Shown: in pieces, positions 1 to 51,875 of the stretch | Layout: the number at the start of each line of letters is the position of its first letter | Numbering within the stretch: the stretch's first letter is position 1 | Assembly (NCBI GenBank): GCA_001899085.1 | Contig: MKVB01000002.1 | Coordinates: forward strand, 586,668-638,542 | Reading direction: 5' to 3' | Origin: Devosia sp. 66-14 | Lineage (GTDB): Bacteria > Pseudomonadota > Alphaproteobacteria > Rhizobiales > Devosiaceae | Length of the DNA stretch: 51,875 nt | The notes under the pieces: generated by a model | Database searches by the model: none | What the model saw: the letters and a program-made list of their open reading frames with translations, nothing else | Told to the model about the DNA's origin: nothing | Translations under genes and position numbers: made by a program

Positions 1-2
1 AC

Positions 3-278
3 GAAAAGCACCGCGCGGTGTGGCCGGAGATCCTTGATCTGATCGATGCGGCCGGGATTTACGACTACCAGATCTGGCGACACGCGGAGATCGTCGTTTG
101 CCGCATGCGGGCGCGCGACGGGTTCCGCGCGGCGTCGGCGGCGACCGCGGCGTCGGAGGTGCAGCGCGCCTGGACCGCTTCGATGGCGGAGATTTTCCTC
201 GAGATCGGGGATGATGCCGGCGAGCCGCTATGGCTCGACGAGGTGTTTGCGCATCGGGTCGGGGAGTCGACGCGGTGA
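3..278 (+). CDS. rhaM: L-rhamnose mutarotase-like protein, C-terminal part
   Basis: This is the 3' part of a gene that enters from the left edge; the reading frame is open from base 3. The 91 visible residues follow the RhaM/YiiL pattern (dimeric alpha-beta barrel family): a KHRAVWPEI stretch matching the family's KRH..IWPEL segment, then YDYQIWRH, a central strand, and a Trp-containing C-terminal helix. RhaM enzymes interconvert alpha and beta anomers of L-rhamnose in the cytoplasm. The tail ends LDEVFAHR, as in family members that finish with a short EVF segment. The start and the upstream operon are outside the window, so the sugar cannot be confirmed. Related mutarotases acting on other 6-deoxysugars such as L-fucose (FucU) belong to a different family. 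Confidence 0.72.
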   Translation, partial: EKHRAVWPEILDLIDAAGIYDYQIWRHAEIVVCRMRARDGFRAASAATAASEVQRAWTASMAEIFLEIGDDAGEPLWLDEVFAHRVGESTR

Positions 279-300
279 GGGTGGGCATTACAGCGGATAG

Positions 301-438
301 GCCGGTGCGGGAAACGTACCCCCCACCCTGTCCCTCCCCCGCAAGGGGGGAGGAGACCAAAACACTGCCGCTGGCGGGAGCGTCTCCCTCCCCCTTGCGG
401 GGAGGGGACAGGGGAGGGGGTACTCTTCACGCACCGGC
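301..438. repeat. Long palindromic intergenic repeat, family A, copy 1
   Basis: A GC-rich imperfect palindrome. The outer arms GCCGGTGCG (301-309) and CGCACCGGC (430-438) are exact inverted copies. Inside, C-rich tracts with CCCGCAAGGGG-type cores pair with G-rich tracts. Three further copies lie at 18954, 26119 and 37196. It separates the rhaM-like gene from the convergent IclR gene and could act as a bidirectional transcription end. Confidence 0.8.
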
Positions 439-460
439 CTCTGTGCTGCGTCTACGATCG

Positions 461-1387
461 TTATGTCGGCCGTGCCGGTGGCCGCTTCTCTCTGATCGGA
501 GCCAGCGGGAATTTCGGCTCGATCAGCGTGCCGTCGAACAGTTGGGTAATGGCCTTGGCCGCTTCGAACTGGGCGCGGCTTGCCGTTTCCAGCGACACCC
601 GCTCCTTGCTCGAGGGCAGGTACGGCATGGTCAGGACGGCGAGCGCGTGGCCATTGGCGTCGAGGATGGGGAAGCTCACGTCGGTGATGCCCTGCAGGCC
701 CTCGCCGGCGATGATCTCGTAGCCGGTGCGGTGCAGCGTTTCGACCCGGCGCTTCAGCGCCACCATGTCGGTTTCGGGCGCGGTGCGTTCGATCTCGGCC
801 ATCACCCAGTCGCGGATCGCCGGCGGCTGGAAGGCCAGCAGCAGGCGGCCCGAGGCGGTGGACGCCGCGGGGTTCTGGGTGCCGACACGCAGGCGGAAGC
901 CGAGCGGGGCGGGGCTATCGACCTGCGCCACGACGCGGATGGCGAGGCGGTCGAGAATGGCAATGTGCAGCGCCTGATAGGCGGCGATCGAGGTCGAGTA
1001 CATGATCGGCAGCGCCGCATCGAGCAGCCGGCGCATCGGCGGGTACTGGTTGGACAGCACGTGCAGGTGGTTGGAGAGGAAGAACCCGTCCTCGCCGGGC
1101 CGCCGCTGGATGTAGCCGCGCCGCTCGAGCGCCATCACCACGCGGTAGACCTCCTGCAGCGAACGGCCGAGCAGCTGGGCGATCTCGCTCTGGGTGATGC
1201 CCTTCGACTGCGTTGCCAGGAGTTCGATCACGTCGAGCCCCTTTTCCAGCGCCGGCACGCCATAGGCGAGCTTGTCTCCGGCTTCGGCGGTCTTCTGGGC
1301 GGCTTTGACCGCCGGCTTCGCCCGCGCTGCCTTCACGGGTTTTTCGGGCGTTGTCGCGCTGGCGGCAGGGCGTCCGGTTCTGGCCAT
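461..1387 (-). CDS. IclR-family transcriptional regulator
   Basis: A 308-residue regulator of the IclR family: an N-terminal winged helix-turn-helix (about residues 45-105, including GITQSEIAQLLGRSLQEVYRV) and a C-terminal GAF-like effector domain with the typical GYEIIAGEGLQGITDVSFPI segment. An unusual Ala/Lys/Pro-rich basic extension of about 40 residues precedes the HTH. The frame stays open further upstream, but I chose the ATG at 1387 because GGGAGA lies about 7 bases ahead of it. The gene is divergent from the deacetylase/dehydratase pair at 1563, with 175 bases between, so it probably controls that pair. The ligand is unknown; by context it would be a compatible-solute breakdown intermediate. 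Confidence 0.88.
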   Translation of the reverse strand: MARTGRPAASATTPEKPVKAARAKPAVKAAQKTAEAGDKLAYGVPALEKGLDVIELLATQSKGITQSEIAQLLGRSLQEVYRVVMALERRGYIQRRPGEDGFFLSNHLHVLSNQYPPMRRLLDAALPIMYSTSIAAYQALHIAILDRLAIRVVAQVDSPAPLGFRLRVGTQNPAASTASGRLLLAFQPPAIRDWVMAEIERTAPETDMVALKRRVETLHRTGYEIIAGEGLQGITDVSFPILDANGHALAVLTMPYLPSSKERVSLETASRAQFEAAKAITQLFDGTLIEPKFPLAPIREKRPPARPT

Positions 1388-1469
1388 TCGTTCAGTCTCC
1401 CTCGGCATTCTGGTGGCAGAGCCGATGCTGCAGCGCAAGAGCCGGGGCGGCGCAGCGCACCGCGCACCG

Positions 1470-1497
1470 ACTATCACAAGAGAACGTAAACTATCAC
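1470..1497. promoter_or_regulatory. Direct repeat, candidate operator between IclR gene and doeB-like gene
   Basis: The octamer ACTATCAC occurs at 1470-1477 and again at 1490-1497, exactly 20 bases apart (about two helical turns), inside the divergent spacer. The segment is AT-richer than its surroundings. A tandem site fits a dimer- or tetramer-binding regulator such as the adjacent IclR protein, but no IclR consensus is proven here. Confidence 0.35.
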
Positions 1498-1562
1498 CTG
1501 TAAAATTTGCCTGAGCATTCGCGGCTGTGGGCAACCCCTGGAATCACGACCAAGAGCAAAAA

Positions 1563-2585
1563 ATGGACCGCAACATTTCACAGAAGCTGGCCACCGCCAC
1601 GGTGGACTTCGACAAGCCGGGCAAGCAGGTCGGGTTCTTCCACATCCCGCTATCGGTGCATGACGATGCCTGGGGCGTGGTGCCGGTGCCGGTGGCGGTG
1701 ATCAAGAACGGGGAGGGTCCGACGGTGATCCTCGAAGGCGGCAACCATGGCGACGAGTATGAGGGGCCGATCACGCTGGGCGAACTGATCCGCGACCTCG
1801 ACCCCGCGGATGTGCAGGGGCGGCTGATCTTCATTCCGGCGATCAACCTGCCGGCGGTGAACGCGGCGCGGCGCACCTCGCCGATCGACGAAATCAACAT
1901 GAACCGCACCTTCCCGGGCGATCCACTGGGCACCACGACACGGCAGATCGCGGCCTATGTGAACGACGTGATCTTCCCGATGGGCGATGTGTTCATCGAC
2001 CTCCATTCGGGCGGCTCGTCGCTCGACATCATCCCGAGTTCGGTGATCGAGCCGGGCGCGACGCCCGAGCAGCATGCGGCGAATGTCGCGGCGGCCAAAG
2101 CGTTCGGCACGGCGATCGCAGTGGTGATCGACAACCGTGGCGATCCGCGCACCGCCACCGCTTCGGCGGCCCTGCAGGGGATGACGGTGATCGGCACCGA
2201 GATGGCCGGCGGCGGCACGGTATCGGTCGATGCGCTGGCGCTCTGCCGGCGTGGCGTGCGGAACGTGCTGGCCCATCTGGGGGTGCTGCCGGCGCGCTAC
2301 GCGAGCCCGGTGACCGCAGACCCCAGACTGTATGACCTTGGTCCCAAGGCGCATGTGATTGCCGAGGATGATGGGGTCTACGAGCCGCTGCACAAGCTCG
2401 GCACCGAGGTCGAGGCCGGGCAACTGGCCGGCCGCATCCATTTTCTCGCCAATCCGGGCCGCGCGCCGGTGGACCTCCACTATCGCGCCAGCGGCATCCT
2501 TTATGGCCGCCGCCAGCCGGGCCGGGTGCGGCCGGGCAATTGCTGCTTCGTCGTCGCTTCTCCCTATGAGGCGCCTGCCGCATGA
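1563..2585 (+). CDS. doeB: DoeB-like N-acetyl-diaminobutyrate deacetylase (succinylglutamate desuccinylase/aspartoacylase family)
   Basis: A 340-residue zinc hydrolase of the AstE/AspA (M14-like) family. The GGNHGDEYEG motif supplies zinc ligands His62 and Glu65, DLHSGG supplies the third ligand His148, and GTEMAGGG holds the probable catalytic Glu213. Resemblance to DoeB proteins is strong along the N-terminal half (IDFDK-type opening, ...DDAWG..., RRTSPID..N.NR.FPGDP). DoeB removes acetate from N-acetyl-L-2,4-diaminobutyrate, the product of ectoine ring opening by DoeA. I chose ATG 1563 with AAGAG upstream; the frame is open from 1527. The stop overlaps the next start by 4 bases (ATGA). No DoeA/EutD hydrolase is visible, so the true substrate could be another N-acyl amino acid. 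Confidence 0.8.
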   Translation: MDRNISQKLATATVDFDKPGKQVGFFHIPLSVHDDAWGVVPVPVAVIKNGEGPTVILEGGNHGDEYEGPITLGELIRDLDPADVQGRLIFIPAINLPAVNAARRTSPIDEINMNRTFPGDPLGTTTRQIAAYVNDVIFPMGDVFIDLHSGGSSLDIIPSSVIEPGATPEQHAANVAAAKAFGTAIAVVIDNRGDPRTATASAALQGMTVIGTEMAGGGTVSVDALALCRRGVRNVLAHLGVLPARYASPVTADPRLYDLGPKAHVIAEDDGVYEPLHKLGTEVEAGQLAGRIHFLANPGRAPVDLHYRASGILYGRRQPGRVRPGNCCFVVASPYEAPAA

Positions 2586-3520
2586 TCACCCTTACCGACA
2601 TCAACGCCGCCGCCACCCGCATCGCCCCACATATCAGGCGCACCCCGACCATCGAAGCGCGGGCTTTGTCCGCGCCACTGACGCCGGCAAAGCTGTCGCT
2701 GAAGCTCGAGAGCCTCCAGGCCACTGGCTCGTTCAAGGCGCGCGGCGCCACCAACAAGCTGCTGTCGCTGCCGGCCGAGGCGCTCGAGCGCGGCATCGTC
2801 ACCGCCTCCGGTGGCAATCACGGGCTGGCCGTGGCGCGGGCGGCGAAGCTCGCCGGGGTGACGGCGACGATCTATGTGCCGGAGAACATCACCGCGGCAA
2901 AGGTCGAGAAGCTGAAGCGCTGGGGCGCCACGGTCGAGATCGTCGGCAAAGTGTGGAACGAGACCAACCTCCACGCCCTCGCCTTTGCCGAGAAGAATGG
3001 CGCGGCCTATTTCCACCCCTTCGCCGATGCGGCCGTCATGGCCGGGCAGGGGACGGCGGCGCTGGAGCTGCTCGCCGATGTGCCCGATCTCGACGTGGTG
3101 CTGGTCGCCATCGGCGGTGGCGGGCTGGTGTCGGGCATGGGCGTGGCGATCAAGGCGCTGAAGCCAGCGGTGAAAATCATCGGCATCGAGCCCACGGGGT
3201 CGCCGACGCTCAAGGCCTCGCTCGATGCGGGGCACGTGGTGCGCCTGCCGGAGGTGACGAGCCGCATTGCGACGATGAGCTGCGCCGAGACTGACCCAAG
3301 GGTGTTCGACGTGGTGCGCTCGGTGGTCGACGACGTGGTGCTGCTCAGCGACGAAGACATGCTGGAAGCCAGCCGCTGGCTGTGGTTCGAACTCGGCATC
3401 GCCGCGGATCTGAGCGGCGCAGCGGCAGTGGCGGCGCTGATGACCGGGCGGGTGGCGTATGCGGCGGGGACGTCGGTGGGGGCGCTGGTGTGCGGGGCTG
3501 GGCCGGAAGGGATTAGTTAG
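2582..3520 (+). CDS. eutB: EutB-like PLP-dependent threonine/serine dehydratase
   Basis: A 312-residue fold-type II PLP enzyme. SFKARGATNK carries the Schiff-base lysine (Lys52), ASGGNHGLAVA is the substrate-carboxylate loop, and IGGGGLVSG is the phosphate-binding glycine loop. There is no C-terminal ACT regulatory domain, so it resembles catabolic dehydratases rather than biosynthetic IlvA. In ectoine and hydroxyectoine gene clusters such a protein is called EutB and is thought to dehydrate a hydroxylated intermediate. Translational coupling to the DoeB-like gene through ATGA supports a shared pathway. A general L-threo-3-hydroxyaspartate or threonine dehydratase role remains possible. After it comes a palindromic spacer, so the operon appears to end here. 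Confidence 0.78.
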   Translation: MITLTDINAAATRIAPHIRRTPTIEARALSAPLTPAKLSLKLESLQATGSFKARGATNKLLSLPAEALERGIVTASGGNHGLAVARAAKLAGVTATIYVPENITAAKVEKLKRWGATVEIVGKVWNETNLHALAFAEKNGAAYFHPFADAAVMAGQGTAALELLADVPDLDVVLVAIGGGGLVSGMGVAIKALKPAVKIIGIEPTGSPTLKASLDAGHVVRLPEVTSRIATMSCAETDPRVFDVVRSVVDDVVLLSDEDMLEASRWLWFELGIAADLSGAAAVAALMTGRVAYAAGTSVGALVCGAGPEGIS

Positions 3521-3540
3521 CCAAAGGTTTCTCGCATCAC

Positions 3541-3727
3541 GCACCGGGTCACCTTCTCCCCTTGCGGGAGAAGGTGGCGCGCAGCGCCGGATGAGGGGTA
3601 CGCGCAACGAAGTGTAGCGCGCTCCGAGCGAAGCGAGGAGCGACCAGTACGCGGAGAGAACCCCTCATCCGCCCTTCGGGCACCTTCTCCCGCAAGGGGA
3701 GAAGGCGATCGCCTCTGGCTCCGGTGC
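3541..3727. repeat. Palindromic intergenic repeat, family B
   Basis: Outer arms GCACCGG (3541-3547) and CCGGTGC (3721-3727) enclose two internal hairpins of the CTTCTCCC...GGGAGAAG type (about 3552-3574 and 3682-3704). The two halves are also inverted copies of each other (GGATGAGGGG against CCCCTCATCC). It lies between convergent genes. The element is non-coding and resembles dispersed intergenic palindromes common in Rhizobiales. Confidence 0.7.
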
Positions 3728-3735
3728 GAACGCCC

Positions 3736-5028
3736 CTAAGTCGCCACCCCGACACACGCGAAATACGGCACCAGCGCCGTCTGCACCTGGGCGTAGATCA
3801 GCGCCCTTGCCCAATCGGGCGAGCGGGCCTCGAGCCGTTCGGCTCGCGCGATCACCTCCGGCGCGAAGTACTGTTCGAGCAGCGGCGCCACTGGCTTGTT
3901 CGGACCGAGCGCCGCCAGCAACTGCCCGACGGCTTCAGTCGCCTGGGGCTGGGCCCAGTAGTAGCGGATGCGGTCGGCGTAGCTGAAGTGGCGGAGCAGT
4001 TTCAGCGTCGCGGCGTCGCCGGCATAGTGCTTGGCCCAGTTTTTGGGGGTTTCCAGCATCAGGGCTTCCATCACCGGGGCGATGGGTTGGCGGTTCGCGT
4101 CCGGGGCGAGCCAGCTCGCGACGCCATCCAGCGCGTAGATCGCCTGGCGGTAGGCGAAGGTGAGAGCGGGGCCGACCTTCAGCACGGCGAAGTGGCGCTG
4201 CGCCAAAGCCGGGAACACGTCCGGATACTGGTAGTCGGTGGAGTGCGCCTCGAAGCTCAGCCCGTCATGGCCTTCGAGCACCGGCGACAGCAGGTCGGGC
4301 GACGTGGTGTCGAAGCGGTGGATGTGGTCGGGGGCGAATTCCAGGCCCGGCTGGACGACGAGGCCGACGGCGCGTTGCCAGGCGGTCTGTTCCAGCCCGA
4401 GCGCCGCGAAGGCGTCGCGATGCGCCCCGATGGTGGCGCGGGCATTGGCCGGCTCGGTGGGGGCGATGCCGATGGGGCCCTCTTCGGCCCGGGCGCCACC
4501 GGGGGGCGGGACTTCGGTGCCGAACATGTAGCTCAGCGATGTCGGGTCGGCGGTCGCAGCTTCGCAGATCGCGGCGAGGTCGGCGGCGCGGGCCGCGCTC
4601 AGCGCATCGCCGACCGCCGGCGGTTCGCCGGCACAGCCCTCGGAGCAATCGAGATGGATCTTGGTGAAGCCGGCTTTCACATAGGCGGCGACGAGGTCGC
4701 GGGCATTGGCCATGGCGATCGTCGCCGGCTGGTCGCGCCAGGCCTGCGGGCCCAGGTGATCGCCGCCGAACAGCACGCGGCCGGCGTCGACACCGCTGCG
4801 CGCGGCAATGCCGCGGACGAAGCTGATGAAGTCCGGCGGGGTCATGCCGGTATAGCCGCCGAACTGATTCACCTGGTTGCTGGTGGCTTCGATCAACAGC
4901 GGCACGTCCCACTCGTCGGCGAGCAGCAGCGAGGCGGCGAGCACATCCGGGTGGGCCGAGCAGACCGAGGGCAGGGCCTCGCCCGAGCCGTTGCGGTTGC
5001 GGGCGATGAGATCGCGGAGCTCCCTCAT
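3736..5028 (-). CDS. kbaZ: GatZ/KbaZ-like D-tagatose-bisphosphate aldolase-associated subunit
   Basis: A 430-residue TIM-barrel-type protein of the GatZ/KbaZ (AgaZ) family, near the usual 420-430. Family segments visible: SVCSAHPDVLAA, LLIEATSNQVNQFGGYTGM, LFGGDHLGP, KIHLDCSEGCAGE, and a C-terminal KNWAKHY...FSYADRIRYYW block. In E. coli GatZ and KbaZ stabilise the class II aldolase GatY/KbaY and are not thought to be catalytic alone; comparative work has also proposed AgaZ as a tagatose-6-phosphate kinase. No GatY partner is in the window. ATG 5028 was chosen because it forms ATGA with the upstream stop; the frame reads on to 5415 but only inside the neighbouring gene. It is last of a four-gene operon. 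Confidence 0.85.
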   Translation of the reverse strand: MRELRDLIARNRNGSGEALPSVCSAHPDVLAASLLLADEWDVPLLIEATSNQVNQFGGYTGMTPPDFISFVRGIAARSGVDAGRVLFGGDHLGPQAWRDQPATIAMANARDLVAAYVKAGFTKIHLDCSEGCAGEPPAVGDALSAARAADLAAICEAATADPTSLSYMFGTEVPPPGGARAEEGPIGIAPTEPANARATIGAHRDAFAALGLEQTAWQRAVGLVVQPGLEFAPDHIHRFDTTSPDLLSPVLEGHDGLSFEAHSTDYQYPDVFPALAQRHFAVLKVGPALTFAYRQAIYALDGVASWLAPDANRQPIAPVMEALMLETPKNWAKHYAGDAATLKLLRHFSYADRIRYYWAQPQATEAVGQLLAALGPNKPVAPLLEQYFAPEVIARAERLEARSPDWARALIYAQVQTALVPYFACVGVAT

Positions 5029-7070
5029 TTGCGCGCTCCCGCCACCAGCATGGCGGCGCCGCGGACGCCGCTGGCATCGCCGAAGCGGGCGGTGGCGAAG
5101 GCCGGCTGGCGCACCCCCGGCAGCATCTTCGGGGCGAAGACCCGCGACAGCTCGGTGACGAGGCCATCGATATTGGAGAGGCCGCCGCCGATCACCACGC
5201 AATCGGCGTCGATGGTGAGCTGGATGGTGTGGATCAGCTCGCCGAGAATATCGAACCAGATGTCGAGCACCTGGCGCATCGTTGCGTCGCCCGAGGCGGC
5301 GCGGGCAACGATAGCCGAGGAGTCGATATCCTCGCCGGTGAGGTGTTTGGCGATGCGGCCCATGCCGGGGCCGGAGAGCAGGGTCTCGTAGCAGCCAATG
5401 CGGCCGCAGCCGCAAGCGACGATCGGCAGGTTGTGCCGCTGCACCAGCTCGGCCGGCAGGCCGAAATGGCCGACTTCACCAGGGAGGCCATTGTGGCCGA
5501 CCACGAGCTTCCCATCGACCGTGACGCCGCCGCCGACGCCGGTGCCGAGGATCAGGCCGAACACCGTGCGATAGCCGGCGCCGGCGCCGCCATTGGCTTC
5601 GGAGAGGGCGAAACACTTGCAGTCGTTCTCAACCGGAATGGCGCGGCCGATGCGGGCCGAGAGGTCGGCGCTGAGGGTATGGCCGGTGGCCGGCACATTC
5701 GAGGTCATCGAGATGCCGGTGGCGGGGTCGATCAGCCCGGGCAGGCCGACACCGAGCGCCACCTTGGTGCCGCTCGCCTGGTCGAGCCAGCCGACGGCGC
5801 CCTGCAGCGCCTCGAGCAGCTCTTCATAGCTGCCCTTGGCGGTGGGGAAGCGCTGGCGCTCGCGCACCTCGAGCTTGCTGTCGAACAGCCGCGCTTCGAT
5901 CTTGGTGCCGCCGACATCGAGGGCGCCGAACACCTGCGGGCCCGCTTCGGGGAGCGGGTAGAGCTTCACCCCGGCGACGACGCGGGTGAGGTTGCCTGAG
6001 GCGAAGGGGTTGTCGACCGTCAGCCCAAGCTTGTGCGACCAGATCACCGACAAGAGCTGCGCCACCATGACGTAGAGCACTGACGACCAGGCGTCGTTGC
6101 CGACGCTGGGCACCGCAATATCGGCGCCCGCTGTGGGGGCGCCGAGCCGCAGCACCACATCGGCGCCGAACTGCGCCGCAACCTCGGTGGCGAGGTCGGT
6201 GTCGTAGCGACGGGTGTGCGGGTCGGACGACAGCAGCACGAACACCTTGGTGTTGCCGTTGGTGATGGCTTTGGGGCCATGGCGGAAACCGAGGGTCGAA
6301 TCCCAGGAGGTGGGGATCTGGCCGGCTGCCAGTTCCAGCACCTTCAGAGCGCTTTCGCGCGACGAGCCGGTGAGCGGGCCGGAGCCGAGGAACACGGCGC
6401 GCTCGGGCATGGGCAATGCGATCAGCCGCTCCAACTGCCCTGCCAGCAGCGCCTCGGCGCCATCGGCCAGCCGGACCATGAGCTCGGCAACCGGCGCCGG
6501 CGGGGCCGGGTCGAACGCGGCGAGCGCCGTCAGCAGCATGGTGGTGTAGCTCGACGTCATGGCAAAGCCGCTGTCGTCGGTTTCCGGCGGCAGGACGATG
6601 TTGCGCAGTTCGCCCGGGCCGGCATTGTCGGTGCGGGCCAGCGCGCTGTTGGCATTGCAGGTGATGTGCAGGCGATCGGCTTCCGGCGCGTGGGCGGCGA
6701 GCAAGTCGAGCGTGCCGATGGTCTCGGAACTGTTGCCGCTGCGGCCGAACGATACGACCAGCAGCTTGATGCCGGGGCGCAGGTAGTTGCGCGGCGCGGC
6801 GATCAGGTCGGTCGAGGGAATGGCGCGGAAGCGGATCGGGCCGGGCGCGGTGTTGAGGTAGCTGGCCAGCGTCTCGCCGACAAAGGCTGAAGTGCCGGCG
6901 CCGCAGAACCAGATTTCATCCGGACGGCGCTCGGCGATCCAGGCTTTGATCTCGGCGGCGATGCTCGCGAGGCGTGGGCCGAAGCTGCGCCAGATCGCCG
7001 GCTGGCGCCGGATTTCGCGGGTGGTGGCCCAGCGGTCGAGGTCGGTAGCGGGGAACAGGGCGTCGGTCAT
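5025..7070 (-). CDS. Fusion protein: AgaS-like sugar isomerase (SIS) domain plus ROK-family sugar kinase
   Basis: One 681-residue frame with two complete enzymes. Residues 1 to about 375 are an AgaS-like double SIS protein: WFCGAGTSAFVGE (55-67), SFGRSGNSSET (107-117), FLGSGPLTGSSRESALKVLELAAG (split around 227-250) and FRHGPK (262-267). AgaS converts galactosamine-6-phosphate to tagatose-6-phosphate plus ammonia. Residues from about 380 are a full ROK kinase: DVGGTK (385-390) for phosphate binding, then a GTGVGGG loop, GEVGH, and the zinc motif CGCGRIGCYE. The join is a short linker (YPLPEAGPQV) without a frameshift. The start is coupled to the upstream regulator by TGATG. A single chain could phosphorylate an amino sugar and then deaminate it. 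The substrate is inferred from family only. Confidence 0.88.
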   Translation of the reverse strand: MTDALFPATDLDRWATTREIRRQPAIWRSFGPRLASIAAEIKAWIAERRPDEIWFCGAGTSAFVGETLASYLNTAPGPIRFRAIPSTDLIAAPRNYLRPGIKLLVVSFGRSGNSSETIGTLDLLAAHAPEADRLHITCNANSALARTDNAGPGELRNIVLPPETDDSGFAMTSSYTTMLLTALAAFDPAPPAPVAELMVRLADGAEALLAGQLERLIALPMPERAVFLGSGPLTGSSRESALKVLELAAGQIPTSWDSTLGFRHGPKAITNGNTKVFVLLSSDPHTRRYDTDLATEVAAQFGADVVLRLGAPTAGADIAVPSVGNDAWSSVLYVMVAQLLSVIWSHKLGLTVDNPFASGNLTRVVAGVKLYPLPEAGPQVFGALDVGGTKIEARLFDSKLEVRERQRFPTAKGSYEELLEALQGAVGWLDQASGTKVALGVGLPGLIDPATGISMTSNVPATGHTLSADLSARIGRAIPVENDCKCFALSEANGGAGAGYRTVFGLILGTGVGGGVTVDGKLVVGHNGLPGEVGHFGLPAELVQRHNLPIVACGCGRIGCYETLLSGPGMGRIAKHLTGEDIDSSAIVARAASGDATMRQVLDIWFDILGELIHTIQLTIDADCVVIGGGLSNIDGLVTELSRVFAPKMLPGVRQPAFATARFGDASGVRGAAMLVAGARK

Positions 7071-7927
7071 CAGATGCTTCCTTCCGGCTCGACCCGGTGA
7101 ACGGCGACGCCATGCTGTTCGAGCAGCTTGGCGGTGTCATCGGCAAGGCCAGTGTCAGTGATCACGGCGTGGATACGGTCGGCTTCGCAGATCCGGTGCA
7201 GGGCCGGAGCGCGGAACTTGGTGGAATCGGCGAGGACGATCACCCGCTGGCTCACCGCGACCATGGCGGCGTTCTGGTGCGCTTCGGCCTCGTTGAAGGT
7301 CGAGAGGCCGAGCACCGGGTCGATGGCGTCGGCGCCGAGGTAAATGGTGTCGAAGCGCATGCCGCCGACAGTGCTTTCGACCATGCGGCCCGAGAGCGAG
7401 TTGGATTCGAAGCGCACCGTGCCGCCCGGCAGCATCACGGTATGCTGGCTGGCGCCGCGAAATGCCTCGGCGATGTTCAGCCCGGTGGTCATGATCACCA
7501 GCGGATTGGCGGCCCTGAGGTTCTCGGCGAAGAGCTGGGTGGTCGAGCCGGAATCGATGATGATCGAGCGATCGTCACCGACGAGCGACAGGGCGAAGCG
7601 GGCAATGGCGCGCTTGGCGGCAAGGTTCACCACCGCCTTGTCGGTGACGCCGGGATCGATGAACGCCCCTTGCGCTTCGCGGGCCAGCGACATGGCGAGC
7701 GCGATGCGGAAATCCGGCAGGCCCTTGAAGCCGAACTGGCGGCAGAAGCGCAGCACGGTGGGCTCGCTTACCCCGGCGGCGCGGGCGATCTCCTGCAGCG
7801 GCTCGCGGATGAAGGCTTCGGGCGAGGCGAGCAGATAGCTGCCCACCAGCTGGAACGCCTTGTTGTAGCCGCCGAGCCCCAGCGAGATCGACTGGATCAG
7901 CGTCGGGGCCGTCTCGCCAGCCGCCAT
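7070..7927 (-). CDS. Chimeric regulator: RpiR-type HTH with DeoR-type sugar-phosphate sensor
   Basis: A 285-residue transcription factor with an unusual combination. Residues about 15-85 are an RpiR-type HTH (EPLQEIARAAGVSEPTVLRFCRQFGF, then LPDFRIAL). The C-terminal part is not the SIS domain normal for RpiR; it is the DeoR C-terminal sensor: IIIDSGSTTQLFAENL, VIMTTGLNIAEAF, MLPGGTVR, DTIYLGADAID, VLADSTKF. DeoR sensors bind phosphorylated sugars, so the effector may be a sugar phosphate made by the fused kinase downstream. ATG 7927 was chosen because it overlaps the upstream stop (TGATG); the open frame to 8530 lies within the DUF5107 gene. A likely operator lies at 9973-10007, before the first gene of the operon. 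Confidence 0.87.
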   Translation of the reverse strand: MAAGETAPTLIQSISLGLGGYNKAFQLVGSYLLASPEAFIREPLQEIARAAGVSEPTVLRFCRQFGFKGLPDFRIALAMSLAREAQGAFIDPGVTDKAVVNLAAKRAIARFALSLVGDDRSIIIDSGSTTQLFAENLRAANPLVIMTTGLNIAEAFRGASQHTVMLPGGTVRFESNSLSGRMVESTVGGMRFDTIYLGADAIDPVLGLSTFNEAEAHQNAAMVAVSQRVIVLADSTKFRAPALHRICEADRIHAVITDTGLADDTAKLLEQHGVAVHRVEPEGSI

Positions 7928-9927
7928 CACTTCACCTCGTCGACAGCCCGCATGCGGAAGTTGAGATGCGCCGGCACCGGATGCTGCTTCAGCCGTTCGG
8001 CCAGCTCTGCCGGCGAGGGCGCGCGTTTCAGCGCCTGCTGCAGGCGACCGCGCTGCAGCGCCACCCACAGTTCGTCGAGCAGGTTCTCGCCTTCGCGCAC
8101 CGTGGCGAAGTGGCGGTCGAGCAGGCGTTCGAGCAGGTCGAGATCGCCCTCCGATGCCGCCACCATGGCGCGGCCGAGATGGACGCGCTCGTCGGTGAGC
8201 GCCGAGGCGGGGAGGCCCGAAGCAAAAGCGCGGAGCCGCTCGAGCCGACCGTGCTTGACCAGCAGGCTGACGATCTCGGCAGCCAAAGCCGGCGGCGCGT
8301 CGCCGCTGGCCCAGGCGGCGAGGTAGTCGCGGTCGGCGGCATCGGGGTCGCTGGTGACCAGGGCGCGCTGGCGCCGGCCGAGCCAGGTGGGTTTTTGCGC
8401 GATGGAGCGCTCGAACAGGGCGCGCGCCGCATCGCGATCGCCATTGTCGAGCGTGGCGATGCCGAGCAGCAGCGCATGGAGCCAGGTCTCGCCCTGCTTG
8501 TCGCGGCTCTTGTCCAGCGCCGCCACCCATATGGGCGAGACCGCGAAATCGGCCGGCACGCGCTTGAGGCTCGCCTCGGAGAAGCGGCCGGTGGTCGCGA
8601 GCTCATCCCAGCAATCGGTCGGGTGCGGCACGGCGAAATCGAGGCCAGGAGCGAGCGGCTTGCCGGTGAGCTTTTCCTGGCGCGCGCCCCAGGGCGAACC
8701 GTCGGTCAGACGTTTGGTTACAGGCCGGCGCGACACTGCCGTGAGGAAGGCATCGACATCGGCGAGTTCGGCGGCGGGGAAGCGGGCATCGATCGCGGCG
8801 CCGGTCGCGCGGCTTGCCTTGTGGTAGTCGGCGTCATGCACCTTGGCCGGATCGACGCTGAGCGCGCCATAGACCTCGGTCCAGTGCACTTCGCTGTTGG
8901 GCGCGAGCTCGAAGCGCTGGTTCTGCGTCGGGGCGATGCCGCTCTGGATTTCGATGTAGTCGCCCTCACCGGGCCTGGCCAGGTAATCCATCCATTGCTG
9001 GCCGCCGGCACCGGTGCCGAAATAGAAGAACTTCCGGCCCTGGAGCGCCGAGGTGGCGGTCTGCGCCAAGCCGACGCCATCGGCATCGAGCCCGGCAATG
9101 AACAGCCTGTTGGCATCGGGCTTGCGGAAGAACACCGAGGTGGAGTCGCGCCACTTGTCCGGGTAGGAGCCGTCGAAACGCTCGGGATCGGGGAAGGGGA
9201 AGCGGGCCAGCTCGTTATTGGGCAGCACATGCTCGATCGAGTAATCGGCCGGAGCGAGGACGCGCATCCCTTTACTCATCGGCGCCGCGACATTGGTCCA
9301 CCAATAGGCGAGCTTGGTCGCATCGGTATTGTTGACGATGCGGCCATGCACATAGAGCCGGTCGTCGTCATCGTTGAGGAACAGGTCGATCTGCCAGGTG
9401 GCTTCGACGATACGGTCGAATTCGTAGATCCGTAGCACCGGGCCGCGATCGGTCTCGATGATGCCGGCGAACACCTGGGCGGTGGTGAAGGGGGTGTGGC
9501 CGGGGATCAGGCCATTCCACTCGATACCGCCGGAGAACCAGGCGTTGAGCGCGGCGAGGTTGGCCGGCTGGAACACGGGATTGGTGAACACCAGATCGCG
9601 GCCGAGCTGCTTGTCGTGCAGCTCCATCAGGCGGCCACCATATTGCGGCGCCACGGCAACGCGCAGCCGGCTGTTTTCCAGCGTCACCAGCTGCATTTCG
9701 CCCGGTTCCTGCGAGCGATCGTAATCGTCGTAGACCCGGTAGGGCAGGATCGAATCCTTGCCCCAGTTGAAGCCGTGGGCGTTTTCCTCGTCGGTGAGGC
9801 CGCGGTTGGGGGGGGTGTTCTTGTCGATGGTGGGCTGCTGCCAGCGGAAACGGGGCAGGGTGCTCGGCCCGCCCAGGTTCGACATCGGCAATCCGCGCGA
9901 CGTTGTGGTGATCTTGGTCTTGGTCAT
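7927..9927 (-). CDS. DUF5107-domain protein with helical C-terminal repeats
   Basis: A 666-residue protein without a signal peptide, so probably cytoplasmic. The first 350 or so residues match the DUF5107 pattern: LPYRVYDDYDRS, VAPQYGGRLMELHDK, NPVFQPANLAALNAWFSGGIEWN, a Trp-rich AYWWTN segment and TEVYGAL. This resembles beta-sandwich aldose-epimerase/glycosidase-associated folds. From about 430 on it is helical with TPR-like spacing (ALLLGIATLDNGDRDAARALFERS). Its biochemical role is unknown. It is first of the operon with the regulator, the SIS-kinase fusion and the KbaZ-like protein, so a sugar-handling step (epimerisation, hydrolysis or carbohydrate sensing) is likely. ATG 9927 is preceded by GGGGAGG at a good distance; the frame opens at 9966. 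Confidence 0.83.
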   Translation of the reverse strand: MTKTKITTTSRGLPMSNLGGPSTLPRFRWQQPTIDKNTPPNRGLTDEENAHGFNWGKDSILPYRVYDDYDRSQEPGEMQLVTLENSRLRVAVAPQYGGRLMELHDKQLGRDLVFTNPVFQPANLAALNAWFSGGIEWNGLIPGHTPFTTAQVFAGIIETDRGPVLRIYEFDRIVEATWQIDLFLNDDDDRLYVHGRIVNNTDATKLAYWWTNVAAPMSKGMRVLAPADYSIEHVLPNNELARFPFPDPERFDGSYPDKWRDSTSVFFRKPDANRLFIAGLDADGVGLAQTATSALQGRKFFYFGTGAGGQQWMDYLARPGEGDYIEIQSGIAPTQNQRFELAPNSEVHWTEVYGALSVDPAKVHDADYHKASRATGAAIDARFPAAELADVDAFLTAVSRRPVTKRLTDGSPWGARQEKLTGKPLAPGLDFAVPHPTDCWDELATTGRFSEASLKRVPADFAVSPIWVAALDKSRDKQGETWLHALLLGIATLDNGDRDAARALFERSIAQKPTWLGRRQRALVTSDPDAADRDYLAAWASGDAPPALAAEIVSLLVKHGRLERLRAFASGLPASALTDERVHLGRAMVAASEGDLDLLERLLDRHFATVREGENLLDELWVALQRGRLQQALKRAPSPAELAERLKQHPVPAHLNFRMRAVDEVK

Positions 9928-9972
9928 TGGCGCCTCCCCGGTCGTGCGAGCGCGGCGAAAGTACACGGTGCT

Positions 9973-10007
9973 TGTAGTTTTGCAACATAGATGTTTGTGA
10001 AACTACA
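9973..10007. promoter_or_regulatory. Candidate operator of the RpiR/DeoR-type regulator
   Basis: A 35-base interrupted palindrome. The outer arms TGTAGTTT (9973-9980) and AAACTACA (10000-10007) are exact inverted copies, with partly matching inner arms CAACAT (9983-9988) and ATGTTT (9991-9996). It sits 46-80 bases before the DUF5107 start in an AT-rich island. TGTAGT/ACTACA-like half-sites are usual for RpiR-type HTH proteins, so the chimeric regulator encoded downstream is the obvious binder. Confidence 0.55.
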
Positions 10008-10030
10008 TTGAGTAATGTGTTGGCACTGGC

Positions 10031-10160
10031 GGTGCGGTGATCCTCCCCCGCGGGGGGGGGGGGGGGGGCCATAGTCTCAGGTTCTGGCTCCCCCCTCCAC
10101 CACCCTGCGGGTGGTCCCCCTCCCCCGCCACGCGGGGGAGGATGACGGAGAGGCCGGTGC
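10031..10160. repeat. Palindromic intergenic repeat, family C, copy 1, with 17-G run
   Basis: Related to 16059-16250 and 51818-51875. It carries the conserved GATCCTCCCCCG end and the CCCCCGCCACGCGGGGGAGGA hairpin split by CCCTCCACCACCC. Bases 10052-10068 are an uninterrupted run of 17 G that is not present in the other copies. Confidence 0.7.
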
Positions 10161-10227
10161 TTCTCGCCTCTGGCTTTTTCCCAAAACCGTTCTACGCTCA
10201 CCCTGCTTTTCTCGAGGGGGGAAATCC

Positions 10228-10752
10228 ATGTCCGCAACGCCCCGGTTGCCGGTGACGCTGAGCGTCAACGGCGAGACCCATGTGCTATCGCTCGATCCGC
10301 GGGTGACGCTGCTCGATGCGCTGCGCGAGCACCTGACGCTCACCGGCACCAAGAAGGGCTGCGACCAGGGGCAGTGCGGGGCCTGCACGGTGCTGGTGAA
10401 CGGCCGGCGCATCAATAGCTGCCTCAGCCTCGCGGTGATGCACGAGGGCGACGCGATTTCGACCATCGAGGGGCTGGGAACGCCCGAAGCGCTGCATCCG
10501 ATGCAGGCGGCGTTTGTCGAGCATGACGGTTTCCAGTGCGGCTACTGCACGCCGGGGCAGATCCTCTCGTCGCTCGCGGTGATCGAGGAGATCCGGGCCG
10601 GCGTGCCGAGCCACGTCACCGGCGATCTCGACGCGCCGATCCCGTTGAGCGACGCAGAAATCCGCGAGCGGATGAGCGGCAATCTCTGCCGCTGCGCCGC
10701 CTATCCCAACATCATGGCGGCGATCCGCGACTACCTGGGAGAAGGCGCATGA
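10228..10752 (+). CDS. paoA: PaoA-like [2Fe-2S] subunit of a molybdenum aldehyde oxidoreductase
   Basis: A 174-residue iron-sulfur subunit of the xanthine dehydrogenase family. The plant-type cluster is bound by Cys45, Cys50, Cys53 and Cys65 (CDQGQCGAC...C), and the second cluster by Cys104, Cys107, Cys154 and Cys156 (CGYC...CRC). It passes electrons from the molybdenum site to FAD. Unlike E. coli PaoA there is no twin-arginine leader, so the complex is probably cytoplasmic. ATG 10228 follows a strong GAGGGGGGAAA site. The frame is open from 10111, but that stretch lies in repeat DNA. The 4-base ATGA overlap with the FAD subunit shows an operon. Confidence 0.9.
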
Positions 10753-11702
10753 AGCCGTTCAGCTATGAGCGGGTGGCGAGCCCGGGAGAGGCAGTGGAGG
10801 CCGCGGCGGCGCGGCCGGGAGCGCGGTTCATTGCCGGCGGCACCAACCTGCTCGACCTGATGAAGCTCGGCATCGAAGCGCCGCAGCATCTGATCGACGT
10901 CAACCGGCTGGGGCTCGATACGATCGAGCCGACGGCGGCGGGCGGCTTGCGGATCGGGGCGCTGGTGCGCAATGCCGATCTCGCGGCTGACCGGCGGGTG
11001 CGGCGCGATTATGCGGTGCTGGCGCGGGCGCTGGTGTCGGGCGCTTCGGGGCAGCTGCGCAACAATGCAACCACGGCGGGCAACCTGATGCAGCGCACAA
11101 GGTGCCCGTATTTCTACAATACCGACATGCCCTGCAATAAGCGGCGCCCCGGCTCGGGCTGTGCTGCCATTGGCGGGCTCAGCCACAATCTCGCGGTGCT
11201 CGGGGTGAGCGATGCCTGTATCGCCACCCACCCCTCCGACATGTGCGTGGCGCTCCGGGCGCTGGACGCAACGGTCGAGACGGTGGGCGCGGGCGGGCGG
11301 ACGCGCTCGATCCCCATTGCCGAATTTCACCGGCTGCCGGGGGATACGCCGGAGATCGAGACGGCGCTCGAGCCGGGCGAACTGATCACCGCGGTGACGC
11401 TGCCCGCGCCGGTCGGCGGGGTGCACGCCTACCGCAAAGTGCGCGAGCGCGCCTCCTATGCGTTCGCCAATGTCACGGTGGCGCTGGTGGCGCGGGAAGG
11501 CGAAATCGTTCGGCTGGCCTTTGGCGGGCTGGCGGCAAAACCCTGGCGCGTCGAGGCGGCGGAAGGGGGAGCGGACGCCGATCTCGCGGCGGACCTGGCG
11601 CTGGAAGGGGCGACGCCGACGGCAGACAATGCCTACAAACTGCCCCTGGTGCGGCGGACGCTCAAGGCGACGCTGGCGCAGGCGACGGAGGTCCGGCCAT
11701 GA
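10749..11702 (+). CDS. paoB: PaoB-like FAD subunit of a molybdenum aldehyde oxidoreductase
   Basis: A 317-residue FAD-binding subunit. [14 protein letters not shown] (27-40) is the FAD pyrophosphate loop and [17 protein letters not shown] (99-115) the second FAD motif. It is followed by the insertion [22 protein letters not shown] with Cys119, Cys129 and Cys138, plus Cys157. This insertion is characteristic of the PaoB branch, where it holds an extra [4Fe-4S] cluster, and sets it apart from ordinary xanthine dehydrogenase FAD subunits. The C-terminal part is the CO-dehydrogenase flavoprotein C domain. Both ends overlap the neighbours by ATGA. By family, the acceptor side could use oxygen or ferredoxin rather than NAD. 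Confidence 0.9.
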
Positions 11703-13822
11703 TCGGGCAGGGCATCAGCCGCACCGACGGGCCGATCAAGGTCACCGGGCGGGCCGCCTATTCGGCCGAGCGGCAGGAGGCCGGGCCGACGCTCCATGGC
11801 TTCATCCTCGGGGCCGGCATCGGCAAGGGCCGGGTGGCGCGGATCGACATCGCGGCCGCCAAGGCGGCGCCGGGGGTGCGGCTGGTGTGGACGCATGAGA
11901 ATGCGCCCGAGCAGGGGCCGGCCGAGGGCATCGAAGGCGACATGATGGATCGGGCGCGGCCGGAGCTGGCGACCGACCAGATCGACTATTACGGCAAGCC
12001 GATCGGCTTCGTGGTGGCCGAGAGCTTTGAGGAGGCACGGGCGGCGGCCGGGCTGATCGCGGTAGAATACGAGGTCGAGCCGGGGGCGTTTGCCCTTGCC
12101 GGGTTCGGACCGGAGCTCAAGTGGCGGCGGCCGTCGCGGGCAGGCGATGTCGACCAGGCGATGCGCGAAGGGCCGGTGACGGTGGAGGAGACCTACACCA
12201 CGCCCTACCATTTCTCGCAGCCGATGGAGCTCCATGCGTGCATCGCCGACTGGCGCGACGGGCACCTCCACCTTCATCTCACCGCGCAGATGGTCAACCA
12301 GCTGACCACGGGGCTCGGCAAGACGCTCCGGATCGATCCGAGCTTGATCAGCATCGACAGCGCCTATGTCGGCGGCGGCTTCGGCTCGAAGATCGTGCTG
12401 CATTGCGAGGCGGTGCTGGCTTCGCTCGCGACGATGGCGCTGGGCCAGCCGGTGAAGCTGATGCTGACCCGGCGACAGGTATTCACGCTGGTCGGGCACC
12501 GGCCGGCCTCGATCAGCCGGGTGCGGCTCGCCGCGACGCCGAACGGTCAGCTCACCGCACTCGGCCATGACGCGCTGATCCAGGTGCGCACCGACGACGC
12601 CTGGGACGAAGGGGTGTCGTCGGTGGGGAAGGCCCTCTACGCCTCGCCCAACCGGCTGACCCGGCAGGCACACCAGGCGCTCGACCTGCAGCCGGGCGAG
12701 CCGGTGCGCGGCCCCGGCGAGCTGCCCGGGCTGATGGTGCTGGAATCGGCGATGGACGAGCTGGCGGAGAAGCTCGGGATCGACCCGGTGGAACTGCGGT
12801 TGCGCAACGACACCCATATCGACCCCGACAAGCGGCTGCCGCTGAGCGGGCGGCGGCTGGCCGATTGCCTGCGCGAAGGGGCCGAGCAGTTCGGCTGGCG
12901 CGACCGGCCGACCCGGCCGGCAAGCCGCCGCGACGGGCGCTGGCTGGTCGGTTACGGCGTCGCCTCGTCGATGCGCGGGCACTACCAGACATCGGCAGAG
13001 GTGCTGGTGCGGATCGACCCGGACGGTTTTGTGATCGTCCGCTCCGACATGACCGATATCGGCACCGGCACCTATACCATCGTGGCGCAGGTGGTGGCCG
13101 AGGCGCTGGGCGTGCCGATGAGCCTGATCAAGGTCGAGCTGGCCCACACCAAACACCCCAAGGGCAATGGCGCCGGCGGCTCATGGGGCGCCGCCAACAC
13201 CACCGTCGCTGCCGACCGGGCCGCTGCGGCCCTGCGGGCGCGGATCGCCCTCGTCGCGGGGACCGGCTACAACGACATCTTCGCCGAGGTACGCCGGCAT
13301 TTCCCCGAGGGGATCGAGGAAACCGGCAGGACGCTCGATAATTCCGAGGATCCGAACTACCGCACCCACGCGCAATATACCTATGGCGCGTCGTTCGCCG
13401 AGGTCGGGGTCGATATCGATACCGGCGAAGTGCGATTGAGGCGCATGCTCGGGGTGTTCGCGGCGGGCCGCATCCTCAACGCCAAGACGGCGCGCTCGCA
13501 GCTGATCGGCGGGATGATCTGGGGCGTCAGCGCCGCCCTGCAGGAAGCCGGGGTGCTCGACCCGCGCCATGGTCACTGGGTGAACGGGGATTTCGCCGAA
13601 TACCTGATCCCGACCCATGCCGACATCCCCGCTATCGACGCCATCATGCTCGAGGATTTTGACGACAAGGCCAACCACCTGGGGGTGAAGGGGATCGGCG
13701 AACTGGGGGCTGGCGGGACCGGTGGGTCGGTGGCCAACGCGGTGTACAATGCCACCGGCGTGCGGGTGCGGGACTTTCCGATCACCCTGGCGAAGCTGTT
13801 GCCGGGGTTGCCGGAGCGCTGA
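11699..13822 (+). CDS. paoC: PaoC-like molybdopterin-binding catalytic subunit
   Basis: A 707-residue large subunit, close to the roughly 730 of E. coli PaoC. Visible elements: the alpha-beta hammerhead domain ([13 protein letters not shown]-like opening to about residue 110), the molybdenum cofactor loop YVGGGFGSK, the VRGPGELPG segment, [11 protein letters not shown], and the catalytic glutamate near residue 668 in [12 protein letters not shown]. It oxidises aldehydes to acids; PaoABC acts broadly on aromatic aldehydes. The substrate here is unknown. The start overlaps the FAD subunit by ATGA, and no leader is present. Maturation genes (XdhC-like and others) lie convergently just downstream. 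Confidence 0.9.
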
Positions 13823-13836
13823 TGGTGCAGTCGGGC

Positions 13837-13862
13837 GCCCTCTCCCGCCTGCGGGAGAGGGC
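13837..13862. terminator. Perfect hairpin between convergent operons, likely bidirectional terminator
   Basis: A 12-bp perfect stem, GCCCTCTCCCGC against GCGGGAGAGGGC, with a 2-base loop. It lies 15 bases after the paoC-like stop and 24 bases before the end of the convergent kinase gene. There is no T-run, so factor-independent termination is uncertain. Confidence 0.5.
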
Positions 13863-13885
13863 CACCAGACTGCGCGCTCCGTGAG

Positions 13886-14452
13886 CTACGCGCCCCGCCC
13901 AGCAACGACATAGTCCGCCCGTCGCTTCGGTTCCGTCTCCAGGTAGATCGCCACGCTCGGCATAAACACGTCCCGCCATTCGCGTTCCCAGTCGCCGACG
14001 CCGCGGGCGAGGCTCGCCGCCAGCGTGGTCGTCGCGTCGCTCTCGACCCATAGCCGCAGATCGTAGAGTGGGGCCAGGTCGGGGTGGAGCGCCGAGACGC
14101 CTTCCACCACCACCAGGCCCTCCGGCCGGATTTCGCGATGCGCGTCGCCGACGCGGCCGGTGCTCCAGTCGTAGAGCGGGATGCGGATGGCTTCGCCGTG
14201 GGCGAGCGCCTCTGCCGCGGCGAGGAATTCGGCGTATCGGATGTACTCGAACGGAAAGGCAGCTTTGATGCGGCCGCGCCATTCGGTTTCCGGGCGGACG
14301 AAATCGTCGAGGTAGAGGACCTGCGCGCCGAGCTCGGTTTCGAGCCGGCCGGCCAGCGTCGATTTGCCGGAAACCGGGAGACCGTCAATGCCGCTGAGCC
14401 GGGTTTCTGCCCGGCCGGCGACAAGGGCGACGGCGGCGTCGAAGTCGATCAT
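13886..14452 (-). CDS. Uridine kinase-like P-loop kinase
   Basis: A 188-residue small kinase-like NTPase. GLPVSGKST (24-32) is a Walker A motif, YLDDF (46-50) the acidic strand end seen in uridine kinase and phosphoribulokinase relatives, and VVVEGVSAL a second Walker B-like strand. The substrate is unknown; family members phosphorylate nucleosides or sugars. It is last in a three-gene minus-strand set and overlaps the MobA-like gene by ATGA. Its place behind molybdenum cofactor genes suggests a role connected to the oxidoreductase, but this may be only positional. Confidence 0.75.
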   Translation of the reverse strand: MIDFDAAVALVAGRAETRLSGIDGLPVSGKSTLAGRLETELGAQVLYLDDFVRPETEWRGRIKAAFPFEYIRYAEFLAAAEALAHGEAIRIPLYDWSTGRVGDAHREIRPEGLVVVEGVSALHPDLAPLYDLRLWVESDATTTLAASLARGVGDWEREWRDVFMPSVAIYLETEPKRRADYVVAGRGA

Positions 14453-15012
14453 CGCTGGTTGAAATCCGCTGAGGTGTCGAAATCACGCGCCAGGCCCGGT
14501 GGCGCCGCAACGAGCGCCGCGTTGGCGAGCAGGTGCTTGGCGCCTTGGTCGCCGGTGATCGCCGCGAGGTCGGAGAACAGGCGGTGGGCAAAGAGCACGG
14601 GTGGACCGCGCGTGTCGTCGAAACGGGTGGCGACCGCGTCGCTGTTCTCGCCGGCGGCGAGCAGCGCCATCAGGTGCGCGGCGGTGATGTTGGGCATGTC
14701 GGCGAGGCAGACCAGCAGGGCTTCGGCGTCGAGCTCGGTGGCGCGTTGCGCGCCGAGCGCCAGGGAGGCGCCCATCCCGTGGTGCGGGTCGGGGTTGGTG
14801 ACCAGCTCGAAGCCGCGTTCGGCAAACAATTCTCTTCGCGGCGACGGTGCGGGTGGCACGATGGCGATGCGCCAGGTCAGCGACATCGCCGCGAGCGTAT
14901 CGGCGATGTGGGCCGCCAGCGGCTTGCCGGCATGGGGGTGCAGCAGCTTGTCGCCGCCGAAGCGGGTCGAGAGGCCGGCGGCGAGGACCAGAGCGGCGAT
15001 GCGTTCAGCCAC
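14449..15012 (-). CDS. MobA/MocA-like molybdopterin nucleotidyltransferase
   Basis: A 187-residue protein with the MobA-like NTP transferase signature VLAAGLSTRFGGDKLL near the N-terminus and an LADMP motif at the metal-binding strand. Family members (MocA, MobA) attach CMP or GMP to the molybdenum cofactor; xanthine dehydrogenase-type enzymes such as PaoABC use the cytosine form, made by MocA. GTG at 15012 is the best start: it gives TVAERIAALVLAAG its normal family length and overlaps the upstream stop by 8 bases. Longer reading to 15078 lies inside the XdhC-like gene. It therefore fits as a maturation factor for the neighbouring enzyme. Confidence 0.82.
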   Translation of the reverse strand: MAERIAALVLAAGLSTRFGGDKLLHPHAGKPLAAHIADTLAAMSLTWRIAIVPPAPSPRRELFAERGFELVTNPDPHHGMGASLALGAQRATELDAEALLVCLADMPNITAAHLMALLAAGENSDAVATRFDDTRGPPVLFAHRLFSDLAAITGDQGAKHLLANAALVAAPPGLARDFDTSADFNQR

Positions 15013-15994
15013 GGTCGAGCTGGGCGCGGGTGGCCGAGATCTGGGCGAGGACGGAGAGCGCCAGCATGCCGGGGTCACGGGCCCGGTCGATCAGGCCGAT
15101 CGGGCCGTGGATGCGCTCGATGGCTTCTGGCGACAGGCCCATGGCGCCGAGGCGGGCGCGGCGCAGACCATGGGTTTTGACGCTGCCCAGCGCCCCGACA
15201 TAAAAGCCGTCGGCGACCGCGGCGCGGGCGAGGATGGCGTTTTCCCACTCGTGTTCGTGGAACAGCAGCACCGTCGCCGTCCACGGGTCGATCGGCAGTT
15301 CGAACGCCTGCGTCGGGGTGGTCAGCAGTTCGATCGGCGCATTGAGCGCGGCGAGGGCGTGGACCGAGCTTTCGTCAGGGGTGGCGAGCTGCAGGTCGAA
15401 CTCGGCGGCGGCGCTGACGCGAGCCATCACCTCGAATTCCGGGCCACGGCCGACCAGCAGCAGCCGGGTGCGCGGCTGGTAGCGGCGGATGAAGACGCTA
15501 TCGCGCCAACCGGTGGCGGCTGGGTCGTCGGTGATGGTGGCAGTGGAGCGTGCCGGGTCGAAGGCGATGGCGAAGGCCTCGCGCCGCGCGAAGCGGGCGA
15601 TGGCTTCGGCCAGCAGCTCGGCCCTCGGCTGCGCGTGCAGCATCAGGTCGACGCCACCGCCACAGGGAAAGCGGATGTCGATGAAGCGCGAACCGCGGCC
15701 GAAACGGAAGGTCTGGTCCTCGCCGGTTGCGATCAGCGGCGCGAACTCGGCGGCGATGGCGGGCTCGACGCAGCCGCCCGAGACATGGCCGAGATGCCGG
15801 CCATCAGCCAGCACCGCCATATGGGTACCGAGCGCCTTGGGGGCGCCGCCATCGATGGCGCTGAGGGTGACGAGGGCGCCGGGAATGCCGAGGGCCTGGG
15901 CGCGCGCCAGAAACACGAACGGCGCGAGCTCGCGATCCATGCCGGCGAAGGCAGACGGCGCGAGATCATCGACCAGCTCGGCTTTGGCCAGCAT
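15005..15994 (-). CDS. XdhC/CoxI-family molybdenum cofactor insertion protein
   Basis: A 329-residue member of the XdhC/CoxI/PaoD chaperone family. The N-terminal XdhC domain shows APFVFLARA, SAIDGGAPKALGTHMAVL and GHVSGGCVEPAI, and the C-terminal Rossmann-like domain shows LLLVGRGPEFEVMARV and FYVGALGSVKT. Such proteins bind the cofactor, help its sulfuration and load it into the large subunit. ATG 15994 is preceded by GGAGGAGA at ideal spacing; the long upstream extension of the frame has no such signal. It is first of three minus-strand genes that converge on the paoABC-like operon. Confidence 0.88.
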   Translation of the reverse strand: MLAKAELVDDLAPSAFAGMDRELAPFVFLARAQALGIPGALVTLSAIDGGAPKALGTHMAVLADGRHLGHVSGGCVEPAIAAEFAPLIATGEDQTFRFGRGSRFIDIRFPCGGGVDLMLHAQPRAELLAEAIARFARREAFAIAFDPARSTATITDDPAATGWRDSVFIRRYQPRTRLLLVGRGPEFEVMARVSAAAEFDLQLATPDESSVHALAALNAPIELLTTPTQAFELPIDPWTATVLLFHEHEWENAILARAAVADGFYVGALGSVKTHGLRRARLGAMGLSPEAIERIHGPIGLIDRARDPGMLALSVLAQISATRAQLDRG

Positions 15995-16058
15995 GCGCTC
16001 TCCTCCAAAAGCGTTTCGCGGGAGAGTAGAACATCTGCGAGTGAAGCGCACTGCCCGA

Positions 16059-16250
16059 GCACGGGCCTCTCCTTGATCCTCCCCCGCGCGGCGGGTCACG
16101 GATGAGCGCCGCAGGCGCTCACCGTTGGGGAACCAACGAAGCTGGTGGAGGGGGGAGCCAGACTCACAGCGACTCTTGCCGCCCCCTCCACCACCCTTCG
16201 GGCGGTCCCCCTCCCCCGCCACGCGGGGGAGGATCTCGGAGAGGCCGGTA
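16059..16250. repeat. Palindromic intergenic repeat, family C, copy 2
   Basis: The outer arms GGGCCTCTCC and GGAGAGGCC are inverted. Inside are GATCCTCCCCCG, an internal GAGCGCC...GGCGCTC hairpin, CCCTCCACCACCC and a CCCCCGCCACGCGGGGG hairpin. It fills the space between the XdhC-like and GntR-type genes. No coding sequence is seen here. Confidence 0.75.
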
Positions 16251-16253
16251 GCT

Positions 16254-16994
16254 CTAAGCCGACACGGTCTCGCGGACCAGCGCCCGGCGCAGCAGGTCGG
16301 CGGCGGCTTCGCCGTTGCCTGATGTGAGCAATGGCGCCAGCCGTCCGAGCGCCGCCATGTCGATCGTTGCGACGAGCCGGTCGAGAAACGCCACGTCATC
16401 GGTGAGAAGGCTGCCGACGCAGGCGGCGGTGAACGAGATGAGGAAGCGGTTGCCGCTGGCATTGGCGATCTCGAGCAGCAGGGCGGCGAGGCCGGTGCGC
16501 TTGGCCTCCGGCGTGCCGGCGCCGGCGAGACTGCGCACCGCTTCGGCGACGCGGCCGGCATGGCGGCGGCCGGCGGCTTCGGCGGCCATGGCGGGCTGGG
16601 TGCTGGCGATGGCGGTCCACAGCTCCTCGCTGACCCGCGCTGAGCCGAGCTTGCGCGACCAGGCGATCACTTCGGGGTTCAGCATGTCCCAGCGGCTGCG
16701 GTCGAGCACCAGGGTGCCACGCTTGCGGCGGGTTTCAACCAGCCCCTTGGAAGCCAGCCCCTTGATCGCTTCGCGTAGTGCGGTGCGACTGACGCCGAGC
16801 TCGGCGCTGAGCTGGTGCTCGTTGGGGAGGATGCTGCCGACCGGGAAATGGCCCGAGGCAATGGCCTGAAAGATCTCGCGGGCCACCAGCCGGTTGAGAT
16901 CTTCGGGCGCGTGCTTGACGGTTGCCAGCCCGCCAGTCGAGGCGACGGCCGAACGGCGCAGGGGGATCGGATCCGGGCGGCGATAGACGGTCAC
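16254..16994 (-). CDS. GntR/FadR-family transcriptional regulator
   Basis: A regulator of about 246 residues: an N-terminal GntR winged helix (LPNEHQLSAELGVSRTALREAIKGLASKGLV) followed by an all-helical FCD effector domain. The start is uncertain. GTG 16994 (VTVYRRP...) has GGAAAG upstream and gives normal length; an in-frame ATG at 17054 would add 20 residues. It is divergent from the SGNH hydrolase and importer genes and probably regulates them. The FCD-type domain suggests a sugar-acid or small carboxylate effector. Its 3' end nearly abuts a palindromic repeat. Confidence 0.86.
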   Translation of the reverse strand: MTVYRRPDPIPLRRSAVASTGGLATVKHAPEDLNRLVAREIFQAIASGHFPVGSILPNEHQLSAELGVSRTALREAIKGLASKGLVETRRKRGTLVLDRSRWDMLNPEVIAWSRKLGSARVSEELWTAIASTQPAMAAEAAGRRHAGRVAEAVRSLAGAGTPEAKRTGLAALLLEIANASGNRFLISFTAACVGSLLTDDVAFLDRLVATIDMAALGRLAPLLTSGNGEAAADLLRRALVRETVSA

Positions 16995-17072
16995 GCGAGC
17001 GGTCTTTCCAACGGCGTTTCGCCGGGCCGGCTCGCCCTGCCATGGCGAATCCACCCGGTTGTCATTCTCATT

Positions 17073-17089
17073 AGGTAGGATTTATACCT
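17073..17089. promoter_or_regulatory. Candidate GntR operator in divergent spacer
   Basis: An AT-rich 17-base inverted repeat, AGGTA (17073-17077) against TACCT (17085-17089), in the 150-base spacer between the GntR gene and the SGNH hydrolase. Short arms around an AT core fit GntR-type binding. There is no independent copy to confirm it. Confidence 0.4.
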
Positions 17090-17144
17090 CAGGCTGCGTC
17101 GCCAAGGCAATGCCGCCGCGTCGCGGGCTCGAGGGAACTGCTGC

Positions 17145-17795
17145 ATGCCTACCATCGTCTGCTTCGGCGACTCCAATACCTGGGGGTGCCCGCCCTTCGC
17201 CAATATCGCGCAGACGCCGGACCGGATCGTGCCGGCGCGGCGCTGGGCCAATGTGATGGGGCGCGAGCTCGGGCCGGACAGCTGGGTGGTCGAGGAGGGG
17301 CTCAGCGGCCGCACCACGGTGTTCGACGATCCGATCGAGGGCACGCACAAGAACGGCTCGCGCACGCTGATCCCGATCCTCGAATCGCATGCGCCGATGG
17401 ACGTGCTGATCGTCATGCTGGGCACCAACGACTTCAAGGACCAGCTGTCGATCACCGCTTACAACTCGGCGCGCGGCACGCTGACGCTGATCCAGATGAT
17501 CAAGGGGCACTTCGCCATGGTGGAGCATCCGCCGGAAGTGCTGGTGGTGACGCCGCCCTCGATCACCGAGGAGGCGGAGCCGGCGATCTGGGGCATCGGC
17601 CACCAGCGCTGCCGCGACCATGCGCATTATCTCGAACAGGTGGCGCACCGCACCGGGTGCTTCCATTTCGATGCCAACAAGGTGGTGCGGGCCGGCATTG
17701 ACGGCATCCACATGGATGAGGCGTCGCACGAAATCCTCGGCAAGGCGCTTGCCGGCGAGGTGCGCGCCATCCTCGCCATGCGAAACCTCCGCTGA
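17145..17795 (+). CDS. SGNH/GDSL-family hydrolase
   Basis: A 216-residue esterase-type hydrolase. The nucleophile block is CFGDSNTWG with Ser10, block III is VMLGTND, and DGIHMDEASH near the C-terminus holds the catalytic Asp-x-x-His. There is no signal peptide, so it acts in the cytoplasm. SGNH enzymes of this size remove acyl groups from sugars or act on aryl esters; the Trp after GDSNT resembles the arylesterase/acyl-CoA thioesterase branch. Placed between a GntR regulator and a sugar-type importer, it may deacylate the imported compound. An AT-rich stretch follows before the binding-protein gene, which probably has its own promoter. Confidence 0.85.
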   Translation: MPTIVCFGDSNTWGCPPFANIAQTPDRIVPARRWANVMGRELGPDSWVVEEGLSGRTTVFDDPIEGTHKNGSRTLIPILESHAPMDVLIVMLGTNDFKDQLSITAYNSARGTLTLIQMIKGHFAMVEHPPEVLVVTPPSITEEAEPAIWGIGHQRCRDHAHYLEQVAHRTGCFHFDANKVVRAGIDGIHMDEASHEILGKALAGEVRAILAMRNLR

Positions 17796-17810
17796 GCGCT
17801 TTACATCATA

Positions 17811-17833
17811 CATAATACATAATAGTCGTGATG
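17811..17833 (+). promoter_or_regulatory. AT-rich element before the RbsB-like gene, candidate operator/promoter
   Basis: Bases 17811-17825 contain a tandem ATACATA/ATACATA repeat, flanked by CATCA and, further on, TGATG. Such an AT-rich run is exceptional in this GC-rich region and lies about 80 bases before the binding-protein start. It suggests a separate promoter with an attached regulator site. Confidence 0.4.
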
Positions 17834-17907
17834 GCGAAGGCGCGAGTGAGCGCCTCGCGGCAGGCGTGCGTCGGGAGGATGCGGGCGGCCGCCATTGGGA
17901 GGACACA

Positions 17908-18888
17908 ATGAATCTGAGGAAACTGAGCGCGCTGGCGCTCGCCGCCGTCATGGCCGCCGCGGCGCCGGTCACCGCCATGGCGCAGGAAGACGTGATCATC
18001 ATGCTGGGCGGGCCGAGCTCGGATCCGTTCTGGGGCGCGGTGCAGCAGGGCTTCGACCAGGCCACCAAGGATTACGGCGTCAAGACGCAGTGGACGGCGC
18101 CGGCCGATTTCAACGACATCGTGCCGGTCTATACCAAGATGTTCGAGGCGGCGATCGCCCGCAAACCCGCGGCCATCGCGGTGGGCAACTTCTTCCCCGA
18201 GCCGACCGAGCCGCTGATCAAGCAGGCGGCGGCCGAGGGCATCCCGGTCATCATCATCAACTCGGGCGGCGCCAAGTACCAGGAGCTGGGCGCCATCGGC
18301 TTTATCGGCGAAGACAGCTACCAGATGGGCTACCAGGGCGGCAAAATCGCCGTGGGCAAGGGCGTCAAGAACGGCCTCTGCATCAACCAGATCGCCGCCA
18401 ACCCGGTGCTGGAGCAGCGCTGCCAGGGCTATATCGACGCGGTCACCGAGGCCGGCGGCAAGGCCAAGATGGTGATCCTCGCCTCCGAAGATATCGGCAA
18501 CAGCCAAAAGGTGCAGGCCGCCGTCAGCGCCATGCTGATGCAGGACCAGACCATAGACGGCATCGTGACGCTGGGCGTCGCGGTGGGCGTCGATGCGCTG
18601 GAATCGGTGAAGCAGGTGCGCGCCACCGGCCGCGCCGTCGACCTCGGCACCATGGATCTCGGCAACGCCGTGCTCGAGGCGGTGGCCGCCGGCGAGATGA
18701 GCTTTGCCTCCGACCAGCAGCCGTTCCTGCAGGGCTATTACGGCGTGATGATCCCGCTGATGTACAACAAGTACAAGATGGCCCCGTCGGGCGTGATCAG
18801 CGTCGGCCCCTACATGGTGACGCAGGAAAACGCCGCGGCGGTGCTGGCGGTGAACAAGAGCATCCCGGGCTCGCGCGGCGCGAACTGA
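17908..18888 (+). CDS. RbsB-like sugar ABC transporter substrate-binding protein
   Basis: A 326-residue periplasmic binding protein of the type 1 (ribose/galactose) fold. A Sec signal peptide is clear: NLRKLSALALAAVMAAAAPVTAMA, split after residue 25 or so before QED. The mature part begins VIIMLGGPSSDPFWGAVQQGFDQA, typical of RbsB-like proteins, with the second-domain hinge at VTLGVAVGVDALESV. GGGAGGA precedes ATG 17908. It delivers its ligand to the permease and ATPase that follow after a palindromic spacer. The ligand is not evident; the family takes pentoses, hexoses, autoinducers or polyols. Confidence 0.88.
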   Translation: MNLRKLSALALAAVMAAAAPVTAMAQEDVIIMLGGPSSDPFWGAVQQGFDQATKDYGVKTQWTAPADFNDIVPVYTKMFEAAIARKPAAIAVGNFFPEPTEPLIKQAAAEGIPVIIINSGGAKYQELGAIGFIGEDSYQMGYQGGKIAVGKGVKNGLCINQIAANPVLEQRCQGYIDAVTEAGGKAKMVILASEDIGNSQKVQAAVSAMLMQDQTIDGIVTLGVAVGVDALESVKQVRATGRAVDLGTMDLGNAVLEAVAAGEMSFASDQQPFLQGYYGVMIPLMYNKYKMAPSGVISVGPYMVTQENAAAVLAVNKSIPGSRGAN

Positions 18889-18953
18889 CGGGCAGGGCGG
18901 GGGAGGTGGACGCGCCCCCGCCCCAACCGGCGATTGGATGTGGCGTGGGGATG

Positions 18954-19093
18954 GTTCGGTGCGCACAGAGTACCCCCCACCCTGTCCCTCCCCCGCAAGG
19001 GGGGAGGAGACCAGAACACTGGCGCTGGAGTTGGCGTCTCCCTCCCCCTTGCGGGGAGGGGACAGGGGTGGGGGTACTCTGTGCGCGCCGGCT
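18954..19093. repeat. Long palindromic intergenic repeat, family A, copy 2
   Basis: Same build as 301-438, with GTGCGCACAGAGTACC at the left and GGTACTCTGTGCGC-like sequence at the right. It lies between the binding-protein and permease genes of one operon, where a strong palindrome could reduce downstream expression or protect the upstream message from decay. Confidence 0.8.
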
Positions 19094-19172
19094 TATCAGC
19101 CGCGTTGCCGCCGCGCTCTCGCCTCATCTCCACGATCCGCGCTAGCCTTCGAACTCCGACGGACCTGATGAA

Positions 19173-20216
19173 ATGACCTCTGCCATGGAAACCACCATCG
19201 CCGATCCGCCTCAACCGCAGAGCCGCTTCGGCCTTGCCGAGCGGCTGCTGCGGATCGTCTGGATCGGGCCGCTGATCGCCGCTTTGGTGATCTACAGCTT
19301 CTTCGTCATTGTCGGCGGGGCCTCGGGGTTCTTCTCGATCCCCGGCACGGCCGGATGGCTGAACACCGCGGCCGAACTGGGGATCATCGCGCTGCCGGTG
19401 GGCCTGCTGATGATCTCGGGCGAGTTCGACCTTTCGACCGGTTCGGTGGTCGGCGCCGCCTCGATCATCGTGGCGCTGGGCACCGGGTTCTACGGGTTGC
19501 CGGTCGAACTCACCATCGTCATGGCCCTGGGCCTCGGCGTCGGGGTTGGCTGCTTCAATGCGCTCTTGGTCAATGCGACGAAGCTGCCGAGCTTCATCGT
19601 GACGCTGGCCTCGAACTTCATTCTCGCCGGCACGGCGCTGGGGCTGAGCCGGCTGATCTCGGGCTCGTCCAACGTCTCGCTCAAGGATGCCGGATGGGCG
19701 GAGCTGGTGCTGGGCTCCAAGTGGATGGGGTTCAACGTCTCCGTGCTCTGGTACCTCGGCGCCGCCATCCTCGCCGCCTGGGTGCTGAAGCAGACCCGGT
19801 TCGGCAACTGGATCTTTGCTACCGGCGGCAACCCCGACGCAGCGCGGCGCGCCGGCGTGCCGGTGGCGCGGGTCAAGCTGATCCTCTTCATCTGGACCGC
19901 CGTGTCGGCGGCCTTTGTCGGCATCATGTCGGCGGTGATGTACAACCAGGGCAACGCCGCCTCGGGGCAGGGCTATGTGTTCCAGACCGCCATCGCCGCG
20001 GTGATCGGCGGGGTGCTGCTCTCGGGCGGCTTCGGCTCGGTGATCGGCATCGTGCTCGGTACCTTCATCTACGGCATCGTCAGCCTCGGGCTGTTCTACA
20101 CCGGCTGGCCGACCGACTGGCTCGCCACCTTCATCGGCGGGCTGCTGGTGATCGCCGTGCTCACCAACAACCTGATCCGCGAGCTGGCGCTGAACCGGGG
20201 AAAGAAGAAACTCTGA
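19173..20216 (+). CDS. RbsC-like ABC transporter permease
   Basis: A 347-residue inner-membrane permease of the branched-chain/ribose (BPD_transp_2) family with about nine or ten hydrophobic segments. Family landmarks: LPVGLLMISGEFDLSTGSVVG, LPSFIVTLASNFILAGTALGLS, GNWIFATGGNPDAARRAGVPVARVKL (the contact region for the ATPase) and VIGGVLLSGGFGSVIGIVLG. The stop overlaps the ATPase start as TGATG. No strong ribosome site is visible before ATG 19173; a second ATG lies four codons on. It forms an importer with the genes at 17908 and 20216. Confidence 0.88.
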   Translation: MTSAMETTIADPPQPQSRFGLAERLLRIVWIGPLIAALVIYSFFVIVGGASGFFSIPGTAGWLNTAAELGIIALPVGLLMISGEFDLSTGSVVGAASIIVALGTGFYGLPVELTIVMALGLGVGVGCFNALLVNATKLPSFIVTLASNFILAGTALGLSRLISGSSNVSLKDAGWAELVLGSKWMGFNVSVLWYLGAAILAAWVLKQTRFGNWIFATGGNPDAARRAGVPVARVKLILFIWTAVSAAFVGIMSAVMYNQGNAASGQGYVFQTAIAAVIGGVLLSGGFGSVIGIVLGTFIYGIVSLGLFYTGWPTDWLATFIGGLLVIAVLTNNLIRELALNRGKKKL

Positions 20217-20983
20217 TGGCTGCGCTCATGACGCTCGAAGGCGTCACCCGGACCTTCGGCAACAATATCGCCCTCAACGATGTCAGCCTCGAAGCCCATC
20301 CGGGCGAGGTGCATTGCCTGCTCGGCGACAATGGCGCCGGCAAGTCGACGCTGATCAAGATCATGTCGGGGGTGACGCCGCCGACCATCGGCACGCTGAC
20401 CTTCGACGGCAAGCCGGTGACCTTTCGCTCGCCACGCGATGCGCAGGCGCATGGCATCGGCACAGTGCACCAGGATGTGGGCTCGATCCCGCTGATTTCG
20501 GTGGCGCGCAACTTCTTTCTCGGGAACGAACCGACCAGGGGCTGGGGGCCGTTCCGGCGGCTCGACCACCAGACGGCCAACCGCATCGCGCTCGAACAGA
20601 TCCGGCAGATGGGCATCCGCCGCATCGCCGATGCCGAGCAACTGGTGGGCACCATGTCGGGCGGCGAGCGGCAGGCGCTGGCGATCGCCCGGGCACTGTA
20701 TTTCGGGGCGAAGCTGCTGATCCTCGACGAGCCCACGGCGGCGCTCGGGGTGAAGGAAAGCAAGATCGTCATCGACCTGATCAAGCAGGCGCGCGAGCAG
20801 GGCATTGCGCTGGTGTTCATCACCCATAACGCGACGCACGCGCTCTCGGTCGGCGATCGCTTCACGGTGCTGATCCAGGGGCGGGTGGCCAGCCAGTTCA
20901 AGCGCGGCGAGAAGACCCGCGAAGAGGTGCTGAACCTGATGGCCGGCGGCGAAGCGTTCGATGCCGTTGGGCATGGGGATTGA
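20216..20983 (+). CDS. Sugar ABC transporter ATP-binding protein, single-domain
   Basis: A 255-residue ATPase. Walker A is GDNGAGKST, the Q-loop region HQDVGSIPLISVARNFFLGNEP, the signature MSGGERQA, Walker B LLILDEPTAALG and the switch histidine FITHN. It has one nucleotide-binding domain, unlike RbsA and most sugar ATPases of this transporter class, which have two in tandem; a homodimer is expected, as in FrcA-type fructose importers. Translationally coupled to the permease by TGATG. The operon then meets a palindromic repeat. Confidence 0.9.
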   Translation: MAALMTLEGVTRTFGNNIALNDVSLEAHPGEVHCLLGDNGAGKSTLIKIMSGVTPPTIGTLTFDGKPVTFRSPRDAQAHGIGTVHQDVGSIPLISVARNFFLGNEPTRGWGPFRRLDHQTANRIALEQIRQMGIRRIADAEQLVGTMSGGERQALAIARALYFGAKLLILDEPTAALGVKESKIVIDLIKQAREQGIALVFITHNATHALSVGDRFTVLIQGRVASQFKRGEKTREEVLNLMAGGEAFDAVGHGD

Positions 20984-20990
20984 GGCATAC

Positions 20991-21130
20991 CGATAGAGAC
21001 GGCCCCCTCCCGGCCTCCCCCATGAAGGGGGAGGTGAAGAGGCGAGGCTCTGTCTTCGATCGTGCCAAATGCACCAGCGGGGCACCTCCCCCTTCATGGG
21101 GGAGGATGGGAGGGGGCCGTCTCTGTCGGC
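20991..21130. repeat. Palindromic intergenic repeat, family D, copy 1
   Basis: GAGACGGCCCCCTCCC at the left and its inverted copy GGGAGGGGGCCGTCTC at the right enclose two facing hairpins of the CTCCCCCATGAAGGGGGAG type. A related, shorter copy is at 22350-22486. It lies between the ATPase gene and the serine hydrolase gene. Confidence 0.75.
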
Positions 21131-21164
21131 TTGTCACGTGAACGCAAATTCGGTGGACAGTACA

Positions 21165-22328
21165 ATGAACTACCAATCGCAATCGGCGCCGGTACAGGGA
21201 CACGTCGCGCCGGGCTTCGAGGCGGTGGCGGAGGAGTTTGCGCGCAATTTCACGGTGCGTGGCGATGTCGGGGCGGCGTTCGCGGCGGTGCACAAGGGCA
21301 AGCTCGTCGTCGACCTCTGGGGCGGCATGGCGGCGCCGGGGCGGCCATGGCAGGCCGATACGCTGCAGGTGATCTATTCGGGCACCAAGGGGCTGTTCGC
21401 CGGGTGCGTGCTGAAGCTGGTCGAGCGTGGTCAGCTCGACCTCAACGCGCCGGTGGCCAAATACTGGCCGGAATTTGCTCAGAACGGCAAAGCCCGGGTG
21501 CTGGTGCGGCATGTCACCTCGCATGCCGCCGGCCTGCCGGGGATATCAACGCCGCTCGGCGCCGCCGACTACATCGACTACGAGCGGATGGAGACGCTGC
21601 TGGCGGCGCAACCGCTGGCGTCCGATCCGAACGCCTATCACTGCTATCACGCCGTCACCATTGGCTGGCTGGTGGGCGCGCTGGTACGGCGGATCGACGG
21701 GCGGACGCTGGGCCGGTTCTTCGCCGAGGAGATCGCCGGGCCGCTGGGGCTCGAGGCCTATATCGGGCTGCCTGAAGCGCTGGAGCCGCGGGTGGGGCGG
21801 ATCGAGCTCGGGCCGGGCATGCTGCCCTATGACGAGGCGTTCAGCGACGAGCAGCGGGCCGATCCGGTGTTCGCTTCGATCTGGGGCAACCCGCCGCTGT
21901 TCCCGGCAGATCTCCCCTGGAACAGCCGCGCCTACCACGCGGCCGAGATCGGCGGGGCCGGCGGCATCGCCACGGCGCGTTCGATGGCGCGCTATTATGG
22001 CGCGATGGCGCAGGGCGGCAGCATCGATGGGGTCACGATCCTGAAGCCGGAGACGGTCGCCCTGGGGCGGGCCGAGCAGAGCCGCTTCATGGACCCCTAT
22101 ATCGCCGAAGCCATGGCCTTCGGCGTCGGCTGGGCACTGCAGACGCCGCAGGGCCGGTTCGGGCCGGCGCCCGATGCGTTCGGGCATTCCGGGGCCGGCG
22201 GCTCGATCCATGGCGGCTGGCCGAGCGAGCAGGTGGGGTTCAGCTATACGATGAACCAGATGCGCGCGGATCCCGAGGATCTGCGGTCACGGCATGTGCT
22301 GAAGCGGTTGTATGAGATTGTGCGGTAG
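21165..22328 (+). CDS. Beta-lactamase-family serine hydrolase (class C/EstB-like esterase)
   Basis: A 387-residue serine hydrolase of the class C beta-lactamase/DD-peptidase fold. The nucleophile is Ser72 in YSGTKG (SxxK, Lys75); the second tyrosine element is CYHAVTIGW; the third is FGHSGAGGS in place of the KTG box, as in esterase EstB-type members. No signal peptide is present, so it is probably a cytoplasmic esterase rather than an antibiotic resistance enzyme. ATG 21165 follows GGTGGACAG; the longer frame from 21069 runs into repeat DNA. It may act with the SGNH hydrolase on esters imported by the transporter upstream. Confidence 0.85.
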   Translation: MNYQSQSAPVQGHVAPGFEAVAEEFARNFTVRGDVGAAFAAVHKGKLVVDLWGGMAAPGRPWQADTLQVIYSGTKGLFAGCVLKLVERGQLDLNAPVAKYWPEFAQNGKARVLVRHVTSHAAGLPGISTPLGAADYIDYERMETLLAAQPLASDPNAYHCYHAVTIGWLVGALVRRIDGRTLGRFFAEEIAGPLGLEAYIGLPEALEPRVGRIELGPGMLPYDEAFSDEQRADPVFASIWGNPPLFPADLPWNSRAYHAAEIGGAGGIATARSMARYYGAMAQGGSIDGVTILKPETVALGRAEQSRFMDPYIAEAMAFGVGWALQTPQGRFGPAPDAFGHSGAGGSIHGGWPSEQVGFSYTMNQMRADPEDLRSRHVLKRLYEIVR

Positions 22329-22349
22329 GGGGGACGGGGCTGGTGTGTG

Positions 22350-22486
22350 TGGCCACCCCCCTCCCAACCTCCCCCACAAGGGGGGAGGTGCCGTTCTGCG
22401 GTTGTGGCATGATCGAGCTTCATCCACCGGCCTGACACTTCCCCCTTGATGGGGGGAGGCCGGGAGGGGGTGGGGCAGCGGGCACC
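22350..22486. repeat. Palindromic intergenic repeat, family D, copy 2
   Basis: CCACCCCCCTCCCAACCTCCCC at the left (in two parts) is inverted as GGGGAGGCCGGGAGGGGGTGGGG at the right (in two parts), with an internal CCCCACAAGGGGGG hairpin. It separates convergent genes. Confidence 0.65.
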
Positions 22487-22489
22487 GCC

Positions 22490-22810
22490 CTAACTGATCA
22501 CCAACCGTGAAATCCGCCCACCGACCAGCGTGAACGCCATGGTCCCCTCTCCATTGTAGCCATTGCCGCTGACCGCCAGCCGCACCCGGTACGCGTCGGC
22601 CCCTTTGGGCTCGACCTCGATCAGCCGAAACTTCGAGTGCATGCCGATATTGTCGGTCTCGTTCCAGCTGGCAATGCCGGCGCGGCCGGTGAAGTCGCGG
22701 CCCCAGTCGCTGAGGAAGGCATCCGGGGTGAAGGCTTCGAGGAAGGCGGCGGTGTCGCCGGCATTGGTGGCGTCGATGAAACGCTGGATGACCGGCGGGG
22801 TGGTGCTCAT
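22490..22810 (-). CDS. SnoaL/NTF2-like small protein
   Basis: A 106-residue protein of the NTF2-like fold: an N-terminal helix pair (VIQRFIDATNAGDTAAFLEAFTPDAFLSDWG, split here in description) followed by curved beta-strands ending MAFTLVGGRISRLVIS. Such proteins are small isomerases, lyases or ligand-binding domains; no active site can be named with confidence. ATG 22810 has a GGAG site at normal spacing. It lies on the same strand and 56 bases downstream of the dehydratase gene, so it may be co-transcribed, though nothing shows a functional link. Confidence 0.75.
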   Translation of the reverse strand: MSTTPPVIQRFIDATNAGDTAAFLEAFTPDAFLSDWGRDFTGRAGIASWNETDNIGMHSKFRLIEVEPKGADAYRVRLAVSGNGYNGEGTMAFTLVGGRISRLVIS

Positions 22811-22866
22811 GGGTGGGCTCCGTGGGTGGGGGTTCCCTTCTAGCGTGGGGCGTCGGGCATCGACAA

Positions 22867-24582
22867 TCAGTGGCTCTCTTCCGGCACCTCGCTGCCGCGG
22901 CAGCCGAGCAGGAAGTCGAAATCGGCGCCGGTGTCGGCCTGCATGACGTGGCGGCGATAGAGGCCGCGATAGCCGGATTCCTGCAGCGCGACCGGGGGCT
23001 GCCACTCGGCGCGGCGGCGGGCGAGTTCGGCCTCGTCGACGTGCAGCGTCAGCTCGCGGCGGCTGACCGAGAGGGTGATTTCGTCGCCCTCGCGCACCAG
23101 CGCCAGCGGTCCGCCGGCGGCGGCTTCCGGCGCCACGTGCAGCACCACGGTGCCATAGGCGGTGCCGCTCATCCGGGCGTCGGAGATGCGCACCATGTCG
23201 CGCACCCCTTGCTCGAGGAGCTTGGCGGGCAGGCCCATGTTGCCGACCTCGGCCATGCCTGGGTAGCCCTTGGGCCCGCAATTGCGCAGCACCATGATGC
23301 TCTGGGCCGTGATCGGAAGGTTGGGGTCGGCGATGCGGTGCTTGTAGTCCTCGATGTCGTTGAACACCACGGCGGGGCCGCGATGTTCGAGCAAAGCCGG
23401 GGTGGCCGCCGAAGGCTTTAGCACCGCGCCATCGGGGGCGAGGTTGCCGCGCAGCACCACCATGCCGCCATGCGCCACCAGCGGTTGGTCGAGCGGGCGG
23501 ATCACGTCGGGCAGGTAGACTTCGGCATTGGCGATGTTGTCGCCGACGGTCTTGCCGTTGACGGTCAGCGCCTCGAGCCGCAGCGCGGCGCTGATGCGGT
23601 TCATCAGCGCCGGGATGCCGCCGGCATAGAAGAAATCCTCCATCAGGTGCTCGCCCGAGGGCATCAGGTTGGCGAGCGTCGGGATATCGCGGCCGAAACG
23701 ATCCCAGTCGTCGAGGGAAAACTCGACGCCGACCCGGCCGGCAATGGCGAGCAGGTGCACCACCGCATTGGTCGAGCCGCCGATGGCGCCGTTGACCTTC
23801 ACGGCGTTCTCGAAAGCGGCGCGGGTGAGGATCTTCGAGAGCTTCAGGTCCTCGTTGACCATCTCGACGATGCGGCGGCCAGTGAGATGGGCGAGCCGGG
23901 CGCGGCGCGCGTCGACGGCGGGGATGGCGGCATTGCCGGGCAGCGACAGGCCGAGCGCCTCGACCATCGAGGCCATGGTGGAGGCGGTGCCCATGGTCAT
24001 GCAGTGGCCGGGCGAGCGCGACATCGATTCCTCGGCGGCGAGGAACTCGTCCATCGAGATGACGCCGGCGCGCACGTCTTCGCTGAGGCGCCAGACATCG
24101 GTGCCCGAGCCGATCTTCTTGCCCTTGAACCAGCCCGAGAGCATGGCGCCGCCACTGAGCACGATCGAGGGCAGGTCGACGCTGGCGGCGCCCATCACCA
24201 GCGATGGGGTGGTCTTGTCGCAGCCGGCGAGCAGCACGACGCCATCGATGGGGTTGCCGCGGATTGACTCCTCGACATCCATCGAGGCGAGGTTGCGGAA
24301 CATCATGGCGGGGGGGCGGAGGTTGGACTCGCCGCAGGAGAATACCGGGAACTCGACCGGGAAGCCGCCGGCTTCATAGATGCCGCGCTTGATCGGCTCG
24401 ACCAGCTGGCGGAAATGCGCGTTGCAGGGGGTGAGGTCGGAGGCGGTGTTGCAGATGCCGATCACCGGGCGGCCATCGAACATATCCTCGGGATGGCCAG
24501 AATTCTTCATCCAGCTGCGGTGGATGAAGGCATCCTTGCCGGTGCCGCCGAACCAGGCCTCAGAGCGAAGCGGTTTCTTCAT
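22867..24582 (-). CDS. IlvD/Edd-family sugar-acid dehydratase (L-arabinonate dehydratase-like)
   Basis: A 571-residue iron-sulfur dehydratase, the length of L-arabinonate and D-xylonate dehydratases rather than IlvD. Cluster cysteines appear in VFSCGESN, LAGCDKTTPS and PGHCMTMGTAST. The opening LRSEAWFGGTGKDAFIHRSW, the block SMSRSPGHC and the ending ADTGADFDFLLGCRG closely match rhizobial L-arabinonate dehydratase. It removes water from an aldonic acid to give a 2-keto-3-deoxy acid. ATG 24582 overlaps the upstream RraA-family stop (TGATG), so the two proteins are made together. The exact sugar acid is not fixed by sequence alone. Confidence 0.9.
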   Translation of the reverse strand: MKKPLRSEAWFGGTGKDAFIHRSWMKNSGHPEDMFDGRPVIGICNTASDLTPCNAHFRQLVEPIKRGIYEAGGFPVEFPVFSCGESNLRPPAMMFRNLASMDVEESIRGNPIDGVVLLAGCDKTTPSLVMGAASVDLPSIVLSGGAMLSGWFKGKKIGSGTDVWRLSEDVRAGVISMDEFLAAEESMSRSPGHCMTMGTASTMASMVEALGLSLPGNAAIPAVDARRARLAHLTGRRIVEMVNEDLKLSKILTRAAFENAVKVNGAIGGSTNAVVHLLAIAGRVGVEFSLDDWDRFGRDIPTLANLMPSGEHLMEDFFYAGGIPALMNRISAALRLEALTVNGKTVGDNIANAEVYLPDVIRPLDQPLVAHGGMVVLRGNLAPDGAVLKPSAATPALLEHRGPAVVFNDIEDYKHRIADPNLPITAQSIMVLRNCGPKGYPGMAEVGNMGLPAKLLEQGVRDMVRISDARMSGTAYGTVVLHVAPEAAAGGPLALVREGDEITLSVSRRELTLHVDEAELARRRAEWQPPVALQESGYRGLYRRHVMQADTGADFDFLLGCRGSEVPEESH

Positions 24583-25262
24583 CACATGATCCCGGTATCG
24601 GCGAAGATCTGTTCGGTGGTGCCGCCGGCCTCGATCAGGGTGCGGACCTGCTCCTCGCCGGCCACCTTGGCGAGCGCCAGCTCCACCGCTTCGGCAAGGC
24701 GGGCAGCCGGGATGATGACGACACCGTCGATATCGCCGAACACCACGTCGCCATTGTCGACGCGAACGCCGTTGTCGAACTCGATCGGGCAGCGATAATC
24801 GATCACCCGACCGCGCAGGCGCTGATCCTGCGCGTAGCTGCCCGACGAGAAGACCGGGAAATCCAGCGCCTTGATGCCGCGGGTATCGCGGTGGAAGCCA
24901 TCGAGCACCGCACCCGTGGCGCCCAGACTCATGGCGCGGGTCGACATCAGTTCGCCCCACAACGCGTAGCGCGGCGAAGAGCCGGTGCAGATGTAGACCT
25001 CGCCGGTTGTGAGCGAATCCAGCGCCTTGAACATCAGTCCGAAGGAGTCGGTCTTTTGGGCCTGGGTGACGTAGTCGGAGGCGGCGTCGGCCTCGAGCAC
25101 GGTCATCGCCCGGCCGACCATGACGTGATCGGGATTCACGGCGCGGATATGCGGCGGCAGGAACTGGTGGGTCAGCCCCAGAGTGTCGAGCACGTCGCCG
25201 ACCACCGAAGTGTTGAGACGGGTGCGGAGGCTGTCGATCAGGGCTTGGTCGGGGGAGGGCAT
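24582..25262 (-). CDS. RraA-family aldolase-like protein
   Basis: A 226-residue member of the RraA/HMG-aldolase family. The core is present: GRAMTV, then GELMSTRAMSLGATGAVLDGFHRD with the Arg-Asp pair that binds metal and pyruvate in 4-hydroxy-4-methyl-2-oxoglutarate aldolases, and the barrel-end strands DVVFGDIDGVVIIP. Some family members cleave 2-keto-4-hydroxy acids. Its coupling to a sugar-acid dehydratase, which makes a 2-keto-3-deoxy acid, makes an aldolase role likely: cleavage to pyruvate plus an aldehyde. It is the first gene of the operon, divergent from a FadR-type regulator. Confidence 0.85.
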   Translation of the reverse strand: MPSPDQALIDSLRTRLNTSVVGDVLDTLGLTHQFLPPHIRAVNPDHVMVGRAMTVLEADAASDYVTQAQKTDSFGLMFKALDSLTTGEVYICTGSSPRYALWGELMSTRAMSLGATGAVLDGFHRDTRGIKALDFPVFSSGSYAQDQRLRGRVIDYRCPIEFDNGVRVDNGDVVFGDIDGVVIIPAARLAEAVELALAKVAGEEQVRTLIEAGGTTEQIFADTGIM

Positions 25263-25324
25263 GCGTTTACTCGCTGGGGCAGGAACTGGCCGGACGCTAG
25301 CGAAGGCAAGGAAAGGCTGTCAAG

Positions 25325-25335
25325 CTGTAAGACAG
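25325..25335. promoter_or_regulatory. Candidate FadR-type operator
   Basis: The perfect short palindrome CTGT-AAG-ACAG lies in the 111-base divergent spacer, with a second overlapping pair CTGTC (25317-25321) and GACAG (25331-25335). GT-N3-AC cores are typical of FadR-subfamily sites, so autoregulation and control of the rraA-like/dehydratase operon is a fair guess. Confidence 0.45.
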
Positions 25336-25336
25336 A

Positions 25337-25366
25337 TTGACGGGTATTGACGCGCGGACCTATTCT
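25337..25366 (+). promoter_or_regulatory. Candidate promoter of the FadR-type regulator, leaderless
   Basis: TTGACG (25337-25342) and TATTCT (25361-25366) are spaced 18 bases. Transcription would begin at or next to ATG 25374. No Shine-Dalgarno sequence precedes that ATG, which fits a leaderless message. The operator candidate abuts the -35 box. Confidence 0.4.
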
Positions 25367-25373
25367 CCGAGCC

Positions 25374-26087
25374 ATGGAACCGCTTTCGCCAACCCTGCGC
25401 CGCCTCGACAATGCCACGCTTGGAGATCGGGCTTCGGCGGCATTGCTCGAGCATATCCGGGCCGAGCAGCTGCAGCCGGGGAGCAGCCTGCCGTCCGAGG
25501 CAAAGCTCACTGAATTGCTGGGCGTCAGCCGACCGGTGGTGCGCGAGGCGCTGAGGAACCTGCGCGGTCTCGGCATCATCGAGATCTTCAACGGGCGCGG
25601 CGCGGTGGTGCGGGAATTGAGCCCGGCCTCGCTCGAAGTGTTCTTCGCCCACGCCCTGCAGACCATCGACAACTCGTTGATCGACCTGATGGAACTGCGC
25701 ACCGGGCTCGAATGCGAGGCGGCGGCGCTGGCGGCGGCACGGCATGGCGCGGCGGATGCGGCGGAGCTGCAGCGGCTGGTCGGGGAAATGCGGGAGGCGC
25801 TTGGCGAAGCGGAGCGCTACAGCCGGCTCGATGCCGAGCTGCATGTCGCCATCGCGCGCGCCGGCGGCAACCCGCTTTACCTGCACATGGTGCAATCGAT
25901 CCGCACCGCCATGCAGGAAGCCTCGCTGCGCGGCATGCAGTTGCGGGTGGGCCGCGAGGAGATCGCGGCGGTGCAGCAGATGCACGAGGCGATCGTCGGG
26001 CGGATCGCGGCGCGGGACAGCGATGGCGCGTTCCGCGAGATGAAGCGGCACATGCAGATGGCGACCGAGGCATTTCGGCGGGGGTAA
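25374..26087 (+). CDS. GntR/FadR-family transcriptional regulator
   Basis: A 237-residue regulator with a GntR winged helix (LPSEAKLTELLGVSRPVVREALRNLRGLG) and a helical FCD domain containing the metal-binding pattern DLMELRTGLE, DAELHVAIARAGGN and MHEAIVGRIAARD (Asp/His residues). Divergent from the RraA-like/dehydratase operon, so it should respond to a sugar acid or its keto product. ATG 25374 gives a normal N-terminus, but no ribosome site is seen. The frame extends back to 25347 without better signals. Confidence 0.87.
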   Translation: MEPLSPTLRRLDNATLGDRASAALLEHIRAEQLQPGSSLPSEAKLTELLGVSRPVVREALRNLRGLGIIEIFNGRGAVVRELSPASLEVFFAHALQTIDNSLIDLMELRTGLECEAAALAAARHGAADAAELQRLVGEMREALGEAERYSRLDAELHVAIARAGGNPLYLHMVQSIRTAMQEASLRGMQLRVGREEIAAVQQMHEAIVGRIAARDSDGAFREMKRHMQMATEAFRRG

Positions 26088-26118
26088 CGAAGTCGCGGCC
26101 CCTCAATCAGGGGCGACG

Positions 26119-26255
26119 GGCCGGTGTGGGAAGAGTACCCCCACCCCTGTCCCCTCCCCGCAAGGGGGAGGGAGACGCTCCCACCGGCGCTGGTGTTTTG
26201 GTCTCCTCCCCCCTTGCGGGGGAGGGACAGGGTGGGGGGTACTCTTCCCGCCCCG
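26119..26255. repeat. Long palindromic intergenic repeat, family A, copy 3 (inverted orientation)
   Basis: Reads as the reverse complement of the other copies: GAAGAGTACCCCCACCCC at the left, the GGGAGACGC...-type centre reversed, and GGGGTACTCTTC at the right. It is placed after the FadR-type gene and before the sugar importer operon. Confidence 0.8.
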
Positions 26256-26392
26256 TACTGTCCTTCGGAGAGGCGCCGACTGCCGGCCCGGCTGAATACC
26301 GACCGACCGTCGGTTCCCATTTCCACTACGACTTTTTGAGCAAGCGGACGCGTGCAGCAGCCGCTTGACCACGGATCGCTCCGCGTGTCATC

Positions 26393-26428
26393 GTTCAGCC
26401 TATGGATAGGCGTTCAGCATAGTGAACG
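26393..26428. promoter_or_regulatory. IclR operator upstream of the CUT1 importer operon
   Basis: Half-site GTTCA at 26393-26397, a second GTTCA 19 bases later at 26412-26416, and an inverted TGAAC at 26423-26427. The last two form the palindrome CGTTCAGCATAGTGAACG (26411-26428). Between the first two sits another palindrome, GCCTATGGATAGGC (26398-26411). The same three-half-site geometry recurs at 38281-38318 next to the IclR gene. A TTGACC box at 26365-26370 may be the -35 element. Confidence 0.72.
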
Positions 26429-26538
26429 ACAGGCGCATAAGTCGCCGGCACGATGCTTCGCCCGTCCCCGACCGATCATCACGCCTCCCGATGCCCGGGA
26501 AGCGATGAAGCGCTCGTGTTCCTTGGGAGGAAAGCAAC

Positions 26539-27882
26539 GTGTCCAAGACCACCCTAACGCAGTTCACGCCCAGCCGGCGTGCTGTTCTTGCGGGTCTCGC
26601 CGCCTCGCCGTTCGCGCTTGCCGCGGGCAGCCATCTCGCCATGGCGCAGCCGACCAGCGGCACGCTGTCGATCGCGGTTTTCGACTGGGCCGAAATCGGC
26701 GTGAAGCCGGTGTTTGCCGCCTACGAGGCGGCCCGTCCGGGCGTCAAGATCGAGTACTCGGTGATCCCGTCGGCGGAACTGCGCCAGGCCCTGCTGTCGC
26801 GCCGCCTCGCCAACAAGCTGCCCGATATCACCTATCTCGCCGATATCTACGCGACGCAGCTGGCCAACGCGGAAGTCACCGCCGACATGCGGCCGTTTCT
26901 GACCTCGGGCGGGCCGATCGGCCTGAACTCGCTGGCCAAGCCCTTCCTCGACCAGTACCTGATCACCTCGGGCCCGAACAAGGACGGCATTTTCGGCCTA
27001 CCGATCGGCGCCGACACCGTCGTGCTCTACTACAACAAGAAGCACTTTGACGACGCTGGTATCCCCTATCCCGACGACACCTGGACCTTCGAGAAGCAGA
27101 TCGAGGTTGCAACCCAGCTGACCCAGAAGAATGGCAGCGTCACCACCCGCTACGGCCTCGCCGCGTCGGTGCCGTGGCACGCCACTTATGTTCCGGGCAT
27201 CGAAGCCTTCGGCGATACGCTGCTTGACGAAAACAACATGTACAAGCTGCAGACCGAGGCCGCGATCAAGGTCTTCACCATGTACTGGGACCAGGTGAAG
27301 GCGGGCGTGCTCGCTTCGACGCCGCAGCAGAACCAGCTCGGCGGCGGCTACCAGGCCTTCGGCGCCGGCACCGTGTCGATGCTGCAGTCGGTGCGCGCAC
27401 TGACGCCGCTAATCCGCAGCGTGACCACGGACGACTGGGACGTGGCCTTCGTGCCCACCATCAACGGCGTCCGCAAGACCGGCATGGGCTCGATTGCCCA
27501 GGCGATTACGCCGCCGGGTATGGCGAACAACAAGGAACTCGCCTTCGACTACCTCAACTGGTTCTACTCCGAGGACGGCGGCATGAAGATCCTCGCCGCC
27601 GGCTACGGCACTGTGCCGCCGGTCGAGGCACTCTACAACAGCCCGATCTGGACCGATCTGCCCGGACCTCCGTACGACAACCGCATCTTTGCGGAGGCGA
27701 TCCAGTACGGCGCCATGAACCCGACCTCGATCCCGGCCGACGTGCAGGCGGTGGTCGATGCCGAGCTCACCAAGGCGGAAGAGGCGGTCGTGCTCAACAA
27801 CGTGCCGGTGGCCGACGCGCTGAAGGCCGCCGAAACGGTGATCAACGAGGCCATGGCCCGCGTCATGGCGGCCGGCGGCTGA
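26539..27882 (+). CDS. CUT1-type extracellular sugar-binding protein
   Basis: A 447-residue solute-binding protein of family 1 (MalE/UgpB-like). The leader has a twin-arginine look: PSRRAVLAGLAASPFALAAG, cut probably after AMA at residue 36, so Tat export of a folded protein is possible. The mature part shows PDITYLADIYATQLANAEV and the typical YYNKKHFDDAGIPYPDDTWTFE block for the GIP-x-PP-x-TW motif of sugar-binding proteins. Start GTG 26539 follows GGGAGGAAAG. It is first of the probable IclR-controlled operon. The two stem-loops after it probably set its message level above that of the permeases. Confidence 0.88.
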   Translation: MSKTTLTQFTPSRRAVLAGLAASPFALAAGSHLAMAQPTSGTLSIAVFDWAEIGVKPVFAAYEAARPGVKIEYSVIPSAELRQALLSRRLANKLPDITYLADIYATQLANAEVTADMRPFLTSGGPIGLNSLAKPFLDQYLITSGPNKDGIFGLPIGADTVVLYYNKKHFDDAGIPYPDDTWTFEKQIEVATQLTQKNGSVTTRYGLAASVPWHATYVPGIEAFGDTLLDENNMYKLQTEAAIKVFTMYWDQVKAGVLASTPQQNQLGGGYQAFGAGTVSMLQSVRALTPLIRSVTTDDWDVAFVPTINGVRKTGMGSIAQAITPPGMANNKELAFDYLNWFYSEDGGMKILAAGYGTVPPVEALYNSPIWTDLPGPPYDNRIFAEAIQYGAMNPTSIPADVQAVVDAELTKAEEAVVLNNVPVADALKAAETVINEAMARVMAAGG

Positions 27883-27941
27883 TCGCAGGCAAGACCTGCC
27901 GTCGCACGCCTGCAGCGGCGGCGGCAGTCTTCTAGTTGGTC

Positions 27942-28020
27942 GCGCTCTCGAACCGGAAACGTCTCACGACTTTTCCCGAGAGCGCCCCAGTGAACCGGCT
28001 GTGTCCTCCCGCAGCCGGTT
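27942..28020 (+). other. Two intercistronic RNA stem-loops between binding-protein and permease genes
   Basis: Stem 1 pairs GCGCTCTCG (27942-27950) with CGAGAGCGC (27977-27985). Stem 2 pairs AACCGGCTG (27993-28001) with CAGCCGGTT (28012-28020). Both stems are perfect over 9 bp. Such hairpins after binding-protein genes commonly give partial termination or shield the upstream message from 3' exonucleases. Confidence 0.6.
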
Positions 28021-28081
28021 CTCCCTTTCCGCAACGGGACTGACCCTCTTGAGCAAGACCGACACCGCCGACGAGGCCGGC

Positions 28082-28999
28082 ATGTCTGCGATGGCGCGAC
28101 CCAAGCCGCGCCGCAGATCGAGCCGCACCGCCTCCCCGTTCTGGGCCGCCCTGTTCGTTGGGCCCAACGTGATCCTGTTCACCGTCTTCATGGTCATCCC
28201 ACTGGTCTGGGGGTTGGCGCTCAGCCTCTATGACTGGAACCTGATCTACGCGCCACGCTTCGTCGGCTTTGACAATTACCTGGCGCTGATGAATGACGCC
28301 CGCGCCGTGAACTCGGTGGTGAAGACCGTCTATCTGCTGGTGCTCGGCGTGGTGCCGACGGTGTTTCTGTCGTTCTTGCTGGCGGTGCTGATCAATACCA
28401 GCTTTCCTGGCTACAGCGTGTTTCGCACGATGTACCTGCTGCCGATCGTCATTTCTCTCGTCGCTTCGGCCGTGCTGTGGAAGTTCATGTACGATCCGCG
28501 CGTCGGCCCGATCGCGCAATTGCTCAGCTTCTTCGGCGTTTCCGGTCCCAACTGGCTGCAGGATACCACCTGGGCGATGCCCGCTCTGTCGCTGGTGATC
28601 GTCTGGCTGCGGCTGCCGCTCGGCATCATCCTTTACCTCGCCGCACTGCAGCAGGTTAACCCGCAACTGCTCGAGGCTGCCGAGATCGACGGGGCCGGGC
28701 CATGGGCGAAGCTGCGCCACATCATCTGGCCGAACGTCATGCCGGTGACGCTGCTGATCCTGGTGCTGACCTTGCGCGGCATCATCTTCGACAGCTTCGA
28801 CATCGCCTTCGTGATGACCAAGGGCGGGCCGCTCAATTCCACGGATATCCTCGCCGTCTACATCTACGACCTGGCCTTCGCCCAGTTGCGGCTCGGCTAT
28901 GCCTCGGCGTTGTCGACCGTGCTGTTCGTCATCGTCATCATCCTGGCGCTGATCTTCAACCCGCCGCGCCGGCGCCCCACCAACGGAGACACAGTATGA
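28082..28999 (+). CDS. CUT1 ABC transporter permease (MalF/UgpA-like)
   Basis: About 305 residues with six membrane segments. The cytoplasmic loop that docks with the ATPase is EAAEIDGAGPWAKLRHIIWP, the classic EAA motif. The start is uncertain: ATG 28082 has GAGG upstream and gives a normal length; TTG 28049 and GTG 28001 are in frame, but the latter falls inside a stem-loop. The protein imports the sugar captured by the binding protein at 26539, together with the second permease. No ATPase gene is in this cluster, so a shared MalK-type ATPase encoded elsewhere must power it. Confidence 0.86.
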   Translation: MSAMARPKPRRRSSRTASPFWAALFVGPNVILFTVFMVIPLVWGLALSLYDWNLIYAPRFVGFDNYLALMNDARAVNSVVKTVYLLVLGVVPTVFLSFLLAVLINTSFPGYSVFRTMYLLPIVISLVASAVLWKFMYDPRVGPIAQLLSFFGVSGPNWLQDTTWAMPALSLVIVWLRLPLGIILYLAALQQVNPQLLEAAEIDGAGPWAKLRHIIWPNVMPVTLLILVLTLRGIIFDSFDIAFVMTKGGPLNSTDILAVYIYDLAFAQLRLGYASALSTVLFVIVIILALIFNPPRRRPTNGDTV

Positions 29000-29823
29000 G
29001 TGCCGGACACCACTGGCGCCGCCGCCTCCATGTCTCGACGGTGATCTTCTTCGGTCTGGTGATGGCCGCGCCGTTCTACTGGATGATCATCAACTCGTTC
29101 AAATCCAGCCGCGAGGTGGTTGCCTATCCGCCGACATGGTGGCCGACAGAATGGCATCCGGAGAACGTCTGGGCGGCACTCGCCTTCCTCGAGCCCACGG
29201 CGATCGTGAACTCGGTGATCTTCACCGCGATCATCACCATCGTGCAACTCGTCCTGGTGGTGATGACCGGCTTCGCGCTCGCCAAGATGCAGTTCCTGGG
29301 GCGCGGCGCCCTGCTGGGACTGTTCATCCTGACGATGTTCGTGCCCGGCCAGGTCGCGACGATCCCCACCTTCATCCTGATCCGCAACCTCAACTGGATC
29401 GACACCTTCATGGGGCTGTGCGTCCCGATCATTGCGCAGACCAGTTTTGGCGTGTTCATCTTCCGGCAGTTCTACATCTCGATGCCGAACGAGATTCTGG
29501 ATGCGGCCAAGATCGACGGCGCCAACTGGGGCCAGGTGTTCACCAAGATCGTGCTGCCGCTCTCCGGCCCGCCCATCGCCGCCTATGTCGCGGTGACGGT
29601 GCTGACCGCGTGGAACATGTATGCCTGGCCGCTGATCTCGACGACGGAAAAGGAAATGCGCGTGCTGCCGCTGGCCCTCGCCGGGCTCGGCCAGTCATAC
29701 TCGCAAACGCCGCCGAACATCGCCATGATGGCCGTGCTGTTGTCGACGCTGCCGATCATCATCTTCTTCATTCTCTGCCAACGCTATTTCATCAACGGCC
29801 TCGGCGGCTCGTTGAAGGAATAG
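28996..29823 (+). CDS. CUT1 ABC transporter permease (MalG/UgpE-like)
   Basis: A 275-residue permease with six membrane segments. The opening WRRRLHVSTVIFFGLVMAAPFYWMIINSFK is typical of the MalG side. The EAA-type loop is ILDAAKIDGANWGQVFTKIVLP, and the C-terminus ends RYFINGLGGSLKE, as usual for this subunit (FV.G...GAVKG pattern). It overlaps the first permease by ATGA. It completes the membrane channel; the ATPase is missing from the neighbourhood. Confidence 0.9.
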   Translation: MSAGHHWRRRLHVSTVIFFGLVMAAPFYWMIINSFKSSREVVAYPPTWWPTEWHPENVWAALAFLEPTAIVNSVIFTAIITIVQLVLVVMTGFALAKMQFLGRGALLGLFILTMFVPGQVATIPTFILIRNLNWIDTFMGLCVPIIAQTSFGVFIFRQFYISMPNEILDAAKIDGANWGQVFTKIVLPLSGPPIAAYVAVTVLTAWNMYAWPLISTTEKEMRVLPLALAGLGQSYSQTPPNIAMMAVLLSTLPIIIFFILCQRYFINGLGGSLKE

Positions 29824-29851
29824 GCCGAGGTTTATTAGCGGGAGCTAAGAC

Positions 29852-31108
29852 GTGACTACAGTACCAGTCTGCCTCGTCGGGTGTGGGGGCATGGGGAGCC
29901 GGCATGTGCAGGGCTTTGCCCGGCTGCAGCGCTCGGGCCTGAGCAATGTCCGGCTCGTCGCGGTGTGCGACGTGCGGCAGGACAATGCCGAGCGGGTCGC
30001 CGGCGAGGCCGAGAAGCTGCTCGGCTACCGGCCGAAGATCCACCTTGCGATCGACGACGCGGTGGCCGACCCGGAGATCGCGGCGTTCGACGTGGTGACG
30101 GAGGCGTTCAGCCACCTCGCGGTGGTGCTGCCGGCCCTGCGCGCCGGCAAGCACGTGCTATGCGAGAAGCCGCTGGCGCTGACGGTGCGCTCGTGCCAGG
30201 CGCTGATCGAGGCGGCGAAGGCCGGCGGCGCGGTGCTGGCGACGGCCGAGAACTACCGGCGCGATCCGACCAATCGCCTCGCCAAGGCGGTGATCGATTC
30301 CGGCGTGCTCGGGCCTGTTCACCTGATGGTGCAGACGATGATCGGCGGCAATGACCGGATCATCATCACGCCGTGGCGGCACTTCAAGGACAAGGGCGCC
30401 ATCGGGCTCGACATGGGCGCGCATCTGACCGACATCGTGCAGTATTATTTCGGGCCGTTCCAGGCGGCGTTCGGCAAGGGTTTCATCGCCGAGCCGATCC
30501 GCCGCCGGCAGGAAAAGCCGGAGATGCAGACCGAGGCGTATCTGAAGCGCTTCCTCGAAATCCCCGCTGAGATCACCGCTACTGGCGAGGACTCGTTCGC
30601 CGCGACCTTCACCATGCAGTCGGGCCTGATGGTGCAGATGGCCTTCGTCGCTTCGGGCCCGGGCAAGGGCTACAACCAGCGCACGGTGCATGGGCAGCGC
30701 GGCTCGCTCGAGATCTTCAACGATCGCACCGGCAAGGCGCCGATCCTTCATACCGCCGAGGGCGACCTCACCGGGCAGGCGCTGGCCGACAAGGTCGGCT
30801 TTCAGCTCGATGCGCTGACCCAGAAGCTCTATGGCGGAGTGTCGTACGAGCTCGACTGGGCCGAGACGGATTCAGGCCTCCTCGCCATCGAGATCCACGA
30901 TTTCGCCGCCGCCATCATGGAAGGCCGGCCGCCGGAAGTGGACGGCGAGGGCGGCCTCACGGCCGTCGCCTCGGTGCTCGCCGCCTATGAGAGCGGTCTT
31001 GCCGGCCGCGCGGTGACGATGGACGAGGTGCTGTCGAGCACGGTTTCGACGTATCAGGACGACATCGACGCCGACCTCGGGCTGTTGCCCAAGTCGAACG
31101 CCGCCTGA
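29852..31108 (+). CDS. Gfo/Idh/MocA-family oxidoreductase
   Basis: A 418-residue NAD(P)-dependent dehydrogenase. The nucleotide loop is VCLVGCGGMGSRH, the catalytic-lysine motif is HVLCEKPLAL, and the C-terminal substrate sheet carries the likely active-site segment GLDMGAHLTDIVQYYFG (Asp and His). Starts with GTG 29852, preceded by GGGAG. Members oxidise sugars, inositols or aminosugars, usually at ring hydroxyls. Following the importer directly, it is a likely first catabolic step, turning the imported sugar into a lactone or ketosugar. At 418 residues it is somewhat longer than the usual 330-390. Confidence 0.87.
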   Translation: MTTVPVCLVGCGGMGSRHVQGFARLQRSGLSNVRLVAVCDVRQDNAERVAGEAEKLLGYRPKIHLAIDDAVADPEIAAFDVVTEAFSHLAVVLPALRAGKHVLCEKPLALTVRSCQALIEAAKAGGAVLATAENYRRDPTNRLAKAVIDSGVLGPVHLMVQTMIGGNDRIIITPWRHFKDKGAIGLDMGAHLTDIVQYYFGPFQAAFGKGFIAEPIRRRQEKPEMQTEAYLKRFLEIPAEITATGEDSFAATFTMQSGLMVQMAFVASGPGKGYNQRTVHGQRGSLEIFNDRTGKAPILHTAEGDLTGQALADKVGFQLDALTQKLYGGVSYELDWAETDSGLLAIEIHDFAAAIMEGRPPEVDGEGGLTAVASVLAAYESGLAGRAVTMDEVLSSTVSTYQDDIDADLGLLPKSNAA

Positions 31109-31119
31109 GGGAGGACAGG

Positions 31120-31659
31120 ATGACTGACGCAGCTTTCGCCGCCGTGCCGCTGATCGTCCAGAAGCTCGGCCCCAAGCAGATCGCCTTCGTGGTGCGCGAC
31201 CTCGAAGCCGCGACCAGGCAGTGGTGGGACCTGCTCGGCATCGGACCCTGGACGGCGTGGGAATATACGCCCGAGATCCTGAAGGACATGACCTACAAGG
31301 GCGCGCCGGCCCGGTTCGGCCTGAAGCATGCCCTGGCCTGGAAGGACGGGGTGCAGTTCGAGCTGGTCGAGCCCACCACCGGCCCTTCCTTCTTTGCCGA
31401 TCAGCTCCAGAGCTCCGGCGAAGGCCTCAACCATATCGGCATCCACGTGATGGAAAACCATGCGCAGGCGGTGGCCGAGCTCGAAGCCGCCGGCTTCACC
31501 CGGCTGCAATCGGCCCGCGGCTTCGGCGGCGATGGCAGCGGCGCCTTCGTCTATTTCACCTCCCCAAAGCTCAACGGCCTCGTGCTCGAGCTGATCAGCC
31601 CGCCGGCCACCCGCCGCACACCGCTATTCGTCTATCCCCTGCCTGAGGAAGCAAAGTGA
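31120..31659 (+). CDS. VOC (glyoxalase/bleomycin-resistance fold) protein
   Basis: A 179-residue protein of the vicinal oxygen chelate fold, Glyoxalase_4-like. Two beta-alpha-beta-beta-beta modules: QIAFVVRDLEAATRQWWDLLGIGPW and LNHIGIHVMENHAQAVAELEAAGF. The metal side chains are not clear: His139-like and Glu positions are present in the second module (HIGIHV, LELISPP). Family members include epimerases, dioxygenases and lyases. The chemistry here is unknown. Its position between a sugar dehydrogenase and an enolase-superfamily dehydratase suggests an epimerase or isomerase step. The stop overlaps the next GTG start (GTGA). Confidence 0.83.
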   Translation: MTDAAFAAVPLIVQKLGPKQIAFVVRDLEAATRQWWDLLGIGPWTAWEYTPEILKDMTYKGAPARFGLKHALAWKDGVQFELVEPTTGPSFFADQLQSSGEGLNHIGIHVMENHAQAVAELEAAGFTRLQSARGFGGDGSGAFVYFTSPKLNGLVLELISPPATRRTPLFVYPLPEEAK

Positions 31660-32780
31660 AGATCGAGCGTATCGATACCTACGTCGCGCATAACTGGATG
31701 TTCGTCGAAGTGACGACGGATACCGGGCTCAGAGGCGTGGGCGAATCCACCTTCTTCGGCTTTCCCGAGGCGACCGCCTCGGTGGCCAAGGGCTTTGGCG
31801 AGCGGCTGATCGGCGAGGACCCGTTCCGCATCGAGTACCACAATCTCAGCCTCTACCGCGCCTACTCGATGCGCGGCATGGCCATTGGCGGCGCCATCTC
31901 GGCGATCGACCAGGCGCTGTGGGACATCAAGGGCAAGCATTACCAGGCGCCGGTCTGGGACCTGTTGGGCGGCCGGGTGCGCGACAAGGTGCGCGCCATG
32001 CTGGTGATCCCTTACGGCACGGCCGAAGAAGTGGCGGCGAGCTGCAAGGCCGCCGTCGAGGACGGTTATACCGCGCTCAAGGTGATGGTCTACCAGCCCG
32101 AGCACCACCTGATGGCGTTCGGCGCCAAGGTGAAGGACATGGTCGAGCGCATGGCGCTGATCCGCGAAGTGGTGGGCTGGGATGTCGAGATCGGCATCGA
32201 ACTGCACCGTAACATGGCGCTGGGGGAATCCATCGCGGCGATCCGCGAGTTCGAGCAGTTCCGGCCGCTCTTCGTCGAAGACCCGATTCCGCCCGACAGC
32301 GTCCTCAGCTTCGGCGAGGTGTCGCAGAAATCGCGCGTGCCGATGGCGGCAGGCGAGCGCAACACCTCGATCTGGGAGTTCCGCGAGTATGTCGAGCATG
32401 GCGGGGTGCACCATATCCGCCCCGATGTCGGCATTGCCGGCGGCATTACCGGCACCCGCAAGATCTGCGCGCTGGCCGAGGCGCATCACCAGGGCATCAT
32501 CCCGCACGCCGTGCCCTCGGGCCCGGTGGCGACAGCGGCGCAGGTGCAGCTCGGCTTTGCCGTGCCGAACTGGGAAGTGACCGAGCACATGCTGCAGGAT
32601 CGCGCCCCCTGGACCAAGGCGGTGAAGGCGATCGTCCCGGTCATCAACGGCCATTGGCTGCCCAACGAGACGCCGGGCCTCGGCGTCGAGCTCGACCATG
32701 AGGGGCTGAAGACCATCCCCGTCATCAACAAGGTGCCCCCCACCTCGCTGAAGACCGATGGCTCGGTGGCCTTCAGGTAG
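31656..32780 (+). CDS. Enolase-superfamily (mandelate racemase/muconate lactonizing) sugar-acid dehydratase
   Basis: A 374-residue enzyme with the capping domain and TIM barrel of the mandelate racemase group. The metal and acid/base set resembles galactonate/mannonate-type dehydratases: VEIGIELHRNM on the third strand, FVEDPIPP (metal Glu), MAAGERN (metal Glu), HIRPDVGIAGGIT (Asp) and IPHAVPSGPV (His). Such enzymes dehydrate an aldonic acid to a 2-keto-3-deoxy acid. Start GTG 31656 overlaps the VOC stop by 4 bases. No residue shows which sugar acid is used, because this group is very diverse. Confidence 0.88.
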   Translation: MKIERIDTYVAHNWMFVEVTTDTGLRGVGESTFFGFPEATASVAKGFGERLIGEDPFRIEYHNLSLYRAYSMRGMAIGGAISAIDQALWDIKGKHYQAPVWDLLGGRVRDKVRAMLVIPYGTAEEVAASCKAAVEDGYTALKVMVYQPEHHLMAFGAKVKDMVERMALIREVVGWDVEIGIELHRNMALGESIAAIREFEQFRPLFVEDPIPPDSVLSFGEVSQKSRVPMAAGERNTSIWEFREYVEHGGVHHIRPDVGIAGGITGTRKICALAEAHHQGIIPHAVPSGPVATAAQVQLGFAVPNWEVTEHMLQDRAPWTKAVKAIVPVINGHWLPNETPGLGVELDHEGLKTIPVINKVPPTSLKTDGSVAFR

Positions 32781-32786
32781 GCGCCC

Positions 32787-33641
32787 GTGATCGTCGACAG
32801 CCACACGCACGCCTGGGCCCGCTGGCCCTACGAGCCCCCGGTGCCCGACGAGGCCACCAAGGGCTCGGTGGAGCACCTGATCCACGAGATGGATCAGAAC
32901 GGCGTCGCCGAGGCGGTGATCGTCTCGGCGCGGATCGAGAAGAACCCGGACAACAACGCTTATGGGGCAGCGGCGGTGCGCCGCTACCCCAAGCGGCTGC
33001 ACCAGTTCGCCGATGTCGATTGCGCCTGGTCGCCGGAGTACCACACGCCGGGTGCGGTGGAGCGGCTGCGGGTGGCGGCGGAGACGCTGCCGATCAAGGG
33101 CTTCACCCACTATGTGGGCGAGAACGATGGCTGGTTCCGCTCCGACGAGGGGCGGGCGTTCTTCAAGCTCGCCGCCGAGCGCAAGCTCATCGCCTCGATC
33201 GCCATGGGCCCGGCCTGGGCGGCAGACCTGGGCGCGATCTGCGCCGAGACCCCCGATCTGGTGGTGCTGCTGCACCATATGGGCGGCATCAGTTCGACCG
33301 ACCCGCGTTCGGCGCTCGAGACGATCGCCACGCTGGCGAAATATCCCAATGTCCACATCAAGCTTTCGGGCTTTCACTATGCGGTGGGGCTCGACAATGG
33401 CTGGGACTATCCGCACCCGAGCGCCATGTGGATCGCCGAGGGGCTCCATGCCGCGTTCGGCGCCGACCGGCTGTGCTGGGGTTCGGACTTTCCGGCGCTC
33501 AGCCGGGCCATGACCTATAAACAGGCGCTCGAAATCGTGCGCGTACATTGCCGTTTCCTGGGGGCGGGCGATCTCGCGCCGATCCTGGGCGGCACACTCA
33601 AGCGGCTGCTCGATCAGGCCGCGCCAACGAGGACCAGCTGA
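32787..33641 (+). CDS. Amidohydrolase-2 family protein, probable sugar lactonase
   Basis: A 284-residue TIM-barrel metal hydrolase. IVDSHTHAW is the first metal motif, VLLHHMGG the second, LCWGSDFPAL the third with the catalytic Asp. This cog3618-like set includes L-fucono-, L-rhamnono- and galactono-1,5-lactonases. Placed after a sugar dehydrogenase and beside an acid dehydratase, it should hydrolyse a sugar lactone. Start GTG 32787, six bases after the upstream stop, so no strong ribosome site is seen. The stop overlaps the aldehyde dehydrogenase ATG (TGATG). Confidence 0.86.
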   Translation: MIVDSHTHAWARWPYEPPVPDEATKGSVEHLIHEMDQNGVAEAVIVSARIEKNPDNNAYGAAAVRRYPKRLHQFADVDCAWSPEYHTPGAVERLRVAAETLPIKGFTHYVGENDGWFRSDEGRAFFKLAAERKLIASIAMGPAWAADLGAICAETPDLVVLLHHMGGISSTDPRSALETIATLAKYPNVHIKLSGFHYAVGLDNGWDYPHPSAMWIAEGLHAAFGADRLCWGSDFPALSRAMTYKQALEIVRVHCRFLGAGDLAPILGGTLKRLLDQAAPTRTS

Positions 33642-35029
33642 TGAACGTGCCCGCGCGCCCCGAGACCATGTTCCGTTCGCTCAACCCGGCTACCGGCGAG
33701 CAATTCGGCAGCTATCGCCTGCATGACGGTGCGGAAGTCGAAGCCGCGCTCGAGCGCAGCTTCGCCGCCTGGAGCAGCATACGCGCCGCCGGCATCGCCA
33801 AACGCGCCCGGCTGCTGCTGGCTTTGGCCGATCGGCTCGAAGCCAATCTCGAAGCGTTCGCGCGGCTGATGACGCTGGAGATGGGCAAGCCGATCAACGA
33901 GGCGCGCGGCGAGATCAGGAAATGCGCCGCAACCTGCCGCACCACCGCCGAGCTGGGGCCGGGCTGGCTGGAGCCGCTGGAGGTGAAGAGCCCGGCGCGC
34001 GGCAGCCGGGTGCGCTACGAGGGGCTGGGACCGATCCTCGCGATCATGCCGTGGAATTTTCCGTTCTGGCAGGTGATCCGCTTTTTCGCGCCGGCCTTCC
34101 TTGCCGGCAACACCACGGTGGTGAAGCACGCCGAGAACGTGCCGGCTTCGGCCGAGGCGCTGGAGCAGGTGTTCACCGAGGCCGGCATGCCCGATGGCGT
34201 GCTGGTGAACCTCCGCGTCGATCACCCGACAGTGGGGAAGCTCATCGCCGACAGCCGCATCCGCAGCGTCACCGTCACCGGCAGCGTGCGGGCCGGGCGG
34301 ACCATTGCCGGACTTGCCGGCGCGGCAGGCAAGAAAGCCGTGCTGGAACTGGGCGGCTCCGACCCGTTCATCGTTTTCGCCGATGCCGATTTCAACGCCG
34401 CGGTGAAGACGGCGGTGGCGGCGCGGCACAATAATTCGGGGCAGAGCTGCGTCTGCGCCAAGCGCTTCCTGGTCGAGCAGTCGATCGCCGCCGATTTCAC
34501 CGAGGCCTTCGTCGAGGGCACCCGCAAGCTGAGCTATGGCGATCCGCTCGACGAAACGCATGGGCTGGGGCCGCTGGCGCGCGCCGACCTTCGCGCCGGG
34601 CTGCAGGACCAGCTCGACCGCAGCATTGCCGGCGGGGCGCGGGTGGCGCTGGCCGGCGGCACGGTCGATGGGCCGGGCTTCTTCTTCGCGCCGACCGTTT
34701 TGACCAACGTGGCCGACGATAATGTCGCGGCGCGCGAGGAGCTGTTCGGGCCGGTGGCGCCGATCTTTGCGTTCGCCGACGAGGCAGAAGCGCTGCGCAT
34801 CGCCAACGGCACCGAGTTCGGGCTGGCCGCGGCGGTGTGGACGCGCGACGAGGACCGGGCGCGCCGCATGGAGCAGGCGGTCGAGGCGGGGGCGGTGTTC
34901 ATCAACGACATGGTGCGCTCGGACGCCCATATCTCGTTCGGCGGCATCAAGTCCTCCGGCTATGGCCGCGAGCTCGGGCAGGTCGGCATCACCGAATTCA
35001 CCAACGCCAAGACCGTGTGGATTGGCTGA
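33641..35029 (+). CDS. NAD(P)-dependent aldehyde dehydrogenase
   Basis: A 462-residue aldehyde dehydrogenase, shorter than the usual 480-500, like succinate-semialdehyde dehydrogenases of the GabD-like (YneI) branch. Cofactor region MPWNFPFWQVIR; catalytic base in LELGGSDPFIV; catalytic cysteine in NNSGQSCVCAKRF; C-terminal FGGIKSSGYGRELG. It oxidises an aldehyde arising in the pathway, perhaps glycolaldehyde, lactaldehyde or a semialdehyde. ATG 33641 is coupled to the lactonase stop. The frame is open further back inside the lactonase gene but lacks family sequence there. Confidence 0.9.
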   Translation: MNVPARPETMFRSLNPATGEQFGSYRLHDGAEVEAALERSFAAWSSIRAAGIAKRARLLLALADRLEANLEAFARLMTLEMGKPINEARGEIRKCAATCRTTAELGPGWLEPLEVKSPARGSRVRYEGLGPILAIMPWNFPFWQVIRFFAPAFLAGNTTVVKHAENVPASAEALEQVFTEAGMPDGVLVNLRVDHPTVGKLIADSRIRSVTVTGSVRAGRTIAGLAGAAGKKAVLELGGSDPFIVFADADFNAAVKTAVAARHNNSGQSCVCAKRFLVEQSIAADFTEAFVEGTRKLSYGDPLDETHGLGPLARADLRAGLQDQLDRSIAGGARVALAGGTVDGPGFFFAPTVLTNVADDNVAAREELFGPVAPIFAFADEAEALRIANGTEFGLAAAVWTRDEDRARRMEQAVEAGAVFINDMVRSDAHISFGGIKSSGYGRELGQVGITEFTNAKTVWIG

Positions 35030-35041
35030 CGAGGCAACACT

Positions 35042-36115
35042 ATGACGATCTACAACCTGCCGAGACCCTTGCGCGTCGGCTTCGCCTGCAATGCCGATAC
35101 GTTTGCACGGATGGCTGATGAGGAAGCGATCGAGGCGCTCTCCAGCCTCGGGCGTTTCGAGCATCACCTCTGCGATGAACCCTCGAGCTGGGATGAGGCG
35201 CCGCCGGAGAATTCCGCGGCGATCGACCAGCTGGTGGCGTTTGCAGAGAAGCTCGATGCGCTCCTCGTCTGCCACGGCTCGCCGCGGTTGACCGGCGCCA
35301 TTCTCGACCGGCTGCCGAATTTGAAGTTCATCGCCGAGGTCGAGGGCGACCGCTTCAGCCAGCGCATCGACGTCAATGCCGCCGCCGAGCGCGGCGTCAC
35401 CGTGGTCGATACCACCAATGGCTCGTCCTACCCGGTGGCCGAATGGGCGCTGGCCATGGCGATGATCGGGCTCCGCAATGCCGGGGCGCTGTTCCGCCGG
35501 ATGATCGAGGGCGAAGTGCTGTTCCAGAAATGGGCGGAGCGCGTCGCCGACCCTGGTTTCAACGGTGAGCTCACCGGGCGCAGTGTCGGGCTGATCGGCG
35601 CCGGCTATATCGGCCGCCGGCTGATTGAACTGCTGCAGCCGTTCCAGGCCGATATCTACGCCTTCGACCCTTACGCGCCGCGGGTCCTCGCCGACATTTA
35701 CGACATCACCCTGACCTCGCTGGAGCAGGTGATGGAGTGCGACGTGGTGATCTCGCTGGTGCCGCTGACCCCCGAGACCAAGGGGATGATCGGCGAGAAG
35801 GAGCTGAACCGGCTCCGTCCGCGCTCGGTGTTCGTCAACGTGTCGCGCGGCGCGGTGGTCGACCAGGCGGCGCTGATCCGCCGGCTGGTGCGGGGCGACG
35901 TGGTGGCCTCGCTCGACGTGTTCGACCCCGAGCCGCTCGAGGCGGATTCGCCGCTGAGGACCATGCACAACGTGTTTCTCACGCCGCATATTGCCGGGGT
36001 CACCGCCCCGTGCGGTCCGCGCTTCCTGACGCTGGCCGCCGACGAGATCGCCCGCAAGTTCGCCGGGCATCGCACCCGGCACGACCTGGTGCCGCGCGCC
36101 GGGGTGAAGTCATGA
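35042..36115 (+). CDS. D-isomer-specific 2-hydroxyacid dehydrogenase
   Basis: A 357-residue NAD-dependent dehydrogenase of the SerA/GyaR type. The Rossmann motif is VGLIGAGYIGRRL, the catalytic arginine is in NVSRGAVVDQ, the glutamate in DVFDPEPLEA and the histidine in FLTPHIAGV. There is no C-terminal ACT domain, so it is not a standard biosynthetic phosphoglycerate dehydrogenase. It could reduce glyoxylate or hydroxypyruvate, or oxidise a 2-keto-3-deoxy-acid-related hydroxyl. It overlaps the next gene by ATGA, which joins it firmly to the operon. Confidence 0.88.
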   Translation: MTIYNLPRPLRVGFACNADTFARMADEEAIEALSSLGRFEHHLCDEPSSWDEAPPENSAAIDQLVAFAEKLDALLVCHGSPRLTGAILDRLPNLKFIAEVEGDRFSQRIDVNAAAERGVTVVDTTNGSSYPVAEWALAMAMIGLRNAGALFRRMIEGEVLFQKWAERVADPGFNGELTGRSVGLIGAGYIGRRLIELLQPFQADIYAFDPYAPRVLADIYDITLTSLEQVMECDVVISLVPLTPETKGMIGEKELNRLRPRSVFVNVSRGAVVDQAALIRRLVRGDVVASLDVFDPEPLEADSPLRTMHNVFLTPHIAGVTAPCGPRFLTLAADEIARKFAGHRTRHDLVPRAGVKS

Positions 36116-37176
36116 TCTCGACCGACCTCGCTGCCCGCCGCAAGGCGAGGACGCTCAAGCTGGGCTATTGCGTGCCGGCTTTCGCCATGCCGAGCAGCGG
36201 GTTGTTCCGGGTGCCCAATGTGGCGCGGATCGAGGATGTCGACGTGCTCGGCAATGCCCGCGAAGCCGAGCGGCTGGGCTTTGACTCGCTCTGGGTCTGC
36301 GACCACCTGATGCTGGGGCGCGAGCAGGCGGTGCTCGAGGGCTGGACCACGCTGGCGATGATCGCCGGCGCCACCAGCCGGGCACAACTGGGGCTGATCC
36401 ACCAGGCCAACCTGTTCCGCGCCCCGCAGATCGCCGCCAAGATGATGTCGACGCTCGACCTGCTATCGGGTGGCCGCTTCATCCATTTCTTCGAAGCCGG
36501 CATGGGGCGCCCGGAACAGGTGGCCTATGGCCTCGACTGGGACGACAACCACGATGCGCGGGTCGAACGGCTCGAAGAGGCAATAACCCTGATCAAGGCG
36601 CTCTACGCCTCGGACAAGCCGATCGATTTCGACGGCAAGTTCTATCAGCTCAGGCAGGCGCAACTGGCGCCCAAGCCACAACAGGCGCATATCCCGGTCT
36701 GGCTGGGCGAGGCGTTCGACCCGGTGATCGAGCTCAGCGGTCGCATCGCCGATGGCTGGAATTCAACGCCGGTGACGCTCAGCGAACTCAAGCGCCGGCT
36801 GGCGCTGCTCGATGCGTCGCTGGCCAGGGCCGGGCGGTCGCGCGCCGAGGTGGAGATCAGCTTCGAAACGCAGATCCTGGTCGCGCCGGACCTGGCGTCG
36901 CTGCGCCGCAAGGTGGCGGCTTTGGTCGAACGGATGGTCGAGGCCAGGTCGGGCGAGCCGCAGCCGGAGGTGACCGACTTCGTCGCCGGCCGGGTCGACC
37001 GGCTGCCCGAGGCGATGACCGGGCCGTGGATCATCGGCACGGCCGAGGACGCGAAGGTGCGGATCGTCGAATTGCGGGGGCAGGGGGTCGATCACCTGAT
37101 GCTGTGGTTCATGGATGCCCCGGAGACGGATGGGATGGCGTATTTCATGGAGGAGGTGGCGCCGGGTTTTCGGTAG
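36112..37176 (+). CDS. LLM-class flavin-dependent oxidoreductase
   Basis: A 354-residue luciferase-like (bacterial luciferase fold) protein. Family segments: AREAERLGFDSLWVCDHLML, LDLLSGGRFIHFFEAGMG, IPVWLGEAFDPVIELSGRIADGWN and IIGTAEDAKVRIVEL. Members use FMN or F420; most are monooxygenases that need a separate flavin reductase, but none is found here. Such an enzyme in a sugar-type operon is uncommon; sulfo-sugar cleavage by a flavin monooxygenase is the known parallel, but the rest of that pathway is absent. It may oxidise the imported molecule. It is the last gene before repeat copy 4. Confidence 0.87.
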   Translation: MISTDLAARRKARTLKLGYCVPAFAMPSSGLFRVPNVARIEDVDVLGNAREAERLGFDSLWVCDHLMLGREQAVLEGWTTLAMIAGATSRAQLGLIHQANLFRAPQIAAKMMSTLDLLSGGRFIHFFEAGMGRPEQVAYGLDWDDNHDARVERLEEAITLIKALYASDKPIDFDGKFYQLRQAQLAPKPQQAHIPVWLGEAFDPVIELSGRIADGWNSTPVTLSELKRRLALLDASLARAGRSRAEVEISFETQILVAPDLASLRRKVAALVERMVEARSGEPQPEVTDFVAGRVDRLPEAMTGPWIIGTAEDAKVRIVELRGQGVDHLMLWFMDAPETDGMAYFMEEVAPGFR

Positions 37177-37195
37177 TTGTCAGTGGTGTGGATGG

Positions 37196-37334
37196 GCCGT
37201 TGCGAGAAGAGCACCCCCCACCCTGTCCCTCCCCCGCAAGGGGGGAGGAGACCAGAACACCGGCGCCGGTGAGGGCGTCTCCCTCCCCCTTGCGGGGAGG
37301 GGACAGGGGTGGGGGTCCTCTTCCCGCACCGGTC
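37196..37334. repeat. Long palindromic intergenic repeat, family A, copy 4
   Basis: Same design as copies 1 and 2, with GAAGAG at the left arm and CTCTTCCCGCACCGG at the right. It separates the long operon from the IclR regulator gene. Confidence 0.8.
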
Positions 37335-37428
37335 GTGATGGTCCAGCGGCGATCACCGGGATCCCGGTCCTGAATCGCTTGCACGCTGGTCCCGGCGCTC
37401 GCTAATGCCTAAACTCGGGGCAAGGAGA

Positions 37429-37440
37429 ATGGATAGCTGA
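37429..37440 (+). other. Three-codon micro-ORF coupled to the IclR start
   Basis: ATG GAT AGC TGA at 37429-37440 directly follows AAGGAG. Its stop shares the A of the IclR start codon (TGATG). The ribosome site is too close to the micro-ORF ATG and rather far (12 bases) from the IclR ATG. It may tune initiation or be accidental. Confidence 0.25.
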
Positions 37441-38222
37441 TGATCGAAGACACCGAGCAGCGGGGCAAGGCCGTCCCCGCGCTGGTCCGGACCAAGAAAA
37501 TTCTCGATGCGCTCAGTACCGGCGGCAAGCCCAAGGGCGTGTCGGAGCTGGCGCGCATGCTGGACCTGCCCAAGAGCACGGTGCATGGGCTTTGCCATAC
37601 CCTGGTCGATCTCGGCCTGATGATGCGGGTGGGGCCGTCGCAGTTCGCGGTGGGCCCGCATGTGCTCAGCTGGGCCAACGCCTTCGAAGGCCAGAGCGAC
37701 CTGACGCAGGAATTCATGCGCATCGCCGAGGCGACCGACCTGATCTCGGAACAGGCGATCAACCTTTCGATCCTCACCGGCCGCGAAGTGATGTATGTGG
37801 CCTGCCGGCGCGGCACCGATCCGCTCGGGGTCAGCTTCCGGCCCGGCGTGCGCCTGCCGGCGCCGTTTACCGCCACCGGCAAGGCGATGATGTCGACGAT
37901 GCGGCCCGAGGAAGTCGAGGCGCTGTTCGGCGACGAGTGGCCGGAGCCGTGGACCAAGCAGAGCGTGCCCGATCTCAAGACGCTGATGCGCGAGCTCGAG
38001 GAGACGCGCGAGCGCGGCTATTCGATCGACGACGGGCAGTTGCGCGACGCCATGGTGTGCTTCGGCGCCCCGGTGTTCAACGCCAGCGACGACCACGCGG
38101 TGGCCGGCATCGCCATCGGGCTGTTGCGCGGCGAGGTCAACGACACCTCGCGGGCGCAGGTCAGCCACGCGGTACGGGCACTGGCCGACAAGCTCAGCCA
38201 TCGCCTTGGCGGCAATACCTAG
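37440..38222 (+). CDS. IclR-family transcriptional regulator of the sugar pathway
   Basis: A 260-residue IclR protein. The winged helix is at residues about 15-65 (PKGVSELARMLDLPKSTVHGLCHTL), followed by the GAF-like effector domain (YVACRRGTDPLGVSFRPGVRLPAPFTATGKAMM, ERGYSIDDGQ, AVAGIAIGLLRGE). It sits between two halves of a catabolic cluster, and near-identical operators occur before the importer operon (26393) and just after its own gene (38281). IclR proteins often bind as tetramers, which fits the three half-site layout. The effector may be the imported sugar acid or a keto product. Confidence 0.9.
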   Translation: MIEDTEQRGKAVPALVRTKKILDALSTGGKPKGVSELARMLDLPKSTVHGLCHTLVDLGLMMRVGPSQFAVGPHVLSWANAFEGQSDLTQEFMRIAEATDLISEQAINLSILTGREVMYVACRRGTDPLGVSFRPGVRLPAPFTATGKAMMSTMRPEEVEALFGDEWPEPWTKQSVPDLKTLMRELEETRERGYSIDDGQLRDAMVCFGAPVFNASDDHAVAGIAIGLLRGEVNDTSRAQVSHAVRALADKLSHRLGGNT

Positions 38223-38253
38223 CCGAATGTGCGGAATACGACTGGCGTCTACG

Positions 38254-38280
38254 TTGACATCGGCGCCTGTCATCTAGATT
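38254..38280 (+). promoter_or_regulatory. Candidate promoter of the ABM/FAH gene pair
   Basis: TTGACA (38254-38259) is a perfect -35 box. TAGATT (38275-38280) is a possible -10 at a tight 15-base spacing. The IclR operator begins immediately downstream, which would allow repression of transcription from this promoter. Confidence 0.45.
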
Positions 38281-38318
38281 GTTCAATACCGAGAATATCG
38301 TTCAGTATATTGAACGAT
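38281..38318. promoter_or_regulatory. IclR operator upstream of the ABM/FAH gene pair
   Basis: GTTCA at 38281-38285, GTTCA again 19 bases later at 38300-38304, and the inverted TGAAC at 38311-38315. The second and third form a perfect palindrome with 8-bp arms ATCGTTCA (38297-38304) and TGAACGAT (38311-38318) around GTATAT. The order and distances of the half-sites equal those at 26393-26428. Confidence 0.75.
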
Positions 38319-38350
38319 TTGACCAGCGGACACATAGGGAAGGAACCGCA

Positions 38351-38644
38351 ATGATCGTCCTGATCGCCAAGTACCACACGAAGCCGGGCAACGTGCCGAA
38401 GGTGCTGGCCGAACTCGTCAAGATGAAGCCGCTGGTGGAAGCCGGCGAGCCGGGCTGCAAGTTCTACCAGGTGTCGAAGTCGACCGAGAACGAGAACCTG
38501 ATCGTGCTCTATGAGCACTATGTCGATGCGGCAGCGCTCGCCGCGCACCGCGAGACGCCGCACTTCAAATCGATCATCGAGGGCACCGTGATCCCGATGC
38601 TCGAAAAGCGCGAGCGCGAGCTCTACGAACTCGCCATCTCCTGA
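38351..38644 (+). CDS. Antibiotic biosynthesis monooxygenase (ABM)-fold small protein
   Basis: A 97-residue protein of the dimeric alpha-beta barrel ABM fold. Its pattern is IVLIAKYHTKPG on the first strand, EPGCKFYQVSKSTEN on the second, LIVLYEHYVDAAALAAHRETPHFK on the third and helix. This resembles LsrG/YgiN-like proteins. Such small barrels are cofactor-free oxygenases, isomerases or cyclases. It lies directly behind the IclR operator with GGAAGGAA upstream, and 8 bases before the FAH gene, so it is strongly regulated and co-expressed with it. The actual substrate is unknown. Confidence 0.83.
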   Translation: MIVLIAKYHTKPGNVPKVLAELVKMKPLVEAGEPGCKFYQVSKSTENENLIVLYEHYVDAAALAAHRETPHFKSIIEGTVIPMLEKRERELYELAIS

Positions 38645-38652
38645 GGTTTGAG

Positions 38653-39636
38653 ATGCGCCTCGTTTCCTTCGAACTCTCCACTGTCACCGGTCCTCTGACG
38701 CGGATCGGCGCCGTGCTGCCGGATGGCCGCTATGCCGACCTGCAATCGGCCTATCGGGCGGTGCTGGGGGATAACGGGGCAAGTCGGGAAGGGGCGGCGC
38801 GGCTAGCCGCCGCCACCATCCCCTCGGATATGGTGGCCTTCATCCAGAACGGGACGACTGCGCTCGATGCGGCGCAGTCGGCCCTCGACTGGGTGACGGC
38901 GAAAGACGAGACCGGGCCGGATGGCGCAACGCTGGTATTCGCGCCCGGGGCGGTAAAGCTCCTGGCGCCGGTGCCGCGCCCGCCGCTGATCCGCGACTTC
39001 ATGGCGTTCGAGACGCATTTGAAGAACATCTACCCCAAGCTCGGGCGCGAGATCCCGCCGCAGTGGTACGAGCTGCCGGTCTATTACAAGGGCAACCCCT
39101 CGGCGGTCGGGGGCGAGGGCGATATCGTGCCGATGCCGGCCTACGCCACCAACATGGATTTCGAGTTCGAGTTCGCGGCGGTGATCGGGCGGGGTGGCAG
39201 CAATATCCAGCGCGCCGATGCGCTCAGCCATATCTACGGCTACATGATCTATAACGACTTCAGCGCCCGCGAGATTCAGCAGCGCGAAATGTCGGTGGGC
39301 CTCGGGCCCGCCAAGGGCAAGGATTTCGAGAAGGGCCACGTGTTCGGCCCCTGGCTGGTGACGGCCGACGAGATCCCCGACATCTATGCCTTGCGCATGC
39401 AGGCGACCGTCAACGGCCAGCCCTGGTGCGACACCAGCACCTCGACCATGCACTGGCGCTTCGACCAGATGATCGCCCATGCCTCGATGAACGAAATGCT
39501 GGTCGCCGGCGAGATTTTCGGCAGCGGCACGGTGGGCGGCGGCTCGGCCGCCGAAGTCGGCAAGACGCTGGCCAAGGGCGACAAGGTGGTGCTGACGATG
39601 GATCGGCTGGGCACGCTGAGTAATGTGATCGGGTAG
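38653..39636 (+). CDS. Fumarylacetoacetate hydrolase (FAH)-family protein
   Basis: A 327-residue member of the FAH family: N-terminal cap (MRLVSFELSTVTGPLTRIGAVLPDG) and catalytic barrel. Metal ligands are suggested by FMAFETHLKN, DFEFEFAAVIGRGG and IYGYMIYNDFSAREIQ (Glu, Glu, Asp), and LGPAKGKDFEKGHVFGPWLVTADEI is the signature region. FAH-type enzymes end several sugar-acid pathways, cleaving a 2,4-diketo-3-deoxy acid into pyruvate and a shorter acid, or hydrating 2-keto-enols. It is the second gene under the IclR operator, so it should act at the end of the same pathway as the genes at 26539-37176. Confidence 0.88.
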   Translation: MRLVSFELSTVTGPLTRIGAVLPDGRYADLQSAYRAVLGDNGASREGAARLAAATIPSDMVAFIQNGTTALDAAQSALDWVTAKDETGPDGATLVFAPGAVKLLAPVPRPPLIRDFMAFETHLKNIYPKLGREIPPQWYELPVYYKGNPSAVGGEGDIVPMPAYATNMDFEFEFAAVIGRGGSNIQRADALSHIYGYMIYNDFSAREIQQREMSVGLGPAKGKDFEKGHVFGPWLVTADEIPDIYALRMQATVNGQPWCDTSTSTMHWRFDQMIAHASMNEMLVAGEIFGSGTVGGGSAAEVGKTLAKGDKVVLTMDRLGTLSNVIG

Positions 39637-39980
39637 GCTGCTTCAGTCTCTCACGGGAGTCATTCCCGCGAAGGCGGGAAACTGGTGGGATGTTTCCGCA
39701 TTTTGCGTGTCGCGTCTGTTCTGTCTCAAACGGCCATCCCTTGTGCGATCAACAGGCTGCTTTGTGCCCATACCGGCCGCTCGATTCCGCTTGAGCGCCG
39801 AAAACGGACACATTTGGTGCAACGTCCTCACAAGGTTTCTAGACATCCTGATATTTTCGAGAGCGACTGGCGGGACAAGTAGATCTGACCTCGACCGATC
39901 TCGACGTTTGCACGAGCACCGCTGTTGTGAACAATTGTACGGGGCTGACTCTTGGCGGTCAGTGGAGGCAGGGGGAATGA
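39637..39980. other. 344-base gene-free stretch at the left edge of the low-GC island
   Basis: It begins with a REP-like hairpin, TTCCCGC (39663-39669) against GCGGGAA (39674-39680), within the common GTCATTCCCGCGAAGGCGGGAAAC setting (spanning 39659-39682). The rest falls in GC content and holds no convincing frame, only short ones. A sequence break from clean host DNA to foreign-looking DNA occurs here. No integrase site or tRNA could be found. Confidence 0.6.
39663..39680. repeat. REP-type hairpin
   Basis: A 7-bp perfect stem around GAAG (GCGAAGGCG core), of the type widely scattered in proteobacterial genomes. It lies 27 bases after the FAH stop and could end that operon. Confidence 0.6.
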
Positions 39981-41714
39981 TTGGCGACGATCTTGGAAGT
40001 CTATCGAGGCGTGTTCCCGGACATGTCGCAGCGTAGCAGCCTCGGCTCATTGCCTCGCCTTCCCACCGATGTGTTTGCGTTCGCCGCCCATCTCGTTGAG
40101 CGATCTGGTGCCTACCACCACATCTCGCCGGAAGTGCTAGGGCCCGCGCCTAACAATTTTCGCCGGATCGTTGTCGGAGATCAGCAACGCAATCGCGCCG
40201 TTGCGATCGGGCTCGCCTGGAGGAATGGCGTGATTGAACCCGGAGCACGTCTTCCCTCTCCGCCACTTGAGGTCGAGCAGATGTGGGGGCGGCTTAATGG
40301 ATTTCGCAACGCGGCCGTGTTCGAGCCCATTGACGACGTGGCCGCGGCACCCGACTGGTGGACCATCTGCCTCGATCTCGTGATGATCACCGATGAGGCG
40401 TGTCGCGACATAGGGTTCCAGGCCACTAACCCGTTCTTCGAATTCTTCATGCAGGAGTACGCGGCGACCGACCTCTCCTCTGGCCAGGAGTTTCGTCGTG
40501 TGCAACGAGCTCCATTTTCTCTGTCGCTCGCCGCCGAGGACGTGCTCTGCGTTCAGGCCAAGGCACGGACGCCGTCGGTAGGCTGTACCTTACGCTCGTT
40601 AACTCACAATCTCGCGCTGCTGCCGCCGCGCGGGCAGGTAAGGGCGCGATGGGTAGCGCCGGTGATCGAGGCCGATGAAGCGCGCCTGCATGAGGATTTG
40701 GGGCTCTTACTGGTGCCGTTGCCGTACGATATCAACGACGACGCCTTCAGGTCGGCTGGTGAGGCGGCCGATGGACATTGGGGATGGTTCGAGGTGGAGC
40801 AGCATTGGCTACCCGCCGGTTCCACATCGGGACGGAAGAATGCGCTTGTCGAATTCATCCTCAACCTGATCGGGGCAGCGCGCGCCTCCGGCGCCAGGGT
40901 CGACGCGGTGGTCCTCCCCGAATTGGCCCTTGATTTCACCAACTTTCGAGCTCTGGCGCGCGCCCTCGCCAATGATCGGGCGATTGATTTCCTGATTGCC
41001 GGCATCTCAAGCGATGCCGACAGACGCAAAGGAAACTTCGTCGCAATTGCTCCTTTCTTCCTTCTCGGCAAGGAACGCGACGAAAAGATCACGGCTTGGG
41101 AGAACCTCATCCTAATCCGCGAGAAGCACCATCGCTGGAAGCTAAACGGCGCGCAGTTGCAATCCTATGGGCTAACCGGACTCGATCAGACCAAGAGCTG
41201 GTGGGAGCGCCTCGATATCCTCAGTCGCAGCCTCGATCTGCTAGTCTATCGGGGTAAGTCCACCCTCACGACGCTGATCTGTGAGGATCTGGCGCGCGTC
41301 GACCCATGCCAAGCAGTGGTCAGAGCCGTGGGTCCAAACCTTCTGATCGCGCTATTAATGGATGGTCCGCAGATTGGCGAGCGTTGGCCCGGGCGCTATG
41401 CCACCGTGTTGGCGGAAGACCCTGGAACATCGGTGCTGAGCCTCACCTCATTTGGGCTGATGGCGCGGCAGAACCGGCTGGGTAAGTTTGGCCAGTCTAG
41501 CAGCATCGCGCTCTGGAAGGACGAGAAGAACGGCCCTCAGAAACTAGAGTTGCACCGCAACGCGGAAGCCATGGTGCTCGAACTCACACCCGCCCTTAAA
41601 CAGGAGCGGACGCTCGACGGACGGTTGGACGATGGCCTGTCGCTGAGATGGGAATATAAGCGACACGTGCAGGTCTCCACCGGATCCCGCGCCGAGGTGT
41701 CGCTGCTGAGCTGA
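39981..41714 (+). CDS. Nitrilase-fold (carbon-nitrogen hydrolase) protein with large unknown N-terminal region
   Basis: A 577-residue protein. The part from about residue 235 to 560 resembles the nitrilase superfamily: Glu314 in VVLPELAL, Lys382 in IREKHHRWKL and Cys434 in TLICEDLARVDP make the expected Glu-Lys-Cys triad at normal spacing. The first 230 or so residues match nothing I recognise. Start is TTG 39981, with GGGGGA five bases ahead; ATG 40023 is the alternative. Base and codon use (more A/T, mixed third positions) differ from its surroundings, suggesting transfer. The partner gene is a DUF4238/SEC-C protein. Standalone and fused nitrilase-like proteins occur in mobile defence settings, but this is only an idea. 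Confidence 0.72.
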   Translation: MATILEVYRGVFPDMSQRSSLGSLPRLPTDVFAFAAHLVERSGAYHHISPEVLGPAPNNFRRIVVGDQQRNRAVAIGLAWRNGVIEPGARLPSPPLEVEQMWGRLNGFRNAAVFEPIDDVAAAPDWWTICLDLVMITDEACRDIGFQATNPFFEFFMQEYAATDLSSGQEFRRVQRAPFSLSLAAEDVLCVQAKARTPSVGCTLRSLTHNLALLPPRGQVRARWVAPVIEADEARLHEDLGLLLVPLPYDINDDAFRSAGEAADGHWGWFEVEQHWLPAGSTSGRKNALVEFILNLIGAARASGARVDAVVLPELALDFTNFRALARALANDRAIDFLIAGISSDADRRKGNFVAIAPFFLLGKERDEKITAWENLILIREKHHRWKLNGAQLQSYGLTGLDQTKSWWERLDILSRSLDLLVYRGKSTLTTLICEDLARVDPCQAVVRAVGPNLLIALLMDGPQIGERWPGRYATVLAEDPGTSVLSLTSFGLMARQNRLGKFGQSSSIALWKDEKNGPQKLELHRNAEAMVLELTPALKQERTLDGRLDDGLSLRWEYKRHVQVSTGSRAEVSLLS

Positions 41715-42045
41715 CCTAGGAGGCCGACGTCACTGTGCGGTAGTCCGCACGAGCCCGCTGCCGAATCTTGAGAGCAAGCCGAGCTTCCTCGATCGCAGCC
41801 GGCGTCTTGGGCTGTTGGCCCTCCGGCGGTCGTTTTTGCTTCGACTGCCGTGTGATCTGGCCGTATCTGGTCTTTATGTTCGCCATGCCAACAAGATACG
41901 CCTTCTCCTGCATTGTTGCAATGTTCTGCCGTACGCACGGCCCTGGACCCTTGGACGACCTGACGGTCGGCAGGGGGAGCCCTCTCCTCCCCGGAAGCAT
42001 CCCTACTGTAGCGCCGACTCTGGCGGTGAAGGTATGCTGCCGCCA
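41715..42045. other. 331-base stretch between the two island genes
   Basis: The spacer contains the possible minus-strand small gene at 41716-41886. The rest (41887-42045) is ordinary mixed sequence with a weak ribosome site GAAGG near 42027-42032. No strong promoter is seen. Confidence 0.5.
41716..41886 (-). CDS. Possible small basic protein, unrecognised
   Basis: A 56-residue reading frame from ATG 41886: MANIKTRYGQITRQSKQKRP followed by a Pro/Gln-rich linker and a charged helix (AAIEEARLALKIRQRARADY). It is basic and low-complexity in part. GGAGAAGG lies about 14 bases before the ATG, which is too far for a normal start; an earlier ATG (MQEKAYLVG) also exists. It is opposite in direction to both neighbours. 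It may be real but the evidence is thin. Confidence 0.25.
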   Translation of the reverse strand: MANIKTRYGQITRQSKQKRPPEGQQPKTPAAIEEARLALKIRQRARADYRTVTSAS

Positions 42046-44475
42046 ATGTCTAAGACCCGCAACAATCACTATGTTCCGCAATGGCATCAGGAAGGCTTCT
42101 TTGAGCCGGGCAAAAACTCTCTTGCCTACGTCGATCTCTCGCCACCACAACACGTCTTGGCCGACGGTCGCGTCATCACTGAAAAGTCCAGGTTTGACGC
42201 TCCCACATCCCGGGCGTTTCGGCAGACGGACCTCTATTCTACCTTCTTCGGCACCTCCGTGAATGACGAGATCGAACGCAAGTTGTTCGGAGACATCGAC
42301 ACGCGCGGCGCCCACGCCATCCGCGCTTTCGTCGGCGACGACGTCGGGGAATGGCATCGCCATTTTGCGACCTTCTTCGAATATCTAGACATCCAGAAAA
42401 TCCGGACCCCCAAGGGACTCGACTGGCTAAGCTCGCAGTATCCGCGTCTAACACAGAACGAGCTGATGTTCGAAATGCAAGGCATCCGCATGATGCATTG
42501 CTCTATCTGGGCAGAGGGTGTGCGAGAAATTGTTTCGGCGAAGGATGCGGACGTGAAGTTCATCGTCACCGATCACCCGGTGACGATCTACAATCACGCG
42601 CTCCCACCCGGAAGCGGCCGTAATACCTATCCGGATGATCCCTCCATCGCCCTTAAAGGTTCGCAGACCATCTTCCCGCTCAATCGGGACCTTTGCCTGA
42701 TCTTGACCAACCTCGAGTATGCTCAGGACCATTCCGCCAACCCGATCGAGAAGCGAACGTTCGCCGGGAACTACCGCAATTCGATGGCACGAACCGACGC
42801 CTTCATCCGGACGCGCAAGCTGACTAGCCAAGAGGTCATTCGAGTTAATCGTGTACTCAAGGCTCGCGCCAAGAGGTATGTCGCAGCCGGCAAGGAAGAG
42901 TGGCTCTATCCTGAAGCTGTCTCGACCGAACCGTGGGCGAATCTACGGACCATCTTTCTCCCACCCAAAAACGGACTTTGGCATTTCGGGGGCGAGATGT
43001 ACGCCCGTTTTGAGAGCGGTGACGTCTACTACCAGGATGCCTTCGGTCTGACGGAGAAGGAACGCAAGTTCCTGAAGAAGGAACCGCCGCCAAAGCCCCT
43101 GCGAGGCCGTGATCTCTGTGGTTGCGGCTCGGGCCGCCCGTTCGTCGGCTGCTGCAGACCGAAACCCAATGCCCTCCGTCCCAGTTGGGAGGAGCGGAGC
43201 ATTCGGGAACGCAACATGATGCTGTTTGCTGGTATTGCCAGAATACTTGGCCTTGCTGACGACCGCGATTGGGTAACTGTTCGGCGGGAGGTTACCGACG
43301 AAAAGATCAGGGACGTCTATGCCCTCTATGACGCGCTATGGCCGCTTGAAACCAACCTCCTCGCCTTGCTGCCGAAACCGGATGGCCAAGCACGCGCGCT
43401 CTATACCGGCATTCTGCATCCCTCGATTATCTCCAACAACGCACTCGGCCTGTCTCTCTATTTTGACGATCTGCTGATCGAGCACCCTTTCATCCACCCC
43501 CGCACTATCAAGAAGGAATTCAGCCCACTCGATCACCCAAAGACCTTCCGACAGGAATTCCTGAAGTCCGTGGTTCTCTTCATGGCGATTATGCCCCTTG
43601 TCGAACGGGGACTGGTCACGCTGTTCCCCGATCCGTGCCATTTCGATTTTCACCTCCGTGACGAAATGCTCGAAATGGCGCAGTTCCGGGCCCAGGGCAT
43701 GAAGGTCGACCCCAACCAGGAGCCGGGACTCATGGACCTGATGAGGGATGACTACAGGCGAAGCATGTTGCTGATGCCGCGCGATGGGCTACGTAGGCAC
43801 GTCCGCCGGAACTCGCCCGAGCTCGACGAAGAGGCCGTCGACGCGGTCCTGCGTGGCTTCGACGAAATGCGAGAGCGCGATCCGTTGTCGGTCCTCCAGG
43901 ACGGTTCGCTCGAAGGAGGCAAAGATGGCGGCCAACTCACCCCGTTCAAGATGGCCCCCAATTTCGAGCTCGCCCTCTACCTCGCTCAAGCTACTGGCGC
44001 ATGCATCGCGACCGACAGTGTGTACCGTTGGCGTGAGCTGACCGCGGCCGCCCACCGCGGCATTCCTGGTCCTTTGCCCCTGCGCCAACTTCAGGCCGTC
44101 ATGGAGGAGGCAGAGTTCATCATACCTCGGGACGGTCTGGAGATTTGCGGTATCTCCGACGGTGGATCGTTCAAGGGATATCCCAGCCTCATGCGGAAAG
44201 TGCTCAAGTACTTACCCGGCCTTCCGACTAGGGGCGCCAAGCCCAATGTTGAGGCAAGTCTTTCGGCCGAGTTCACCCGAGCTCACCAATCTGCGAAATC
44301 TGCAGCGGAGAAATCCGGAGCGAGGACGTCACTGGCACGGGCATCGGTTCTTTGGCCTGCCGGCGGCATTCAGGACAACACCGTCAATCGATTGCTCCTG
44401 ATGTCTAGTTCCGAGCACCATTTGGCAAGCGCCCCAATGGCAATGTTCATCAAGCGCTCTCTTAACCACGGTTAG
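42046..44475 (+). CDS. DUF4238 and SEC-C domain protein of unknown function
   Basis: A large protein of 809 residues. The N-terminal part is DUF4238: RNNHYVPQWHQEGFF (5-19), VKFIVTDHPVTI (170-181) and TIFPLNRDLCLILTN (208-222) match its hallmark HYVPQ..L..F, F..SD.PV and PL... strands. A SEC-C zinc motif follows: DLCGCGSGRPFVGCC with Cys358, Cys360, Cys369 and Cys370. Residues 380-809 are helical and match nothing I recognise. ATG 42046 gives the natural DUF4238 start; ATG 42034 is four codons earlier. Lower GC than the flanks, with mixed codons. It is probably an accessory protein transferred with the nitrilase-like gene; antiviral or toxin function is unproven. Confidence 0.75.
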   Translation: MSKTRNNHYVPQWHQEGFFEPGKNSLAYVDLSPPQHVLADGRVITEKSRFDAPTSRAFRQTDLYSTFFGTSVNDEIERKLFGDIDTRGAHAIRAFVGDDVGEWHRHFATFFEYLDIQKIRTPKGLDWLSSQYPRLTQNELMFEMQGIRMMHCSIWAEGVREIVSAKDADVKFIVTDHPVTIYNHALPPGSGRNTYPDDPSIALKGSQTIFPLNRDLCLILTNLEYAQDHSANPIEKRTFAGNYRNSMARTDAFIRTRKLTSQEVIRVNRVLKARAKRYVAAGKEEWLYPEAVSTEPWANLRTIFLPPKNGLWHFGGEMYARFESGDVYYQDAFGLTEKERKFLKKEPPPKPLRGRDLCGCGSGRPFVGCCRPKPNALRPSWEERSIRERNMMLFAGIARILGLADDRDWVTVRREVTDEKIRDVYALYDALWPLETNLLALLPKPDGQARALYTGILHPSIISNNALGLSLYFDDLLIEHPFIHPRTIKKEFSPLDHPKTFRQEFLKSVVLFMAIMPLVERGLVTLFPDPCHFDFHLRDEMLEMAQFRAQGMKVDPNQEPGLMDLMRDDYRRSMLLMPRDGLRRHVRRNSPELDEEAVDAVLRGFDEMRERDPLSVLQDGSLEGGKDGGQLTPFKMAPNFELALYLAQATGACIATDSVYRWRELTAAAHRGIPGPLPLRQLQAVMEEAEFIIPRDGLEICGISDGGSFKGYPSLMRKVLKYLPGLPTRGAKPNVEASLSAEFTRAHQSAKSAAEKSGARTSLARASVLWPAGGIQDNTVNRLLLMSSSEHHLASAPMAMFIKRSLNHG

Positions 44476-44584
44476 CACATCCTGAGTCTCGCTCCGGAAT
44501 TGCGGCTTCCAGCGCGTTGTCCTCACCACGCACCCTACCTGCTTCATGCGTGGCCCTCCCCGTCGAGGAGAGGCCGCGTAACCC

Positions 44585-45973
44585 TTATCCTCTTGCCTTC
44601 CTTACCGCCTCGACCGTCTGCCCCACGAGATCATCAAACGCGATCTTCGCCGGGCGGCGCATGTAGGTGACGATGTCGTCGACCAGCAGCGGGGCGGACC
44701 AGCGGTCGGCGATGATGCTGCTGCCCTGCTGGATGCCGAGCACGCACAGCATCTGGGCGGCGTTGCAATCGACGTCGTGGCCGATGCCGCAGATGATCTC
44801 CAGCGTCAGGTCGAAATCGCCGTTGCCGAACCACAGGGCCACCACCTGTGCGGCGGCGTTGGGGTAGACGTGGATCCAGTTGTACTCGATGTACTCGGCA
44901 TCGCATTTGGCCCAGGCGGTCTGCCAATCCGGGGAATTGCGACAGGCGTCGAGCGCGAAGGCGAGGACGGCGCCGTATTCGGTGCGGGTCGAGAACAGCT
45001 CGATGGTTGAAACCAGCAGCGCCTTGCTGTCGGCCTCGGTATAGGCGCGGGCGGCCAGCACGGCGTTGAACACTTCGCCGAGGATGCCGTTGCCGGCGGC
45101 GGAGATTTCGGCGTCGATCCAGGCGAGGCGGGCGGCTTCGCGGGCCTGGCCGGGGGCGACCATGCCGCAGATGGTGCCGCGCATCTGGCCGCCGATCCAC
45201 TCGTCGAACGGGTTGTCGAGCGAGCCGGTGAGCGGCGGCAACAGGCCGCGGCGGATGCTGGCCAACGCCACGGCCTCGGCCGACCAGCCCATCGGGATCA
45301 GCGCAGTCCAGCGCTCGGCGATATCGGCGCCGGTGACGGCGTGGCCCTTGTCGGCGAAGGCCTCGAGGAAGGCGATCTCGAAGGTGATGTCGTCATTATA
45401 GGTGTTGGGCTCGCGCACGTAATCGCGGATCGGGCCGAACACTTTGGCGATGTTCTCGGCCGTATAGCCTTCGAGCGCGGTGCCGGCGGCGGCGCCGACC
45501 AGCTGGCCGAGCCAGGCGGCGCGGGTGCGGTCGACGAAGTCCGGGCTCGCCACATCGACGGCGGTATCGGCAGGCCAGCTGACATCGGCGTCGAAGGCGG
45601 CCCAATCGGCATAGCGCAGGGTCTGCTGGCTCTTGTGGTTGGGGTCGGCCACGGCGGCGCGCATGATGGCGCGCAGGCGATAGTCGATGGTGTAGAGCGT
45701 CTCGTAGTCCTTCTTCGCCAGGGCATCGAGGCCCTGCTGCAGCAGCTCGCCATAGGGGGCGAGGACGAAGCCCTTGCTCTCGAGCGATTGCAGCGCGCCG
45801 GCCATCAGGCATTCGGGCGCGGCGGAGCCGGGCACGTTGCTCTGCCAGTACATCGCCATCAGCATGTCGCCGCCATTCATGATGGCGCTGGCGTCCCAGG
45901 TCTGCTCTTCGGCAGTGCGGACGATCGGCATGGTGTCGCGCAGCAGGTCGCGGGTCAGTTCCCAGGCTTTCAT
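44585..45973 (-). CDS. ADP-ribosylglycohydrolase family protein
   Basis: A 462-residue protein. From about residue 150 it has the ADP-ribosylglycohydrolase (DraG/ARH) fold: RTRAAWLGQLVGAAAGTALEG opening, YNDDITFEIAFLEAF with the paired metal aspartates, and GIGHDVDCNAAQMLCVL with the second metal aspartate pair. The first 150 residues form an added helical region. The enzymes release ADP-ribose from proteins or small molecules using magnesium; some relatives act on nucleoside-like compounds. It is the last gene of a BMP-type nucleoside importer operon, so it may process an imported N-riboside or ADP-ribosylated molecule. The start at 45973 is 25 bases past the permease stop and its ribosome site is weak. 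Confidence 0.85.
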   Translation of the reverse strand: MKAWELTRDLLRDTMPIVRTAEEQTWDASAIMNGGDMLMAMYWQSNVPGSAAPECLMAGALQSLESKGFVLAPYGELLQQGLDALAKKDYETLYTIDYRLRAIMRAAVADPNHKSQQTLRYADWAAFDADVSWPADTAVDVASPDFVDRTRAAWLGQLVGAAAGTALEGYTAENIAKVFGPIRDYVREPNTYNDDITFEIAFLEAFADKGHAVTGADIAERWTALIPMGWSAEAVALASIRRGLLPPLTGSLDNPFDEWIGGQMRGTICGMVAPGQAREAARLAWIDAEISAAGNGILGEVFNAVLAARAYTEADSKALLVSTIELFSTRTEYGAVLAFALDACRNSPDWQTAWAKCDAEYIEYNWIHVYPNAAAQVVALWFGNGDFDLTLEIICGIGHDVDCNAAQMLCVLGIQQGSSIIADRWSAPLLVDDIVTYMRRPAKIAFDDLVGQTVEAVRKARG

Positions 45974-45998
45974 GGGCTACCTTCGGTTCTAGGGGTGG

Positions 45999-46919
45999 TC
46001 AGGAAATCTTGCGGGCTTTGGCCTGCCGGCGCGCCGCGTAAACGGTGAGCATCACGGCCGGCACGATGTAGGGGATCATCTGCATCAGCTCGTTGGGCAG
46101 GCCCTTGGTCTGCATGGTGATGGCGACGGTCTCGGCAATGCCGAGCACGGCGGCGGCGGCGAAGGTGCCCCAGGCGGTGCCCATGCCCATCACTTCGGCG
46201 GCGAGCGCAATGAAGCCGCGGCCGGCCGTCATGTTCTGCGCGAACCAGCTGACATAACCCATTGAAAGATAGGCACCGGCGGCGCCGCCCAGCACGCCCG
46301 AGAGAGCCAGCGCGTAGAGCTGCACGCGGTTGCGCGAGATGCCGGCGGCTGCTGCCGCCTTGGGGTCGGAACCGACGGCGCGGATGTGCAGCCCGAACGG
46401 CGTGCGGGCCAGCATGATGGCGACGGCCGGCACGGCGAGGATCGCCAGATAGGTCAGCATATGGTGCCCGGAGAGCAGCGGGCCGAGGATCGGCACGCCG
46501 CCGAGCAAGGGGATGTCGATATTGGGCAGCACGCCGCTTTTCAGCGCGCCCGACATCCCCTTGTCGCCGGTGGCGAGGAACAGGCCCAGCGTCGTTGCGG
46601 CGAGTGCCGCCATGTTCAACGCGATGCCCGTAATGATGAACTGGGTGCCCAGTCCGTTGATGAAGAACGCCATCAGCGCCCCGAGCAGGCCACCGCCGAT
46701 GAGCGCGGCAAACAGCCCGAGGAACGGGTTGGCGGTGGCGGCGCTGACCAGGACGCCGATCAGTGCGCCCGACAGCATGATGCCTTCCATGCCGATGTTC
46801 AGCACGCCGGCGCGATCGGAGATGAGGACGCCGAGCGCGGCCAGCAGCAGCGGGGTCATCACCCGGAGCACGGTGGCGAACACGGCGGGGTCGGCGATGG
46901 CGCTGAAGAACTCGATCAT
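45999..46919 (-). CDS. Nucleoside-type ABC transporter permease (NupQ/YufQ-like)
   Basis: A 306-residue permease of the BPD_transp_2 fold with about eight to nine hydrophobic segments. Landmarks: GVLISDRAGVLNIGMEGIMLSGALIGVL at the N-terminal third, GTQFIITGIALNMAALAATTLGLFL, and FGLHIRAVGSDPKAAAAAGISRNRVQ, the ATPase contact region. It overlaps the other permease by ATGA. With 46916, 47992 and 49543 it forms a BMP-type importer, a class that takes up purine or pyrimidine nucleosides. Confidence 0.9.
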   Translation of the reverse strand: MIEFFSAIADPAVFATVLRVMTPLLLAALGVLISDRAGVLNIGMEGIMLSGALIGVLVSAATANPFLGLFAALIGGGLLGALMAFFINGLGTQFIITGIALNMAALAATTLGLFLATGDKGMSGALKSGVLPNIDIPLLGGVPILGPLLSGHHMLTYLAILAVPAVAIMLARTPFGLHIRAVGSDPKAAAAAGISRNRVQLYALALSGVLGGAAGAYLSMGYVSWFAQNMTAGRGFIALAAEVMGMGTAWGTFAAAAVLGIAETVAITMQTKGLPNELMQMIPYIVPAVMLTVYAARRQAKARKIS

Positions 46920-47991
46920 GCGCCTTGCTCCTCGCCCGCTTCTTTGCCCTTGATGTCGCGGATCAGCCGCAGGAAGGCCGGGTGACGGAAGATGGCGGCG
47001 GCGGTCACCGCCAGCATGATGGCAGCCGTTACCAGCCCGACGATCTCCGAGGGCACGTCGAGGTTGCGCGCCAGCATATCGCCGCCGACCTGCAGGTAGG
47101 CGAGGAACAAGGCGGCGGGGATGACGAGGAACGGGTTCTCGCGCGCCAGGATGGCGACGGTGATGCCGGTCCAACCATGGCCGGGGAGCGACGTCCAGGA
47201 GAAGCGGCTATAGAGCCCGAGCACTTCGATGGCGCCGGCCATGCCGGCGATCAGCCCGCCGGCGATCTGCGCCTGCATCAACAGCTTGGAGGAAGCGAGG
47301 CCGAGATGGCTGGCAAAGCCGGGGCTGGAGCCGACGATGCGGACATTGAGGCCCGAGCGGGTGCCGTAAAGCCAGATGCCGCCGACGAGGCAGGCGAGGA
47401 AGGCGATGATCACCCCGGTATGGAGGCGGGTGCCCTGCAGCAGCCGGTCGAGGGTGAAATCGCTGGGGAGTTTGTAGGACATCAGCGCCCCGGCATTGGG
47501 GTCGCGCAGCACGTAGTTGAGGAAGTACACCCCGGCGAACAGAAAGGCGAAGTTGAGCACCAGCGAGTTGACCATTTCGGAGGCGCCGAAGCGCACGCGC
47601 AGGTAGCCCGGGACGATACAGGCGAGGGAGCCGACCAGCGCGCCGATCAGGATGGCGGCCGGCGTTGCAATGAGCCCGGTGAGCGGCAGCAGCACCGCGG
47701 TGGCCGCGGCAGCGAGGCCGCCGAGAAAGAAGCTGCCCTCGACGCCCAGATTGAACATGCCGGCGCGGAAGATGATGGTGGCGGCAAGCCCGGTCATCAT
47801 GGTGGGCGTCGCCGCCTCGAGGATATTGCCCATGTGGCGGATGGTGCCGAAGGGGCCGAGGACGAACAGCCGCAGCACTTCGAGCGGATCGGGCTGCGAC
47901 AGCGCCAGCGGCACCAGCACGGCGAGGATCACCAGCACGATGACCAAAGCGGTGAGGGCGAACTCGGTGAGGCCGGCAAGGATGGCGCGGG

Positions 47992-47995
<4 letters not shown>
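46916..47995 (-). CDS. Nucleoside-type ABC transporter permease (NupP/YufP-like)
   Basis: A 359-residue permease of the same fold, the longer partner as usual in this transporter class. Landmarks: LGPFGTIRHMGNILEAATPTMMTGLAATIIFRAGMFNLGVEG, RVRFGASEMVNSLVLNFAFLF, and LYGTRSGLNVRIVGSSPGFASHLGLASSK. It overlaps both neighbours by ATGA. It forms the heterodimeric channel with the permease at 45999. Confidence 0.9.
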
Positions 47996-49536
<1,541 letters not shown>

Positions 49537-49542
49537 CGGCGC

Positions 49543-50652
49543 TTACGGACGGACGGCGTCGCGGATGGCGTTGATCGCGGCGGTGTCCATGCCGAAGGCG
49601 GTCGGCACGACGATCTCACCCGAGGCGATCTTGGCCTTGGCGTCGGCGATGGCGGCCTTGGTCTCGGCCGAGGCGAGCTTCTCGTAATTGCCGGTTTCGA
49701 CGATGCCGACGGCGCCTTCAGCGAGACCGACCGTTTCGGCCGAACCGAAGGGGAGCTTGCCTTCCTTGTAGAGGTCGTAAGCACGGACGAGGCTGACATC
49801 GACATTCTTCAGCACCGAGCTCACCACCTGGCTGGCAATGGCCGGATCGCTCTCGGCGAAAATGGCTTCCTGGTCGGAATCGACGCCGAGCACGAACTTG
49901 CCGGTTTCCTTGGCGGCAGCCGCCTGGCCGAGGCCGGCCTGCGAGGCGGCGATGAAGCCGATGGCGACGCCCGAGCGATACTGGGCGAGGCCGAGTTCCT
50001 TGCCCTTGGCCGCATCGGTGAACGAGCCGGCATAGGCGACCGACACCTTGACGTCAGGAGTGACCGACTGGGCGCCGGCGATATAGCCGACGAGGAAATC
50101 GTTGATGACGGGGATATCCATGCCGCCCAGGAACCCGAGCGAAGTGCCGGCATCAGACGGCAGCCCCGACTTCAACAGGCCCGCGGCGAGGATGCCGCCG
50201 AGGTAGGAGCCTTCGTTCTGCTTGTACTGCACGGCATAGACGTTGGGGTAGGCGCCGCCTTCGAAGGGCAGGCTCGCATCGAACAGGATGTATTTCTTGT
50301 CCGGGTATTGCTCGGCCACCGCGCCCAGGGTTTCCGAGAGCGAGAAGGTGCCGCCGATGATCAGGTCCCAATCCTGCTCGGAGACTTCGAGCAAAGCTGG
50401 CTCCCAGCCGGTCGGATCGTCGCCGATCTCGAGCACCTTGGTTTCGACCTCGTCGCCGTACTTGGCCTTGATCTCCTCGATGCCCTTGTTGGCCGAGTCG
50501 AAGAACGACTTGTCGCCGAGCGCGCCGTTGACCAGGAGCAGCACCTTGTCGGCGGCGAGCGCGCCAGCGGCGGTGGCGGCGAGCAGCGCGGTGGCGCTGA
50601 CCAGCCCGAGGGCAGCGCGGCGCAGCGCCACGCGGGTTACGGATTTAGGCAT
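49543..50652 (-). CDS. BMP-family substrate-binding protein
   Basis: A 369-residue periplasmic protein of the BMP (PnrA/TmpC-like, Med) family, which bind nucleosides. The Sec leader runs to about residue 33 (RRAALGLVSATALLAATAAGALA before ADK). There is no lipobox cysteine, so it is soluble rather than a lipoprotein. The first strand VLLLVNGALGDKSFFDSANKGI and the sheet GFLGGMDIPVINDFLVGYIAGAQ match the family. ATG 50652 has a GGAGGAG site at ideal distance. It is first in the operon that ends with the ADP-ribosylglycohydrolase. Confidence 0.9.
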   Translation of the reverse strand: MPKSVTRVALRRAALGLVSATALLAATAAGALAADKVLLLVNGALGDKSFFDSANKGIEEIKAKYGDEVETKVLEIGDDPTGWEPALLEVSEQDWDLIIGGTFSLSETLGAVAEQYPDKKYILFDASLPFEGGAYPNVYAVQYKQNEGSYLGGILAAGLLKSGLPSDAGTSLGFLGGMDIPVINDFLVGYIAGAQSVTPDVKVSVAYAGSFTDAAKGKELGLAQYRSGVAIGFIAASQAGLGQAAAAKETGKFVLGVDSDQEAIFAESDPAIASQVVSSVLKNVDVSLVRAYDLYKEGKLPFGSAETVGLAEGAVGIVETGNYEKLASAETKAAIADAKAKIASGEIVVPTAFGMDTAAINAIRDAVRP

Positions 50653-50684
50653 GGAAACTCCTCCAGAGCGATCCGATGAAACTG

Positions 50685-50699
50685 AACGATCAGGTCGTT
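50685..50699. promoter_or_regulatory. Candidate LacI operator
   Basis: AACGATCAGGTCGTT is an inverted repeat with 5-bp arms AACGA and TCGTT around a 5-base centre. It lies just downstream of the likely promoter of the BMP operon, a typical place for repression by the divergent LacI-type protein. Confidence 0.55.
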
Positions 50700-50712
50700 T
50701 AATCGTGTAAAT

Positions 50713-50742
50713 AGATAAGCGAGGTGCTATAGGGGGAGTCAA
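50713..50742 (-). promoter_or_regulatory. Probable promoter of the BMP transporter operon
   Basis: On the minus strand, TTGACT (50742-50737) and TTATCT (50718-50713) are separated by 18 bases. Transcription would begin near 50706 and pass into the operator at 50685-50699 before the ribosome site of the binding-protein gene. Confidence 0.55.
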
Positions 50743-50824
50743 GACAGTTTTCGTCGTAGTCTGCTAAACGCTTGGCAGCGCTACGAACTTCATCCACAGA
50801 TGGCGGCAGGGACGTGGAGCAGAG

Positions 50825-51808
50825 ATGACGAGGGGCAGGAGCCCGACCATCAAGGATGTGGCGAAAGTCGCCGGGGTTTCCTCGGCGACGGTGTCCTATG
50901 TTCTCAACGATCTCAACAAGGTAACGCCGGAAGTTGATGCGCTGGTGCGGCGCGTGGCGAAGGAACTGGGCTACTCGCGCAACAATGCGGCGCGGGCGCT
51001 GAAGACCGGCCGCAACAACATTATCGGCTGTATCCTGCCCACCCTCACCAGCCCGGTCTTCCCGGAAATCGCGCAGGCGGTGCAGCTTCGGGCCGAGGCG
51101 CATGGCTATGCGACGCTGGTGATCGATTCCGGCAATGCGCCGATGCGCGAGGAAAAGGTGGTGCGCACCCTCGCCAAGCACGGCGTCGATGGCGCGGTGG
51201 CGTTGCTGCACCCCAAATTCAAGCTGGCCGACCCGCCGATCTTCCCGATCGTCTCGCTCGACGCGAAGTTCCCCGGGCTCGACAGCGTGCATGCCGATCA
51301 CTATGCGGGCGGCCGACTGATGGCCGAGCACGCCATGGCGCTCGGGCATCGCCGCATAGGCATGCTCTCGGGTTTTCAGGATCTCACCAGCAGTTTCGAG
51401 CGCCGCCAGGGCTTTGTCGATGCGGCGGCAGGGCGGGTTGAACTGGTGTGGGAGGTGAACGTCCACCTGGTGCCGCAACTGCCGCCGGCGGCAGTCGAGG
51501 CGATCCGCCGGCGCGAGGTGACGATGATCGCCTGCGTCAACGACCTCGTCGCCATCGCGGCGCTGAGCGTGCTCAAGGACAGCGGCATGAGCGCGCCAGG
51601 CGATGTCTCGGTGTTCGGCTTCGACGACATGCAATGGGCGAGCTGGCCGCTGATCGATCTCACCACCATCCGCCAGCCGCTGGCCGATCTCGGCAGCCGC
51701 GCCGCGGACCTGCTGATCTCACGGCTGGATGATCGCAGCCGGCCGGTCGAGGATCTGGTGCTGCCGGTGACGCTGGTAGAGCGGGGCTCGACGGCGCGGG
51801 TGGGGTAG
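50825..51808 (+). CDS. LacI-family transcriptional regulator
   Basis: A 327-residue LacI protein. The DNA-binding domain is PTIKDVAKVAGVSSATVSYVLND (residues 7-29) with a hinge helix NNAARALKTGRNNIIG, followed by the periplasmic-binding-protein-like sensor (GYATLVIDSGNAP, VSVFGFDDMQWASWPLIDLTTIRQP). A sensor somewhat shorter than average in the middle suggests a compact loop. It is divergent from the BMP importer operon with 172 bases between and a likely operator close by. The effector is probably the imported nucleoside or a derivative. Confidence 0.9.
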   Translation: MTRGRSPTIKDVAKVAGVSSATVSYVLNDLNKVTPEVDALVRRVAKELGYSRNNAARALKTGRNNIIGCILPTLTSPVFPEIAQAVQLRAEAHGYATLVIDSGNAPMREEKVVRTLAKHGVDGAVALLHPKFKLADPPIFPIVSLDAKFPGLDSVHADHYAGGRLMAEHAMALGHRRIGMLSGFQDLTSSFERRQGFVDAAAGRVELVWEVNVHLVPQLPPAAVEAIRRREVTMIACVNDLVAIAALSVLKDSGMSAPGDVSVFGFDDMQWASWPLIDLTTIRQPLADLGSRAADLLISRLDDRSRPVEDLVLPVTLVERGSTARVG

Positions 51809-51817
51809 GGGCGCTTT

Positions 51818-51875
51818 GCACCGGTGGCGCGGTGATCCTCCCCCGCGTGGCGGGGGAGGGGGACCAGCGAAGCTG
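51818..51875. repeat. Palindromic intergenic repeat, family C, copy 3, cut by window edge
   Basis: Begins TGCACCGGTGGCGCGGTGATCC and continues with CCCCCGCGTGGCGGGGGAGGGGGACC, like the copies at 10031 and 16059. The right part is outside the window. Confidence 0.65.

Follow-up and report, generated by a model that had tools for sequence, protein, structure and literature searches.

Two sites at 26393..26427 and 38281..38315 of the window, that is, of the whole 51,875-nucleotide stretch of Devosia sp. 66-14 DNA analysed here, are proposed to be operators of the BlcR-like regulator encoded at 37440, which would repress two gene sets as a dimer of dimers and would be relieved by a pathway intermediate. 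A probability of about 0.87 is assigned to this proposal, in which binding, tetramer formation, repression, autoregulation and the class of the inducer are all inferred.

Gene setting of the two predicted operators

A pattern search found GTTCA-N14-GTTCA-N6-TGAAC exactly at both coordinate ranges given by the original prediction, which had also placed site 1 before an importer gene run and site 2 before an ABM/FAH pair; the domain matches of the genes agree with this placement. All features described here lie on the forward strand. Predicted operator 1 (26393..26427, a pattern match) reads GTTCA-GCCTAT-GGATA-GGC-GTTCA-GCATAG-TGAAC, with boxes at 26393-26397, 26404-26408 (degenerate), 26412-26416 and 26423-26427, and the probable -35 hexamer of the importer-operon promoter, TTGACC (26365..26370), starts 28 bp before the start of box 1. 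The first gene after this operator encodes the solute-binding protein (SBP_bac_1) of a sugar-type ABC importer (26539..27882), which is followed by ABC permease 1 (28001..28999, start approximate) and ABC permease 2 (28996..29823; its start is deduced from the reading frame, and the longest open reading frame begins at 28702). Downstream are genes for a Gfo/Idh/MocA oxidoreductase (29852..31108), a glyoxalase-superfamily protein (31120..31659), a sugar-acid-dehydratase-like protein of the enolase superfamily (MR_MLE, 31656..32780), the best NCBIfam match of which is galactonate dehydratase (272.7 bits, cut-off 311), and an Amidohydro_2 protein (32787..33641), which is only weakly lactonase-like (32.9 bits, cut-off 400). 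The run continues with an aldehyde dehydrogenase (33641..35029, start inferred), whose best PDB relative is the succinate-semialdehyde dehydrogenase Sad (439 bits), a D-2-hydroxyacid dehydrogenase (35042..36115) and a luciferase-like monooxygenase (36112..37176, start inferred), behind which lies the gene for the BlcR-like IclR-family regulator (37440..38222), the predicted binder of both operators.

Predicted operator 2 (38281..38315, likewise a pattern match) reads GTTCA-ATACCG-AGAAT-ATC-GTTCA-GTATAT-TGAAC, with boxes at 38281-38285, 38292-38296 (degenerate), 38300-38304 and 38311-38315, and is preceded by the probable -35 hexamer of the ABM-FAH promoter, TTGACA (38254..38259), which starts 27 bp before the start of box 1. 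It stands upstream of genes for an ABM-domain protein (38351..38644) and a fumarylacetoacetate-hydrolase-family (FAH) protein (38653..39636), the relatives of which include L-2,4-diketo-3-deoxyrhamnonate hydrolase (70.8 bits). Judged from family names and enzyme relatives, the gene set resembles a non-phosphorylative sugar-acid route. None of the NCBIfam matches obtained for proteins of the cluster exceeds its cut-off, and the enzyme relatives did not point to one substrate.

The iclR gene points the same way as the importer gene run behind which it lies, unlike the A. fabrum regulator gene, which diverges from its targets; this difference is treated as a matter of gene arrangement and not as a defining trait of a BlcR-like protein. 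The gap between the luciferase gene and iclR is 263 nt in the window, 275 nt in G089, 132 nt in G088 and 70-90 nt in four further relatives (G095, G098, G099 and G102). With the short gap in these four, iclR may close the importer operon, which amends the original prediction, and autoregulation is possible.

Operator layout, promoter geometry and proposed mechanism

Each site had been described as three half-sites. The order and spacing of the three exact boxes stand, and the count is revised to four half-sites, with a degenerate second box between the first two. The most fitting reading of the layout is a pair of palindromes, with N6 inside each and N3 between them, in which the second half-box is degenerate. 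Among 18 sites outside the Devosia cluster, which were chosen without scoring spacer letters (the orientation of L085, for which two readings tie at 12, being taken by eye), the in-register spacer stretch matches TGAAC in at least three of five letters at 13 sites, and other offsets do so at no more than five of the 18. In the Devosia set, box 2 attains three of five letters at just 7 of 15 sites, a score that the adjacent offset also gives (7/15); spacer positions 8-9 are G and A in every one of the 15 distinct sites. The palindrome centres lie 19 nt apart, within the 18-22 nt range of tandem palindromes, with the second box weaker in the Devosia set. This layout is of a documented kind and is not unusual, which corrects the original prediction.

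A TTGAC starting 26-28 bp ahead of box 1 is present at 28 of 35 sites, which are not independent of one another; the 28 include all 16 of the orthologous Devosia cluster and 12 of the 19 outside it. Of the seven exceptions, among them Cupriavidus and Methylorubrum, one has TTGAC at -32 and six are without it, and no other TTGAC occurs between -6 and -65 in any of the 35 sites. This near-fixed-distance TTGAC, missed by the original prediction, is a probable -35 element; its reading as a further half-site was rejected, as it shifts by one or two bases relative to the boxes, as a promoter element would. The module is not rigid, since just 3 of 397 genomes of the order contain TTGAC-N22-operator with at most one mismatch overall, compared with 14 of 397 that have the regulator at E<=1e-40. 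A sigma-70 consensus scan recovered no full promoter at either site, and the -10 is placed by spacing only. With the usual 17-base spacer, the -10 would coincide with the start of box 1, where a bound protein would block the polymerase, and the overlap of box 1 with the expected -10 suggests repression.

In the proposed mechanism, each operator would consist of two palindromic dimer sites of the GTTCA-N6-TGAAC type with centres 19 bp apart, the upstream palindrome having a degenerate right half, and a dimer of dimers of the 37440 protein would fill both palindromes. With box 1 over the expected -10 and the -35 at a near-fixed distance, the bound regulator could exclude RNA polymerase. A pathway intermediate, which by analogy with BlcR may be a semialdehyde, a hydroxy acid or a lactone, would then release the regulator and thereby turn on the importer and catabolic genes, perhaps including iclR, together with the ABM-FAH pair. 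The aldehyde dehydrogenase neighbours of BlcR-like regulators and the Sad-like enzyme in the window run suggest, by analogy, that the inducer of the 37440 protein is of the semialdehyde type.

Alternatively, the 37440 regulator might bind both sites and activate transcription, as PcaU does. The lack of a visible good -10 at either site would suit an activated promoter, and PcaR/PcaU/PobR is the second NCBIfam match of the regulator; however, this match, on which a filing of the protein in that group was tried and rejected, reaches 89.7 bits against a cut-off of 284.75. Furthermore, the closest solved-structure relative, BlcR, is a repressor, and at the 28 of 35 sites given above, the probable -35 precedes the operator, which covers the expected -10. 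Activation is accordingly considered unlikely, and repression is retained as the preferred reading.

Assignment of the regulator

The 37440 protein carries both an HTH_IclR DNA-binding domain and an IclR_C effector domain and belongs to the IclR family (PF09339, 48.9 bits, cut-off 22; PF01614, 93.6 bits, cut-off 24). Its best solved-structure relative, at 201.1 bits, is BlcR (3mq0), which represses the blcABC operon in Agrobacterium; 1mkm follows at 58 bits. Among the matches listed, the 37440 protein is 43.1% identical over positions 1-257 to blcR products of Agrobacterium plasmids. A filing as BhcR was rejected at 108.9 bits against an NCBIfam cut-off of 350. Binding of the two sites by another IclR-family regulator, or by an unrelated regulator of this genome, is a distinctly improbable alternative: a loose first look at the genome gave 17 IclR-like candidates from which such a binder could come, but only one protein of the genome matches at E<=1e-20, and it is BlcR-like regulators, in several families as well as in Cupriavidus, that have the pattern near them, unlike 18 distant IclR paralogues.

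Nineteen BlcR-like loci outside the Devosia cluster were compared, comprising three plasmid records (H1, H2 and H13, picked from 114 with a regulator match), 12 new loci of 14 order matches, and four family genomes. Seventeen of the 19 have a site of at least 12/15 letters within 700 bp of the regulator gene, and eight score 15/15, counts that are not independent because the set includes near-copy loci (L075/L076, L092/L095 and L048-L050). As controls, none of the 18 distant IclR paralogues and none of 30 control windows exceed 11/15. The loci L077 (in G072, 45% identity) and L094 remain at 11/15, the background level, and count against the assignment. The site of the beta-proteobacterium Cupriavidus metallidurans matches 14/15 letters. 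An aldehyde dehydrogenase relative stands beside the regulator at L083, L084, L086 and L088, four of 15 loci of which most were covered for only about 1.5 kb on each side, and also at L075 and L076.

It may be, although the odds are put somewhat below even, that BlcR-like regulators of several families of the order share an operator-promoter module, in which a -35, mostly 26-28 bp away, precedes two palindromes 19 bp apart with a weak promoter-side right half; Cupriavidus has the boxes without a visible TTGAC. In this tentative scheme, Devosia would use the module twice for a sugar-type oxidative pathway, the signal of the regulator should accordingly be a new semialdehyde-like or lactone-like intermediate, and the weak half-box would set cooperativity, the tetramer loading the strong palindrome first.

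Conservation in relatives

The exact site occurs in 14 of 136 genomes of the family. The regulator is matched at E<=1e-20 in 30 of the 136, 12 of these at E<1e-50, a cut-off that was set after the gap between 1e-54 and 1e-27 had been seen. Eleven of these 12 genomes have the exact site, the exception being G072, compared with 3 of the 124 others; the Fisher p value for this co-occurrence is 9e-13 when relatedness is ignored and 0.05 when the genomes are collapsed to 16 genera. The three genomes that have the exact site without the regulator at E<1e-50 (G086, G009 and G127) count against the assignment. The genome of G086 is fragmented; the importer site and its genes are present, no regulator match was found, and the contig ends before the second region.

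The search in close relatives called for by the original prediction yielded six genomes in which both sites occupy the same gene positions as in the window (G085, G089, G095, G098, G099 and G102), with constant boxes and diverged spacers; in G085, the two sites are on two contigs. When the window sites were compared with their counterparts in five of these genomes (G085, G095, G098, G099 and G102), the boxes agreed at 15/15 positions and the between-box letters at 10-13/20 in all 10 pairs. Six related loci are from Devosia or uncultured Rhizobiales, and one of them encodes an identical regulator. In G088, site 1 is present and the stretch of the second region reads N, for which reason the idea that this genome lost operator 2 together with ABM-FAH was dropped. 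The co-occurrence of site and regulator, together with the 17 of 19 outside loci at 12/15 or better, indicates that the single IclR regulon originally predicted is very probably right, the two sites forming one regulon with the 37440 protein as the predicted binder.

Uniqueness of the two sites

The 18-base cores, CGTTCAGCATAGTGAACG (26411) and CGTTCAGTATATTGAACG (38299), match at all but 2 positions, as had been claimed, and the claim that the layout goes beyond chance is borne out by 500 dinucleotide shuffles of the window, none of which contained an exact match. About 0.0016 exact matches are expected in the 5.72 Mb genome from the base composition of the window. A whole-genome search allowing one mismatch, also called for at the outset, returned the two sites as exact matches, no site with one mismatch, and hence no crowd of unrelated matches; at two mismatches, there were eight rows, one of which is site 2 read backwards. 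In the window, a scan with up to three mismatches gave five rows against a shuffle mean of 0.34, a number reached in 0 of 100 shuffles, although three of the five only repeat the two sites in a shifted or reversed reading. The shorter palindrome GTTCA-N6-TGAAC occurs at 15 places in the genome, the two operators included. No third regulon site was found among the two most A/T-rich-core palindromes of the 13 others, both of which lie inside long open frames and score at most 12/15.

Sites 1 and 2 are alike at 15/15 box positions and at only 7/20 between-box positions, and their flanks agree at 9/30 and 10/30, from which it follows that the sites are not recent copies of one another. The idea that their resemblance is due to chance or is a by-product of recent duplication, for which no supporting point was found, can be set aside almost entirely in view of the shuffles, the low between-box and flank identities, the positions kept in relatives, and the boxes conserved there while the spacers diverged.

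Comparison with known systems

Among the matches listed, judged by titles and abstract openings, no literature on these Devosia sites was found. For a sugar-type catabolic cluster of Devosia that had not been characterised, the analysis provides a strong and testable prediction of which regulator acts at which operators, and it links the cluster to BlcR. The constant boxes with diverged spacers offer a natural alignment for working out how IclR proteins recognise an operator of four half-sites. BlcR itself recognises a pair of inverted repeats. It is described as a tetrameric repressor that is released by GBL and GHB and has already been tried as a biosensor part (PMC6402643), and its release by succinic semialdehyde (SSA) is also described (PMC3907764). 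For the IclR family, a survey that reports centres 18-22 nt apart for 94 orthologous groups ties such tandem sites to tetramers and describes sugar and sugar-acid genes and COG1012 dehydrogenases as frequent in regulons of the NGT-12-ACN subgroup (PMC8222616).

The architecture is already known, and the Devosia case is very probably a well-supported further BlcR-like tandem-palindrome operator pair. It resembles BlcR/blcABC of A. fabrum C58 (L083), where the regulator is 43% identical and the operator, as compared from the genome sequence, reads GTTCA-CTCTAA-TGATT-CAA-GTTCA-ATTAGT-TGAAC, with all 15 fixed letters identical to those of the window and TTGACA starting 28 bp upstream. In both systems, a succinate-semialdehyde-dehydrogenase-type gene lies downstream of the operator. 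In contrast, the A. fabrum operator is flanked by blcR and a succinate-semialdehyde dehydrogenase gene in divergent orientation, whereas Devosia has two operators, a long importer/catabolic run and a separate ABM-FAH pair. The sites also resemble the NGT-12-ACN tandem palindromes (Suvorova and Gelfand 2021, PMC8222616) in that the boxes fit the outer part of NGTYCRAW4TYGRACN with centres 19 nt apart, but the window sites keep the inner A-W4-T only partly and their upstream palindrome is degenerate. Finally, the three-box operators of PcaU and PobR in Acinetobacter are described as a palindrome with an external direct half-site repeat (PMC8222616), a similar arrangement; unlike the window sites, they have another half-site sequence and serve regulators of aromatic pathways.

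Candidate operators near related regulators

In the genome G087 of the same family, the regulator is 48% identical to the BlcR-like IclR-family protein of the window, and its gene has one candidate operator on each side, placed by matching to the pattern GTTCA-N14-GTTCA-N6-TGAAC at 9461-9495 (-) and 10451-10485 (+) of locus L071, one of the two being exact and one carrying two mismatches. No other genes of the window were found at E<=1e-8 in this 20-kb stretch of G087. An exact candidate site is also present in G127 (L078, 7823-7857), close to a 2-hydroxyacid dehydrogenase relative and approximately 5.6 kb from the gene of an IclR protein of approximately 30% identity. The BlcR-like regulator of G072 (locus L077) is 45% identical, and no recognisable operator was present near its gene, where the best score was 11 of 15 matching letters. 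Following the helix's conserved His, the L077 protein possesses Arg at a position that is occupied by G, A, S, T, or V in the other 18 aligned BlcR-like proteins.

Importer gene run and its flanks

The ABC importer encoded within 26539-37176 of the window comprises a binding protein and two permeases; no ATPase gene was found among those scanned in this stretch, and the importer may share an ATPase that is encoded elsewhere. The importer gene run is flanked on both sides by copies, each of approximately 140 bp, of a dispersed element (26115-26262 and 37197-37332), one of which takes up most of the gap between the luciferase-like monooxygenase gene and iclR. The element is palindromic in itself, with arms of 131 nt that are 94% complementary, and gave at least 84 alignments in its own genome, with both orientations counted and 40 of the 170 first-look candidates scored.
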